64,000 nucleotides of DNA from Margaritispora aquatica (taxonomy: Eukaryota; Ascomycota; Leotiomycetes; Helotiales; Discinellaceae). The stretch is from NCBI GenBank assembly GCA_007644065.1, contig VJWN01000041.1:34187-98186 (forward strand). Reading direction: 5' to 3'. Positions 1 through 64,000 of the stretch are shown here, piece after piece. Within the stretch, counting starts at the first letter, position 1, and each line of letters starts with the position of its first letter. The translations under genes and the position numbers were made by a program. Under the pieces are notes generated by a model. The model had not been told where the DNA came from. It saw only the letters and a program-made list of their open reading frames with translations, and searched no databases.

Positions 1-730
1 CTATCAACAGCTAGCGACTCCTAGCCTTCCTCTATGCCTGAATAAATTCGAAGCATCTACGGGCCTTGTAATGAATGTACATATGTTCTACGAAATCTTA
101 GATATAGCTAATAAATCGCTATATATGGAGGCAATTTGCTAGTAGGAAGCAACTCTAGATATTACAAACTTAAATAGTAGAACCTTTAGCTGGCTACCTA
201 ATTTCTAATAGATAATCATCTTCTATTCGATAAGCGACCTATTGTTTAGACTTAATTAGAAAAACCTAGTGGAAGTAAATCTAGAAAAGGTAAGGAATCT
301 TTACTCTACTTCCGGGTACTAAACTTATTATATCGGCCTTAGCTCGGTCTAGTTCCGAATCATTAGCTAGTAAACAGCTCGGGGACAGCGGAACATAATC
401 GGCGTATTGACAAAAGTAGATAACGATTATCTATTTAAGCTTGGGAGTACCTGGCCGGTATAGTGATATACTAGAGAATGTAATTTTAACATTATAGAGC
501 TTTATTTTTCAGGTACCTCAGCATATAATTCTTTTGATAAACCTTAAATTTCCGAAGACTCGTTATTCTACATTGATAAACCTTATTGTACGATACTTAG
601 GATACTAAACTATACTATCTTAACGTTATGTCTTCCTACTTTCAAGCCCGTTAGAAGGTCGATATTCTCGTTGAAGGTAAATACGTCCGACGATAGCCCT
701 CAAATATATAAGGTTGAGTACGAGGTAAAT
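1..730 (-). pseudogene. Unidentified decayed protein-coding remnant
   Basis: Reading the minus strand leftward from about 730, one frame stays protein-like to the window edge. It is interrupted mainly by TAA and TAG, plus one TGA. Readable stretches include KVGRHNVKIVQFSILS near 610-655 and a Pro/Arg-containing segment with NTPIMF near 360. I do not recognise the family. The gene is cut by the window start, so its C-terminus is missing. The stop pattern matches RIP of CAA/CAG and TGG codons seen throughout the window. It sits head to head with the folylpolyglutamate synthase remnant on the plus strand. The frame could be fortuitous, but its length and composition argue for a real dead gene. 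Confidence 0.4.
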
Positions 731-789
731 CCAAGTCCTAAAAGTCTGATACTAACTAATTGCTTAAGAATACTATTGTAATTTTAAAT

Positions 790-2262
790 TAATATCAGAA
801 ACGCCCTTCATTATACAAAGGCTAAAAACGTACCGTGTACGCTAGAGATCGAACTAGGATATGGCTCACTCTCCTCGGCTATAAGCTTAACTTGCCTATT
901 ATCTATATTACTAGCTCTAAAGGGAAAGGCACGACCGCTTACTACTATAATCATCTTCTAAACAAACATCGATATCTTACTACGAGTAGCTACAAGATCG
1001 GCTACTATACAAGCCTATATTAGGTCGAGGTCTGTGAACGTATTCAAATTAATAGAGAGAAGATCTCTAAACAGCTATTCGTATCTTATGTTTATAACCT
1101 TTATGAGAAGCTAAAATCGAGTAATGAGATTCCGAGGCCTAGTTATCCTAGGTTCCTAGCCCTTCTTGCTTTTTATATATTTATATCTAAAGACGTTAAT
1201 ATTACTATAGTTGAAACAGGTATCGGCGGGGAGTATAACTTAACAAACGCCTTGACGTCCCCTATAGTAGTAGGCATAACAACAATTAGGCTTAACTATA
1301 TTAATACGTTAGAAACAACTTTAGAGCAGATTACATAATATAAAGGAGGTATATTTAAATCTAGATCGCTAGCGTTATCTGTTGCTTAAGACGACCGCGT
1401 TCTAAATGTTCTACGTCAGAGAGTAAATAAGAAAGGTTATAATCTCCAGATTGTTAACAATATAACACTTCTTAAGTATAACGCTTCTATACTCCTTAAT
1501 ATACGCTATTAAAGGCTGAATACTTTGCTCGCGATTGAACTTGTAGATATCTACCTAAAATCCGTATTTCCTAACTTCGATACTATAAGCGAAATTACTT
1601 AAACCTTAATAGAAGTGAACCTACCAGGAAGAAGTTAAATTATTAAAAGGCGTAAGGATTAGTAGTACCTAAGCATTGTGTATAATATTGATAGCTTAAG
1701 AGAGACTATAGATTAGTACAAGGAAGTAGTTATAGCTTTAAAGTAAGTACCTCTTCGTAATCTACAAGTATACTCCTAATATCTTAGGAACAATAAACCT
1801 CTAATTATAGTCTTTAACTAAAATCGTAATGTTTCTTTACTAAGAGATCTATTCCTCTTACTAGAGCAAATTCATAATACCCTTGGCAAGTTCGTACTGT
1901 AATCTATTATCTTTTATAGTGACTAGTCCCACCTAAGTGGGGAAGAAAAACCAGGTATGTACTCAAAACCGCCTGCCTGCCCATAAACTAGGATCTAACA
2001 AGAGATATAGATCTAATTAACTTACGTAAAGATATTAGAGTTCCTCTCAAACTCCAACAGGATAATACTAAAATATAGCGGTTACTCCAAGGATCTAGCC
2101 AAATCATAGTCGCTTATACTATCGAGGATATGATTGGGCTTGTGGAGAGCGAAGGTCAAGGTACAAACGTGCTTATAACTAGGAGTAGCTTTCTCGTTGG
2201 TCGGCTTCTTTATATGTTTCAAGCTGAGAGCACGTCACTTAGTAGAGACGGACTAAAAATTT
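790..2262 (+). pseudogene. Folylpolyglutamate synthase (FPGS), RIP-inactivated
   Basis: FPGS adds glutamates to folates using ATP in cytosol and mitochondria. The frame from about 835 shows the Mur-ligase-type P-loop as ITSSKGKGTTA at 910-945, followed by YYTSLY where the family has a YTSPHL-like motif. The ETGIGGEYNLTNAL stretch at 1210-1254 matches the family's GIGGEYDxTN region, and a KGGIFK motif lies near 1340. A later segment, LPGRS near 1622-1636, matches the conserved WPGR region. The last part, LITRSSFLVGRLL near 2170-2210, is in another frame, so an indel is present. About 20 in-frame stops are TAA or TAG. Several fall where the family has Trp (before YKGGIFK; before YLS) and others where it has Gln. 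Family length is about 480 residues and the remnant spans about that. The start is unclear; identity is well supported. Confidence 0.85.
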
Positions 2263-3250
2263 GATAAACGTACAACACTGCGCTGAATAAACGAGTTTTA
2301 TAGCTTTACTAAATTACTTTAAACAAGACAACTTTCAAGTAAATCAAATCTAATAATTTTTATATCTATCTTTTATCCTTAGAACTGTCTATATATATTA
2401 ACATTATATAATATAAGTTTGGTTAGTTTTGAAATTGAATAAAATTTCCTTATAAACATTGCTTACAAGTAAGACTTCTACTACGCCTATAATACTATTG
2501 ATGAAATAAAACTACTACGCTTGTAATATATACTTAAGTTAATTAATCCTACAAAATACTAAGTTTATTTTATTAACGAATCTGATTTGTCTTAAGTTAT
2601 TTACTTAAGTATATCTTAATATTATGAATTCCTAGCTTGTATCTTGCTTAGAATGTCAATATTTCTATAACTAATCTAATATAACTTGTAGTTTTATTAG
2701 AAAACAATTAATAGCTCCGATTAGCTTACCCTTGGGTAAAAAAGTTAAAGCCTATAATTAGTGATTGGTTGTTGTAGAATATAAATTCACTGATATTATA
2801 AGGACTATTAGGGCTCGGTTGTATTGCGTATTAAACGGAATTGATCGATATTGGACATATTCCGTTCTAGCAGCCATAGAGTGCTACCTATTCGAGTGGC
2901 TGTATACTCTTCTTATCTTTTGCAGCATATAATGTAGTGTGTACAGTTAGAGAATGACACTTGGTATCATTAAAAGCCACCAGTGTAATTTTTTAATATA
3001 TAGAATCCTCCGATCCGCTATTAATTAGAGACGCAAAGCTTACTCCGAAGTAAAGAGCCGTAAATATATATTTTAGACTAATAGTCTATTAGCGTTGGAG
3101 TTACTTAATGCTTACTTACCTACAAAGAAGACATAACTATTCAGTTTAAATTACTAACCAAATAAATAAATAGTTTAAAGATTGTCTTTCAAGACTATTT
3201 ATACTATCTAATTTATCGATTCTAGAAACCATCTCTTCTTAAATCCAATA
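2263..3250. other. AT-rich region, no gene recognised
   Basis: Strongly TA-rich sequence with stops in all frames. I see no protein family signature, RNA gene or mobile-element end. Confidence 0.5.
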
Positions 3251-3320
3251 GTCTGACGAATACAATGGCCTGTCGGATACAATGGCCTGTCGGATACAAT
3301 GGCCTATCGAATCCAACGGC
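3251..3320. repeat. 17-bp tandem repeat, about 4 copies
   Basis: Units of the type TGTCGGATACAATGGCC are seen at 3271-3287 and 3288-3304, both identical. A diverged unit lies on each side (3251-3270 and 3305-3320). The outer copies carry C-to-T and G-to-A changes. Confidence 0.8.
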
Positions 3321-3616
3321 TTTATTCAGTTGTCTAATCAACCGAAACGTATTATTGTCAAACTAAAGCGTCGAACTTAGATTCGGTGCTTTTTAAAAAG
3401 TCTAATCGTATAAGAGGTGTAAGTTGTTGGCGTATATAAGTAAACATAGGCTAGTCAACATTATATTACAGTACGACGATATAACCGTAGTAAAATTAAG
3501 TTAAATTACTATAGACTATTTAAATATAGAGATTATTCTAATTAAAGTAGTAAGGGATTAATAGAAAATTTACTAGAAAGACTTCGATAGGACGCCTCAC
3601 GGTCGAGGTAAAGGCG

Positions 3617-5875
3617 CTTCCGCTTCCGGTAAGGCGAGACCTCTTAGAGAATTATTAACTACTTTAAAATCTCTAAACGCTTGAAATCTACTAGCACTAT
3701 ACTTTTGATCTCAGGATTCTATAACACATTCGGTAGCCGTATATCACGATGCTCTACTCCGTAACTTAATATCTTCTTAACTACCTTGTTCGTTTCTATA
3801 GCCAAATCCCGTCCTACTAGTATCGAATCCTTACGTACCTGCTCGCCTACCTATAAAATTAGTAGTATATGAACTATTCTAACCCTAAAGTCAAGAAAGT
3901 AAGGACGGACGAGAGAGACGTTTCTAAGGTAGACTGGTATAAGCTGTCCCTGAACTTCGTCTAAATATCGGTAGACCAATCCTTTATGCTTTAGCTCTGC
4001 TCGAAATGCCGTCACAGTCCTTTTTACAACGAAAGTATATCTATACGATTCTAGAGTTAATCTGAATAGAGTACCATAAGCGCCCTACTTTCTAAGTAGC
4101 TTATATCTATTGTTAGGGTCTTCCGCGAGCTAATATAATATAAGTTTCGTAAGGGCTTCCCGCCCTAAGGCATGTTTGTTGCCGGGTTTATAAGTACGAT
4201 GTAAGTTAATATTTAGACAAGAATCATCTAAGGGATATTTTCGTATAAGCCCTAATAAACAGACCTGTGTATAATATTATCGGCGACGAACATCGCTCTT
4301 TTTAACCGTTTACGATGATTTGACCGGACGTACCTGTCTAGGTCTAGACGGGTGTATACAAGCCCTTGACTTGCTTAGAGTTTCAATGTCTAAGGCCTTA
4401 TCTAATAAATTAGATAGAGTTTATAGATCCTCGTATATAATTATCTTCGTAGAACTATAGCTATTCCTTACTATTCGTAACTTCTTAGATCTTAATATAA
4501 AAGGTAACCGCTTAAAAGAATTAATTCGCGCCTAATATACTAAGGATAGAGGGGTTAAGGTATTCTCTTCGGTAGGAATTTGTTGCAAGATTGCTTCGTG
4601 ATTAATCTTAGTCCTATAGGTAGTCTCTAGTGTATGATTTCGCTATTTCTAGCTACGAGGCTTTAAGCCTAATGTCATTAAGCACAAGGTTAAGGTCTGG
4701 GCGACTATAGTACAATAAAGTAGGATATCGACATCGCTGTGCGCTTCGGCTTCGATGGTAGGCTCTGCGAGGTAATAGTAGAGAGTATATAGTTTATTCT
4801 CCTTAACCAAAAGGAAAACATCTACTTCTCCTATAGCTAATTTACTGTACTCAAGGCTGTTCTTAATTATATATCTATAAGTCTACGTTAAAGCTACCGC
4901 TGTAAGCCGCTCGGAGTAATATATAAACTTCTTATCTATATCGGTCGGTATTGTAATCCGATTAATAATATCCTTTAGAATATCTATAGACCCGTTGTTA
5001 GCTCGTAGAAGCCTAGCTCGTAAGTTGAAGGCCGATAGCTTGTAAGACGGTTTATATTCTATAAGCATATATAGGCTCCGTATTCCCTCTACGTCCTTGT
5101 ATATATAAATCTGATTAGCGTTCCGCGGTTTTTAGTTCGAGGTTAAGGGTTTTTCTTTGCCTAAGATACGTAGATCCTATAAACTTTGCTAGACCTCTTT
5201 ATTACTATCACTGAGCGTGTTAGTATAGTTTTCGAAAGTAATACCACTGTTTAAGCTAAACTTACAGCGAGTCTCTTCTATCTAAAAGAGATAGAAGATA
5301 ATGTATATCGTTGGTCGCTTAATTGCTAAACGCTAATATACCTCTAAATCCTTCTCGCTCGCTAATGGCCGGTCGTAGATATCCTGCCTAAGCTTAGTGA
5401 GATACTGAGTAGAGCTGAAAATTTCTGCTTCTCGTGGTATGTATTCGTAAACCCTTTTAAAAAGCTGCTACTGTAGGACTGGAAAGTCTTTCTAAGGCTT
5501 TAATAGATTTAGGTAGGTTTTGTTCTTCGGACTTATGATAGAGCTCTATGTACTAAGGCTCTTATTTGTCTAAATACGGAGTAGTTTCGAAAGAAATATG
5601 TGGCAATCGCGTATATACTCTTTAAATATTATAGATCTTGTCTTCTATTCTTCGATCTATATATAAGACTCTACTCTTTGTCGAGCTCGCTGCTTATCTT
5701 CCGTACGCTTTTGTTCTTGTTCTGTCCTCTTATCGGCTTCCTTCGTACGCCTTTGTTCCTGTTCTGCCCTCTTATTGGCTTCCTCTGTACGTCTTCGTTC
5801 CCGCTCTGTCCGCTCATAAGCTTCTTAAAGTAGTTGCTTAAGTCGTACAAAATCTAATTCCTACCTTAAGGACAT
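3617..5875 (-). pseudogene. Fungal kinase-like protein with coiled-coil N-terminus, RIP-inactivated
   Basis: ATG at 5873-5875 opens MSLR, then a Glu/Arg/Gln-rich coiled coil built from 14-residue repeats (5703-5828). The middle (about 5068-4700) contains IEYKPSYKLS, followed by LTAVALT and YYLAEP, features I know from a large Pezizomycotina family of kinase-like hypothetical proteins. The C-terminal lobe has YRYTFVVKRTV and LVYRYLDEVQGQLIPVYL (4040-3950), then VEHRDIRLPNVL followed by TAG and NPE (3770-3700), then IVLVDFKR. This resembles a kinase catalytic loop (HRD..N) and a DFG-position variant. In-frame stops are TAA/TAG at Gln and Trp positions; one TAG replaces the expected Trp after PNVL. 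Probably about 700 residues when intact. Substrate unknown. Confidence 0.72.
5703..5828 (-). repeat. 42-bp coding tandem repeat, 3 copies
   Basis: The motif GTACG recurs at 5703, 5745 and 5787, giving a 42-bp period. On the minus strand it encodes a 14-residue Glu/Arg/Gln repeat of the coiled coil in the kinase-like gene. The plus-strand frames open here are its shadow. Confidence 0.75.
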
Positions 5876-6237
5876 TTTATAAGAATAATATTATTTAGAG
5901 TTAAACCTAGTAACGGTGCGTTAAAGACACTAGGCAGATCACTTACTATTGTCCAGGTAACGTAGTACCAGGTAGTGTAGCCGAGTTACATAAACAGAAA
6001 AAAACACTTACCTCTAGAACTACGGAGGTATAGGGGGTAAATATTTACTTACCGCTTAGTTCTACTAGTACAAAACTCGAGTATCCAACCTTACCACTTA
6101 TAGTCCCGCAAACTATAATTTCATCTAAATGACTGATTACTTCTACGTCACCTAAGCTACCTAAATACTTATATTCTTCCCTTATCTCGAATCGTATATT
6201 AAGTAGCGTATACTAACTTCACCCTTAAACCAGACTC
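5876..6237. other. Intergenic, nothing recognised
   Basis: TA-rich sequence upstream of the kinase-like remnant. No coding or repeat signal was found. Confidence 0.4.
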
Positions 6238-7100
6238 TACGATTTCTATAATATCACGATATAACTCGTTTGTAGAGGTATTTAAAAATCTCGATATCGC
6301 TCTCGGGGATAACCAACGGCTTAAGGACTAGGTGTCCGTCTTTCTGCTAGACGAGGTGGTAGTTACTCAAATAAGAGAGATAATAACGCTACTAAACTAC
6401 CGTAAGGTCGTTAAGGACTAGTTACTAGTAGCTAGACACGTTAAAGAGAAGATAAAGAACTAATAAGCAACCCTAATAGAGAATACTCTAGTATATCTAG
6501 TAGAGATAAGATTAGGTCTACTTTCTATTTAAGATATAACGAGAGAGATTATTACTGTTAAGAACACTAGCTATAGGGGTAGTACTATACAATTCTTAAT
6601 TGTAGGTAAAAATTATATAGATATTAGGAACATATTATTCGGAGACAACGTAAAGCAGGTCGTAGGTACTATAAGTAAAGAGACGCTCCAGCACATATTA
6701 GCACACTTTCCCGGCCCCCTTCGCCACGAGCCAGGGAAGTAGCTTATAGAAGGAACGAGGGTATTATAGCTAAGAGTTAGCAATTAATAAACAATTACTT
6801 ACTCTAGTCTTCGTTATTTAGGACAGAAACCTTTTATATTTTTAACTAATCAAATCAGGATACTAGGTCTCTTAAAGAAGCTGACAGTCAAACAAGCCGT
6901 ATTGGTCCGCGCTTCTAGTAGTCGTACTATAGCCCTTTTATCCTTAAAAGGAATTAGTAAGTAGGTCCAAGATATAGGTAGTAACTAGTATTTATACTTA
7001 TAGGTTAGATTAGTATCCTTCCTCAAGGCGAGTATAGTCAATTATAGAAGAGATAGAAACGCTAGAGGAACAAGGGAATTATTATAAGTATATATAAGGA
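6238..7100 (+). pseudogene. Unidentified decayed coding remnant
   Basis: One plus-strand frame reads as protein over about 280 codons, with stops only of the TAG/TAA type. Readable stretches include VEVFKNLDIALGDNQRLKD near 6275-6330, VGKNYIDIRNILFGDNVKQV near 6605-6665 and ILAHFPGPLRHEPG near 6695-6740. I do not recognise a family. The frame ends near 7090, and the region to about 7380 reads poorly. The RIP-type stop pattern supports a dead gene rather than chance. Confidence 0.4.
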
Positions 7101-7381
7101 AGCGTTTAAAGTGGATTCAGTATAAGGGCAAGAAGGTATCGCGGATTTATTAGAACACAGTATAGCGTAATTTAGATGTACTAATGTTATTACCTATTAC
7201 TATCTACTCACATCCGTCGTCTCTTTCTACGTCCACCAAATTCAGTAGCAGCAGGACGCTTTCCTAGGATAGGGCTATCCTCCCCCGATTTCCGACGTAA
7301 AAAGCAAACACAATTGTCCTCTGCTAATAAGGATGTATTCTTATGATTCGGACGGCTAAAGAGGGTATGTATTATCTACTT

Positions 7382-7745
7382 TTTTTTAAACTACTCTATT
7401 GAACGTAAGAAGCTACTAATTCTATAAAGAAAGAGTTTGTTGAATACTAGCTGTATATTAACAACCTCGCTTAGGTAACGAACTTAGAAGGCAACGGACT
7501 TCTAATACCGTCCGTAAGTTATACACAGATCCGTATCACTAAGGCCTCCTAGTATAGTATTATTGTCGGTGACGAAGTTTGTATACAGAAATTCGAACGT
7601 AAAGTTCTCGATAAGTAAGCAGTTATCGGAGCTCTGGGAAAAGATAGAACCGTAGTATATATACAAATGACCTCTACGGATTAGAGGTACGTTCAGCTTA
7701 AAGAAGAAAGACGCCGCCTTAAATACCCTTGTTAAATCCTTCAAG
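7382..7745 (-). pseudogene. Unidentified decayed coding remnant
   Basis: A minus-strand open stretch of 80 codons (7502-7744) is rich in aromatic residues and includes LIRRGHLYIYYGS and LSDTDLCITYGRY. The frame continues past its TAA toward 7385 and upstream toward about 7800, with TAG/TAA stops. The family was not recognised. Upstream sequence (7800-8660) has many stops in every frame, so the gene limits cannot be set. Confidence 0.35.
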
Positions 7746-9300
7746 TCTCTAATATAAGATCGAGCTAGTTCTTAGAGTAAGACTATCTTATCCACTTTAT
7801 TAATCCTAGGCTTATAACTATTTAGAGGCAAATCAAGCCGGAAGTGATATGCCCTCGTATCCTACTCGAGTCTATAGAAGTGATCTCTCTAGTTGTTCTC
7901 CCCACTAAGAGATAAGGATAACATCGAAGCACGGTAAAGCCTTATTAAGGCTCTATCCTAGAAGAGGTTTCTGAAGTATGGTGCTCGCGGAGAATTAGGC
8001 TCTACCTGAAAACTAGTGCCTATCGAAACCACTAGATTATATTCGCCGTCTTTCTATACATCCCTAACTGCCCGTATACCTAGTTTGACCGGACTGTTAT
8101 ACTTGAGTACTCCGTCTTGGAATATACCGTATAGGAGTAGCTTCTTTGGCTTAAAGAACCTGTATATCTTAGCATCAATCCTATATAGAAAAGTACATGC
8201 TTACTATGGCGTAGCTGTGGTATATCTCGCCCTATCAATAAGTGCATTAGTATAGCCCGCTGATGGAGCAGAGAGACTTACGCTTCCTAGAGCTATATCT
8301 CTTCCGAAGCTTGCTAAGCACGAAAGCGTTTACAACCTACGGGCCCGTTAGCAGCTAGTCCTAGGAATAACACAGGATATATACGAAAGTCGTCCCCTTA
8401 CGTAGCCGATCCGTTATAATTAGAAAAGAGACACAGTATAGCATCCGATATCGTGGTCGCAGTTACGGCCAGCTTCATGCCCGAAGTCTGAGTGCTATTG
8501 GGACCGAAGAGCAAGCCTGTCCTAAAAGCTTCTCGAAGGTTAGCCTTTATCGCGAGATCATCGTACTACTTGTTAGCTAAGAAAGAGAAGAATATCTTCC
8601 GGAACTTTGCTAAGAAGGAGCCTTGGAGCCTAGACTATGTAGGAAATATACGTTAAGCGAAGCGATGATAAAATTCAAGGCTCTTTTTAGTGGTCTAGAA
8701 TTTTACAAACAAGGCTAAAACAGTCAAAGCACTTGCCGGATATTAGATAATTCTAAATAAAAGAGTAATTAGGCTAACCTAAGCTAGTCCTAATTACGAA
8801 ATCAAAATAGTGTTAAATCAGGTATAGCAAGCCTATAATATCTTGAAGTATATTAAGATAGATTAAAGAAATAATACCACGATAACTACTACTATTAATA
8901 CTAATTAAACGAGCACTATAAGTTAGAGGGAGCAATCTCACTTTAAGGTTACTTCTAGTGTCGTAGAACAAACACTTACTAAAAGAGAAGTGGTATTCAA
9001 GACCCTGTATAGGGACTCTATAAATATCTACATAAACATCGTATATTATATAACCGTAGTCGAAGGAGTACTCCGGTTTTCTCTAGAGGTAGTATAGACA
9101 TGTCGTGTTTAATCGGAGTAGGCTGAGCTAGGGAAGGTTCTATACGTACAAAGCAGCGCTCGTCTGACCTCTAGAGATTATCCGAGAGAACAGATCTACT
9201 AGATAACGCTTTATACTACATCGGACGAGCCGTATAGACATCTTATAGATCTCGGCAAAGGCCTTTAGACAGGGTTCGTCATATAGGGCATCGTAAACGT
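7746..9300. other. Degraded region, no gene recognised
   Basis: Short open stretches exist on both strands, for example 8016-8255 on plus, but none shows a family signature or a consistent RIP-interrupted frame that I could follow. Confidence 0.4.
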
Positions 9301-9307
9301 CAGATGA

Positions 9308-9604
9308 TTAGAAACCTAAAATAGTTAGCTTAGAGAACCCTTCTTGGTAAAAGCATATACTATGTATACCTGGTGGGTAGGTATCTATTAAAATAGTAGA
9401 GGCATAGATTATACTTACGGCTACAGGGAAAAAATCGCGATCTTTATAGAGTTTAAGATATACCGTTAGGTATCCCCTGAAGTCGGGATTAATAGGTGTG
9501 AAGTGTCGTGCAGCCGTCAACGGGTTAAAGGTCACGGTAATGTTACAAGTAAGGCCTTCTAAAGTACGTTCAAATAAAACGGATAGGTAGGTTGCTGTAA
9601 ACAA
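9308..9604 (-). pseudogene. Unidentified coding remnant, 98-codon open stretch
   Basis: A minus-strand open frame reads LFERTLEGLTCNITVTFNPL, then RHFTPINPDFRGYLTVYLKL, and continues downstream to about 8900 with TAG/TAA stops. Composition is protein-like. The family was not recognised; it may be an exon of a larger dead gene. Confidence 0.35.
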
Positions 9605-10473
9605 GGTCGAGGACTATACCCGTTAGAGTTATACTAGTTGCGACTCGTCGTTTAAGGTCTCTGATAAGTATCCTATATTAGCTTAACTTACTCTAGCGAT
9701 ATTGATAATTTTAAGAGTAGAGAAAGAGCTCCTTATATCAGGAATTAATAGTAGTCGGGACTTATATAACGTTGCTTCTAAAGAAAAAATAAGATCTTAT
9801 TCTTGTATTACAACTATAACCCGTGGAAGTATGTTTTTGGACATCTTTGATACTAACCTAAGTTCAGCCTAGGTGGTTAAGATAGCAACTACTCTAGCAA
9901 ACCTACTATAATTAGTACTAAAGAGACAAATAACATCCGAGAAGAGAAATATAAGCCTAGTACGAATTGATTTAACCACCTTATCTAACTATAGTATCTA
10001 TTCTACGGTAGGCGAGATAGTATGTAGTTGGACTTCGTAACATTGCTTGTCTGTTGACGGGTGAAATCGAGGTATCTCTAAAGTTAGTAAAGTATTAAAG
10101 ATAATAGTAGGGTTGTCGTTATTGATTGTATTAATATTAACAAAGGCGTTTACGATACTTTATTGTCTATAGCAAGGGATATAGTTGTTAGGAAAGAGTT
10201 TCTAAATAACTTTGTTTTTAAACGTTTTCCCAAGGAAGTAAATAATAGATAGTTATTAACGATTAGAATAAAGTAAATTTTTTACGAGGCGATCTAACCG
10301 TCGGCTATAGTGAACCGTGAAGTCGGTTTCGTCCTAGATAACCTAAAGTAATTTAGGATAAGTATATATTAAAATAGTATCGAATCTAGGAAAAGAAGTT
10401 TATAATATAATAGACTTTCTTCTTATTTATTTAAAAGCTTATTCTATTAATTAAAGGTTTTCCGGCCTTCGTC
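9605..10473. other. Intergenic, no gene recognised
   Basis: TA-rich sequence without a consistent coding frame. Confidence 0.4.
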
Positions 10474-10557
10474 TTCTAAGGCCTACTCTTTCTCGAGGCC
10501 TACTATCCTTCGAGGCCTACTTATCCTCGAGGCCTGCTCTCGTTCGAGGCCTGCGAG
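10474..10557. repeat. Short tandem repeat with TCGAGGCCT core, 5 copies
   Basis: The core CGAGGCCTRCT recurs about every 17-18 bp (10474-10557). The first copy reads TAAGGCCT and the last runs into GCGAGG. The array sits about 60 bp left of the retroelement's 3' LTR and is not part of it. Confidence 0.65.
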
Positions 10558-10617
10558 GTTTGTTCCTCTCTGAGATTATCTCCTTTCTTTAGAGTTTCTT
10601 TTTATCTAACGATATAG

Positions 10618-10621
10618 ATAT
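10618..10621. other. Left target-site duplication ATAT
   Basis: ATAT directly precedes the TG start of the left LTR and matches ATAT at 23889-23892 after the CA end of the right LTR. The wider flanks (GATAT and ATATC) are not a 5-bp match, so the duplication is scored as 4 bp. Confidence 0.6.
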
Positions 10622-10864
10622 TGTAAAGGCTACAAAACTGCTGTGCTACAGGGGGAGTAGTGTGAGAGGATAGGGTAGCACTAGGTCTATAACGCTCTGG
10701 TCTAGCACGTCTAATACGTAGGAAAAAGGGCCCGTCACATTAGTTGGGAAAGAAGAAGATGATTTGCTATGTAATATCGAGAGCTCCCTATAAAAGACCT
10801 ATCCTATATCACGTGCCCTGATCAGCTAACAGATCAGGTGACCGGCTAGCCCTTAACTACTACA
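10622..10864 (-). repeat. Left LTR (3' LTR of the element), 243 bp
   Basis: Starts TGTAAAGG and ends CTACTACA. It differs from the right LTR at six positions, all transitions in CpA/TpG context. Five of the derived TpA states are in this copy and one is in the other. Confidence 0.95.
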
Positions 10865-10868
10865 TTCG

Positions 10869-10882
10869 TCCCCCCCTCCTTT
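10869..10882 (-). other. Polypurine tract
   Basis: On the minus strand this reads AAAGGAGGGGGGGA, ending four bases before the 3' LTR. It is the expected plus-strand primer site of an LTR retroelement. Confidence 0.75.
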
Positions 10883-11037
10883 AGTAGTCGACCCTGACTA
10901 CTACCAGGCTAGGCACGCAACCTCCTCCATAGGCGACAAAATAGTACACCCGGTGTATGAAATGACAAAGCACTTTCGTTCAAACAGCGCTGCGGACGAA
11001 AGAAGGGAGAAGAAAAAAAGAAAACAGGAAGACTAAT

Positions 11038-13640
11038 CTATATTATACTTCTAGCATCAGCGTCTATTTTCTCTACAAAATTGTCTCGTCCCCTTGGAGC
11101 GCTTTCTTCTTTATTAGTGTCAAAACCTTCGTTATCCTCTAGAGTAAGAAACGGAATACTGTCCGCTTCTAGCCTTCCTAGGTAAAAGAAGTACGATTTC
11201 TTACTGAAAGCGCGACGCTCTTCCTGCTTGACCAGTTCGAAAGCTTCCTAAGCAACTGTTACAGCTCGTGCTCTCCAGTTCCGGATATACTTAGCGGCTG
11301 TTTCGTCAGACCCTGTGAGTAGCAGGTCTCTGTCCTTCAAAACCAACGGAGAATCCCAGCGCCTTCTATACACGAGAGCGTCTGACAAAGCTCCTAGACC
11401 CGTCACCTCAACTGTGGCTAGGAAACGGTATGGAATAGCACCGTATTTGTTGGCTAGACCGGATAGCGTGGCGGCAGGCGAAATCATATCTCTATGTGCT
11501 ATAGTAAGCATGTCCTATAACCCTCCTTCCACGACCTCCAGATTCTTGAGATCTTCTTGAAGCCCTACTAGCCACGGAAGCATCAGGCGCCGCTCTTTCT
11601 TGGCTGGGCCGTCTGTACCGTGTGGGATTTGGGGAACGAAAATGCGGGCTTGCTCTCTCTTTCCGGGCTTAAAGGCCTAGTCCACACCTAGTAGTTTAGA
11701 GTCTTCCTTGGTGAACATCTTCTCGGTAACCTTATGGACGAGGCTATCCGATCCTTGTCCTCGATCCAAAACTCTCTTCTACTAGGCTCTAAGACACCTG
11801 TGCATCCCTAGGATCATGACAGTGTAATTTGTCTCATCTTTATCATTTATTGAGACGAATCCTTAGATTATACTAGTGCCTCGCTACTTTTCTACCATAA
11901 GTGGGACGTTTAAGTCTATATGTCGGAATTAGGTGCTGTCTCCTTTCACATTGTATTTGGCATAGTACGGGTAGGACACGAGTCTCTATTGCTTGTCTGG
12001 ACGGAGTGCAGCATAGGCCGTATAGTAAACAGGATCCTGGCGCATTAATTGTTGACTAATCGAGAAGAACATATTCCGTAGCCATCCGTAGTTCGTAATC
12101 CTATTGATTTGTCTTAGATAGTGTTTATACATGTCGAACTCCTAGTCCACGATCGCACTAATAGGCGTTTCCTACTACTATGTGAAGATGTTTAGTGCAA
12201 CGGTACCTTCATTATCCTAGACCTTTATGTCGATTCTATCGCAAATTCGTTTCTGCACGAGACTCTGATCAAAGTCCTACTGTTTTATACCGTCGTTATG
12301 GTGGAACTTGTAGGGGCCTAGGTTGTCGGAAGGTCTCGTAGGCCGATTTCCTTTTCGGAACTATCGGTACGTTGTCTTGTCGGTTTTCATTTTTCCTAGA
12401 TGTAGCTTGTTCTTGTGTATAATTTTTAGTCTCTGGTTTATGACTTCTGTATTAAGGGTTTTGACGCGTAGGCCCACGTGAGCAGCAACGCCTTTCGTGT
12501 GTGCGAAACAGACTTTCCTGAAACCCATTATCTAGTCTAGTAGCTTTAGGTTTACGAACTCCTCGTAGGTGGCAGTTTTGAGTACTATCTGCTTATAGGA
12601 ATCCGAGACCTCCTCCGAGCACTCGCAGTTGCCTTTTCTCCGCTTCCTGGGCCGCTCATCGTCGTCCTTACTGGCTGATGCGAAGACTGGGAGGCTCGCT
12701 TCTTCGACTTCTTTGGCCGCCTCCTTCAGGGCTGCTTCGTCGACTGTATATTGTACAGTTGTAGCTTCTAGTTCCTTGTCTTGTAGGGCACTTTCGTCGA
12801 TATACTTAGAGGCCGAAGTTTTACTCCGCGGTGAAGATTTAGTTTTCGAGGGGTCGCTACTTAGTTCGTGTATTTCACGCGCCGGGAGCGGGAAATCGGG
12901 GCTCGGTTTAGGTTCCGCGATGTCTATGATCTCTTGCTGTCCCTCCTCAATGAGGCCCCCGCGGCCGATTCTCATTCCGTGACCAGCCAGCTGCGCGTTC
13001 GTGGGGTTTTCCGTGGCGCTTGACTTGCTTGCCTTGTCTAGGTCCGCCGTTTCAACCGTCTTTTTACTTGAGATCCCTTTTCCGCGCTTGTTTAGGCGAT
13101 TGATGATTTCGTTGTTGATTCTAACTACGGCTAGTTCCTAGCTACATGCGCTAGACAGTTTTCGGATCTCGGCTATAAACCTCTACGAGACCTTCTCAGA
13201 ACTTACTGTCCTACGTTTAGTTAGGTACTCGATAATGTCCTCGTCCTAGTTACTAAGGGCAGCGCGCCTAGCTTCGTCGATCCTATCTCGTCGCTCCGTA
13301 TTGTTCTTGATCACAACGACGGCTTTACTCTAGCGCGCTAGGAATTCTTCTTTAGAGATGGTCGCTCTAAAGGCCCTATCCTCCCGGATGTACTTGAAGA
13401 TCTCTTCGACCGTATCGCCCGAATTAGTATAGTATCTAAGTATCTGGTCCAATACCTCCGCTTGTACATCGCTTCTTTCGCGCTCATCTTCAATGCTCTG
13501 CATAAAGCTTATAGCGTCCTTAGTCGTTTCGATCTGGATTGCTGTCCCTCTAACCGTGATCTGTTAGTTGGGTTCGTCTATTGTTCTTCCGGCTATCCTG
13601 TGGCGGGTACTCTCGATCTGGTTAGTGCTCTCTGGTGCTA
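11038..13640 (-). pseudogene. Accessory Fe(II)/2-oxoglutarate dioxygenase-like gene of the retroelement
   Basis: A single minus-strand frame runs for about 870 codons with no frameshift seen, broken only by TAG/TAA. The N-terminal 250 or so residues are charged and helical. A basic patch, RPRKRRKG, near 12650 may be a nuclear signal. The C-terminal half contains FRHIDLNV (HID at 11914-11922), then LGMH. About 100 codons after the HID comes IPHGTDGP (His at 11620-11622), followed 10-11 codons later by paired Arg (11587-11592). HxD, a distal His and an Arg about 10 residues on is the iron and 2-oxoglutarate binding layout of double-stranded beta-helix dioxygenases such as phytanoyl-CoA hydroxylases. 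The call rests on this spacing, not on overall identity. No initiator ATG is evident; the natural stop is probably the TAG at 11038-11040. It lies in the element's sense orientation, just before the polypurine tract. Substrate unknown. Confidence 0.5.
12872..12896 (-). repeat. Near-palindromic 25-bp motif, copy 1
   Basis: On the minus strand this differs at one position from the copy at 17152-17176. It lies inside the dioxygenase-like gene and encodes PLPAREI. Confidence 0.7.
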
Positions 13641-14009
13641 GTAATAACACCCTTCTATTATCGAAATAGTTTAAAACTTTTTGGTGAAGTTTTTGGAATC
13701 AAATTCCCTTTTGAAGTCGCTGAAACTCTATTGTTAAGTTACTATCAATTCAGCTTTTTGGCGTTAGGTCAGGTGACTTTTTCGCTTAATTTAGGACGAA
13801 TTTAGCTTTTTAGCCTCTTCCCTTCTAGATTCCTAATTATTTATTCGCGATTTCGTTATAAATTCCTTTAACTTTTTTCAAACAATTTCGATTATAGTTT
13901 TCGGTCTATATACCTTTCCCTTCCTTCCTCTGACCCCTCTCCTTATACGGCAGTACTTATACCAACTCACAGCTTGTAGCTCCGTTACCTTCCCCGCTTT
14001 GGTGTAACC
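13641..14009 (+). promoter_or_regulatory. Upstream region of accessory gene A, duplicated before gene B
   Basis: This gap separates the divergent dioxygenase-like gene and gene A, so it should hold both 5' regions. The block 13763-13913 matches 15773-15920 upstream of gene B. The first 31 bp (GTTAGGTCAGGTGACT..) match at 28 of 31 positions. A later 53-bp stretch (13861-13913) is again clearly similar to 15868-15920. Conserved spacing ahead of two paralogous genes suggests shared promoter elements; no TATA box was assigned. Confidence 0.5.
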
Positions 14010-15443
14010 ATAACTCCTCAACCTAAAGCAGATGAACTAGCTACCCGTAAGGTTCTTAATCCCGCTGAAGGCACTATACATATATGTGACCTTATTGACA
14101 TAGCCAAGGACGGTGTGTACAACAAGGATATTCTATCCTCGTACTTAGTCGGCCTCGTTGCTCTTTCTGTTAAGTTAGGGATCATTTCGGCATAGGAGGG
14201 TTCTCTGTTCCAAATTCCGTTCGTCAAGGGTCCTAAGCTCCGCGCTAATACTATCATGATCGGCGATCCTTGCATTGGTCCTAATGGCCTTGTATTAGCT
14301 ATCGACGATGTCATCCTCCGCGGCGGCCTTGATTACTATGAGCAGCATGCTAACCCTGGCATCTCACTGCTCGGCATTGAAGGTATCAAGACCCACGCTA
14401 ACTTTGAAGCATAGAAGCGAGACTACTTTTTTGCTGGCGGCAACAAGGGCTCTGGTGTTTATGATCGCGTTGGCAGTCTCAATAGCCTGAAAACCATTGA
14501 TGCATACGTTAATGGTCGCAATTACACTCCCGGTCCTAACATAGTACTCCAGAACACTCTTAAGCCTCGTAGTAGTTCACGCTCTTCTCGCGCCTCCGGC
14601 TCCGCTTCTCAGTCACGCTCTCAACCTCGCACTCCGTAAGTCCAGACCGCTCCAGTTTAACCCGCCCCACCGCAGCCCGCTCGTAACTCCGGCGGCGAAT
14701 CTAGCAGAGCTACTCCCGTCCCCTCAAATAACAAGAAACGCAAGCGCTCGTCTACTACGCCTAAGTCTTCTGAACGTATCACACCCGCAGACGACGAGGA
14801 TTTTGCGAGCCCGGCGCGTGAAATAAAGGCGGAGGGTTCCGGCAGAAAGAAATCCAGAACTAGAAGGCAAAAGAGCAAGTAGAAGGAGGACAGTCCCGCC
14901 GTTGATTCGGATGGTGCCACCGGTGGTATGACTAAGGCTGAATTTCTTCGGGATTACAATATTCGACTCTACGGCCGCTCCACCACTCCCGAGGCTGGAA
15001 CCCCAACGCTCCCCTAACCTCACGACCCTGAACTGCAGGAGCTCGTTGATAGTGTGATGTTCGATTCTCTTCTACATAATAGCGATAATGGCGGGGAGAA
15101 GGATGACGAAGGTGAACAGGTCCTAGCTATTGCGTCTTCCCCCGCTATTCTTAGACGTCTGACCAGTTCGCTACTTTCCTTCCTCTCGCAAACTCCGGCT
15201 ATCGATAGTAACGTAAGCGATGACAATGATAGCGAGTCCGCCGGGGAGGGTGCTAAGCGTAGTGGACATGATTCTGATGGTGACTGGGATAGCTTGCCTC
15301 GACCACGTCGTAAGGGTAAGGGAAAGGCTAAGAAGACTCCTGTCAAGGCTACTTCTAAGTCAGTTAAGACTCCAACCGAGCGGGGTACTAAGCTTAAGCT
15401 TGTCGTGTCTTGCAAGGCGGGTAGTCGCGGTAGAGAGAACTAG
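14010..15443 (+). pseudogene. Accessory gene A, opposite strand to gag-pol; paralogue of gene B
   Basis: Frame of 477 codons ending at TAG 15441-15443. The initiator is probably the ATA at 14010-14012, aligned with the ATG of gene B and explained by a TpG-to-TpA change. The N-terminal domain (residues 15-120) shares with gene B the pattern G-[ST]-I..DLI.IA[KR]DG..N..LSSYL.G, KLG, KG..L, IGDP..GP and DD[VI][IV]L..NPGI. The C-terminal two thirds are Ser/Pro-rich with KKRKR near 14730, the PAREIKAE motif near 14817, further basic runs, and acidic stretches near 15085-15240. It looks like a nuclear, nucleic-acid-associated protein, but I do not recognise the family. Six internal TAA/TAG codons break it, including one each in the W/Q-type positions IISA*EG and FEA*KRD. 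It is transcribed toward the integrase end of the element. Confidence 0.6.
14800..14824 (+). repeat. Near-palindromic 25-bp motif, copy 2
   Basis: Identical over its last 15 bases to the copy at 17152-17176, with four differences in the first ten. It lies inside gene A and encodes ASPAREI. Confidence 0.6.
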
Positions 15444-15986
15444 GTCTTAGTCGCTCCCTTTCTATTCTTTTGTTCTTCGTATAGGTTTTCTTTCTCGATA
15501 GGTCCTCTTGCCTAGCAATTTGATTAATGCGTCCGGTGTGTAGTTCGCGGGTAGCGCTTATGAAATACAATGGTTTTTACAAACAGAAAGATGAAATTTA
15601 AATATAATTTTGAAGTGTAATATAGTAAGCGGCTAAATCCGTGAAATATAGTGATAGGGAGAGAAACAGAAAACAAAAACAGCGGGGATAAAGGAAACGT
15701 TCTTTGCTCGTCACAGCAGTTAGTTGTACGGGCTCTCCTCCTCTCATTCTTATGATGTATTACTACGGCGTCGTTAGGTCAGGTGACTTCCTCGCTTAAT
15801 TCAAGAATTCGACTTTTTTGCTTATTTTAGCTCGCTTTTTCAGCTATTTAGCTTTTATTTCGGTCGTAATTCCTCCAACTTTTTTCAAGTAATTTTAAGT
15901 CCAGCCTTCGGTCTACATACTCTTCTCTTCTCGTCCGCTTATCGGCTAACGATCGTAGGTTACCCCTGGCCTATCTTCTCGCGACT
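15444..15986 (+). promoter_or_regulatory. Gene A downstream and gene B upstream region
   Basis: It contains the second copy of the duplicated upstream block (15773-15920), ending 67 bp before the ATG of gene B. The first 300 bp hold no ORF and probably include the 3' end signals of gene A. Confidence 0.45.
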
Positions 15987-16757
15987 ATGAGTACCCCTCT
16001 GGAACGTGCTAGGGTCTTCAATCCCCCAGCGGGCTCCATTTATGTCAGCGACCTGATCGCTATAGCTCGCGATGGCATTCACGCCAATAACTACTTGTCA
16101 TCCTATTTGATGGGTACGCTCCTGTTTAGCTGTAAGCTCGGACTCGTTAACCTAGAGGACCTTTCACTTTTTAAGCTTTCTTTTCCTAAGGGTGCCCGTC
16201 TTCTTCCCAGCACGCTTTTGGTTGGTGACCCATACCTTGGCCCGGATACTGCACTTATAGAGTTTGACGACATCGTCCTCTATAGCTGCCATTCCTACTA
16301 CAAGGATAAGGACGATCCAGGTATTACTCCAAATTCTCTTGAGGAGCTTGCGGGTCATCCTCGTCTTGACAGGTAGGTTCGAACCAACCTTTACTACGGC
16401 GGTAGCGAGAACGATCGCACCTACGTTCGAGCTTATGGTACAGAAGCGGGCAAGGTTGATCTTAGTCCAAACACAGTTCCTTTCGACGAGTCCGACTTTC
16501 ATGTCGCACGTAAGCTCCGTCCTTTCTCCTAGCTACGCCAGTACCGTTTTAGTCAGGCCAGAATCCGCTTTCCCGCTCCCAGCAAGCCTAAGAAGAAGCT
16601 TAATCCTTCCTTCGACTATACCTACCGTCCTAACTTTGGTAAGACCGAGGAAGAACAAGCTCGCATAGATTCCCTCGAACACCGAATTACGTATATAGAG
16701 AGGAACCGGTTCTTTTCGAGGGTATGTTTACATCTTCTAAGCAGCTTTCGATTATAA
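15987..16757 (+). pseudogene. Accessory gene B, opposite strand to gag-pol; paralogue of gene A
   Basis: ATG at 15987 opens MSTPLERARVFNPPAGS; the frame runs 256 codons to TAA at 16755. The first 130 codons are uninterrupted. There are two internal TAGs (after PRLDR at 16374 and after RPFS at 16530). The N-terminal domain aligns with gene A over about 110 residues. Beyond that B is shorter, ending in a Lys/Glu-rich segment (FGKTEEEQARIDSLEHRI) that looks helical, and it lacks the long Ser/acidic tail of A. The family was not recognised. Shared upstream sequence and tandem order show that A and B arose by duplication of a whole gene unit about 2.0 kb long, then diverged strongly in protein sequence, so the duplication is old relative to the LTR divergence. 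Confidence 0.6.
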
Positions 16758-17187
16758 AAAAAAAATCTAATAGTTATTTTAGTATTAGAGGTCGGTTATA
16801 GTTTCTAATATAGGTCTGAATCGCTCTTCGGAGTTAACGCTCGATATGTTTTTCTCTTCGCTAGGTCTTTTGCTTCGGCCTATTATGATGTACTTTTAGT
16901 ACGTCTTACGAATTTCCTCTTAGGGAGTAAAAATAGAAGTCTTACGTGTAAAATAAAATCAAATCGAAACTTCGTAGCAGGGGAAGTAGAATTAAGCCTA
17001 AAATTTTATAACAAAAGAAAATAAACAAAACGAGGGTAAACATAGCTTCCTTTTAAAGGGCGGGTGTAAATAGAAACGAAGAAAGTTAAGAAAATTTTGG
17101 TGCCGGCTAAAACTCCAGTCGCTTACTCCCTTCTCCCCCTTTTTTTTTTTCATTTCACGCTCCCGGCGCGTGAAATAGCAATCTTTC
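16758..17187. other. Spacer between gene B and the end of pol
   Basis: Converging 3' ends of gene B (plus) and gag-pol (minus). It is A/T-rich with an A run at 16755-16764 and a T run at 17139-17150; no gene was seen. Confidence 0.5.
17152..17176. repeat. Near-palindromic 25-bp motif, copy 3
   Basis: ATTTCACGC and GCGTGAAAT form perfect 9-bp inverted arms around a 7-base centre, just downstream of the pol stop. A plus-strand frame reads FTLPAREI, matching the peptide encoded by the other two copies. Confidence 0.75.
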
Positions 17188-20100
17188 TTACTTCTCTATT
17201 ACCACCGTAAAGCGGCTTCCCCCTGGAATTGCCTTCCTGCGTCGATCTTGGCTTTCCAGCTCTTGCTGTCTACTCTCGGCCCCTCGCGTAGTTGCCTGTA
17301 CCCGCTTACCTTCTCTATTAGAATCTTCGGTATTGCTTCCCGGCACGCTCGCGCCCTCCGATGCTTCCTCCTCGGTTCCACTCTCGGGCTCTACCGGCGT
17401 CCCGCCTCGGATCTCCGAATAGTTTTTAGGTACGAATCCTTTTAGCCTATTGCCAGAGTATGTCCCTTTTATTAGTGTTCCATCTAGCTCTTCAAGCGTG
17501 TAGGTTCCCTTCCGATTTGCAGATGTTACTCTAAACGGGCCCAACCATCTATAGCCTAGTTTAGACCTAACGGACATGTCGATCTCTTGCACTATATCAT
17601 AAAGTAGAACCAGTGCGCCGACCATCAATTCCTCTCTTCTCAGGCTCTACCATTCATCGAACGCTTCTTTTCCTTCCAACCTTTTCCTTCGTACCATTAA
17701 CCGAGCCTCCTAGAGGTCCTCTTCTTTTCTTTTCAGCTGAATAGCTCTTTGCTGTAGTAGACTCGTAGTATCCTTGACTTTACCCTAGTCCCTTAACCTC
17801 CATATCGGCAGACTTATCTCAATAGGGAGAATCGCTTCTCGACCGTATAATAAATAGAAGGGGGTTTGGTTAGTAGTTACCTTTGTCGTACATCGATCAG
17901 CAAACAGAATAGCCGCAAGATTTGTCACCTAGTCCCCCTCCCCTCCATCGGTCATTTTCGCAAGTGCATCGACAACAGCCCTATAACCCCTTTCAACCAT
18001 TCCATTTGCTTTTAAGTTATATACCGATATCACTACTCTCTTGATACTATATCTTTTCATAAAGTACTCGACGTGCTTCTTGTTTTCAGGGCCTCCATCA
18101 ACCACTAGCCTTCCAAAAACCCTATAGCGACATACAACCTCTTCCCATAGGAACTTGGCTACCGATTTGGAAGATGCCACTCCTAAGGCTCTGGCCTCCA
18201 CCCACCCGGAAAGATCCTCCCTAGTAGCTACTATATACTTCTTGCCTTACGCGTTCGGCATATAGACGATATCGAGCCCCACCTTCGACCATATACCAGA
18301 CGTCCAAGTCGCAAATAACTCCTCGGGTTTTTGATTACCCGTCCGTAATTGGCAGTTCTCGCAACTCCTTATATACTTAACGCAGTCCCCGTAGTATTCT
18401 TTCCAGTAGTAGCGGTCCGTAATTCGCCTATAGGTCGCTTCCCTTCCCTTATGACCTATATCGTCATATATACTTTTCAGGATCTCATGTTTCTCTCCCA
18501 CGGAATCCACTACTCTAGTTTGAGGGGTGCTCTTTGTCGCTCGTCGGTATAATACGCTATTTTGGACCAGGTGTTTCAATGCCTCCGTCTTAAAACGTAA
18601 GTACTCTTTACGTTCCATCCTATCAGGTCTTCGTAATGTAGTTAACTAATTTACGATAGCTTTCGATTTTACACTCTACGTATCCCCCTCCAGATTGTTC
18701 TGTATCTCTTCTCGTTGTAGTACGTCTGAACTATTTTCGCTAGCTAAAAGGGGGGCAATCCTAAGGTAGTTTAGCTCCGCTTCTACATAGTTATCTAGAT
18801 CCGTATTTTCTTCCGTATCCGATTCTACTTTTGGCCTTCGTGACAGACTATCCGCTACTGTATACTTCTTCCCTAGCACGTGTCTAACTTCGAAGTCGAA
18901 TAGCTGAATCCAGGCTAGCCATCTTGTTACTAAAGCCCCCGGCAGATCAGCGGCGCCCCTGTTCAGTTGAGCTACTAAGATATTCGTATCAGTTTCGAGG
19001 ACAAATAGCATACCGTATAGCCACGCTTTGCACTTCTTTAGAGCTTTGAGTACCGCTCTACACTCGCGTTTTGTAGCGTTATACCACGCTTTAGCTTCCG
19101 TCTAAATTCCGCTTTCGTAACGACACGGGTGGCGAAGGCCTTCACTGTCAACTTGCATCAGCACTACTCCTTATCTAGTTAGACTTGCATCGGTGGCGAG
19201 TATAATTTCTCCCGCCCCCTTGCTGTATTCTATCTTGACTAGAGCTGGCGCCGTCGTTAGTGCCTCCTTTAGCGTATTTATAGCTTTTATCTATTCTTCC
19301 CTCCAAGCAAATAGGGTGCCTTTCTTGAATAGCTTATAGATTGGCTTTGTGATCTCTCCAAACTTCGGTATCCAAATTCTATAGTAGACGTATACCCCGA
19401 CGAATGCTCGAGCCTCTCTAATATCTTTGTAGTCACTCTACCGAAGGATCTTGACTACCTTAGAGCTACTAGGGCGTCTCCCGTCTTCATTACACACGAA
19501 CCCCACAGCATTAATACTATTAACGTAGAATTGGGACTTAGGACTAATCGTACAGCTAGCTCTTTCGATATTAGCCAGCACCTTACTTAGGTTTTGTAGG
19601 TGGAGGAGAACAAATTTCCGTATCCCGGGTACTACCTCCTTATCATTGAACCTAGAGTAAGGGCCTTTTACCCCGACATCGTCCACGAAAGGGAAGCATA
19701 TGTTTAGGATATGTTCACGGAGAATCGTAGTTACGATTCTACAGAACTGGGCTACCGAGTTTGTCGCTCCTTAAGGCAATGTCGTCTGGCGTAATAACCC
19801 TAAAAGCGTTATAATAGCCGTAAGATCTCTGCTTGTTTTAGCTAAGTCTATCTGGTCGTATCTTAAGAAGAAGTCGATAAGGGAAGCAACAGCGTACCCT
19901 GCAAATTCTTCCGAAAACTCGTCGACAGAAGGTAGTAGATTCGTATCCCTAATGGTAACACTGTTCATTTTCATCGCTGCGTTGATAAGCCTGTATTTAT
20001 TTTCCTTCTTTTTGACCAAAAACCAGGGATTCCTGTAGGGCCCATAGCTATGCTCCAGAACACCTCTGTCCAGTCTGTCCTGCACCATCTCTATGACGAT

Positions 20101-20390
20101 GTCTCTCAAGGATTTAGGTACAGGGAATCTAGGTTCTTGCTATGCTTTATGCTCGATAGTTCGAATCTCCTGTAGAGGCGCTACTTTAGGTTTGACTTTC
20201 CTATATTCCGAGAAATCGAAGGCAATAGCTGCTTCCCGATAGTAAAGCATCTCCTCTAGTAACTCTCTCTCCTCCTTCGTTAGTTCTTCTCCCACTACTA
20301 AGGTATTTAGCCGCTCCCGCGTTAGTCGTTGTCCTTTCTTTAGTGTCGAAAATTTTGGTTCAAACTAATGATTATACTTTCTAATCTGCT
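17188..20390 (-). pseudogene. pol: Gypsy pol: reverse transcriptase, RNase H and integrase, RIP-inactivated
   Basis: One frame from about 20390 to the TAA at 17188 encodes RT, RNase H and integrase. The RT fingers/palm segment (DRGVLEHSYGPYRNPWFLVK) begins near 20070. A QGATNS-type motif has its Gln as TAA near 19770, and the catalytic FVDDVGVKG is at 19660-19689. RNase H shows ATDASLTR near 19190 and ETDTNILV near 18980, and ends with VADSLSRRP. Integrase has the HHCC finger (GHKGREATYRR to CENCQLR, 18460-18345). Its core has GLDIVYMP (18265-18285), VVDGGPEN (about 18090-18110) and NGMVERG (about 18000), giving DD35E. A GPY/F module (WLGPFRV near 17535) follows, then an acidic tail. No chromodomain was seen. 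About 12 TAA/TAG stops. This frame is shifted by -1 relative to gag-protease. Confidence 0.9.
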
Positions 20391-20899
20391 CCGTCCCTTT
20401 TGCGCCCTGAATAGCTTTCGCCTTCTATCCAATTTCTCCTCCCGGGTTAGTCCCGTCCGACGTCCCTAGGTTTACGGGTATAACTTTTACAGCTTTTCTT
20501 TTATATACTACAAACACTTTCCCCTTTTTGGTGAATCTAGCAATTAACTTTTAGGCTGTCCAGGTATATCTTGTCGTCTAATAGTAGCGCCCGGGTCCCC
20601 GTTTAGATTCGTTCTCACCTGTACCTCGCTTACTTAGCTTATTTCTTACGCCCGGCTCAAGAAATGTCGAACTACGTAGACTTCCAATTCTACCTTCTCG
20701 TATCCCAGATTCCTCAATAAACTCTAGGCTTCCTATAACAAATGAAACCTTCTTACCTACCTTTTTCTTTTCCGGGGTTCGCTCTCTGCCGGCCCTCTCC
20801 CCGCTCAGGACGGCTAATCTTCCCCCGATTCCCTGCTCCGCTCTCCCGGAAGCTGTGCGACTCTTACTCTCACTTCGTTACCGCCTTTTAGGTCCTATA

Positions 20900-23577
20900 T
20901 TACGGCGTATTGCCCATCCTTCCTGTATTCGTATGAAAGCCGTATAGTAAAGCTAAAAGGTTAACCGAGTAAAAGAGCGTGGTCTCCTTCCTTTGCAACA
21001 TAGAGGTGTTGTAGGACTCGAATCCCTCCGATCTCAAGCTCGACGTTTTCATATATGCCATTAAAGTAGGATGCCTCCCCGCTATACGGAATCATTATCA
21101 TACTATTATTCCGTCTAATTGCTAGTCTAACGGATGTTGCCAGCTCTCTGGTTATAACATTCATTTCCGCACCGGTATCTAGTAGCGAGAAGGTCGGGTA
21201 GCCGCCGTTCACTAACACTCTAGCTTTCGGGCTGTCCGTAAGAAGGAATGGCCTACCTTTTAGGGCATTTATATGACCTACTCTCTTTCCCGTTAGAGTG
21301 TCGTCGATAACTTCTGATCGTTTGAACAGTAACTCTCTAATCTCACTGGAAAGACCGATGAGCTCCTCTATAGAGATTTGTAACTCCCTACCTAGGACTC
21401 TGTTCAGTATCTCTTACGGGTCCGAGCGAGCTTTAAGGCGGTCCTCTAGAGTTTCTCTTTTCTTTCGTATTCTAGTAGTTTCTTCAACAACTTCCTTCTT
21501 TTGTTTACTAGTAGCTCGTGTACACGGAGCCTTAGGCTTGGTGTCCATTATCTCAATATCCTCTTCTTCTGAATCGGCATTACTTCTAACCTGGCTTCCT
21601 TTCGGCACTTTAGGTGATATATACTTCTTTTCTTCATTTCTCCGTTTCTTCATCACCTTTTTTGTATTCGTCTACTTGTCGTCCTTTGGATCCTTTTTCT
21701 TACTTCGGACAGCTCTTACCCCAGCGCCCTTAAGCCCCTCTGAGTCGGAGTCTTCTTTAGAACTTAACTTAGAGTCGACTTTATTGGATACCTAATACGC
21801 TCTTAGTACGTTATTATTGGACGGTTTCTGTATCACAGTCACTAGCTTCGGCGGCTCCTCTTCCTCCACGCGACTTAACTACTGTTGTGACTGCTGCTGC
21901 ATCCCCCCCATCCCTTCATACTGCTGTCTGTTAATGGGCTGCTAAGGCGAGGGGCCCTACCCTCTACTTCCTATCCGAAGGTTGTTTTGTTGTATAACTT
22001 GTTCTCTCTCGGTCGTACCTCTATACTTGAACATTACTCTTGCTCCCGGTGTGTACGGTCCGACTGCAATCTTATTTATATCATTTATATGGCAGTACCT
22101 CGCCTAGATGTCCTAGTGTAGCATTTCGTATTCCCTCTTAAAATGTCCTCGCCCTCCGTAGTAGTAGCATCTACTCGATCCCTGACTATTCCTGCTCATC
22201 ATTGCGTTGAGATTGGATACTAGGGTTTCCTAGGTTCGAGCGTCTTACTAGCTATAAGGCTATAGACCGCGGTACTGCCCTTAGGGGTAACCTTGATTTG
22301 CTACGCCGGGTACGGGAAATCTAAGTGTCTGCTGCTTTGGTATACCTTGTAGCACAGCAAGTAAGAGTTTCTATATTCCTTAGACAATGTCCGATAGCTA
22401 AGCTTCTACCCCGCGATCTACTTGTATAGGCTGAGGTACAACTAGCGGGGCTAACTTGAGGTCCAGAGCGACCGCCTCCCTTTTCTTTTAAGTTTGTTCA
22501 ACGAGCTTCTATATGTCCTTATCTACTACTCTTGTTCCTATAAAGTCTCGAACAGTTTTATTCGTTGTGTCAATATCGATAATAGTTTTAGCTATCTTAT
22601 CGAACTTGACCGTACTTGGCTACTCAGTTTTAACTTTATGCTTCCGAATAACTTTGTCTCGAATACACGTCGGGAGTCCGTTCAAAAACTATATTCCCCG
22701 CGTATATTTATCTAGGATTTACTTCTTAGTAAAGTGTTTAGAGATAGCCGTGAACTGTCTTACATACTGTCTCAAATCATCCGTGTCTTTACGCGGGGTG
22801 CTTGTAAATGTTTCAAGGAAGCGTCTTAAGAACATCTACTAAAATACGTCCTGATCTTTATATTCAGAGAGTAAGGCACTCTTGAAACTAAGCCAGTCCT
22901 TCAACCCATACTTAGGTATATTCTTGATGAATTGTCCGACAGTGGTTTCGTAGTATCGCGGCAGCCTCTTCGTTATCTTATTATCCCTAACTCTATGGTC
23001 TGTACATAGCTCTTCAAATCTGTCCAAAAACTCTGTCACATTCGCTCCATCGAAGTAGGGTGCTCTAGGAGCTCCCGCTAGCGGTATAGGTACGCGGAAG
23101 GTCACCATTCTACTCTGATCTCCTATAATTAACGTGTTCCTCAGCGCTTCCTTAGGCTCTTAACTTGGTTCTACTGATAATTCCTCGGTCCGATCGATCT
23201 CTCCTACTAGTATTTCTTCGAATAAGATATAACTCATCAACAAGTCGACTACCTTCTGTACCGTTTTTACTATCAATGCCCATGCACACAGCGTTGTCCA
23301 TACCGTCTCTATTAGTACCGTCTCTCCCAAGAGTAGGAGTTCTTCTCCCCTCTTCTTTTCTTCCTTCTCTTTTTCGTTCCTTTCCTTATTCTTTTCCTAA
23401 GTAGAGTATATATACTCCTTGTCTTTCCTTACCTTCGATTTATTTTATCCTAGCCTTCGTATTTTCCTACCTATATTCGCGATTCTAGGTAAGACATTAA
23501 TCTCCGCTCTCTTCCGTCCTCCCTACCTATCGTTTTCTGTATACTCTTTTATCGCCTCCTGTTCGTTTTCAACTACA
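20900..23577 (-). pseudogene. gag: Gypsy gag and aspartic protease, RIP-inactivated
   Basis: The frame is followable from about 23577. A Lys/Glu-rich stretch is followed by capsid-like sequence beginning RVPIPLAGAPRAPYFDGAN (about 23095), with FLDRFEELC and LPRYYETTVGQFI. This is typical of Gypsy Gag. A zinc knuckle lies near 22121-22175 and reads C-YYYGGRGH-FKREY. The second and fourth ligand cysteines of the CX2CX4HX4C motif are Tyr, as expected from TGC/TGT to TAC/TAT changes. A highly charged linker follows (KKRRNEEKK near 21650). The retropepsin domain has LLDTGAEMN at 21161-21190 and ALLLG near 20961. Stops are TAA/TAG. The protease is in the gag frame, while RT is in the -1 frame. The start codon is not certain. 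Confidence 0.85.
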
Positions 23578-23628
23578 AAAAACCGTAACTAGACTAGTAT
23601 GTATATAGATCCTTCCTATAAACAAAGC

Positions 23629-23644
23629 CTCTCGTCGGGCGCCA
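23629..23644 (-). other. tRNA primer binding site
   Basis: On the minus strand TGGCGCCCGACGAGAG begins one base after the 5' LTR end. TGG is the complement of a tRNA CCA tail, fixing the transcription direction. The priming tRNA was not assigned. Confidence 0.8.
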
Positions 23645-23645
23645 A

Positions 23646-23888
23646 TGTAAAGGCTACAAAACTACTGTGCTACAGGGGGAGTAGTGTGAGAGGATAGGGT
23701 AGCACTAGGTCTATAACGCTCTGGTCTAGCACGTCTAATACGTAGGAAAAAGGGCCCGTCACATTAGTTGGGAAAGAAGAAGATGATTTGCTATGTAATA
23801 TCGAGAGCTCCCTATAAAAGACCCATCCCATATCACGTGCCCTGATCAGCTAACAGATCAGGTGACCGGCCAGCCCTCAACCACTACA
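23646..23888 (-). repeat. Right LTR (5' LTR of the element), 243 bp
   Basis: Same length and ends as the left LTR and 237/243 identical. It contains a CACGTG site and an inverted repeat CCTGATC..GATCAGG (23841-23862). Confidence 0.95.
23811..23820 (-). promoter_or_regulatory. Candidate TATA box of the 5' LTR
   Basis: The minus strand reads CTTTTATAGG in the LTR, upstream of the PBS. The same decamer is in the left LTR at 10787-10796, untouched by RIP. Confidence 0.5.
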
Positions 23889-23892
23889 ATAT
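23889..23892. other. Right target-site duplication ATAT
   Basis: It directly follows the CA end of the right LTR and matches 10618-10621. Confidence 0.6.
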
Positions 23893-24134
23893 CTTTTTAA
23901 AAAGATTACGGTGTATGTTTCTAGTATCAGTTATATAATAAATCTCGCTACTAATATAAGAACGAGCTCTAGTGTCAAGAGTTTTATTTAGGAATAAGAG
24001 TAATTGTAAAAGTATAATATTTTGTTAGGGGATTTTTTCTCTAAGTATAAAACAATTTAAAGTATAAGTAATCCGATCTATAAACAATCTTAAATATAAG
24101 TAGTCCAAACCTCTAAATAACCCCGTATTCCGTA

Positions 24135-24185
24135 CACCCATCACCCATCACCTATCACCCATCACCCATCACCTATCACATCACT
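24135..24185. repeat. Heptamer tandem repeat CCCATCA
   Basis: Seven units of CCCATCA/CCTATCA. The CCTATCA units are C-to-T variants of CCCATCA at CpA. Confidence 0.8.
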
Positions 24186-24648
24186 GCCTATTCTGTCAAG
24201 TAAACGACATAATTTATATACTTAGAGACTTCGAGTTCGAAGTGAATCATAATTAAGTAAACACATGAAGTCTGGTTAGGCAATTCCAGACATATAGTAA
24301 CTATAAAATCGAACCTTTTTATCGTCGTCTACCTCGGGCGACTAGTATAGTATCGACATAGTATAAATGTCGTAATATATACTTCTCTTTATCTCAACAC
24401 CTTCTAGAGTCCCCTCCCCTAAAACTTAAGCCTGCTAATAACCCTCTTCCTCCTTAATACTATCCGCCTAGGCCTTAACCGTCCTGGCCTTCCTATTGAC
24501 TTTCTACTAAACAAGCTTCGAAATCTAGCGAGCATATCTCTTAGAAATATATATTCATTTTTAGATAACCTAGTTCATTTTTTCTTCGTTGATAAAAATA
24601 ATAAGGTACATCGTTGGACTATTGGTGATTAATTGTTATATAAGAGTG
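24186..24648. other. Intergenic, nothing recognised
   Basis: TA-rich sequence without gene or element signature. Confidence 0.4.
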
Positions 24649-24770
24649 TGAAGGTAGTACGTAGGTGGTGCGTATGAAGGTGGAGGTGTGAAGGTGTGTA
24701 TAGGTGGTGCGTATAAAGGTGTGTGCGCAGGTGCGTATAAAGGTATATTAAAGGAGATAAAGGTGGTATG
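24649..24770. repeat. Degenerate AGGTG/GTGCGTA-rich minisatellite
   Basis: Irregular repetition of AAGGTG, GGTGCGTA and TATAAAGGTGTG. Strand asymmetry is marked (G on plus, almost no C). Confidence 0.6.
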
Positions 24771-25430
24771 TTTTGGTAGCTGAGTATAATAAGAATAACT
24801 AGGAGAGACCTTACTATTTATATATATTCCAAGATAACAAGATCTAATTAAAAATAATAAGAATTGACGGCACTACTCTAGGCGTAAATAATCTAGCTAA
24901 GGCGACCAGATTCGATATAGTTAAACACCTGTTTATTTTACTTATAAAAACATAATAAATAAGTTAATTAATTAATAAAATAAAATCTATAAAATCTGAA
25001 CTATCTAAACTTTTCTTTTTACTCGACTAAAAAATTAATACTTCGAAATCAATACCTAATTTATCCCCTCCTATTATTTTCTTTATCCTCTTATCTCTAA
25101 GATAGTCTTCTATATTATTCAGCTACCGCTCTCCTATCTAACTAATCTATACTTATCCTACTTAAATTATTACTAATATTAATCTTATTAGCTACTATAG
25201 CTACTCTCCTACCGCGTGTATTTGAACTCCTACTCATGCTCCTATCTACTTTTCTCTGTTCCTTTCTCTGTCCCTTTACAGCTACTCCGCTTATCTTCGG
25301 ATCTCCTATACCACTTCTTATCGTGTTCTAAGATACTGTCTCGTTTCCTCCCTCGATTATCTTTTTTTCCTCGTTTGATTTCTAGTCTTTATAGCGCTTT
25401 TCTTACTTTATAGCTATATCGTAAATAGCT
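24771..25430. other. AT-rich region left of the J-domain remnant
   Basis: It may include the decayed C-terminal tail of the J-domain gene on the minus strand (readable to about 25200). No other feature was seen. Confidence 0.35.
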
Positions 25431-25439
25431 TTATCTACA

Positions 25440-27190
25440 ACTTTATAGCCCTATATACTTCGTAGCTTCGAACGCGTCTCCTATATAAATAGTAGTTTAT
25501 CTTTGTAATATAACTTACAAAAGACCTAAATATCTACTGTTACCTTAGTACTATCTTTTCTTTCTAATAGGAGAGAATCCTTAGGTCTCGGTTAGAGATA
25601 TTCAAGTGTAGTAGAAAATATATACTAGAGATCTAGGTCCTCTCTCTAAGCTATACCTATAATACTATGAAGTTTGATAGGGTCGATCTATAATTTTCTA
25701 CAAAGTCTGCTATCGGGGAGCCTTAGGTCTATCAAGTCGACAGCTGATGGTGGTCGCGATAGAGCATAATCCTTAGGCTTACGGATCCTCTAACTAGGTG
25801 TCTCCGTAGGACTAGAAGCGGTGACGTAAACATAATTACGTCCTTACTGTTTATAGAACTTAATGCGTATATCTTTCATTCTAGCATTATTGTATACTAT
25901 TTGAGGGCTCCAAAGTTCCTCGGGATCGAGAAGTGAAAGAGCTGAAGATATTAGTACGATATTACTTAGAGACATTAAAGTGTTTGGCGCTATCTTATGT
26001 CCTAGTAGTGCTTTTGTAACTAGTGTTGTAGTTACATTATTTAAAGTTAGAGTTATACTTTTTAAAGTTATAGTTATACCTTTTAGATCTTTCTTAGTAG
26101 TAATAGATATAATTTTTAGAGTTTTTAGGATAAGAGCTTCAATGGATTCTATTATGGTCTATAACTTAGAATATCCGCACTCTTTATTATTAAGTCTTAA
26201 ATTCGAGTCAAGCTCTTCGAGTTTAGTTAATACAGCTTTATTTTGAGGATCTACTACGAGGGCAAGGTAATAGGGTTTTGTAAATTAGTTATAGGATATA
26301 TACGTGTCGAAAGCGATACTAAGCTACTGGGAATCGATTCTATCCTTTTTATTTTGTACCTTAATTTGATTATTAAAGACTTTGAACTACTTAGAAAATT
26401 ATAGCTTTTCGACCTTGTTTAGTAGATTAACTAGTATTTCCTAGATAAGTGACGTAGCGAGTTTATAAATCTTTAAATAGGCCTTATTTAGCTTGTAAAT
26501 CATAATCTCCTCTTCCTCCTCCTACTCCTCCTCTTTATCCCTACTCTCTTTATCCCTAGACAAATATATACTTAAGTAAAACTTTTCTTAATATACGTCG
26601 AAGGTATCTTTACTTTCTAAGGCTTTAAACTTTTTTAGATCGTTATTATATTTTACTCTTTAGTTAGAATCTATTAAAACTTTATAAGCTTCTGTAATAA
26701 CTACTAATTATTTTAGTATTAATATCGATCTTATATTAAAAGAGAAAATAACTTACTTTTAAAAGCCTTCGTTACGTGTTTCTTATCTTTTCTATTCTTA
26801 TTAGAATAGGTTAATAAAGCTAGAGCCCTATACTATTTCTTAGCTTCGATAGTTGAAAAATCCTACTTAAGCCCGAGAACCTTGTAGTAATTATTCTTGT
26901 ACGTTAAAACGTGTTTAATAGTATCGTAACGGTTTTGCTTATTATACTTATAGGTTTTGGTATTAGTTAGTAGGGTGTTTTCTTTAGTTTCTAGGCTATT
27001 AATTAACCTTTCAGGATCTTGCTCGCTGTCGTTAGAGTGTAACTCGCCTATAGAGGTTGAAATAACGTCAAATATAGAGAGAGATATAGTAGATGCTATT
27101 TCGTATTTAGTTAAACGGGGTTTAGTAGTAGGAGCAAAGTTAAAAGGTACATTACTATTAAGCTTAAGAATTTATTATATTTATAGTTAT
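25440..27190 (-). pseudogene. J-domain (DnaJ/Hsp40-like) protein, RIP-inactivated
   Basis: Hsp40 proteins stimulate Hsp70 ATPase through the J-domain. The N-terminal leader is followed by NNYYKVLGLK near 26900-26870, then STIEAKK, YRALALLTYSNKN and KAFK (to about 26762). After a 53-nt intron comes TEAYKVLIDS (about 26690). This is helix I to helix IV of a J-domain. The signature HPD reads YSN, i.e. His to Tyr and Asp to Asn, both explained by C-to-T or G-to-A changes. The long C-terminal part (KLNKAYLKIYKLATSLI.., about 26500-25600) is not one I can name and resembles a fungal J-protein of about 500 residues. Stops are TAG/TAA at Gln-like positions. The plus-strand open frames here are shadows. 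Confidence 0.7.
26704..26756 (-). other. Predicted 53-nt intron in the J-domain gene
   Basis: GTAAGT donor, TACTAA branch-like element and TTAG acceptor. Removing it joins KAFK to the AYKVL helix in frame, as in intact J-domains. Confidence 0.65.
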
Positions 27191-27563
27191 AATATAAGGT
27201 AGTAGAAAAAGGTAATATATGGAAAAAGGTAGTATATTGAAAAAGGTAACATGTACAAAGAGAAGGTAAAACATAGATAGTTATTTTATTTTTCTATATA
27301 AATTTCTCTATATTAAAATAAATAGAATTTCTAAGCGTTAGCTAGGAGATATTAATAGTATCTAAGTGTCGGCTAGGCTTGGAAATATATAAGCTAACTA
27401 GAATAAAATTAGATAAAAGATTCTAATAAGACTCGTTATAAGTTCTTTTTTCGAGAATTATTCGGAAGAATAAAGGGCCGTACTACCTCGTTAAACGAAG
27501 CGATAGTTATATAATTATAGCTTCGCTATAGCTACGTGATTACCCATTAACGCCAATACCTTG
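27191..27563. other. Intergenic, nothing recognised
   Basis: TA-rich sequence; a short AAAAAGGTARYAT motif recurs about three times at 27205-27255. Confidence 0.4.
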
Positions 27564-27791
27564 CTTATATCCTAGAAAGTGTATAAGCTAGCTACGGTGT
27601 TGTTTCGAATGTTGGTCAGTCTTTATATCCTAGAAGGTATATAATCTGGCTACAGTATTGTTTCGAATATTAGTTAGTCTTTATATCTGAGAAGATGTAG
27701 AAGTTAGTTACGATAGATTTTTACTATTAGCTAGCCTTATATCCTAGAAGGTGCATAAGCTGGCTACGATAGATTTTCGGTTATTAGCGTT
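27564..27791. repeat. 57-bp tandem repeat, 4 copies
   Basis: Units start at 27564, 27621, 27679 and 27736 with CTTATATCCTAGAAGG, then TGGCTACG, and end in TTAGYTAG or similar. Copies differ mainly by transitions. Confidence 0.8.
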
Positions 27792-28918
27792 AGAAGTTAG
27801 AAGATAGCTATTACGACATTATTAGTTAAGAATAAGGTTAGGTATATTAAGATTTATATATAATTAGATATATTATACGCTCGTCTAAGTAGCGATTAAC
27901 CAAGTCCTTTACTTTCTAACCAAAGATCTCCTTATACTATTAATCTTAAATACTTCTAAGATCTATCTCTATCTTTAATATAAAACCAATAGTTTCCGTA
28001 ACAATAGCGTTAGTGCTTGTACTATTGTCGCTAGTTTTATCCTAACGTAGGTAGCGCTATCGAAGTAAGTAGAGCTCGTTGAACCGTTAACCTATATGTT
28101 TGTCTAACGAGAGTAGCCCGTATAGACCCGAGCCGACCCCGATTACGGAGATATAGGGAGACCCGGGGAAGTGGTAGCGATTCGCTATAGGTGTAGAACA
28201 GGGGCAGGAGCCGAGAAGGGCGGAGTGGACGTTAAGTATGCCTAAGGTAACAAGCTAGCCCTCTTACCTAATCTTCGACACTAGTACTCCGACAAGTACT
28301 ATACTGGCTCCGTCGGGTACGACATTGTCTCTGTTAAATACACTATCTCCGCTATAGCTACTATTAACAGTAGATAGAGGCTATCGATTTCAGGCTAAAG
28401 GGTTATTGTCCGTTGTTATCGCTCTCGTAGTTACCCTTTTCTATTTGTTGGTCTAAGATTCTATATCTATAATAGGGTATTAGTACCTAGGTATTAATAA
28501 AACCTGATTATTTTATATAAATTTATAATAAAATTTTTCGTTGTGTTTATCCCGTGACTATATGGACTACGCCTTTAATAAGCCTAAGAGTTAAGGTATT
28601 ATTATTAAATATAAAAAAAGAAAATACAATCCGCTATCTAATCTAGGCTTACAAAGATTTCGTAGACTGCGCCTAATATGCTGTAGACAGTGGTAAGGAA
28701 AACGGTAAAATTGGATATAGTAGGAATTAAAGTTCAGCAAGTAGTATAAGCGACCAAGACGGCGAACTTAATCTTGGACTCTTCTTAATCGAAGACACTA
28801 GTAGGAAATCTGATTCGTACTTCTGGTCTAAAGACTTAATAAGCTTATTCTAAAGAAAAAAAAGGTAATAAGTATACTACCTTATATATTTTATTATGTT
28901 ATGTCTTACAAGCTCTTA
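27792..28918. other. No gene recognised
   Basis: It includes a more GC-rich patch at about 28060-28260 without a coding frame that I can follow. Confidence 0.4.
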
Positions 28919-29107
28919 CTAACTAGGTAGCCATGTAGGATCCTTGGTTGTCTTCAACGTGTACCAACGACTATTCCTAAAAATGACTATATATAGCTTA
29001 GCGTTACAGACATGCTTCATTTTAAAGGCATTCTTTATTATTGTTTTCTTACGCCGTCGGAATACTTCGCCCTTATATCTCTTCCGGGTCCTTATAACAT
29101 TATACAC
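28919..29107 (-). CDS. Short MADS-box-like protein
   Basis: Uninterrupted 62-codon frame from ATG at 29105-29107. RRRKKTIIKNAFKMKHVCNA followed by LYIVIFRNSRWYTLKTT resembles the helix-strand core of MADS/SRF-type domains (basic helix, KKA.EL..LC, then a hydrophobic strand ending in G..Y). It ends in PTWLPS, matching the WPPS ending of short fungal MADS-like proteins. The stop is TAG, which could be natural or a RIP-converted Gln. The classical MADS N-terminal extension is replaced by RTRKRYKG. The second MADS-like ORF at 54453 is similar in layout. Activity is unknown; it may be a relic. Confidence 0.45.
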   Translation of the reverse strand: MYNVIRTRKRYKGEVFRRRKKTIIKNAFKMKHVCNAKLYIVIFRNSRWYTLKTTKDPTWLPS

Positions 29108-29436
29108 TACTTCTTCGATAGTCTATATACGTTCTATAACGATGATTATAAATTCGTAAGGGGTAGTAGAAATAAGGTACAAAAGGGGTACAAATAGTTT
29201 ATTCCTCTCTAAGGAAGAAATTAGTAGTAAGATTATATACGAGACAACGGGTGTCTAAACAGGTCGACGAGACTAGGACCCGGAGATCTAAGGCCTGCAG
29301 AGAATAGTAGCATAGCAGAGTTAACGAAACCTAGACCAGAGAGGCTAGGTAGAACAAGACAAAACTAGAACTAAGATTGCTATATCTGCCGTAGCAGTTT
29401 CTGTTTAGTAACTACTATACTCGACTTTATATAGCG
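29108..29436. other. Intergenic between MADS-like ORF and ferric reductase
   Basis: No feature seen; it should contain both divergent 5' regions. Confidence 0.4.
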
Positions 29437-31500
29437 ATGGAAGACATTTTTAAATTAATCAACTCGTCGAAGATAGCTCTTCCTATCGGGTACGTTATTA
29501 CTTTTAGGGTACTCTGTAGCTTATAGCTCATACTCCGTTTCTTTGCCTAGTTATCTAAGATAGTTGTTGTATAGATAGTCTTTTTCTTACTTAAGTATTT
29601 CGTTTATCCTTATCTTTTTAAAAGGCTTTTATTCTAGAATCCGATTACACGACTTTAAGCTTCGTCGTGGCTACTCTACGTATCTATTAATATTACTTGT
29701 ATAGCCATTAGTATCACTTCCTGGTCAGACTTTAGTAGACGTGTGGGCACGATGTCGATTGTAAACATTATCCCTCTTATTTGTAGCCCACGCCTGCTAC
29801 TTATAACGAAGATTCTAGGAATCTCTCTCTAAACTTAACACCGTATATATTGTTAGATTAGACAGACTACTATCTATTAAGTATTGATTTACTCTATCTT
29901 CTCTATAATACAGACTAAACCCTTTAAATAGATAGAGTTGAACTTATTAGGGGTTATTGTAAGCTACTATTCCTCTTAAGAGGATGAGAGGAACTGAATT
30001 GAACGTAACTTAGGCTAGCTCTGCCTTAAAGGTGCTCTTAATCCTTTCCTTAAATTTCGTTAGACGTTTGGCCTATAAGTTTTTCTTATGTTCGTATTTT
30101 ATCTTAATGGCGGCTGCTATTGCTACGATCTGGATTCACCTAGCTTCTAAGAAACCTGTTGGACGTCTTATTCTACAAATTACAATGGGTTTTTGGGTCT
30201 TAATTACTGTTATATATGGCATTCTATTTACGATACGTAATATTGTACGACGTAAATCTCTTACTATCGTCTAAATCATAAGTCTTCTAAACGTAATCCG
30301 TGTTAAGATTTAAGTACCGAGACTGTAGCAGGTTAAGGCTAGACAATATATACATTTAGTAATTCCTAGTACTAGGATTAGGTATACGTTCCAAAGCTAT
30401 CCGTTTATAATTACTTGGTAGTAGCGCGATAGTAATAGACTTACTATCTCCCTTCTTATTAAGCTAAGACGAGGCTTCACGGGAATTCTAGGTAGACTCT
30501 CGGGCGGAGATCGGCTAGCCTTAATCGACGGTCTATATGGTTTGGACTACGATCTTAGACAATTTAGGACGGTACTAATGTTCGTTACCGGGATTGGTAT
30601 TACTAGCTATCTCTCTTTCCTCAAAGAGATCCTAAGCGGATATAATAATTATATAGTTCGTACTCGCCGGGTAGTGCTGGTTTGGCAGCTTGACTAAGAG
30701 AGTAAGTTAATTAAAGTCGATATTTTATATAAATTAACGCTGTATAGCCTATCAGCAATGGATCAAGGAATAGATAGATAATATTATCGAGATGGACACG
30801 GGCTACGTAAGTACTAAAGCCTCGCGAATCTCACTTACCGATTAAGTTGTATAGATTCTTAAGATTAACTTATATATTCTTGTACGGAGTGTCCTCACGG
30901 CTGTAATCGATGTTCCAAATCTACCTGCTTAGCTGAAAGTTGCCGAAGTCGAGCTAGTCAAGTATAGTATACATAGTAGAATCGAAAAGAAGTTTCATTG
31001 ACTATAGGTTACGGACGTTCTAAGAGAGGAATTTGTATCCTGGAGGAGTGAGATAGCAGTTTCTGGTGGGGCTTTTACAAATGTACAAAGGTGCTTTCAA
31101 ATTTTACTAATAAGATATATAGTCTATACAAACAAAAGCCTTACGACTAAGATTCGGGGGGTAGTGTAGCGAGATATAGATAAAGGTATCCGGTTAGTGG
31201 AGTTGGATTTTAGTCCCTTGCTACGGGTATCCTCTCGCGTTAGAAAGTCGACGATAGACTTCTATTATAAAGGTCTTGTATAATATTAAGGGAGGACAGT
31301 TATTAGTATTACTATAGGGTAAGAATTATTAGTTAGATCTTAATATAGAAAGGTATAGGTAGATTAGCTAAAAAAATAGTAATAAGTTACTATAGCTATA
31401 GGAATTGTAATAAGTTTTATATTAGTTCGGATAGTTTGAATCACATTGGTAATTTTCTTTGGCTATCTATAAAAATTATAAGAACTAAGCTGCCGGATAG
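29437..31500 (+). pseudogene. Ferric reductase (FRE family), RIP-inactivated
   Basis: FRE proteins are plasma-membrane flavocytochromes that reduce Fe(III)/Cu(II) before uptake. ATG at 29437 opens a frame with several hydrophobic segments. TMSIVNIIPLI and LGISL are followed by a THHR-like heme region containing stops (29840-29870). The stretch 30032-30274 is uninterrupted and has RLAYKFFLCSYFILMAAAIA, where the heme His expected after the SH-type position is Tyr. The FAD-binding site reads FQSYPFIITW (about 30389-30420), with HPF as YPF. It is followed by two TAGs, RRGFTGIL, the LIDGLYG glycine motif and VLMFVTGIGIT (NAD(P)H-binding, 30575-30608). It fades after about 30720; LWSLFDQL-type sequence near 31540 may be the end. 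Stops are TAG/TAA. Confidence 0.85.
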
Positions 31501-32859
31501 CCGCCAGATAACCTATCTTCGCTAAATACTAAATCTACCTGGTCACTGTTTGACCAGCTCTAATATTAAAAGGAATAGAAATACTCTTTAATTATAAGAT
31601 TATTATTAAAAACCCCCTCCGAAGGTATGCCTTGACGTTGGCTATACTACTAGTGTGATACTATCTAAACCTCTATATTTCTATATACTAAATATACTAG
31701 GATACTATGTTACTATTCGTAATACCCACAATGTCTAACAAGTTTTATTATCTACTAGAGGTCCTAGAACTCGGTATATAGAATATTAGAGATTATAGAA
31801 GTTAATATATCCGTCTAAGCCCCGGACGCTAGCCACCTCACGCTATAAGCTAAGATAAATAAAACAAACTCCTTCTACTAATTATTTATATAAGATCTCG
31901 ATTCGTAAACATGAGCGCTTACCTTAGTACAAGAAATAAAGCAAGATCTAACCGAACTTAAGATGTTACTTAGATAGTACGATTTTATTTAGAGGACTTG
32001 TTTACAAGTTTGTATTTGAGTTGGAAAGAATAGAAACTATTAAAAGTAGATAACTATATATATAGTCGACCTTACTAAATTATACATCCTATTATTTATA
32101 CCCTACTAGCTACCCTACTAGTTCTCTAGTCTCTATCTCGATTTCTGTATAAAAATCCTACAAATTATAGCCGTAAGCGCGTTAAAGGAAACTTAATCTT
32201 AAGTTCTCTAGGTCGCTATCGATGCCCTAAAATAATTTCAATTCCTTTTTAGCGGTAACCTCGCGCCGTATCGAGTCTTCTAGTCCCTAATGTAGCTACA
32301 TAGTAAAACCGCTTAACCTTTTATTATCTAGAGGGATATAAGTCAACAAGAATAATTACTAGTAAATATTATACGTCTTCTCGTACAAACCTTAAAGAAT
32401 ATTAAAACATTCCCTATAAAACTTAATCTCTCGTCGAAGATAGTCTATCTCTCGTATTAGTTCTTTAATCCTTGTTTTATAAGATAGGATAAAGTTGTTT
32501 TTAGAAAACTAGATACTCTAGGGACTAAGCTTAAGCGCGATAGTAAATCCTTTGTACTAAGAAATAATATAGTCGATTTCGTTGATATGTAGAGGTCGCG
32601 AGTTACGGATGCCGTATCCGGCTCAAAATAGAGGGGGGGGCCGTCTAAGCTGTGGAGACTTTGGCTATAGAGGCTTGATAGTGTTCGCTATTGAGCGCAT
32701 TAGTCACGAAAAAGCTATTATAAACAGATTAGGAAAGAATATATAAGACCTAAGTTAAGTTATATACAAGAAGATAGTATATAGGGGGGATAAATACATA
32801 TTGTTTTCGAAGGTCGCTTGAAATCAAGGGCCGCTAGTGTTATATATAGATAGTACCGT
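31501..32859. other. Degraded region, no gene identified
   Basis: Minus-strand stretches near 32640-32200 look weakly protein-like, but I could not assign a family. Confidence 0.35.
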
Positions 32860-33560
32860 ATATAAACTTTCTATTACCTAACTCTTACACCTCGCTTCTC
32901 GGCGCTAAGTTCTCGATATCCATCTCCCTAGTTATAAAGTCTCCTCTAACATGGCCTTCCTACCCTTCGTTATAAGCTTTGTGATTTTAGCGACGGTAAT
33001 ATTAAGTTCGTCTTGAATTTATTCCTTCTCTATCTAGATTTAGTAAATATAGACAAGATAATATTCCGCTGTTTCGTAGGTACTTTCGAGATCCCTACGC
33101 GTTTATAAATGTTGTTCGGTTTTATACTAAAGCTCTACGCAAGCTTAGTGTTGGAGGTCGGTTTGAATCTCTAGCCTAACCTTAAGATTAGCACTAATCT
33201 TACGCTTATTCTTAATTGTATAGTGTAAGTCACTGATAGTAGCCTTTACTTGCTCGGACTCCTGCTACTTATACTCCAGTTAAGTACGAAGATCTACTTC
33301 GATAATGTGTCTACCGGTAACGGTGTTATATAGAGTTACGATGATAGCGTTAATCTACTACTTGTACTCGTTAAAGTCGATCGACTAGCTTTGTTGAGCG
33401 CGAGCGTTTTGTTACTTCTCGTAGTAGAGATTGATCTAAGACTCGTGTAGAGACTACTGGTTTATCTGAAGTTCCTACTAAGTATCGCTAAGCTTATTAA
33501 GGACGTCTTAGAAAACGTATATTATACAACTATTCTCGCGTTATGCCTAGTTTATATTAA
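32860..33560 (-). pseudogene. Decayed coiled-coil protein remnant
   Basis: A minus-strand frame of about 230 codons is rich in Gln-derived TAG/TAA stops, Glu, Lys and Leu. Examples are QESEQVKATISDLHYTIKN near 33250 and ITVAKITKLITKGRKAMLEE near 32960. Heptad-like spacing and the charge pattern indicate a coiled coil. The specific family was not recognised. Downstream to 32500 the frame degrades. Confidence 0.4.
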
Positions 33561-34674
33561 ACATATACTCCAAATATAGAAGAGAGGTATATATTTAGTT
33601 ATTGATGTACTATCTTGTAGCTTAGGAGGTGATAGGAAGAGACAGGTGTATTAGGGAGAATATAATGACAGAGATGAATTTTTGAGAATTCAGGTACTAT
33701 TAAATAGAGGGAGTAGAACAAGGAGTTACAAATATAATACGAGGACCTAAGGTCGCTAGAAATTAGAGCCCAGACTAAAAGGAAGGATATTATTAAGATT
33801 TGATACAAGGTTAGGCTACTCTACTATTACAGGCTCTCCGCTAACTACAGGGGAGGCAAAGATCAAGGAAAGTACTTTAGGCAGTTGACCTAGTCTTATC
33901 GTACATTGTAACATTTAACCCCACTAGCGGGGACATTTCTATTTTGACAAAACAACCCTACCAGCCTAGCTAACCGCGTTATAGTCCGTCCGTGCTTTCA
34001 TCACCTAGTCCTTGCTTATTATTATCTACTACGGATAAGTTCCCGAGCTTCTATCTCTTAACTATACTTTCTCTAGCTCGGCCTATAGCTTATTTGTTAA
34101 CAAAATCGCCTAAAGTATAGTTAGTCGGAGCATTAACTTACTTGCTTTTAATAGCCGACGGTATCTCCCTCGAATACTAAGCTTAGTCCGGGGACGAAAG
34201 TTGTTCTCGTTGAATATATTACTTAGTTCTCGTTAACTAGCCTTCGGGTTACTACGTCTAACTTAGATAAGAACCTCTAGCTCTATACGTTCCTAACCGG
34301 CAGATAGGATCTGTTGGGAGGCGTTCTGGAGGGCTATTGCTAGTAAGAAAAGCGTGTAATATTAATCTAGTAGAGTAAAAGTAGTGTTTGTACGTAAGTG
34401 TCAAGGTGGCAGGGAATATCTAGACCGCTAGAGGGACTATAGCTTAAGTAGCCTTTTTGTTCCTTACCTTAGTAGTTGTTATATATTCTAGATAAAAGAG
34501 GACCTGCTTTAGATATTAATATTCTACTTTCCGAGATTAATATATTCCGGAATTTGTTATACTTAGTAATGTCGCTATAGGCGCTTATCTTAGGCCCTAC
34601 TACTTAAGAGACTGTCTTAATCAACTTGTCTCTCTTGTTTATATTGATTTCTTATATTATTCTATAACGTTAAA
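33561..34674. other. No gene recognised
   Basis: The open stretch at 33599-33808 (minus) is hydrophobic and has no family signature. The rest is TA-rich. Confidence 0.4.
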
Positions 34675-35520
34675 ATGGATTCGAATTGGGATTTCTCGTA
34701 ACTGCCTAACGACAACGTTGCTACTTTCGAGTAGGCCTAGCACGTCGACCCTAATAGCCACCTAATGTCACTTTATAGCGAAAAGGACTCTTATCCTCTT
34801 AGAAGTACGGGTATGTACTCTCTTATTAAGGGATATAATCTAGAATTTATCCCGAACATGACTAAAGCGGACTTTTCTAGCTTCGTACTATTTAATACTA
34901 ACTTCTTCTCGTCGCCTAAGATAAATTTTAGGACTTTAGATACGAACGTATTGTCGGGCTACTTTAACGGAAAAAGGGACTATATAGACGAAATCTTAGC
35001 GGATCTAATTACCTAGGACACGGCGATTAAGACTACGTTAGAGAATCTAAAAAACCTGTACGTATTGTCTCTTAGCTCCTTAGATTTATTAACTCTCTAG
35101 GGATATAACTGATATAAGGACTGTATTCGTCGAAATCACACACGTGTGTGTTCTGATAAAAGGAAGGTATGTATTATTGTTTCCCTAAGGTATAACATGC
35201 TTACGTCTCTACAGAATGAAGGATATGAAGAAGTATCAAGGATACAAGATGTATAAGTACGTCTCTCGACGTAGAGTAGGCTTTATATATACTAAAATTA
35301 AACAGGCTTAAAATAGAGTATGATCTCCGATTTAAGGAGTAAGTCTCGAGTACTGAATAACCTGATACTCTACTAATCTGTATAAGTCTCCAAGGCGCTA
35401 TAATAAAGGATCAGGAGAAATAGGATAAATGGCTTAACCTTTTTAATTTAGAAATCGTTTATTTAAAAAGGAAGGTTAACTCTAACCTTAAAAGTAAGCG
35501 TAAACCTCGTAAGTAAAGAG
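34675..35520 (+). pseudogene. Unidentified fungal gene with one intron, RIP-inactivated
   Basis: ATG at 34675 in a good context (AAAATGG) opens MDSNWDFS. After two TAG/TAA codons comes an 83-codon clean stretch (34765-35016) containing LRSTGMYSLIKGYNLEFIPN. Then KTTLENLKNLYVLSLSSLDL leads to a candidate intron at 35167. The C-terminal part after the intron is Lys/Arg-rich and has many stops, so its frame is uncertain. Charged tail and absence of a signal peptide suggest an intracellular protein. Family not recognised. Stops are TAG/TAA. Confidence 0.45.
35167..35214 (+). other. Candidate 48-nt intron
   Basis: GTATGT donor and ACAG acceptor; the branch site is weak. Length fits introns elsewhere in the window. 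Confidence 0.4.
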
Positions 35521-35639
35521 GATATCGAAAGTAGGGGGGTAAGGGTAAATACACGATTAATTGTTTATAAATAGTTAGCTTTAAAATCTTATATTTTCTA
35601 TTATTCTTATGCTTTTAATTATAATATTTACGAAGGAGA

Positions 35640-38020
35640 AGCCGAATTTGCACGGCATCTCTGCAGTAAACTTCTTAGCCTCTTGTTCTATCTCCATTAC
35701 AACTGGTATACTCGTAGTAATTATTAGCTTATACGCTAGGCCACGGCTTCCGAGAATCTAGTACGTTTGGTCTTGTTTAAAGTACTGTACTAACCGCTTT
35801 ATTGCTCGAGGGACTCTTTAGATAATACGATTAGGAGACAGACAGCCGTAGGCTAGCCACGAATGCTCCTCTTCCCGATGCCTAATCCTTAGAAAGATAG
35901 TAATCTAGAAGGCTATTTCTTTGATCAGTATATCTATACCCTCTTCCGAATATTCTTTATATTAAGTCTATTTGTTACACCGGTGCTTCTACCCCTTAAT
36001 GTAGTCTACGGCAAGAGCGCGGCAGGTGGAGTTAGTAGACTAGATCGCTTCGGTTTCTCAAATGTCGTATTAGATAAAACCCATCGATACTAGGCATATC
36101 TTATCCTTACAGTTGTTATTGTTGCTATTGTATACGCCGTAACGTACCACGAAGTCTCTATATACTACAAAATACAGCGTAGCCATTATATAGCGAGTTA
36201 TAGTCACGCCTCGCTATTTCTCCTTACTATATCGAAAGGTATCCTTAATATTAGATCTATTGAAAAATACCTTAGAGCTATAGAAGACGGGGTTTCTAAA
36301 GTTATATAGATACTAAACTTCGTCTACCTTAACGATATTATATAGCGACGGACCTTATTCTCGCATAAGCTCGAAGAGATAGAAACAAATCTCCTTAGGC
36401 AAGCTAACCGTTCAAGTCTAATACAGCTACCTATATCTCTACACGATCGTCTAGACTAGAGGAGGTTTATAAAGGCACAAGAAAGACCACATATCCGCCC
36501 CCTAGCTCAGTATTATAGGATACTAGTCCCTAGAACTAGAGAAAAGGTTAATACTATCGAATACTACTGATCCCAGATTATCCGATATAACGTCGAGATT
36601 GGTCGTTACTACTACGCCGAGTATAGTACCAGGTCTACACTTATAGCCTTTAACTCTAGAACCCTGCGTGTAGGAAATATGAAACTACCGCCGCACTAGT
36701 CTCTTAGACGTTCACTGTTACAAGAGGAAATTATATAAGAGAATACTTATCTTAGTAACCTTAAGAGGAATTTGCGTTCGGCTGTGATCTATACGCTACT
36801 TCTCCTCCTTATCTTTACGGTTTCTATTCCTATTAGTCTAAGCTAAGTCACTTATCTTTTAGACGTGATTTCTTAAGTTAGTAGTCTCTATACCATTCCA
36901 ACGTTAGTTCTTATACCCCTTTAAGGCATTATACTACCCGCCGCAGTTATCTCTCTCGTCTCTACCCTTATTCCGCCTAGCCTCAGACTTATCGTTATAT
37001 TACAGTACTATCAAAGTCGGCAGGAGGTAGAATAATATATCTAGTAATACTACTTTACGTTTTTAACTACTCAAATCTTCCTAGTCTCGTCAGTATTAGC
37101 GACGATTTAAGTAGTAGTGTCCGTAGTTAAGAATATTAAAGAATCTATCCTTACCTTATTAATACGAATAATACTAAATACTAGTAATTACTTCCTCTCG
37201 TATATTATCGTGAATATTACTTCTATTATCTATAGTATACTACTTAAACTAAGCGCTTTAGTTAATCTCTTCTTTTCTCTAATCTATAACTAGATACCTC
37301 GAGAAGCACGGGACCGCCAAGAAAGACAGCACCTAAGGGAGTAGGCGACATTTATACTAGTTGTAACGAATCTAGTATATATAGGTATAGTCTTCTATTA
37401 TAAACACGAACGACATACTAATGACGATAGGTCTCTTTTATACAGTCATTGCTCCGATAATCTTGATTATTAGTGTACTAGGATTTGCAGGCCTTTGGGC
37501 GGCTTTTCGTCGCTATCCGGCAAAGTTGAGTATACCACCGCTGAAAGTATATGGGCAATTCTTTCCTGTAGCGGTAAAGTAATTATTTGTTGGGTTATAC
37601 TTTATAGAGATCTATGTTTTATTGATATTCTTCTCTGTACAAGGCGTGGATAATAAGGTAGCTTATATGCCCTAAGGTATCGTGACAGCCGCTTTTATCC
37701 TTGTAACTTTATCCTTTTAATACCTCTTAGGTAATTATATTACTAGGTATTAAAAGCTAGACACGGTTTATCCTAACGTCACTAGGATTTAAGCATTATC
37801 CGAAAGCGGATTACTAGATAAGCTAGTAATATAGATACCTTAGGACTACCTAGGTCTTGCTTAACACGAGATACTATCTATAAAAAAGCATTAAAAACAT
37901 TTCGAGATGTCCTCTAATAACGTTATTATGTATAGAAATAGTGCTATGAAGCTGTTACCCGGAGTATACTTAAGTTGAAGGTAGCGTAAAGCGAGGCTAT
38001 AAGACATTCAAGGGTACGGA
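35640..38020 (+). pseudogene. CSC1/OSCA (RSN1, DUF221) calcium-permeable channel, RIP-inactivated
   Basis: This family forms mechano- and osmosensitive cation channels with about 11 membrane helices. Visible in order: an N-terminal helix after LHGISAVNFLAS (35650), then LLPLNVVYGKSAAGG and FGFSNV (about 35985-36065), which match the family's PVNATGG..LSFSNV loop. Next is a helix with VTYHEVSIYYKIQRSHYIAS and the cytosolic RNA-recognition-like segment (36230-36700, with SKGILNIRSIEKYLRAIEDG). The helix bundle AVIYTLLLLLIFTVSIPIS to RLIVILQYYQ (36780-37020), YYFTFLTTQIFLVSS (37050-37095) and SNYFLSYIIVNI (37180-37220) follow. After a frameshift near 37410 comes VIAPIILIISVLGFAGLW (37445-37500) and LFVGLYFIEIYVL (37590-37620). 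Stops are TAG/TAA. Identity is strong from the helix order and loop motifs. Confidence 0.85.
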
Positions 38021-38289
38021 TTTCTAAGGCCTCGTATATATCGAGGTCGTGTATAGGTGTTTATAAAAATATATTTAGTTTCTTAGATTTTACTATAGGC
38101 TCTTTTACTTCCCTTTTATCTCCTAGTATTCTTATACTTGTTAGAACAATAAACTTAACTTTTGTTTTGCTTTTTACTTTAATTATATACGCTCTTACGT
38201 CTAAAAAACAAACAAATAATTGCTCAACTAAATAAAGAAACATAGTATACTTTCCTAGCTAGTATATATAATTCGTCTAAAGAATACTA
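38021..38289. other. Spacer between channel and chitinase remnants
   Basis: No own feature; the minus-strand frame at 38061-38243 looks like noise. Confidence 0.4.
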
Positions 38290-39930
38290 TCTAATCTAAA
38301 AAATACTAGGGCTATATATAATAATCCGCCGTTCTTACCATAGTCTCTACCCTTTGATAAGCTTACGTATCTAATCTATACGTTTGCTAATATTAATATA
38401 GAGTTAGGAGAAGTGTATATAATCGAGATCTAGTTTACTAGTTTCTAGTTAATTAGTCTTAGTTTCCTATCTAATATCTATATAGATATAGAGATTAATC
38501 TGAATAGAAACGTATCTTAAACGGCGACTTTAGGAATACTTCTCGGATATTTAGAACAACTATATCTTCTAAAGAAAAAGAATCAAAATCTAAAGGTTCT
38601 TTTAGCTATTAAAGGTGTATTATTCTCTTTATCTATAGTGACTATAATTTTAACCGCGTCTGGTCGAGCGCTATTTGCTCTCTCTGCCCTTTCACTCTTA
38701 TAGAATTTAGGCTTTAATAGCTTCAATATCGATTAAGAATACCCGTCAAATAGTACTAAAGCAAATAATTTCGTCGAACTCCTTAGAGATATTAGAGAAG
38801 CGCTTAATACTTATAGAAATTCCTTACCTATACTATATTATTTTGAGCTTATAGTCGTAGCCCCGGCTAGACTATCAAACTACAAGATATTAGAAATTAC
38901 CTTAATAGATCAATATCTAGATTTTTAGAACTTAATAGTATACGACTACACTAGCGGATAGAGTAATATTGTTAGCTATTAAACAAATCTAATGTTAGTA
39001 GGGGATAATTCTATACCCTTTAATACCAAAGATGTAATTAATTATTATAAGTCAAGTGGCGTCTCGACCAGTAAGATCGTGCTCGGTATACCAGTCTACG
39101 GGCAAGTTTTTAAAGATACAACTAGGATAGGTATACTATTTATACAATCAAAAAGCACTACTTTACTATATAAATAGATACCGTTAGTAGAAACCACAGA
39201 GATTTATAATAATACTATTAGAGTAAGCTATAGCTAGAACCCATCTAAAAATAAGATTATTAGTTATAATACTATCGCTATTACTGTTCAGAAAGGACTT
39301 TAGATTTAGAATCAAGGCTTAGGGAGGACGATATTCTAAGATAGTAGTATAGATAAAGCAGGAAACGAAAGTCTGATTGAAAGTGTTGCTGGATTGTTTT
39401 GCCTCTAAATATCCCCGAATAAGCTAAGATATTAGAATTCGAACTATACGAATATACGTAATAGTATATCTGATATTATAGTTGTACTAAGCACAATAAT
39501 CACTATAATAATATCCTGTTTATTGTCTTCTACACCGGATTACTCGCTTCCTACCTTAACAACCTACGCCAAACAATCCGACTCTCTAGTATCAAAGCTT
39601 CTAAATACAACCATTATAAATAGCTCTACAACATATCTCCATTCATCTCTTCTATCTATAGCTACATATACACATTTATCTCTAGGCTCAAGCCTAAATA
39701 CCACTTCAGCACTATGGTCAAAGACAACACTTTCAACAAAGTCGAAACTTATAATTAACTCTACAAGTCTTTTAAGTTCCGCACTTAAGACAAATTCTAG
39801 CACAACGAAATCAGAAATACCTATATAGTTGTTCCTAATAACGACAACAATTATAACAGTAGTACCAAAGAATAATGTAATAGTAATAGTAGTAACTATC
39901 GTAAAACCGAAAACAACCAAAGGCGGACAT
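38290..39930 (+). pseudogene. GH18 chitinase, RIP-inactivated
   Basis: GH18 chitinases hydrolyse chitin with a catalytic Glu in DxxDxDxE. The frame contains LPFDKLTYLIYTFANIN (38350-38400), YLLKKKNQNLKVLLAIKG near 38560-38620, and the active-site strand GFNSFNID, TAA, EYP at 38711-38743. The first two Asp of DxxDxDxE are Asn and the following Trp is a stop, while the third Asp and the Glu remain. Later comes LDFxNLIVYDYTSG (38920-38955), the substrate-binding MAYDY-like strand. The clean stretch 38992-39177, with KIVLGIPVYGQVF, matches the SKIVLGMPLYGRxF motif. A Ser/Thr-rich tail (39523-39828) follows, typical of a glycosylated linker in secreted or cell-wall chitinases. A signal peptide was not found. 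Confidence 0.87.
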
Positions 39931-40559
39931 TAATGGCTAGGGCTTATTTTCTATAGGTGGTTTTCTGGCTGGTACGGCCTGTTTTGCCGTGCTTTTATAT
40001 TGTTCTAGATGCTAGTAAACTGGCTAGATTTTATAGGGCTTATTTTAGTTGTGGAGTATAATCAAAACATAGTTGAATTTATTATATATATCCTAGCTTC
40101 GCCTTCTTATATAGTTAAACACTAAGTAATTTATATTCTTATCTTTATAACAACGATAACTGAATTTCAGGATAATATATTAGAAACGGCGATAGTGGTG
40201 CCAGGACCTCCTACTCCTAGATTACTGTCACCAGCTCCTATTAGAGACTATATACAACACTGTAAGACATATACCACCGATGATAATTCGAGTAAAGATA
40301 TCGGGTTTGTTTTCCCCTACCGATATAGTTTCCTAGAGCTAATCAAACTAGCAAGAAAATAACCCTACAAGATATCGTAATTGTTACGTGGAGAGGCCTA
40401 CCCTACGTGATGACTCTCTCCTGGAGACCCGATGCCTAAGGAGGGGCGTACAATACAAGAGAAATAGTATTCAAAATCAAGCCTTAAGGTCTTAATACTC
40501 TATCTATTATATTTATACAGGTTCCTATAATTTTGGAGTATTATAAGTAAAGATTGTTT
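39931..40559. other. Degraded region after the chitinase
   Basis: Possibly the decayed C-terminal extension of the chitinase; no motif was assigned. Confidence 0.3.
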
Positions 40560-41090
40560 CTTTACGTCGTGTGGTCCGTTCAACACTAACGCTACGACAT
40601 CTATATCTATCTTTTAGAAGCCGGAAACGACTGCCAGGTCGGAAATATCGCGGCTACTTATAACCCTCCTGATCCCTCCTATTACCCTGGCCCAGTCTCC
40701 TAGCACTATATTGTTCGCTTTAATAAGACTTGGTCTATAAATGGCCCGGTCTCGTTAAGTCAATGGAAAATCTAGATATTCTATTATTGGATGAAGTATT
40801 TATTAGAAGGACAAGAAGGGCTAGTGAAAAAATAGCACCCGTATATCTGGCGGATCGCGTATACCGTAGAGGAGATTTTGACAGACCTAACACTAGTGAA
40901 GTTTCGCTATGTCGGAGACTTCTCCTAGGGCCTTTTCCTATATTAAACAGGGCTTTTTGAATCGCTCAAGAAACATTATCGTGGAAATTATGTTATTTAG
41001 GAGGTTAATAAATATAGTACTATAACAATCTTTAATGTTGAAATAGCTCCTAGGAAGAGGCTAACTTAGGCTATAGTAACCTAAGCATAA
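40560..41090 (+). pseudogene. Unidentified coding remnant, possibly chitinase C-terminal extension
   Basis: The plus frame reads NDCQVGNIAATYNPPDPSYY, then YIVRFNKTWSINGPVSLSQW (about 40630-40770), then KYLLEGQEGLV with TAG/TAA interruptions. Orientation and position are compatible with a C-terminal module of the upstream chitinase gene, but the family was not recognised and a separate gene is possible. The open stretch at 40730-40960 is another frame. Confidence 0.35.
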
Positions 41091-41752
41091 TAGTGCAATA
41101 ACTAAAACACTACTGCTTTACAAACGTGCCAGGCTAGGGATTTCTAACAGTAACTACAATCTAACACTCTCTAAGCGGAACAACGAAATCTATAGTAATC
41201 CCTTAAAACACGTAAAGTCCTAATCTTTGAATTAGTAAACAACTATACCCTTTAAGGAATATATTTATTACACGAATTCTAGTCTCAAATACTTGGAAAA
41301 GCGCCATACTCGCCTAAATAGGTAAGAAACAGAATTATAGAGCTTACTAGTGACTGTATTATGCTTGCCGACGAATTTTTGACACTGAATAAGCTCTATA
41401 AGAAGGTACAGGAACTTTTGGGGCACAAAGTCTCTATCCAAGTTAAGGAAGCTATAGAAGATTTTGCTTCAGTAGAAATATCAAACGCTGTCAAGGCTTT
41501 AGCTATACTACGTCCCGACGCCGAGGATAAAGATAATAATATAGATAATAGTGTTTGGTAACCTACTAGCTACAATAATAAATTCTCTTTTACCTTATAC
41601 TTCGTGTCTCTTTATTAGCTATACTTTTTAGAGGAAATTTAACAAATTAGGCTACAATACGTTATGCTAGAAGCTGTACACAATACTTCGGTAGTAAAAC
41701 GTTCTAGAAAATTGCTGTTGTAATGATAGGTTTGATCCCCTACGAATTTGAC
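41091..41752. other. No gene recognised; one short open stretch
   Basis: The open stretch 41361-41561 (plus) reads LADEFLTLNKLYKKVQELLG and looks helical. It could be an exon remnant, unidentified. Confidence 0.3.
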
Positions 41753-41912
41753 TGCCTGCGTATTCGGCTGTCTACGTATTCGGCTGCCCGCGTATTCGGC
41801 TGCCTGCGTATTCGGCTGCCTGCGTATTCGGCTGCCTGCGTATTCGGCTGCCTGCGTATTCGGCTGCCTGCGTATTCGGCTGCCTGCGTATTCGGCTGCC
41901 TGCGTATTCGGC
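41753..41912. repeat. 16-bp tandem repeat, 10 copies
   Basis: Unit TGCCTGCGTATTCGGC, ten in a row. Copies 1 and 4-10 are identical; copies 2 (TGTCTACG) and 3 (TGCCCGCG) vary. Because 16 is not a multiple of three, each frame cycles through all three registers and repeats every 16 residues. Confidence 0.95.
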
Positions 41913-42769
41913 TGCTCGTGGACGACTTCGAAAGACTGTTCTTTTTTGCTCAAAATTCGAAGGGTATAAATATATCTGTGCGAGTTCTTTTACTTCGCTT
42001 GTCATTTCAAACTCGTTTCGCTATACATATCTGTCTAGTAGTTTTGTTATAGGGAGTAGTATCGCAGTATACAGAAGCCCATAAACTCCAACCTAATACT
42101 CGTAATATCAAAAATTCTATGATTCCCACTCTACTAAGCGTACACTATCTCGACTCTCGTATCAAGAAACAACCACCCGGTTCTATATTAGATTATAGCG
42201 AGGATTGTCAATCTATACGCGGACAATACTCTTCGACTAGCATTTCTTAATACCAGGAATATTTCCGGAAAATATATACTTAAGGAGATAAATCAGGAAA
42301 TAGGATTTATTTAGGTTATTTCTTTGCCGCTATATCTAAGGTCTTGACTAACATTGATATTAGTATTTCGCAAACTATTGTTTATACAAAAATTTCTCGA
42401 ATAGTAACTAGATTCGCTCTCTTCCTTGTTTAGTAAACGTCTTCTAACAATTAACTTTATTAGCCTAGTATTTACGACGGATATAAGTTGGAAGGATAAT
42501 ATTGATCTATACTCTCCCTTATGTATTCCTATTTGATCTTTACTCTTGTCGAAACCGGCTATAATATAATGAAAGGTATTATAATCCTGATAAGCAGTCG
42601 ATATACGTTTTAAGGAATAATAGTGATCACTAAATCTAAAGAGGTTTTATAGCTAGGGAAATGTATATTAAGAGAGGAGTTATCTTAAGGACTGATTTCA
42701 ATAGTAATTTAAAAGCTTTTAGGAATAAACATAGAACTAGCAAAGAATCCTACGAGGTTATTCCTCTAC
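41913..42769. other. No gene recognised
   Basis: TA-rich sequence without a coding frame that I can follow. Confidence 0.4.
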
Positions 42770-42960
42770 CCTCTTCCTCTTTCGGCTCGGACCTTCCCCG
42801 TTGGTTTCCGTCAAACTTTTACTGTCTTCGTCCGTCTTAGCCTCGTACCTAGCTTCGTATGTCTTAACCTAGTCCTATAATACGTAATTTGCCGACTGCT
42901 TCAACCGGATTACATTATTCTAATAGTCCTTCTTTCTGTCTAGTAGAGTTAGTAAATAAA
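42770..42960 (-). pseudogene. C-terminal remnant with basic nuclear-signal-like tail
   Basis: A minus frame of about 60 codons with TAG interruptions reads KTYEARYEAKTDEDSKSL, then GEGPSRKRKRVEE and TAA. The SRKRKR tail resembles a monopartite nuclear signal. The family was not recognised and the upstream part is lost. Confidence 0.3.
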
Positions 42961-44789
42961 GCCTTAAGATAATAGATAAGCAATCTTACTATAAGATCCT
43001 CTATTTATAGTATAAAGACTGTTCATATAGTCTATAAAGTGTTTAGGGATAGAAGAAAAAATATAGATAGAGATAGGTCTATTACCTTATATTATTCTTT
43101 TGTCTCCTTATAACTTATAGATCATTTCTAAACTAAAGTTAATTTGGTAAACTTTATAAAAGCCCTTCTATAGAAACAAACCTTATAGGATTCTATTCTC
43201 TATTTGGACTAAGTTTATACGTTCTATAGTAGAGTTAGTAAGTTCAAATAACCAAAGTCGTAATTAACTTTCTTTATATCTTATCCTAGGCTTTTACTTG
43301 TTATTTTAAATATTCTGTAGAGAAGGTGAGTAAAAATCTAAGAGCTCTAAGCGACGCACTACTACGTACCTATAATTCCAACTATTATAGAAGGTATTAA
43401 TGTAAGAGTTTTAACCTGTATAATTGTACAACCCCCCGAGGACGTCTGAAGTAATCTAGAGAATATTGACTCTAATGTTAAAAGGTTCTATTAGTATTAG
43501 ATATAGTATAAGGGGCGCTTTTACCTCTTAATTGTAAGATCTAAATAATGTCTTTAATATATATAATATCCTAGTTATCTATTAACTTCAATATAATGTC
43601 GTAAGTTGTATATATAACTTACGAGCATAGTAGTAAGGTCCGCTTCTTCGCTTAGATTTGGCCTTCGCCTAAGCTCTTGATTTACAGCCCTGAATATTGT
43701 TAGCCGAGTGAACTCTAGCATAGTTATTCAAAATAAATGCCGTCAACTTACAAGGTAGCTACGGAGGTATCGACGGTATATTCTATAACTAGTTCTGTCG
43801 CTGTACCTATTAGTACGATTGTCGCCTATTAAGTTAGTTTAAGCACTTAAATAGAGTCTTGTCGATAACTTGCCCTAATAGAGGATTCCGACGGGGGGCT
43901 TCTAGTAAAGGTGCTCGTTTGGTACGGGATAGCTAAAGCCATGCTTTTGACTGGACTCGTAATAGAGATAGTGAAGGACGGAAAAAGAAAAGAGGATAAA
44001 GAGAAGACTGTACTATATTATAAGGAGGAGATTCGTTGCTTTTATACTGTTGGAAACCGCGTGCCAAGAGTCCCCTTTCTAAACCTTTCCCTTTGCTCTA
44101 CTTCTCTACTACTCGCCTAGGTCTAGCTTAGCTATCCCCCTCGGAGGAGCCGACGTAGTATAAGGTTTATCCAACTAGAATATACCTGAATTCAGATATA
44201 CTAGGATAGTATAAACCTTAAACTTACGGCTAAGGAACTTTAGCCGTGTAACCAAAATCTTAATATCCTCTACTATCTAGTTACCTTCTAATTACGGACT
44301 AAGTACGTGACGATCTAATATATACCTCGATACTATAAGATTTTCTACTAATATATCTATAGGCTACCTAGCTATAGATGATTATCTAAGTCCACTAATC
44401 TAATCTTTAGTGTACGTATACTAGCTCTACCTTTTTGCTTGTAAATCAAGTTGGTGGAAGTTGTAGTAGAGGTAATAGAGTTGGTAAGGGTTACTCCTAC
44501 CTTATTCGGGACGAAGAACCGTCTCCAAAGGGGTAACTCGTATCGAGTCCTCGTCCCCTACAGGTAAACCAGATCCTTTACCACGAATAATAGGTCTAAG
44601 GGATACTGAGTATGTAAGTGCTGCTTAGCTCTGACTCCTTGAGCTTCGGCGTCGTATATGTATTATACCGAATCCACAGCTCAGTAGGGTGGGCAAGACG
44701 AAAGGCTTCAAGTGCCCAACATCATTACCCTTGATACTTACCCTTGGTATGACCGAGAGGGGCGATAGGATTTTTATTCCTACTAGGCT
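42961..44789. other. No gene identified
   Basis: Long TA-rich stretch. The clean stretch at 43911-44120 (plus) has no family signature. Confidence 0.4.
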
Positions 44790-45400
44790 CTCGAGGGCTT
44801 CAAATCTGCCTTAATAAGACTTTAGAACAAATAGCGTACTACCAGACTAATGTCTATTACCTAATAGCCCCCCCTTTTTAATCTCGGTTAACTTTTACGC
44901 TAAAAGCTTAACCGTACTACGTCTTCGAAGCCCTTCTTCTCTTAGCAGGCTAAGAGTACGAAGGCACAAAGGTAATCGCATTAACGTCCCGAAAAGATAA
45001 ACAGAACATTACTACTACCTTAGAACTTACTACTTGAAATTTTCAGGGCTCTAACTAGCCTATCTACTACTAGCTCTTCTAGCCCTTAATGGCCACTTCC
45101 TTTACGTATTCCGTCTTTACCGAATTCCTCTAAGTTTCGTAATCTACACTTCTTTAGATTTCGCTCCTTGAATAACCGCTTAGTATTATCTCTCTCTAAG
45201 GGTTAGGCTGTATTATTTATGCCCCTAATCCTACGACAATAGCTATAGAGTCCTACACTTAAGTGGCGACTAATATACCAACTTAGAGGCCAAATAATAT
45301 CTAACTATCATTCTTTGTCTAACTTTCTAAGGTAGTTAAGAATAACTTCAGATCGTTGTACAAACTCAAGCTTACTAGCCAAGCTGTTTTCTAGCGCGAG
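44790..45400. repeat. Diverged duplicate, copy 1
   Basis: Sequence such as GGGCTTCAAATCTGCCTTAA (44797) and a CAAGCTTACTAGCCAAGCT stretch (45366) recur in similar order at 45610 and 46390. The intervening sequence is partly alignable. Probably a decayed gene or element duplicated in tandem; the coding content was not recognised. Confidence 0.4.
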
Positions 45401-45668
45401 GTATATTTAGAATCTTCGGAAATAGTATAGATACTAAGAAAATTAATATAGTATACTTCGCTTATAGCTAAGAATAACTTTATCCTAGTTTAGCTATTAG
45501 ACTACCTATCAATAACGAAACGAAGGTAGCGTCGCTGTTTTTAATACTTTACACTAGGACTAGTTATAAGTAGAGATTCGTGCCTTCTCATTGCGCTTCT
45601 AGGCCTCAAGGGTATCAAATCTGCCTTAACAAGGTTGTGACATACCAAACTCGTCTGATAATTCATAT

Positions 45669-45676
45669 TACGTGAC
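45669..45676. other. Left 8-bp target-site duplication TACGTGAC
   Basis: Identical to 46152-46159 on the other side of the MITE. Confidence 0.9.
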
Positions 45677-46151
45677 CAGAGTGGCCAATAAGCAAGCCAG
45701 CTAATCAGCTAGCTTATAAGCTACGCCAAGAAGCCTATCAGCTTGAGAGTTAATTTATATTAGTAAGTAAGCGTAGTATTCCTCCGCTGATAAGCTAGCT
45801 TCTAAGCTTAAAGGTTAATTTTTATAGTTTTCGAAGTCTATTTATAGTTAAATAAAGCTCTTTTATTAGTCGAAATCGACGAGTTTTTAATTATACTCTT
45901 CGCTTCCGCCTTAGTTATATAATATAAGATTTATATTATTATAGTATAAAGTTTTATAAATTTTATACCTTGATTTTATACTTTTATACTCTGTATAATT
46001 AATAATAACTAAGGATATTATTATACTCTTCGCTGTCAGCGAGCTTATAAGCCGTTGTTAGTAAGTCAGCGAAGATTCTCAATTATATCAGCGAGTTAGC
46101 TATGAGTTCCTCTCGCTGATTAGCTGACTGACTGACTTATTGGCCACTCTG
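45677..46151. mobile_element. hAT-type MITE, 475 bp
   Basis: The left end CAGAGTGGCCAATAAG is an exact inverted match of the right end, and similarity continues inward (CAGCTAATCAGC). A perfect 8-bp duplication TACGTGAC flanks it. An 8-bp duplication and CAGxG terminal bases are the hallmarks of hAT elements. The interior is AT-rich, has no transposase frame and contains several CAGCGAG/GCTGATTAGCT subterminal motifs in both orientations. It is therefore a non-autonomous element mobilised by a transposase encoded elsewhere. Confidence 0.92.
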
Positions 46152-46159
46152 TACGTGAC
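46152..46159. other. Right 8-bp target-site duplication TACGTGAC
   Basis: Copy of 45669-45676. Confidence 0.9.
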
Positions 46160-46430
46160 CGCCCCTTTTCAAGCTCGGCTACCACTTGGTGCCCTCTTCG
46201 GCCCCAAAGCAGAGATTCATACTCATAAGCTGGCGGAGATGGCCATTAGGTTCTTCACAGCGTTTAATATCCCGACTTAGTATTAAATTTATAATACCGA
46301 ATATATTGCTATAAAATTATCTATACAACTTTGTGGGGTCATATTTCCTCTATGTAATCCGCGTGTTTCCGTTCGCTATTCAGACTCGAGCTTATTAGCC
46401 AGGCTAACTTTGGGTTGGCGCCAGAGGCCT

Positions 46431-47059
46431 ACGTAACCTACTATCGATGCTCCTCGCCGTCGACATACAGCTTGACGCGAGCTTTTCCGAATCTACCTAC
46501 TTTAGTCTATAGCCGTAGATCCAAAAAAGAAATTGAAGTTATTCTTAGCTATAGGAGGAGCACTAACCCCCCCTTACTGTACCCACTTTGTCGCCCAGCT
46601 AATTAGGTAGGCCGTATAGGTATACACTATCGTATATATCGGACAAAGAGGAAACCTCTTAGTGGAGCCAGTATAAGAGGTTATTGTTGTATACTACTTT
46701 AGTAAATATAGCCCGGTCGTTGAGCTTCCTTTCCAACATACGGATACAAGGGTGCTCGTCATCTGAAGTGTCTTGGAAGCACCGATGAACACCGATATAT
46801 AACTCTTATTCCCCCCCTCTACTCTATGTTTAGCATCTCTCTTTATTATCTCTTTCACTACCCTACTTTATCTATTATCTCTTATCTATCGACTTGATTC
46901 CTATACCTAATTTTATTAGGGACTTCTAATATAAAACTAGTCGTTACCTCTTTTATTAGCTATAGCTTATACTTTATTTCTATCTAACTAGTTCAATATA
47001 TATCTATCTAAGACTATTGCTGTCTTTGTATACTCCTCTTTTCTAATTCTAATCATTCC
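46431..47059. other. No gene recognised
   Basis: It contains a short clean plus frame (46415-46606) without a recognisable family. Confidence 0.35.
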
Positions 47060-48140
47060 GATATTGTTCATACTCTATGTTTTGTACATTCTCTGGGCTC
47101 GCTCCTAGAATTAGGTTATACTACAATCGACTACTCGTGATAGCTGGAAGAAGGCTAAGGGTCACATTCATTAGGTCTACTCCCTCGTATTCCTTGTTAT
47201 TACGATTCTCCTTCTCATATACTCAGTTACTCTAGTAGTAGAAGTAGAGATAAAGGTAGAGGTAAAGGTATTACTGTTCGGCCTAAGATTGTTGGTTCTT
47301 ATCTAAGAGGTAGATATTATATGCCTTACTTAAACCAAGCTAGTAACTAATGTTAGTAGACCCTGGACTTAAGAATTACCGAGAAAGCGAATCTATGGAT
47401 TATTCTGGTTAGTGCTTCCGTAATTTGTCCTATTGTAATAGCTATATGGTTATCATAAGCCACACCAGAAAGGCACCTAGGAATCAAAATATACCTTGTA
47501 ATATTTAATATCTATCTCTTAGCTCGTACCCTTTACATAATCTAGTCTCTATAGCTTCTTGACAGGACTTGGCCATCTTCCTAGAGAGCGGAACCCTAGG
47601 ACGTGTTATAAAATATATTTACTATTAAATAGAATATTAAACTAGCGATTAACCTAATTAAGGTTAGTCTACTCCTTATTATACTTACTCTAGGATTTTT
47701 GGCGAAGATAAGTTAGAAAATATTATTATAGGTTTGTAATAATCACTTTGTTCTAGGAGACATTTACTAATTAACGGATAAGTAACTATTATAGCTATCT
47801 CGGAATTCTCGCTTATTTTTTACCTTATCTTCTAGGCTATAGGTACTTATACTCTGTTCAAAGTAGAGAGGATAGCAAGATATAGAGATGATTTAGTCTA
47901 CAACCTAGTCTCTATTGATGGTGGGCATACGTACGGGGGCACTAGAACGTCATCAACTAGTATTATTATCATTGAGCGGCAGGTGTATATACTCAGAAGT
48001 GACGGAGCTTCCGTATTATTTGCACCACCACCAGCGACCGTAGCTACTACTATTGATAGCTCGATCTATCTTCAGCTATCTTTAACTAGTTTGCTAGTAC
48101 TTACTAGCAAATAGTAGCTAGAAGAAGTACTTAGTTAAGG
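47060..48140 (+). pseudogene. Decayed membrane-protein remnant
   Basis: Plus-strand frames show hydrophobic helices, e.g. VYSLVFLVITILLLIYSV near 47180-47235 and IAISEFSLIFYLIFQAIGTY near 47785-47850. A polar tail, NLVSIDGGHTYGG, lies near 47905-47945. Stops are TAG/TAA and at least one frame change is needed. It looks like a multi-pass membrane protein with a cytosolic tail; the family was not recognised. Confidence 0.35.
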
Positions 48141-48424
48141 ATAGATAGCGAGTAGATAGTAGTAACGGTATTGTTATTCTCGATAATAAGGAAAGTTAGA
48201 ACGGTAATAAAGATTATAGATTAGATAAGATATAGATTAAGTTTGATTCACTAACTAGATATCTAGAATACGAAGACTTAGAAGCGTAGTAGTTCTATTT
48301 TATTAATAGTATAATAGGCATAGTCTTATAAGCAACGTCTTAAAGGGAATTTCATTCAATTTCGAAGCCAACCAAGCTTATATTCTATAATACCTTTAGT
48401 TACGTTATCCCGTTCCTTCAAAGT

Positions 48425-48866
48425 TCCATATTCGGTACGTACTCCTTTAGCTTAGCTATACACAAAGTAGTAACAGTTCGTAGCCAGCGCCACGTATAGG
48501 CAAGAGATTCCGACTTCGCTAACCGTCCTAAAGAGCCGATATTAATACATTTAGTCCACAGCAGTCGCCTAATAGATCCTTATACAATAATAACGTTTAG
48601 TACTATATTAATTAGTAAGCTTAAAGAGCTTAATCGTTATAGATACTATAACTAGTTCACCAAAGGCTTTTCGAGATTCACCGCGAAGTAGAGAAGTGCT
48701 CGCTCTATTACTATAGATCGTAACGATCCTTTAAGTTAGAATACTTTACTAAAGTATAATAAGTAGATAAGCTTAGTCTTAGGTCAAATACTTTTTAATC
48801 TAAGAGACTCCGGCTTACTTAAAGTTAAACGCTGTTTAGGTTTTCACCCTCCCGGTTCTCATTAAC
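48425..48866 (+). pseudogene. Unidentified coding remnant
   Basis: One plus frame reads as protein for about 145 codons with four TAG stops, ending at TAA after LGFHPPGSH. Examples are ARDSDFANRPKEPILIHLVH near 48500-48560 and ISLVLGQILFNLRDSG near 48770-48815. TAGs sit where Gln is plausible. The family was not recognised. Confidence 0.4.
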
Positions 48867-50259
48867 AGCTACGAAATCAACCAAAGAGAAGGATACACTA
48901 CTACGCTAGTTATCTATAGTAGATACTACTTATATAAATATAGTTAGGTTTTACTATTACTAACAATAAATCCGATACTATATAATAGTAAGGATTATAA
49001 AGAGAATAATAATATACTTTAACCTCTATATATATAATATATTAACGTCTAAGGTTAAAGTCTAGTTAGAAAAAAGAATAAAGTAATTTATATAAGTTTA
49101 TTATACTTTAAGTCTATATATCGTACTTATAACTTATATCTCGAAAAGCTTTAAATACTTATAGTCGGTCTTGAAGGAGATCGATCTATAAAAGTAGTAG
49201 TTAATAAGATTAATTAAGTACTATACCTATACCCTTATATACTTACCTAACACCGCCTTTAGGATTACTTGGCCGGCTAAGCAAGTTATACCCTATAAGG
49301 TATAACCTTTAGAGTATTAGATATTAAGAAAAGAAGAATAGAAAGAAATATAACAGCAATGAAAAGAGGACTGTATATATATATAGAACGGTCTTATATA
49401 CTTCTTTAGAATAAAGCTAAATTAACTTCGAAGTTCCTAGTAATACTACTATAGTACTTTACCTTAGGACGATTCCTCTTTACTAATATAAGCGAGTTAG
49501 CTCTAAACTAAGAACTATACTTACTAAGGATTATATATATAGTTATAATAGTACTACTCGGTCCTAGCAGGGATATAAAATAGTCTTATAGAACCGCCTT
49601 CCTTAAGTAGCTATACTATAAAAATAATAAGAGATCGAAGTATTAAAGTATTAAAGTATTAAAGTGCTATACTATTGAAGTATCGAAGTATTATTATTAA
49701 AGTGTCGAAGTATTACTATTAACTTCGAACCTAGAGTTAATCTAGAAAAAGAATCTATAGAAAAGTTAGTATATAATCTAATATAGGAGAGAGGATTCTT
49801 TTACCTTTTATAGGTGTAAGTATACGATCTACGAAAAGAAAGTAAAGTAAAGCTATAAAATTTTCTATTTACAAGCGAATAGAGAGGCTTTTTCTATAGA
49901 TCGTCCGCGTGTAAGTAGACGTTCGATCTATAGAATAAAAGATAGAAACCAAAGCTTTTAATCTTTAGTTAATTTAATCTAAAGTTACTATATATAGAAT
50001 CGATTTAACGTTAGTAAAGGCGTTGTATTAGCGAGGGGTTACAAGTAGGACTATTTACATAACCTCCCCTCCTTTTAAAGACAACTAATATATAATAGTA
50101 TTTTGCTTACTATAACTAGCCCTTATATCTTAGAACTAAATATATATTTAATCACTTTGTCCCGATTACCTTTTAGGGAAATCTTAAGGTTAAGTATATT
50201 ATATTTAAGATAAAAGTCTAATTTATTTCTAGTTACAACTCTTCTTCAGATAGTACCTT
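48867..50259. other. Very AT-rich region, no gene recognised
   Basis: It holds the short repeat at 49632-49725; otherwise nothing. Confidence 0.45.
49632..49725. repeat. AAGTATT-rich short tandem repeat
   Basis: Repeats of AAAGTATT and CGAAGTATTATT, 8-12 bp, irregular. Confidence 0.6.
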
Positions 50260-52130
50260 AATTATAAGCTATCGATCTAGTATATTTCGCGATTTATATA
50301 CACGCTCTGATTCCTTATTTGTGAGACCCTCTAATTCTCTATTTGTAAGAAGCAAAGTTGTTCCTGCTTGCGGTTCCCCATTTATAAGACCCTCTAATTC
50401 TCTATTTGTAAAAAGTAAAGTTTTTCCTGCTTGCGAAGGCGGTTCCCCTCCTGGCTTTTTGCGTTTTAAATTACGTTTAACTACTAATAAAACTCTATTC
50501 CCTGACTAAGATAATCTATTATAACACTTACTATATATAAAAAAGGTACCTAGAGTATTTTGAATTAAGAATCCTTGTTTAGCGTAAATTTTGGCTCTAT
50601 CTTCAATGTCGTACTTAGTAAATAGTATAGTACACAAGGTCTACGAATTAGTAATATTAAGGAACTTAATATTCGTATCCTCGTGATCCGCTAGAACTAT
50701 AGCACGCTTATTTTCCCTATTGCTAAAGCCGTGGTTATCGCCTTATACTATATCGTATATATTATCGTTATCGTTTATATTCTAGAGAATATACGATGGG
50801 GTTTAAGAAATATTAGAAGTTTAGGTAAGTACGAATAAACCTATATTAGGTATATTTGCTTTAGCTATACTAGTATCGTTATCTAACTAAATATTAACTA
50901 TTCTAAAGAATCCGAGATATATATACCTCTTGACAAAGAATGAGCTAACCTTATATACGGTATCTTTCTATAGCGGTATATATATCTTAGGAAGGAAAAG
51001 GTAAACATTATCGTTGTCGGCTCCTTTCTCTAATTTCTTATCCTCGTGTCTATATGATCTTCTGTAACGGCGAGATAAAGGCTCTCTAGAGTTAGGGGTT
51101 AAGATGGTTAGCTCGGTTGTAGGATCTACTACGATAAGTGAGTTTGATATATAGGTAGTAAATGCTGATATAAGTGCCGGTAGGATAGGAGTACAGAAGG
51201 AGAAGATCTCGGTTAGTAAGGTATAGAGTATATCTAATAGTAACCGATTACCGGGATCGCCTTTATCATTATAATCCCGATATATCGAAAGTCCTAATTT
51301 CTTAGCTAACTCGAGAAGCTTAAACCCTAAGAATTTCTTGGTAACGTTTATTTTCTGACGGAATGGATTCATGTCTTTCTTTATATAGATATTTAATGGT
51401 TAGGTAAAGTACCGTATAGTAGTAAGGAAGAGTTAACGTACTATAAGATCGAAACGGATATTAAAACTACTTTGAGTACTAATGAAAGAAAATTTATTTA
51501 TTTGTATTAGTAAGGTACTATTCTTTCCTCTAGGAAATATATATCGGAGTCGCTCTCTAACTATACCCTCTCTAGAACTAGGAAGCAATGCGTTAATAGC
51601 CTTCACCGTAGGCTTAAGATATCTAAGGTCTTTGAATAAGGTAAAAAGGCTAGGTATAATGGTTTTAACCTACAGCAAGCGGGATAGAATCTGTGCTTGT
51701 ATATTTACGTCTTGGATCGCTAGGAATAACCTCCTAGAGTGTATCTCTTTTCGTAAAAATTCCGTATTAAGTTTAGATATACCTAGAGCTTGAAGTTCGA
51801 TTAGTTTTATAGTATTTTAATTAATCTAAGGTAAAAGATTGACGTCTCTAATAATACTGATCTAGACCGAATAAATTCGCGAGATATAATTGATAATCTC
51901 TTACGTAATATAAGTATTATAGTCTTGATATAAACTTAAATCTTACTTTGTTATATCTTAATAAAAGAAAAATATCTAACGAGCCAAGATAGAAAGCTAG
52001 CTAAAGGCCCTAGAAGGTTAAGATAAAATCTAGAGCTCGTACTAAAAGGTTTCTCTTTAATAACTTTTTTAAATCTCGCTCCTGGTTAGAGGTAACCTGA
52101 GCGAACTAACGGCCCTCTCTAATCTTATCG
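50260..52130 (-). pseudogene. Conserved-looking fungal protein of unknown function, RIP-inactivated
   Basis: A minus-strand frame can be followed from about 52130 to 50300. It reads KEIHSRRLFLAIQDVNIQAQ (about 51750-51690), SLFTLFKDLRYLKPTVKAIN and SSREGIVRERLRYIFPRG. A 134-codon clean stretch (50968-51372) follows, with KKFLGFKLLELAKKLGLS and RRYRRSYRHEDKKLEKG. Stops are TAG/TAA at Gln-like positions. A hydrophobic stretch near 51200-51140 could be a membrane or buried helix. The C-terminal part overlaps a two-copy repeat (50320-50450). I do not recognise the family. Confidence 0.5.
50320..50450. repeat. Two-copy direct repeat, about 65 bp
   Basis: ACCCTCTAATTCTCTATTTG occurs at 50325 and 50389, each followed by AAAGT..TTCCTGCTTGCG and GGTTCCCC. 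On the minus strand it duplicates a peptide beginning GEPQAGTT. Confidence 0.7.
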
Positions 52131-52996
52131 CTATTAAACTAATATAGTCTAATCTGTCTATATATTTCGCCGCTAGTGTAGTTTGTTAAGTAAGAGTACC
52201 CTTTACGGAAGATTCTCTTCGAGTTATTATTAAGACTTATAGGTAATTAGAAGGTGAAGCTTAGAAATATAATAACGTACCTTAACTATAAAGATTAACA
52301 AGCTACTAGCTATCTCCTGAAGGAAGGTATTCCTTCGCTGTGCATATTCTGTGCTAGCCATAAAGACATTGTAATTAAATTACGCTTAGTAATAAAAATT
52401 TAGCTAATAAGTACCCGGATTTTGTTTTAAACTAATCTACTATTATATTAAAGTAGTAAAGAAGTAACGCGAGTCCCGTATCGTCAATTATACTAAGCAC
52501 ACTGTAGTCCCTCTTATACTGAAAACAACCTTCAGCTTTAAAGTTACGCTTAAGAGACGTAACTAGCTTTTAATTAATTAAACGAATAGGATTAAGGAAT
52601 TAAAGTTATAAAAGATATACTCGAACAGTACCTTTAAAATATAGTGCTTTACTATCTACGAACACCTTCTTAAGCGACGCGAGAAGTTTTAAGCCTAAAG
52701 AGCCTATAGATACAAAAGAGTAGCTAAGTACACGAGCACGTTATATAATTACGTATCAAATATTATATATAGTTTAAGAAGAGCGAAAAATCCGAGGCCT
52801 TAATATTTTAAGACGAAATGCCCTACTAGGCCCTACTAAGCCCTACTAAAAACCAAATTACCCTACCTCTCGATCTACTAATCTCCTTATTCTATATTTT
52901 AATTTAAGGCGTAATAGTCTCTAGTTGAATATATGTAATAAATAGAATTAAGAATACTAGAGAAAGGCCCTGGGTAAGAAATCGGTGCTAAACTTT
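52131..52996. other. No gene recognised
   Basis: TA-rich sequence; no consistent frame found. Confidence 0.4.
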
Positions 52997-54052
52997 TTAA
53001 TAAAGTACGTAGTGCGGGAGGGTTGAACTTACGTTTTTAACTTCAACTAAGGGTGAGTACGAGCTAATCTCTAGGAAATTTCTAGCTTCTGCAGACCAGT
53101 GATGAGGGTGTAATAAAGTCAGCTTGCTATCCAGAGTATATCCGCTTGTAGTTACACCCTTTTGCATCATTGCGAGCGCTAGCATTCCCAATACTCGTGC
53201 TGAAGTAAATCCAGCATCTTTACAATGCTCGACATATGCGAGTTTCAATACCCCATCATGAGTAAATAAAACATTAGAGGGGTTGAAACTATTGTAACAT
53301 AGTTGCTGAGACTCTAGGTATCGCATACCTTCGAAGATCTAACCTAGTTAATAGCTACTACGATGAATGTAACCGAATATACACACTTGATGACAAATTG
53401 TAGCGATGTGTAGTTCTTCTAATTCGAACGGCATTGCAATAAGTTGTTTTAAAGAGACTTGTGCAAATTCGGAGACAAGGATATTTTTTTCGTCAAACTT
53501 ATAAAGTTCTAGAAAAGCTAGGAGATTTTGATGCTAATATCCAACAATACATAAGGCAGTAGGAACGCTCCGGATTTCCTTGATAGTGACGAGGTGGAGA
53601 GGTATAGTGTTGGAATATGCTACCTTGACGTTGCCGGTCTTGTTAACAGCTCGAATAAGGGTGTATTTTTCCCAGGGATCTTGATGAATAATAAGAGAAA
53701 GTATCTGCGTATTACTAACTACAGCAGTGCGTGTTTCCTTTCCTGAGATATCTAGTAGCTGCGTGCTGTTGACGACGACAGTGTGTGTTTGCTTTTCTGG
53801 GATTGCCAGTAGCTGTGTGTCGTTGATCTTCACTGGTAAACGCGGTCCAACAGGATCTGATCTAGGGATGTCATATGACGTGATTCTCTGATGATCCGAG
53901 CGCAATAGGGACAACTCTTGTTCTGGCTTTCCTGGGAAGCGTGTCTTTCTGCGTGATATATCGTGATTGCTATGTGTAGATAGGATAGTGGTGTTTTTAT
54001 GAAACTCTTCTCCAGGAAACTGTGTCAGTCTCCGTACTTGAGTAGCTTCCAT
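52997..54052 (-). pseudogene. Fungal protein pseudokinase, nearly intact
   Basis: ATG at 54050-54052. Exon 1 begins MEATQVRRLTQFPGEE, followed by a Ser/Thr-rich linker with three copies of a TQLL-type repeat (about 53835-53690). Then comes the N-lobe YTLIRAVNKTGNVKVAY..LVTIKE, with Lys at the VAIK position (about 53590). One in-frame TAG at 53534-53536 interrupts GY*HQNLLAFLEL. After the 48-nt intron the C-lobe reads IFEGMRYLESQQLCY, then NPSNVLFTHDGVLKLA. The catalytic HRD Asp and the DFG motif are absent, so it is a pseudokinase by sequence. It ends YVLY at a TAA at 52997-52999. CA/TG content is normal, unlike neighbouring DNA. With the intron removed only one premature stop remains. Confidence 0.75.
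53339..53386 (-). other. Predicted 48-nt intron in the pseudokinase gene
   Basis: GTGTGT donor, TTAAC branch-like site and TTAG acceptor. Removal deletes two in-frame stops and joins ICHQ to IFEGMRYL, restoring a continuous kinase helix. Confidence 0.75.
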
Positions 54053-54190
54053 TTTTTGGCCGAATTTAGTCGGAAAATAATTGAAGTATTGAAGGGATAT
54101 AGATTGCTAGATTTGGTAGGGTGATTTGATTGCACTTGAGCTCGCTTTCGGTGCTTGGCTAGCTCCACCTTTTCTACTACTTTTAATGTC

Positions 54191-54320
54191 GAAAACTGGC
54201 TATGTTGACCCAAAAACCTCGACTTTTCCCACCACTTTTGTTGCCAAAAACTGGCTATGTCGACCTAAAAACCTCGACTTTTCCTACTACTTTTGTTGCC
54301 GAAAACTGGCTGCTTCGGTC
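54191..54320. repeat. 55-bp tandem repeat, about 2.4 copies
   Basis: AAAACTGGCTATG recurs at 54192, 54247 and (as AAAACTGGCTGC) 54302, with CCTCGACTTTTCC in each full copy. It lies in the 5' flank of the pseudokinase gene. Confidence 0.75.
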
Positions 54321-54452
54321 TACGAACCTTAAATTTTTATACTGATTTAGTTGTTATAAATTACTAAAACAATAAAGCTAGTCTCTCTTACTTTAAAAAG
54401 ATATAGGAAACTACTATTTTAACGGAGTATATTAGTATTATTAATTTTAAAA

Positions 54453-54677
54453 ATGTTACCTAAGCCAAATATTACGAAAAGAATTCAAATAGTTTTTAAG
54501 AAAGCCTATGATCTTAGAGAAATAAAAGATATTGAAGTAGTTGTTATTATCTATCACAATAGACGATACTCAACATTCAATTCTTTAGATTCTAAAGAAT
54601 GGCCTCCAAGTATAGTAAAAATCGTATATACTTCTTTAGACTTTGTTTTTTATAGAATAACTACTTATTTTTTATAG
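54453..54677 (+). CDS. Short MADS-box-like protein
   Basis: Intact 74-codon frame with ATG in a purine (-3 A) context. TKRIQIVFKKAYDLREIKDI followed by VVVIIYHNRRYSTFNS matches the MADS-domain pattern (basic helix, KKA.EL, acidic turn, hydrophobic strand, then G/N..Y). It continues with KEWPPSIVKIV, a tail seen in short fungal MADS-like proteins. No stop interrupts it, in contrast to most of the window. Splicing to the next small ORF (54720) was considered but no convincing donor/acceptor pair was found. Confidence 0.5.
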   Translation: MLPKPNITKRIQIVFKKAYDLREIKDIEVVVIIYHNRRYSTFNSLDSKEWPPSIVKIVYTSLDFVFYRITTYFL

Positions 54678-54719
54678 TAAAAGTTATTTCTACTAACGAA
54701 AACATTTGGGCTGTAAGAA

Positions 54720-54857
54720 ATGGAAACAATAATTAAGCGTCGGGTACCTAGTCTTGAGAAAATGACAGCTAAAAATCAGAAAAAATCAGAATTACTAGGT
54801 AGATATAAGACTTTGGTTAATAAGAGAGAGAGTGAAAGGCTATTGGAGAAGGAAAAA
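54720..54857 (+). CDS. Small basic ORF after the MADS-like gene
   Basis: ATG at 54720 opens METIIKRRVPSLEKM, 45 codons in all, ending LLEKEK then TAA. It is Lys/Glu-rich and probably helical. It may be a second exon of the MADS-like gene or its decayed coiled-coil (K-domain-like) part. Evidence is positional only. Confidence 0.3.
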
Positions 54858-55979
54858 TAAACTAAAATAAGTAGAGTAATAGAACTAAGAAAATTTTACA
54901 ATAAAAGAGATTTCTTTTTAATAATTTTATATCTTGTCTATCTTTATACTTTAAAGAAAGATTTCTATATATTAAACCTATCTTATCTTATTAAAAGTCT
55001 ACTTCGTTTCTTAACTTTTTTTTTAAAAAACAAAAAAAAAAAAGGTTATTAAATTGGATAGCCTACAAAATTCGACAGGCTATTAGTTTCAATAGACAAT
55101 TAGATTCTACAATCAAAGATCAAAACTATACTTAATAGGAGAATAACCTAGACTATATAAATTAGAAACCGTTTATTGTATTTTTAAAGCGATTTCAAGG
55201 GATTAAAACGATAACTTCTTTGTAAGTAAGTATTACCTTTAGGACTTAGAGGCTAACTAATTTAAAGGCTTAAGTATATATTCGCTACTATTGTTTTTAG
55301 AACAAGCCTTGCTTCTTTAGTCAATAGTAGATCGAATACTAACTACTAGTAAATTATAATACTTGGTTTCACCAACACTTAGTGCAAACATCGTACCACT
55401 TAAACTCTACTCTTTACTTCGTTTGATCATAATACTAGACCTATCGTATAGTCGTTTCTATACAATAATAACCCAAGTATAGATACTAGTATAGACCCTT
55501 ACTGTCCAAGACCAGTCAACTCGTTTTAGTATATAGAATCATCTACATCATTGGAAAACTACACTAGACCTTATAATACCAATGAATTTATATTCTATAA
55601 CAATTAATCATAAGTAACAAGTGTTAATTTTTTTACTTATAGATAATTAGATTAGAGCTACTTACTATTTTTAAACGAAACTACATCTTATATTAGAGTT
55701 AAAATACTAGTAGGATAATCGTTTCAATTGATTTAGAGAGACCTCCAAAGGTAGAAAGAGGATAAGATAAAGTAAAGGAGAATATAAAGATAAAATAAAA
55801 AACAGCTTAACTTTAATTCTAAAACAATTTTATCTAAAGCTAAAGATTTATTTAGATATCTTAATACTTATAGATATTCTTAAACATTATAGTGACCTTC
55901 TTTTCCTTGTTTATATTCGTATTAAGGGTTTTTAAGGCCTTTAGAACTACCTACTTATGATCCTTTACGAGCTTACACT
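54858..55979. other. Very AT-rich region, no gene recognised
   Basis: It includes A and T runs near 55018-55047. Nothing else. Confidence 0.45.
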
Positions 55980-57100
55980 AAAGTTTCTAAGCTATAACCA
56001 TCTTTACCCCTAGAGACTTAATATGATTAAGATGCTCTAATTGGGTCTCTTTCCAGTCCATGTCATTTTTATTATGGCTCTTAAATATATAGTTGGCTAT
56101 AGTCTTAGTAATACACTTACGTTAGCGACGTACCCGGTTAGTTAAAGGTATGATATTTAATCTCTATAATCGTAGAGTATGTCTAATATCGCCTTCTTCA
56201 CTTTCTTTTTCGCTTCTAGTAGCGATATCCAACATCGGTGTATCCTCACCGCTCTTCTTAGAGTAGATATCGGCGTTTAGAATCTCCAAAGTAATGTCGT
56301 GCTTAGGATATTAGTCGAGGGTTAGGTGTTGAGTACCTAGTAGTATATTACTATTCTCTAGGAGAACAAGACTATTAAGCAGGGTAGCTATTAGGATATT
56401 ACTTCCTTCTTCGCTTTCAATAGCGATTTCTAACATTAGTGTATCCTAGCCGCTCTCTTCAGAATGAACATTAGTTTTTAAAACAATCGTTTTATCTGAA
56501 GTAACATCGTGCTTAGGACATTCGTTGAGCGTTAAGGGTTAAGTATCTGTTGGTATGTTACTATTCTTAGAGAGAACAATAAGGGTAGCTGTTAGAATAA
56601 GGCTAGCCTTGCCTTTAGGAGTAGGATAAGGGGTTTATTCAAGTAAAAGAGATCTAGTCACTTCTTTGGGGTTATCATCCGTCAGATCAATATAATTGCT
56701 CCTGTGGATATATTTACTAAGTAAAGTGATTGTCGGATTGTCTATTTAAGGCATTATATTAGTCAAGTATGACTGTGGTGGACCCTAACCTAATAACTTA
56801 CTCATATTCCTATCAGCTAACAAAGCACTTCCCTTGGACTTCAAATTTCCCGTGGATTTATGTGATGAAAACTCTACTTTAACCTTTATATAAGCGATGT
56901 CTTCCGGAATTAATATCGGGTCATTATTCTAAGTAGGGTTGTGATGTGAAACCTCTCCACAGAGGCGAAGCCGAAGTGCTTCAGTCTCTTTGACATCTCT
57001 AGACGGCGTGGATTCCCTTACTTGCGTTGAATCCTTATCCGTGACCAGAATAGACAAGGTTGTCTCCGTCTTAGAGATGTTTGGCTACCTACTTAGCATA
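55980..57100 (-). pseudogene. Unidentified protein with a duplicated internal segment
   Basis: A minus frame from about 57100 (ATG, MLSR) reads PNISKTETTLSILVTDKDST, SHKSTGNLKSKGSALLADRN (about 56870-56815) and SNYIDLTDDNPKEVTRSLLL, with rather few stops (TAG/TAA). Two consecutive segments, CPKHDVTSDKTIVLKTNVHS.. and YPKHDITLEILNADIYSKKS.., are copies of each other. The C-terminal part is basic and helical (KETQLEHLNHIKSLGVKM). Ser/Thr/Asp-rich composition suggests an intrinsically disordered, perhaps nuclear protein. Family not recognised. Confidence 0.45.
56190..56605 (-). repeat. Two-copy direct repeat of about 205 bp
   Basis: Copies are roughly 56190-56395 and 56396-56605. Shared blocks include AGCGATWTCYAACATYRGTGT and TCGTGCTTAGGA. 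The copies keep the same reading frame and have diverged clearly. Confidence 0.7.
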
Positions 57101-58405
57101 GTACACAAGGTACAAGTTAAAGGTTAAGGTAGAATCTTTATTACCTTTAATTCTAAATGAATCTAGAAAACATTAGCTAGTACTAGAGTAACTTGGTGAA
57201 GCAAGAGTACCTTTAAGCTAGTGCCGGAAGGCACTGTGAGAAACACTGGTGTTGTTGCTCCCGACATTGTGAGATGTTGCAACTATGCTATTGTAGTATA
57301 GAATGTAAGATTGTGATGCGACTAGAATAAAAGTAAGGAAGTTAAAGATATTTAGGAAGTCAAGGGGATGAGCTACCTTCTTATACCTTTATAAGTCGGT
57401 GCCTATCCTCGAGATTCTTATACGTACGTACAAGTATAACAGTGTCAACCTTGACGGTTTGAACTAGCTCTAAGCATATAATTATTCTGAGTCTCACCGA
57501 GTTATTATCTCCTTCCGAAGAGTATGCCTATTTATACAGCGGAAATGCACTTGCTCATCCATCATGCATTCAGCCACCGCACCAAGGACATGAGACGCCT
57601 TTATAATTTCGTATATATATGTAGCTTTAAATCTACAATCTACCCCGAGGTAGATTCATTGACTTCGTCTACCGGATTCGAATAACCCCTAAGGGGTTTA
57701 TAGATTTACATGTTGTCTTGCTAGAATGGGTCTTCCTGTTAACGTCTAAGTGAGGATCCTAACTTACCTCTTTTTAAACTTTACCTAAACGGAGATAGGT
57801 ACTCCTACGGACTAGAAGAAAACATACGAGCTGCTACTTACGGTCGATATCGTGTTTTCTTCTTTATACAGACCCCGCCGAGGCAGATTCCTACAACAGG
57901 GTGTCCATGACTAGCGTCTTGCAGAATGATGTAGAGTAAATCAATACAGCGAGAACAACGGATTGTATCTCATGCATCGCCTATTTCTATTTTAGTTATG
58001 AGTGTACGCGCGGTCTTCTCTGTATTATATAATGTATAGAGGTGTAGGATTAATTAATTATTCGAACATAGATACTGGTATTCCTACCGATACGAGTACT
58101 CTATCTGTGCCTTCCGTTTTACTATAGGCCTTTTGGTTAGGTGAAATCGTTTCTCTAAGGCGGCCGATTCTTATAAGTATCGACCTTCCCCCTCGATTTT
58201 CGAACCAGATTCTCTATCCTTTACTCACTAACTATTCTTTCTGTAAAATTCAAAAATTTTAACTATTAAGCTTCTCGACTATCAACACCACCAACTATCA
58301 CCGTCACTATCACACACTATCACCACAATAACCCTTATACCCGATCTAGGATATAGACAAGCATCGTTACTCGATTAACGGCGAAGGGCGTCGTCAAATC
58401 TTATA
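57101..58405. other. Intergenic, no gene recognised
   Basis: Less RIP-like than most of the window. It contains a small palindrome (57684-57698) and a CACTATCAC-rich stretch (58275-58325) just upstream of the next gene that looks like a 5' leader. Confidence 0.4.
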
Positions 58406-58769
58406 ATGGTAAAAAGCAGAAATCTGGCTATGGACAAAAGCCCTAAGAGTAAGCTGGCCATACCTCCGAAAGATACACCCAAACTCAAAGCTGTACATAT
58501 AGAGAGCGGACAACATATTCCCTCGCTCGTTATAGCTACAAACCAACAGCTGGATCAGAATCAACCCATTGACATATCAGGTGCAAATTCTCTCGGTACT
58601 AACAATTCCCTATTTCCTTAGTCACAAATGTATACCTAACATATAATATAAGGCTTAATTATAGAAGTAGTTTCTATAGACGTGGCTGATTTATTGTCGC
58701 CTATCCTGGCTATAAGTAAACAACTTGGCCACGACCAGCCTACTAACGAACCGCATAATATATACCACG

Positions 58770-58822
58770 GTAAGTCAGCTCCCATTTCTCTGAACTGGAG
58801 AGATACTAACACGTATTGTTAG
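58770..58822 (+). other. Predicted 53-nt intron
   Basis: Consensus GTAAGT donor, perfect TACTAAC branch site and TTAG acceptor. Its removal joins two frames (CACG and GCCTATCC) without a stop. Confidence 0.75.
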
Positions 58823-60087
58823 GCCTATCCGAAGAAGCGGTCCCGATAGATTTGTCTAATCCCTTAGAAGAGACGGCCTTTGTGGATATAACTAATGGAC
58901 CGTAATACCAGCTCCAGAAGACCTCGACCAGACGAGCTATCTTCAATTTTCCCGGACTCGGTGATAGAGTAAGCGAATTACCTATTGTTATTATCTTGGA
59001 CCGAAACCTAATCGTTGCCGGCCCTAGCCACGGATACTACGGACTCCAACAGAGCTCTAGACGCTTAGATATCGAGCCTAATACTTCAGGATCTCCTTTT
59101 CTCCTAGATCTCGGTAATGGCACGTCCGAATTGCTAGCAACTACCGGTGCTGGTTAGGACTTACGGTAAGCCGATATACCACAAGCATCTTGGAGCAAAC
59201 CCTCCACTAGTGCTGGCCCTAGCTACTAGTACTTCAAACTTAAATAAAGGTCTAGAATCCGATATACTAGACGTTTCAAGGATAATATAACTTTAATTTT
59301 CAATCGAAATATTAATAAAGATAGTGAAAGTTCTAGTCTAGTACTAGCTATAGTCACCTCGGATTTCAATAATAGAGGTAAGGGCGAAATTGAGAATGAT
59401 ATAGCTACTAAGTCTATCGTAAGTCACCTATTGTAAATACTTGAGCTTAGCTAACGATTTTTAGCTAATAAGAAACCAGACTTACAACGGGCTGCCGAGC
59501 TAGTCTAGTTCTAGCCTATCGATAGTCTTAGAAATCCCTAGACTCGGATATGAGGGCGATATAAGTTCTATAGGTTCTTATAAGTTATTTATTTTTAAAA
59601 CTTAAGCTTAGTTAATATATTCTAGTATTTAAAAAATTAATTATGCACCAAGTAAAATTATTAAGCGGGCTAGTTTACGAGAAGTTCGTAAAGCCTTAGT
59701 AGCCTTAGATCTATATAATAATGCGAGGATAAAGAAGCTAAGAGTAAAACAATTATAAAACCTAGTAAGTTTTCTCCAGTATACGTTCGTAGACTTAGCT
59801 AACATTTTACAGCCCGTCGCAGCTCGAGGGAGAGAGCTTTCAAGGACTATAAATAAAATAATAGTCTTTAGATACAAGAGGTTCTTAAAAACTTACAAGA
59901 AATTTATAGTAAATATCTAGAAGCTACGAAGGATATTAGTCTTGTTCAAGCTTATATCCAGAATATAAAGGGGAGTATAGTATCCGAATTCAAACTAATA
60001 ATATTAGACGTGAAGATCGAGCCTTAGAACGAGTAAAGGATCGACAATTCACACATAATAAAGGCGAGAAGTGCGGTAGGGTTGGAA

Positions 60088-60105
60088 GATAGATAGATAG
60101 ATAGA
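60088..60105. repeat. GATA microsatellite
   Basis: Four and a half GATA units. Confidence 0.8.
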
Positions 60106-60420
60106 ATTTAGAGCTAATAGGAACTGATTCTATCTAAACTAAGAGAAGCTAATCCAAACATTTAAACGCTAAAGATCACCAACCTTCCTCCTCTATAATA
60201 ACCCCTAAGCGAGCTAAAGGATTTGTACTCAACCTTGAGACATCTTGACGGTATATTAGGCTTTCCAGGTTTTCGTTTACCAAACGGCACTCTAACGCTA
60301 TTAGCTAGCGCTATTAAGGGAAATATAATATTTACCAAGTCCGGCAAGGACGGAATAACATGGAGCCCAAACAAACAAGCTCGATTACGACGAGGATCGC
60401 TAGGTAACTGCGAGGCATAA

Positions 60421-60845
60421 CCTCCTATTGTATTTTTCTTTGCAAAGTACATTCCTACTCTCGAAGTATGTATCGATTTAGTAGAATACCATTATCACCT
60501 AGATTTATAACCAGTGATTGATTGTATGCCAAGAATACCCACCACCTTCCTATAATAATAGTAAGTTCTTCGATTACTTGTTCGTCGGTTCATAGCAGTG
60601 ATTTGAGATCGCTGCAACTTAGGCCAGACCGCAAGCTTTCGGTGGTTAGATATTTACTTGGATCGCTAAGGAAAAGTCGATAAAAACTCATTTTAAGTAG
60701 CTCGAGAAGATATCGAGGAGGATAAGAGAGCCTATTATGATTGTTTAAGAAGTAAGTTTAGAAACCGAATGGCTACTCACCTGGCTACTTCGACCTGCTA
60801 CCTCTACTACGAGAAACGCGGGCCTACTGAAATGCCCTACCCCTC
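60421..60845. other. No gene recognised
   Basis: Nothing supported. Confidence 0.4.
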
Positions 60846-61115
60846 GCTTAGCCGCCTCCAAAGGTACCCCACTCTCTACCATTTACCTCCTTAAATAACA
60901 GGTACCGGATAGAAAGTATACCTCCTAAAGTAAAGGTACCTTTTAAACGACAGGTACCAAAAATAAATTATAACCTTTAAAGCAAAGGTACCTTTTAAAC
61001 GACAGGTACTAAAAAATAATTGTAACCTTTAAAGCAAAGGTACCTTTTAAACGACAGGATACCAAAAAATAATTACAACCTTTAAAGCAAAGGTACCTTT
61101 CTAATAATAAGTACC
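60846..61115. repeat. 52-bp tandem repeat, about 4-5 copies
   Basis: GGTACCTTTTAAACGACAGG begins at 60935, 60987 and 61039 (52-bp period). A degenerate unit lies on the left (from 60846) and a shorter one on the right (61092). Each unit carries GGTACC and CTTTAAAGCAAAGG. Confidence 0.85.
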
Positions 61116-61689
61116 TATTCTAATTTTGTACACCCCTAAGCTTGGGTACCTCAACGGCCGAAAGTAGGGCCGACCAGGAAGAAATTTATATCAATTCCTA
61201 AAAATAATAATGTTCTAAATTTTAAATAAAGCAACTTCTCTATTGGAACTCGTGTATAGTGCCGTGAACTGTCTCTTACACCTACTAGAAGTAGCGTTTT
61301 TGGTTCATAACCTATAAAGAATAGAATTATATAATATATAGGGCTTAGATTATAGCAAACACTTTATAATTCTATAGGAGAACAAGATCTAGAACCCTAA
61401 GAAACGTCCTATTAATGTATTCTTAAAAAAGCACGTACTCAGTATATAGCTTACACACGCTCGGATAAGCCGACGAGTTACCTACCTTGGAATCGTCTTT
61501 GGCAACCAATATTTGACGCTAATCAGTAAGTGGTAAGCCTTAATACTTCAATTAGTATACAAGACTAAAGGGGTAAAATACTTCCCTTGCTTTACGCCTA
61601 TCTAATCATAAAGTTATTCCCTAGCTACTTTTCATAGCTTTTAGATTCTTTTGAGGAGAGAAGAGCGAAGTTCTTTTTAATAGCTATAA
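61116..61689. other. No gene recognised
   Basis: TA-rich sequence; nothing supported. Confidence 0.4.
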
Positions 61690-62488
61690 AACAGGGCGGG
61701 GTTAGTGTAATACGTAGGTTATAAAGCTGGTAGGCAAGAAGCCGGCATATTCAAAGTCTACGATATAAAGGTCGCCATCGTTCGTAAAGATAAAGTTTCC
61801 CTCGAAAGAGATCCGAATAACAAGAAGCAAAGGTTATTATTACAAAAATCGATTTCTAAGTTGTTTGCTTCTAGTAAATTCGTAACCTAGTAATAGGGTG
61901 TATCAGTACTAATATCTCTAGTACTTTGAATAACTTACCTTTAAACATTTACTATAAGTTATCAACTAAGAGATACTCAATCGAAGCAGTAAGTATCTTT
62001 GAAAAGGGGATGCTTAATAATTCCTCCACCTAACCGGCCCTAGGGGTAGCGTTGTCAGGGACTTCGAAAGAAAGGAAAAGTTTAATTGCCTTGGAAATTT
62101 GGTTGAAGTATGTGTGTGTAAGATCTCCTTGTCGAGAATTCTTTAGTGTGTACCCCTAACGTACTCTATAATAATATATATAGTATGGGCTTCTTTCAAG
62201 CACGCAGTAAATTTTGGGATCCGAATACCGGCCCTTTTATGATGGGGTAGTGTTTCGAGAGCCTCGAAGGCGAACTGTTGTTGGATAATTCTAATATAGT
62301 TTAATCTTAATAAAAACAGTCATATTTCGAGATGTGTACACGATAGTACGTTTACCACGACGGCGATATAGTCTGTAAAAGTCTATAATGTCCTTATCTG
62401 ATGAAGTAGTAACGGCATAGCGGCTAGTGGTGAGGTCCGGTACCGGGTTAGAAGAGGTATGCAAAACTAAAATAAAATGTAACCACAC
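61690..62488 (-). pseudogene. Aminoglycoside-phosphotransferase-like (APH/choline-kinase fold) protein, RIP-inactivated
   Basis: The frame from 62488 contains VTTSSDKDIIDFYRLYRRRG and TIVYTSRNMTVFIKIKLY (about 62420-62295), which resembles the N-lobe Lys strand of fungal APH proteins. It continues with GIRIPKFTACLKEAHTIYII, then TAG where the pattern suggests Trp, then VRGTH (about 62230-62150). A weak middle part follows. After a frame change comes FEGNFIFTNDGDLYIVDFEY and AGFLPTSF (61805-61725), the metal-binding DFE strand and following loop. The catalytic HGD is not recognisable. Fungal APH-like proteins are numerous and their substrates mostly unknown. Stops are TAG/TAA. Confidence 0.7.
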
Positions 62489-63100
62489 TTGATTGAATAA
62501 CAGTGTACTCTGTTGTATTCTATTAAATACAATACTAGCGGCATTATGGAATGTTGGAGCTACGCGTAAAGATAAGGCTAGAATAGCCTGCCGATCCCTG
62601 ATTACACGAGTTCTTTACCCCACTATTTATTTCCTTAACTTCCTTTACGATACTAAAGAATAATCTGATTACAACCTCCAGAATATTCAAACATAATTAA
62701 CTATAAAGTTGATGATAACAACGATATAGTTAATTATATCAAAGGTTCAGAGGTATCCCAACTGTTCGTAGAGTTTCTTCAGAGGGCGGGCCAAAGCCTC
62801 ACGTTGTTATACGCTTAAACATCGACCTAACCATTAAGTTGGATGGAATATATGATGGCTACCGACTTGCTATAGACTTGGACCGGTGTCTTAATAGAGT
62901 CTTCCTATATTACACCTCTACCTTACAAACTGCGTCAATGCAGCCCTATCTACTTTCGAGTTTGAATTGAATGTAGTCTGGACGGTCGAGAATATTATTT
63001 CTACAATACGCCAGCCCTACAGCCGACTTACTCGATTTCTGCTTTACGGGAAGGCTTTATATGCAGCCAGGTAGCAGAATAGAGTATTTCGATGGATGCC
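62489..63100. other. Intergenic or decayed coding, not resolved
   Basis: A plus frame near 62920-63090 reads NCVNAALSTFEFELNVVWTV, with few stops, but no family was recognised. Confidence 0.3.
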
Positions 63101-64000
63101 GTGATTTTATATAAGATCTAATATAATAATATCTAGTATATTCTGACTTCCAATTAGTTCCCAGTTCTTTATTGCCCTTCACCAATGGGGAGCAGTTGGC
63201 TGGAATGTCTATCGAGTGGATAGGGGTTCTTTTCAACAGCAAGAACCTGAATGTTATACCGGGTGAGACTGGGTTTCACGATATTATTGGTTATAACTAC
63301 AAGACTGTTGGAAGGAGTACCGTAGTAGAAAAACTACCACTCGCTCGAGGCACATTCTCCTCTACGAGTTTTAGACGAATAGTTAGGTATGCTATTCAAC
63401 GGTACCCGACATCAACTACCATATGATCCTGCCACTCCTCCAAAGTGGAGACCAAGAATTGGACAGCCCTATCTATATCCCAAGTCTAATAAAGAGACTA
63501 CATACAGGTCCAATGCCAACCAAACTACAGTAGGGGCCTCTGCAAGTTCTGTGCAACAAGATTATCCCTCTGAATGGAATTGCATGTTGAGGATAAATAC
63601 TGGTGCGCCTCACTTCCGCTGGGAATATAGTACTCTTCTAGCGAGACAACTGCTCTACCTACTATGCAATAGGTCACAGCTCGTCGAGTAACTTCGTTGA
63701 AGGGACGATAATAGAGGTGAGAAATACGGTATTCTACTTTGCCAAGTTGCCTGGATCTACTAAACAGCTTCGTCGCGATGGGTTTCATTGGGTTGAGGAT
63801 GTCGAGCGCTATGTGTATGTAGGCAGCAGTGTCTTAGTATAGATTAAAATCACTAGGGTAGAAAAGAATGAGGAGCTAAGTTCCAAGGTAATGCTAAGAT
63901 CTTCACTATTTGACGCTAAGGTTATAGTGTCTAAATTTGATTTAGAAAGGTTCTTATATCTAACATATAAACCTTAGGTCGCGAAGCGTAATGCCGTGCA
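63101..64000 (+). pseudogene. Unidentified coding remnant at the window edge
   Basis: Several plus-strand open stretches follow each other: 63172-63426 (PFTNGEQLAGMSIEWIGVLF..), 63389-63691 (YDPATPPKWRPRIGQPYLYP..) and, in the first frame again, 63690-63830 (NTVFYFAKLPGSTKQLRRDG, VEDVERYVYVGSSVLV). Frame changes and TAG/TAA stops break continuity. Composition is protein-like and less RIP-affected than most of the window. Family not recognised. The minus-strand frames at 63057-63242 and 63525-63788 are likely shadows. Confidence 0.35.

Follow-up and report, generated by a model that had tools for sequence, protein, structure and literature searches.

Extra genes in retrotransposons are known already. 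Among fungal Gypsy elements, Boty of Botrytis carries an antisense gene, brtn (Zhao 2011, as cited in PMC7264820, PMC8365987 and PMC4227169); the passages of PMC4227169 that deal with Boty describe a single antisense gene, the presence of a chromodomain and, at a solo LTR, a duplication of 5 bp. In plants, Retand elements have a stretch of 2.9 to 6.6 kb with antisense frames between pol and the 3' LTR, according to the sections of PMC11963269 used here, and a 25-kb orchid Ty3/Gypsy element has an AlkB-type 2-ODD domain, presented as an RNA demethylase in the corresponding part of PMC9289625. Dioxygenases of the TET/JBP branch are carried by fungal DNA transposons, for which the authors propose a counteraction of methylation and hypermutation (parts of PMC12730594); section 4.2 of that 2025 survey reports that no retrotransposon with a TET/JBP enzyme was found.

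Here, we describe an LTR retrotransposon of Margaritispora aquatica, located in a window of 64,000 nucleotides (contig VJWN01000041.1; all positions are those of the window). We consider it probable that it represents a Ty3/Gypsy family in which an accessory module of three genes, placed behind pol and ahead of the 3' LTR, is standing equipment, and that RIP mutated the copies later.

Results

Structure of the element

The element reads on the minus strand and has the make-up of a Ty3/Gypsy LTR retrotransposon, with two LTRs, TG...CA ends, a target duplication and the order PR-RT-RH-IN with integrase last. Its features, in the order of the element, are:

23889..23892, minus: target duplication ATAT, 5' side, 4 bp
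23646..23888, minus: 5' LTR, with 6 differences from the 3' LTR over 243 sites, every one a transition
23631..23645, minus: PBS-like stretch TTGGCGCCCGACGAG, directly after the 5' LTR
22839..23159, minus: gag, open piece of 106 residues, by position
20961..21413, minus: retropepsin piece (PF13975, E=1.8e-7, above the Pfam cut-off)
19438..20139, minus: reverse transcriptase, two open pieces (PF00078, weak, E=0.028 and 0.13)
18676..19101, minus: RNase H piece (PF17917, E=3.9e-7, above the Pfam cut-off)
17188..18645, minus: integrase, zinc domain to C-terminus (zinc domain PF17921, E=6.5e-16)
15987..16757, plus: as2, antisense frame
15772..15930, plus: as2 upstream block, about 70% identical to the as1 upstream block
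about 13980..15443, plus: as1, antisense frame, paralogous to as2 and bearing a long charged tail
13762..13923, plus: as1 upstream block, lying between the start of as1 and that of the divergent sense gene
11038..13596, minus: sense gene, predicted PhyH/DUF1479-type 2-oxoglutarate dioxygenase family; start set by likeness to the homologue P0001
10865..10882, minus: polypurine tract, a purine run before the 3' LTR
10622..10864, minus: 3' LTR, TG...CA ends
10618..10621, minus: target duplication ATAT, 3' side, 4 bp

A preliminary description had named most of these parts. Its LTRs do flank the element, with TG...CA ends and the ATAT duplication, its polypurine tract lies immediately ahead of the 3' LTR, and the cargo at 10865-17187 consists, as it stated, of one element-sense frame (minus) and two antisense frames (plus). 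The PBS is present as a PBS-like stretch after the 5' LTR, but the one exact tRNA-gene pattern built from it matched nowhere in the genome. Likewise, the proposed gag-PR-RT-RH-IN order holds on the minus strand from PR to IN, whereas gag is placed by position only, its 106-residue piece having no Pfam match. In this mutated copy (copy A), retropepsin, RNase H and the integrase zinc domain score over the Pfam cut-offs, and reverse transcriptase and the integrase core under them; the further integrase matches are both weak (PF00665, 0.12; PF24626, 0.19). Pfam gave no chromodomain match in 17188-17646 of the mutated copy, and Rfam no match within 10500-24000.

Copies of the module

The preliminary description held that the module belongs to the element, which LTR-bounded copies at other sites would support. 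All three contigs that span pol to the 3' LTR carry the module, and two complete insertions have distinct target duplications; the module has travelled with the element. Copies A, B and C contain it, and D and E parts of it. Copies B and C have 27 bp of 3' flank in common; C could therefore have arisen by duplication of B, in which case only two complete insertions are independent. The opposite outcome envisaged, copies without cargo or cargo on its own, was seen in part: no copy among the spanning contigs lacks the module, but distant cargo relatives do stand alone, on C9 and C12. The mirrored pattern of LTRs on C13 proved, on inspection, to fall short of an exact palindrome.

Reading frames and RIP

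The preliminary description suggested that the module might help the element persist, for instance by altering host silencing. Copies A to D bear the mutations of RIP, the kind that moulds introduce into repeats; the module thus did not protect these copies. In copy A, the sense, as1 and as2 frames are interrupted by 21, 7 and 2 stops, interruptions that the preliminary description did not mention.

Judged by stops present in all three copies, the three cargo frames are more open than chance: such stops take up 10 of 839 codons in the sense frame, 2 of 488 in as1 and 1 of 256 in as2, versus 22-52, 8-46 and 6-16 stops in the respective other five frames. Counting every stop that occurs in at least one copy narrows the difference (sense 34 versus 39-80; as1 19 versus 18-92; as2 3 versus 8-30), and the as1 frame is then no cleaner than three other frames.

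Recoding, with TAG read as sense, was considered since most stops are TAG. We rejected it because many stops lie opposite tryptophan in P0001 (13 of 21 in copy A, 9 of 23 in each of B and C), because stops are mostly unshared (25 of 35 stop positions in the sense frame are not common to all three copies), and because the dinucleotide make-up is of the RIP type. Relative to P0001, 4, 8 and 8 of 21 tryptophan codons remain in copies A, B and C. Copy D (on C22, 74% identical) was rejected as a diverged relation for an as2 selection test: 1643 of its 1662 gag-pol differences from A are transitions, so that D is a heavily mutated member of the same family. The codon-position test with D, which had 7 transversions in as2 (P=0.10), was dropped.

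The sense gene

Sequence and modelling place the predicted sense protein in the 2-oxoglutarate/Fe(II) dioxygenase family, with a PhyH/DUF1479 fold and the catalytic residues kept, in line with the preliminary label of dioxygenase-like. A search returned 59 homologues, in other fungi, and long open relatives are present in public data. The double-stranded beta-helix fold of the PhyH/DUF1479 class was found for the family, and an HxD...H iron triad and a distal arginine, whose role we presume from likeness to the superfamily, are conserved across 58 of the 59 (P0058, with no triad in alignment A1, was left out of the residue check). The Pfam PhyH profile recognises 7 of the 58 relatives at E<=0.01; P0001 is not among the 7 and has no Pfam match at this threshold. 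Pfam contains a TET/JBP model, and no TET/JBP profile appeared among the Pfam matches of the 58 family members at E<=0.01, a comparison of limited sensitivity. Against a library of viral folds there were 13 matches at E<=0.001, and several of these carry the name phytanoyl-CoA dioxygenase, from giant viruses and phages. Collections of viral contigs, genome contigs and plasmids yielded no relatives of the sense protein, and PADLOC gave no match for P0001 or the open as2 piece. A tree of the 46 homologues with at least 450 residues is weakly resolved, with the Botrytis and Monilinia rows apart from the rest. The tie of the sense gene to retroelements is established in the present genome and putative elsewhere.

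The nearest folds with a named activity, GriE, SnoN and EctD, are small-molecule enzymes, and 8 of 58 relatives match the NCBIfam methylphosphonate hydroxylase (best 1.7e-5). Taken with the PhyH matches, the latter speak for small molecules as candidate substrates no less than for nucleic acid. The named folds and the hydroxylase matches favour a passenger module, in which a PhyH-type enzyme of metabolism or detoxification and two genes of host origin are carried along without any role in silencing. So do the lone relatives in the same genome: on C9, a distant, intact-frame relative of as1/as2 in DNA of 40-49% G+C, near RmlD/epimerase and PH domain frames, and on C12, a distant sense-gene relative without the HxD motif. 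We nevertheless think a mere passenger unlikely, if a serious contender, since the module is whole in every spanning contig and the model of a sense-protein relative includes, outside the enzyme domain, an N-terminal half that is helical.

The antisense genes

Comparison of as1 and as2 identifies the two putative genes as paralogues with similar upstream blocks, the paralogy having been claimed before. Their coding DNA is 50.5% identical, with codon position 2 the most conserved (P=1.2e-4); transversions alone (43/25/33 by codon position) have no significant bias (P=0.09). The protein search gave no homologue, as1 being scored against the 7995 candidates with most words in common, and the predicted as2 structure (pLDDT 46) is useless.

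That the upstream blocks are more alike than the coding DNA could also mean that the antisense stretch acts as RNA, with transcripts from the two blocks opposing and controlling the genomic RNA and the frames mattering little; a portion of PMC7264820 considers antisense promoters and a function of this kind in plant elements. This is improbable in our judgement, given how few stops are common to all copies, the conservation of codon position 2 and the intact frame of the C9 relative.

Short words recur in the module:

13769..13777, plus: TCAGGTGAC; also 15779-15787, 10834-10842 and 23858-23866
12871..12897, minus: palindrome-like word encoding DFPLPAREI; like words at 14799-14825 (plus) and 17151-17177 (plus), a poorer one at 10949-10964 (plus)

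These words were spotted first and the statistics made afterwards; for TCAGGTGAC, the LTR match has P=0.037, allowing any 9-mer common to both upstream blocks. A one-off capture or nested transposon in this copy might be read from like 16-mers at the pol and LTR sides of the module, as flanking repeats, and from a 26-nt inverted pair (96%) linking 12871-12896 with 17152-17177, but positions 1-25000 contain no inverted repeat of at least 60 bases, none of six short inverted pairs encloses the module in full, and the copies at different sites largely refute the idea, leaving it hardly credible.

Discussion

If the module is standing equipment of the family, as we favour, the sense gene and as1 would be transcribed divergently out of one 0.4-kb stretch (13597-13979), and as2 would be driven by a duplicate of that stretch. 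The word common to LTRs and upstream blocks may mediate such firing. With less confidence, we suggest that the dioxygenase could oxidise a metabolite, or a mark on nucleic acid, chromatin or elsewhere, to the benefit of the element, and that the antisense proteins might be its partners, given the short PAREI-type motif that the sense protein and as1 have in common. RIP would then have mutated the copies. It is doubtful that a PhyH-type dioxygenase and two antisense-coded partners, under co-regulated internal promoters, form a fixed retrotransposon counter-defence against methylation-linked silencing or RIP; to regard such a module as the retroelement counterpart of TET/JBP-carrying DNA transposons, via another enzyme branch, is speculative to the same degree.

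The fungal retrotransposon described here transmits, as part of its equipment, a probable dioxygenase from a branch other than TET/JBP, and its host genome is strongly marked by RIP. Since long open relatives exist in public data, the substrate is directly testable. Should the enzyme act on nucleic acid or chromatin, retroelement counter-defence becomes testable; if not, the module would be a well-documented metabolic cargo on an LTR element.

The preliminary description regarded this as not a described type. That is so for the combination, since a dioxygenase with two antisense paralogues in a fungal Gypsy element was not found in the open-access literature searched, nor the present gene set in print; it is not so for the parts, an antisense gene (Boty brtn) and a 2-oxoglutarate dioxygenase (orchid AlkB) each being known in Gypsy. 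As far as the cited portions go, Boty is likewise a fungal Gypsy element in which an antisense gene lies behind pol and ahead of the 3' LTR. The element described here differs in having a sense dioxygenase gene together with two antisense paralogues, target duplications of 4 bp and, in its mutated copy, no chromodomain match; BRTN was compared by description only. Retand shares the long stretch between pol and the 3' LTR and the antisense frames, but is a plant lineage with a TRP28 domain, and the sections of PMC11963269 used here do not mention a dioxygenase. The orchid element, as excerpted, is also a Gypsy with an added 2-oxoglutarate dioxygenase frame; it is of a plant and of AlkB type, in contrast to the fungal host, predicted PhyH/DUF1479 type and antisense genes of the present case. 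The TET/JBP elements, in the cited parts of the survey, are fungal transposons with a 2-oxoglutarate dioxygenase too, but they are DNA transposons and Helitrons, while the gene carried here appears PhyH-like by sequence and fold.

The element and its copies

The Gypsy element in the window lies on the minus strand, and the features used here are as follows.

10622-10864 and 23646-23888, minus-strand element: LTRs of 243 bp each
17188 to the 3' LTR: cargo of 6.3 kb, starting at the end of the integrase frame
11038-13596, minus: sense gene (PhyH/DUF1479-type 2-oxoglutarate dioxygenase family)
13980-15443, plus: antisense gene as1
15987-16757, plus: antisense gene as2
13762-13923: upstream block of as1, approximately 160 bp, flanked by the start of as1 and that of the divergently oriented sense gene
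15772-15930: upstream block of as2, approximately 70% identical to the as1 block
12871-12897, 14799-14825, 17151-17177 and 10949-10964: palindrome-like word of 16 to 26 bp

The LTR pair differs at 6 sites, by transitions only. Pfam gave clear matches in pol for retropepsin, RNase H and the integrase zinc domain, and weak ones for reverse transcriptase and the integrase core, in Gypsy order; gag was assigned by position only. Directly after pol (17127-17151), a minus-strand purine run resembles a second polypurine tract and varies in length among copies. The observation of a three-gene module inside a Gypsy element stands.

We searched the whole genome (42.4 Mb, 49 contigs; the window is part of C36). 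The whole cargo is present on C36 (copy A), C15 (copy B) and C43 (copy C), the latter two being 93-95% identical to the window by DNA search. Both LTRs are present in B; contig C43 starts within the element. The 3' flanks of B and C agree over 27 bp, so C may have arisen by duplication of the B insertion. The module is present on all 3 contigs that extend from pol through the 3' LTR, representing at least 2 independent insertions, and it is a true part of the transmitted element. The preliminary description had looked to independent LTR-bounded copies with distinct target duplications; within this genome, A (ATAT at both flanks) and B (CTAT) are such copies, while C possibly is not. Copy D (C22) is truncated by the contig start, yet extends through as2, and copy E (C17) is an LTR piece next to sequence resembling the final portion of the sense gene (186 aligned columns, 72% identical). 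Contigs C42, C5 and C30 hold 5' ends of the element and stop short of the cargo. The 5' flanks of A, B, C42, C22 and C5 are distinct.

The LTR search hit 19 places, several partial or without adjoining internal sequence. Repeat searches give lower bounds on copy number, so copies lacking the module were possibly missed. Since five contigs (C22, C30, C42, C43 and C5) start or stop within or near the element, the assembly breaks there, again making copy numbers lower bounds. On contig C13, element LTRs stand in mirrored arrangement approximately 110 kb apart (7195-11998 and 116459-121252); with an ungapped identity of just 51-68% between retrieved pieces, the arrangement is not an exact palindrome.

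RIP and decay of the copies

In the cargo, 555 sites vary among the three whole copies with no gap in any of them. Every one is a transition, and 435 are C/T changes followed by A or the mirror of this, as expected of RIP, the C-to-T type mutation of repeats in moulds. Over the 6322 sites compared between A and B, those gapped in C included, there are 371 transitions and a single transversion. As the differences are almost throughout transitions, the copies were nearly identical before mutation. The gag-pol of C differs from A by 8 transversions and 76 gap columns, which we take for poor sequence at the contig end. Compared with C22:10001-20000, TA/AT in the element and window flanks is high (1.37-1.54 versus 0.75) and (CA+TG)/(AC+GT) low (0.53-0.77 versus 1.25). 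The flanks themselves (1-10600 and 24000-64000) are AT-rich, with 36% G+C and strong RIP indices.

The sense frame holds 21 stops in A and 23 in each of B and C; for the same copies in that order, as1 has 7, 13 and 11, and as2 has 2, 1 and 2. Few stops in the gene frames are common to all three copies. Counting stops in any copy, the as2 frame is clearly set apart from other frames and the sense frame slightly, while that of as1 is not distinguishable from them.

The three genes

The dioxygenase-like character ascribed to the sense gene holds, its enzyme class being well supported. A distant relative on contig C12 (L029:1387-1848) is without the HxD motif, part of the iron triad, and lies in DNA free of RIP marks.

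That as1 and as2 are paralogues was confirmed: their proteins are 36% identical over 140 residues (E=1e-31), and 50.5% of their DNA bases are identical. Differences at codon positions 1, 2 and 3 number 75, 42 and 91 (P=1.2e-4); for transversions alone they number 43, 25 and 33, which is not significant (P=0.09). The protein search, which for as1 covered the 7995 candidates with the most words in common, found no homologue of either gene. Within its own genome, the open as2 piece matches both antisense genes in each of A, B and C and also hits D in two pieces. Beyond the element it matches an uninterrupted frame on contig C9 (L062:1021-1617; 29% over 119 residues, E=3.5e-12), which has no Pfam match. 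The DNA around this frame has 40-49% G+C, and among five neighbouring frames scanned, one matches RmlD/epimerase, one PH domains and three nothing, with a retroelement domain in none. The antisense family thus has a relative in apparently ordinary host DNA.

Shared words

TCAGGTGAC occurs 4 times in the window, once per upstream block and once per LTR, versus 0.14 expected (0/100 shuffles reach 4); for an LTR match to any 9-mer common to both blocks, P=0.037 (2000 resampled LTRs). A longer block word is not element-specific genome-wide at up to 2 mismatches (12 matches versus 11 for the reversed control); at 0-1 mismatch, all 6 matches fall within A, B and C. The upstream blocks and LTRs may have a common regulator, and the module could be expressed from internal promoters.

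The sense protein (DFPLPAREI) and as1 (DFASPAREI) share a short motif, read a third time (HFTLPAREI) at 17151, just beyond the pol stop, in the as2 frame in A and not in B. A pattern built after the motif was noticed gives 3 matches when the window is read in all six frames, each of them within the element, and occurs in 15 of 33 homologues of at least 750 residues, versus 0.13 after shuffling. At the DNA level, the 16-mer CCCGGCGCGTGAAATA is found, with at most 1 mismatch, at 10 places genome-wide, each within copy A, B or C; its reversed control has no match. Two of the four module sites of the palindrome-like word are coding (the PAREI motif) and two apparently noncoding; the fourth (10949-10964) is near the 3' LTR, outside all three gene frames.

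Comparison with described elements

The proposal that the module acts against silencing is a guess. Going by titles and the opening lines of abstracts, no paper among the open-access matches listed describes a dioxygenase plus antisense genes in a fungal Gypsy element. For Botrytis elements, additional ORFs beyond these are noted as predictions (PMC8365987).
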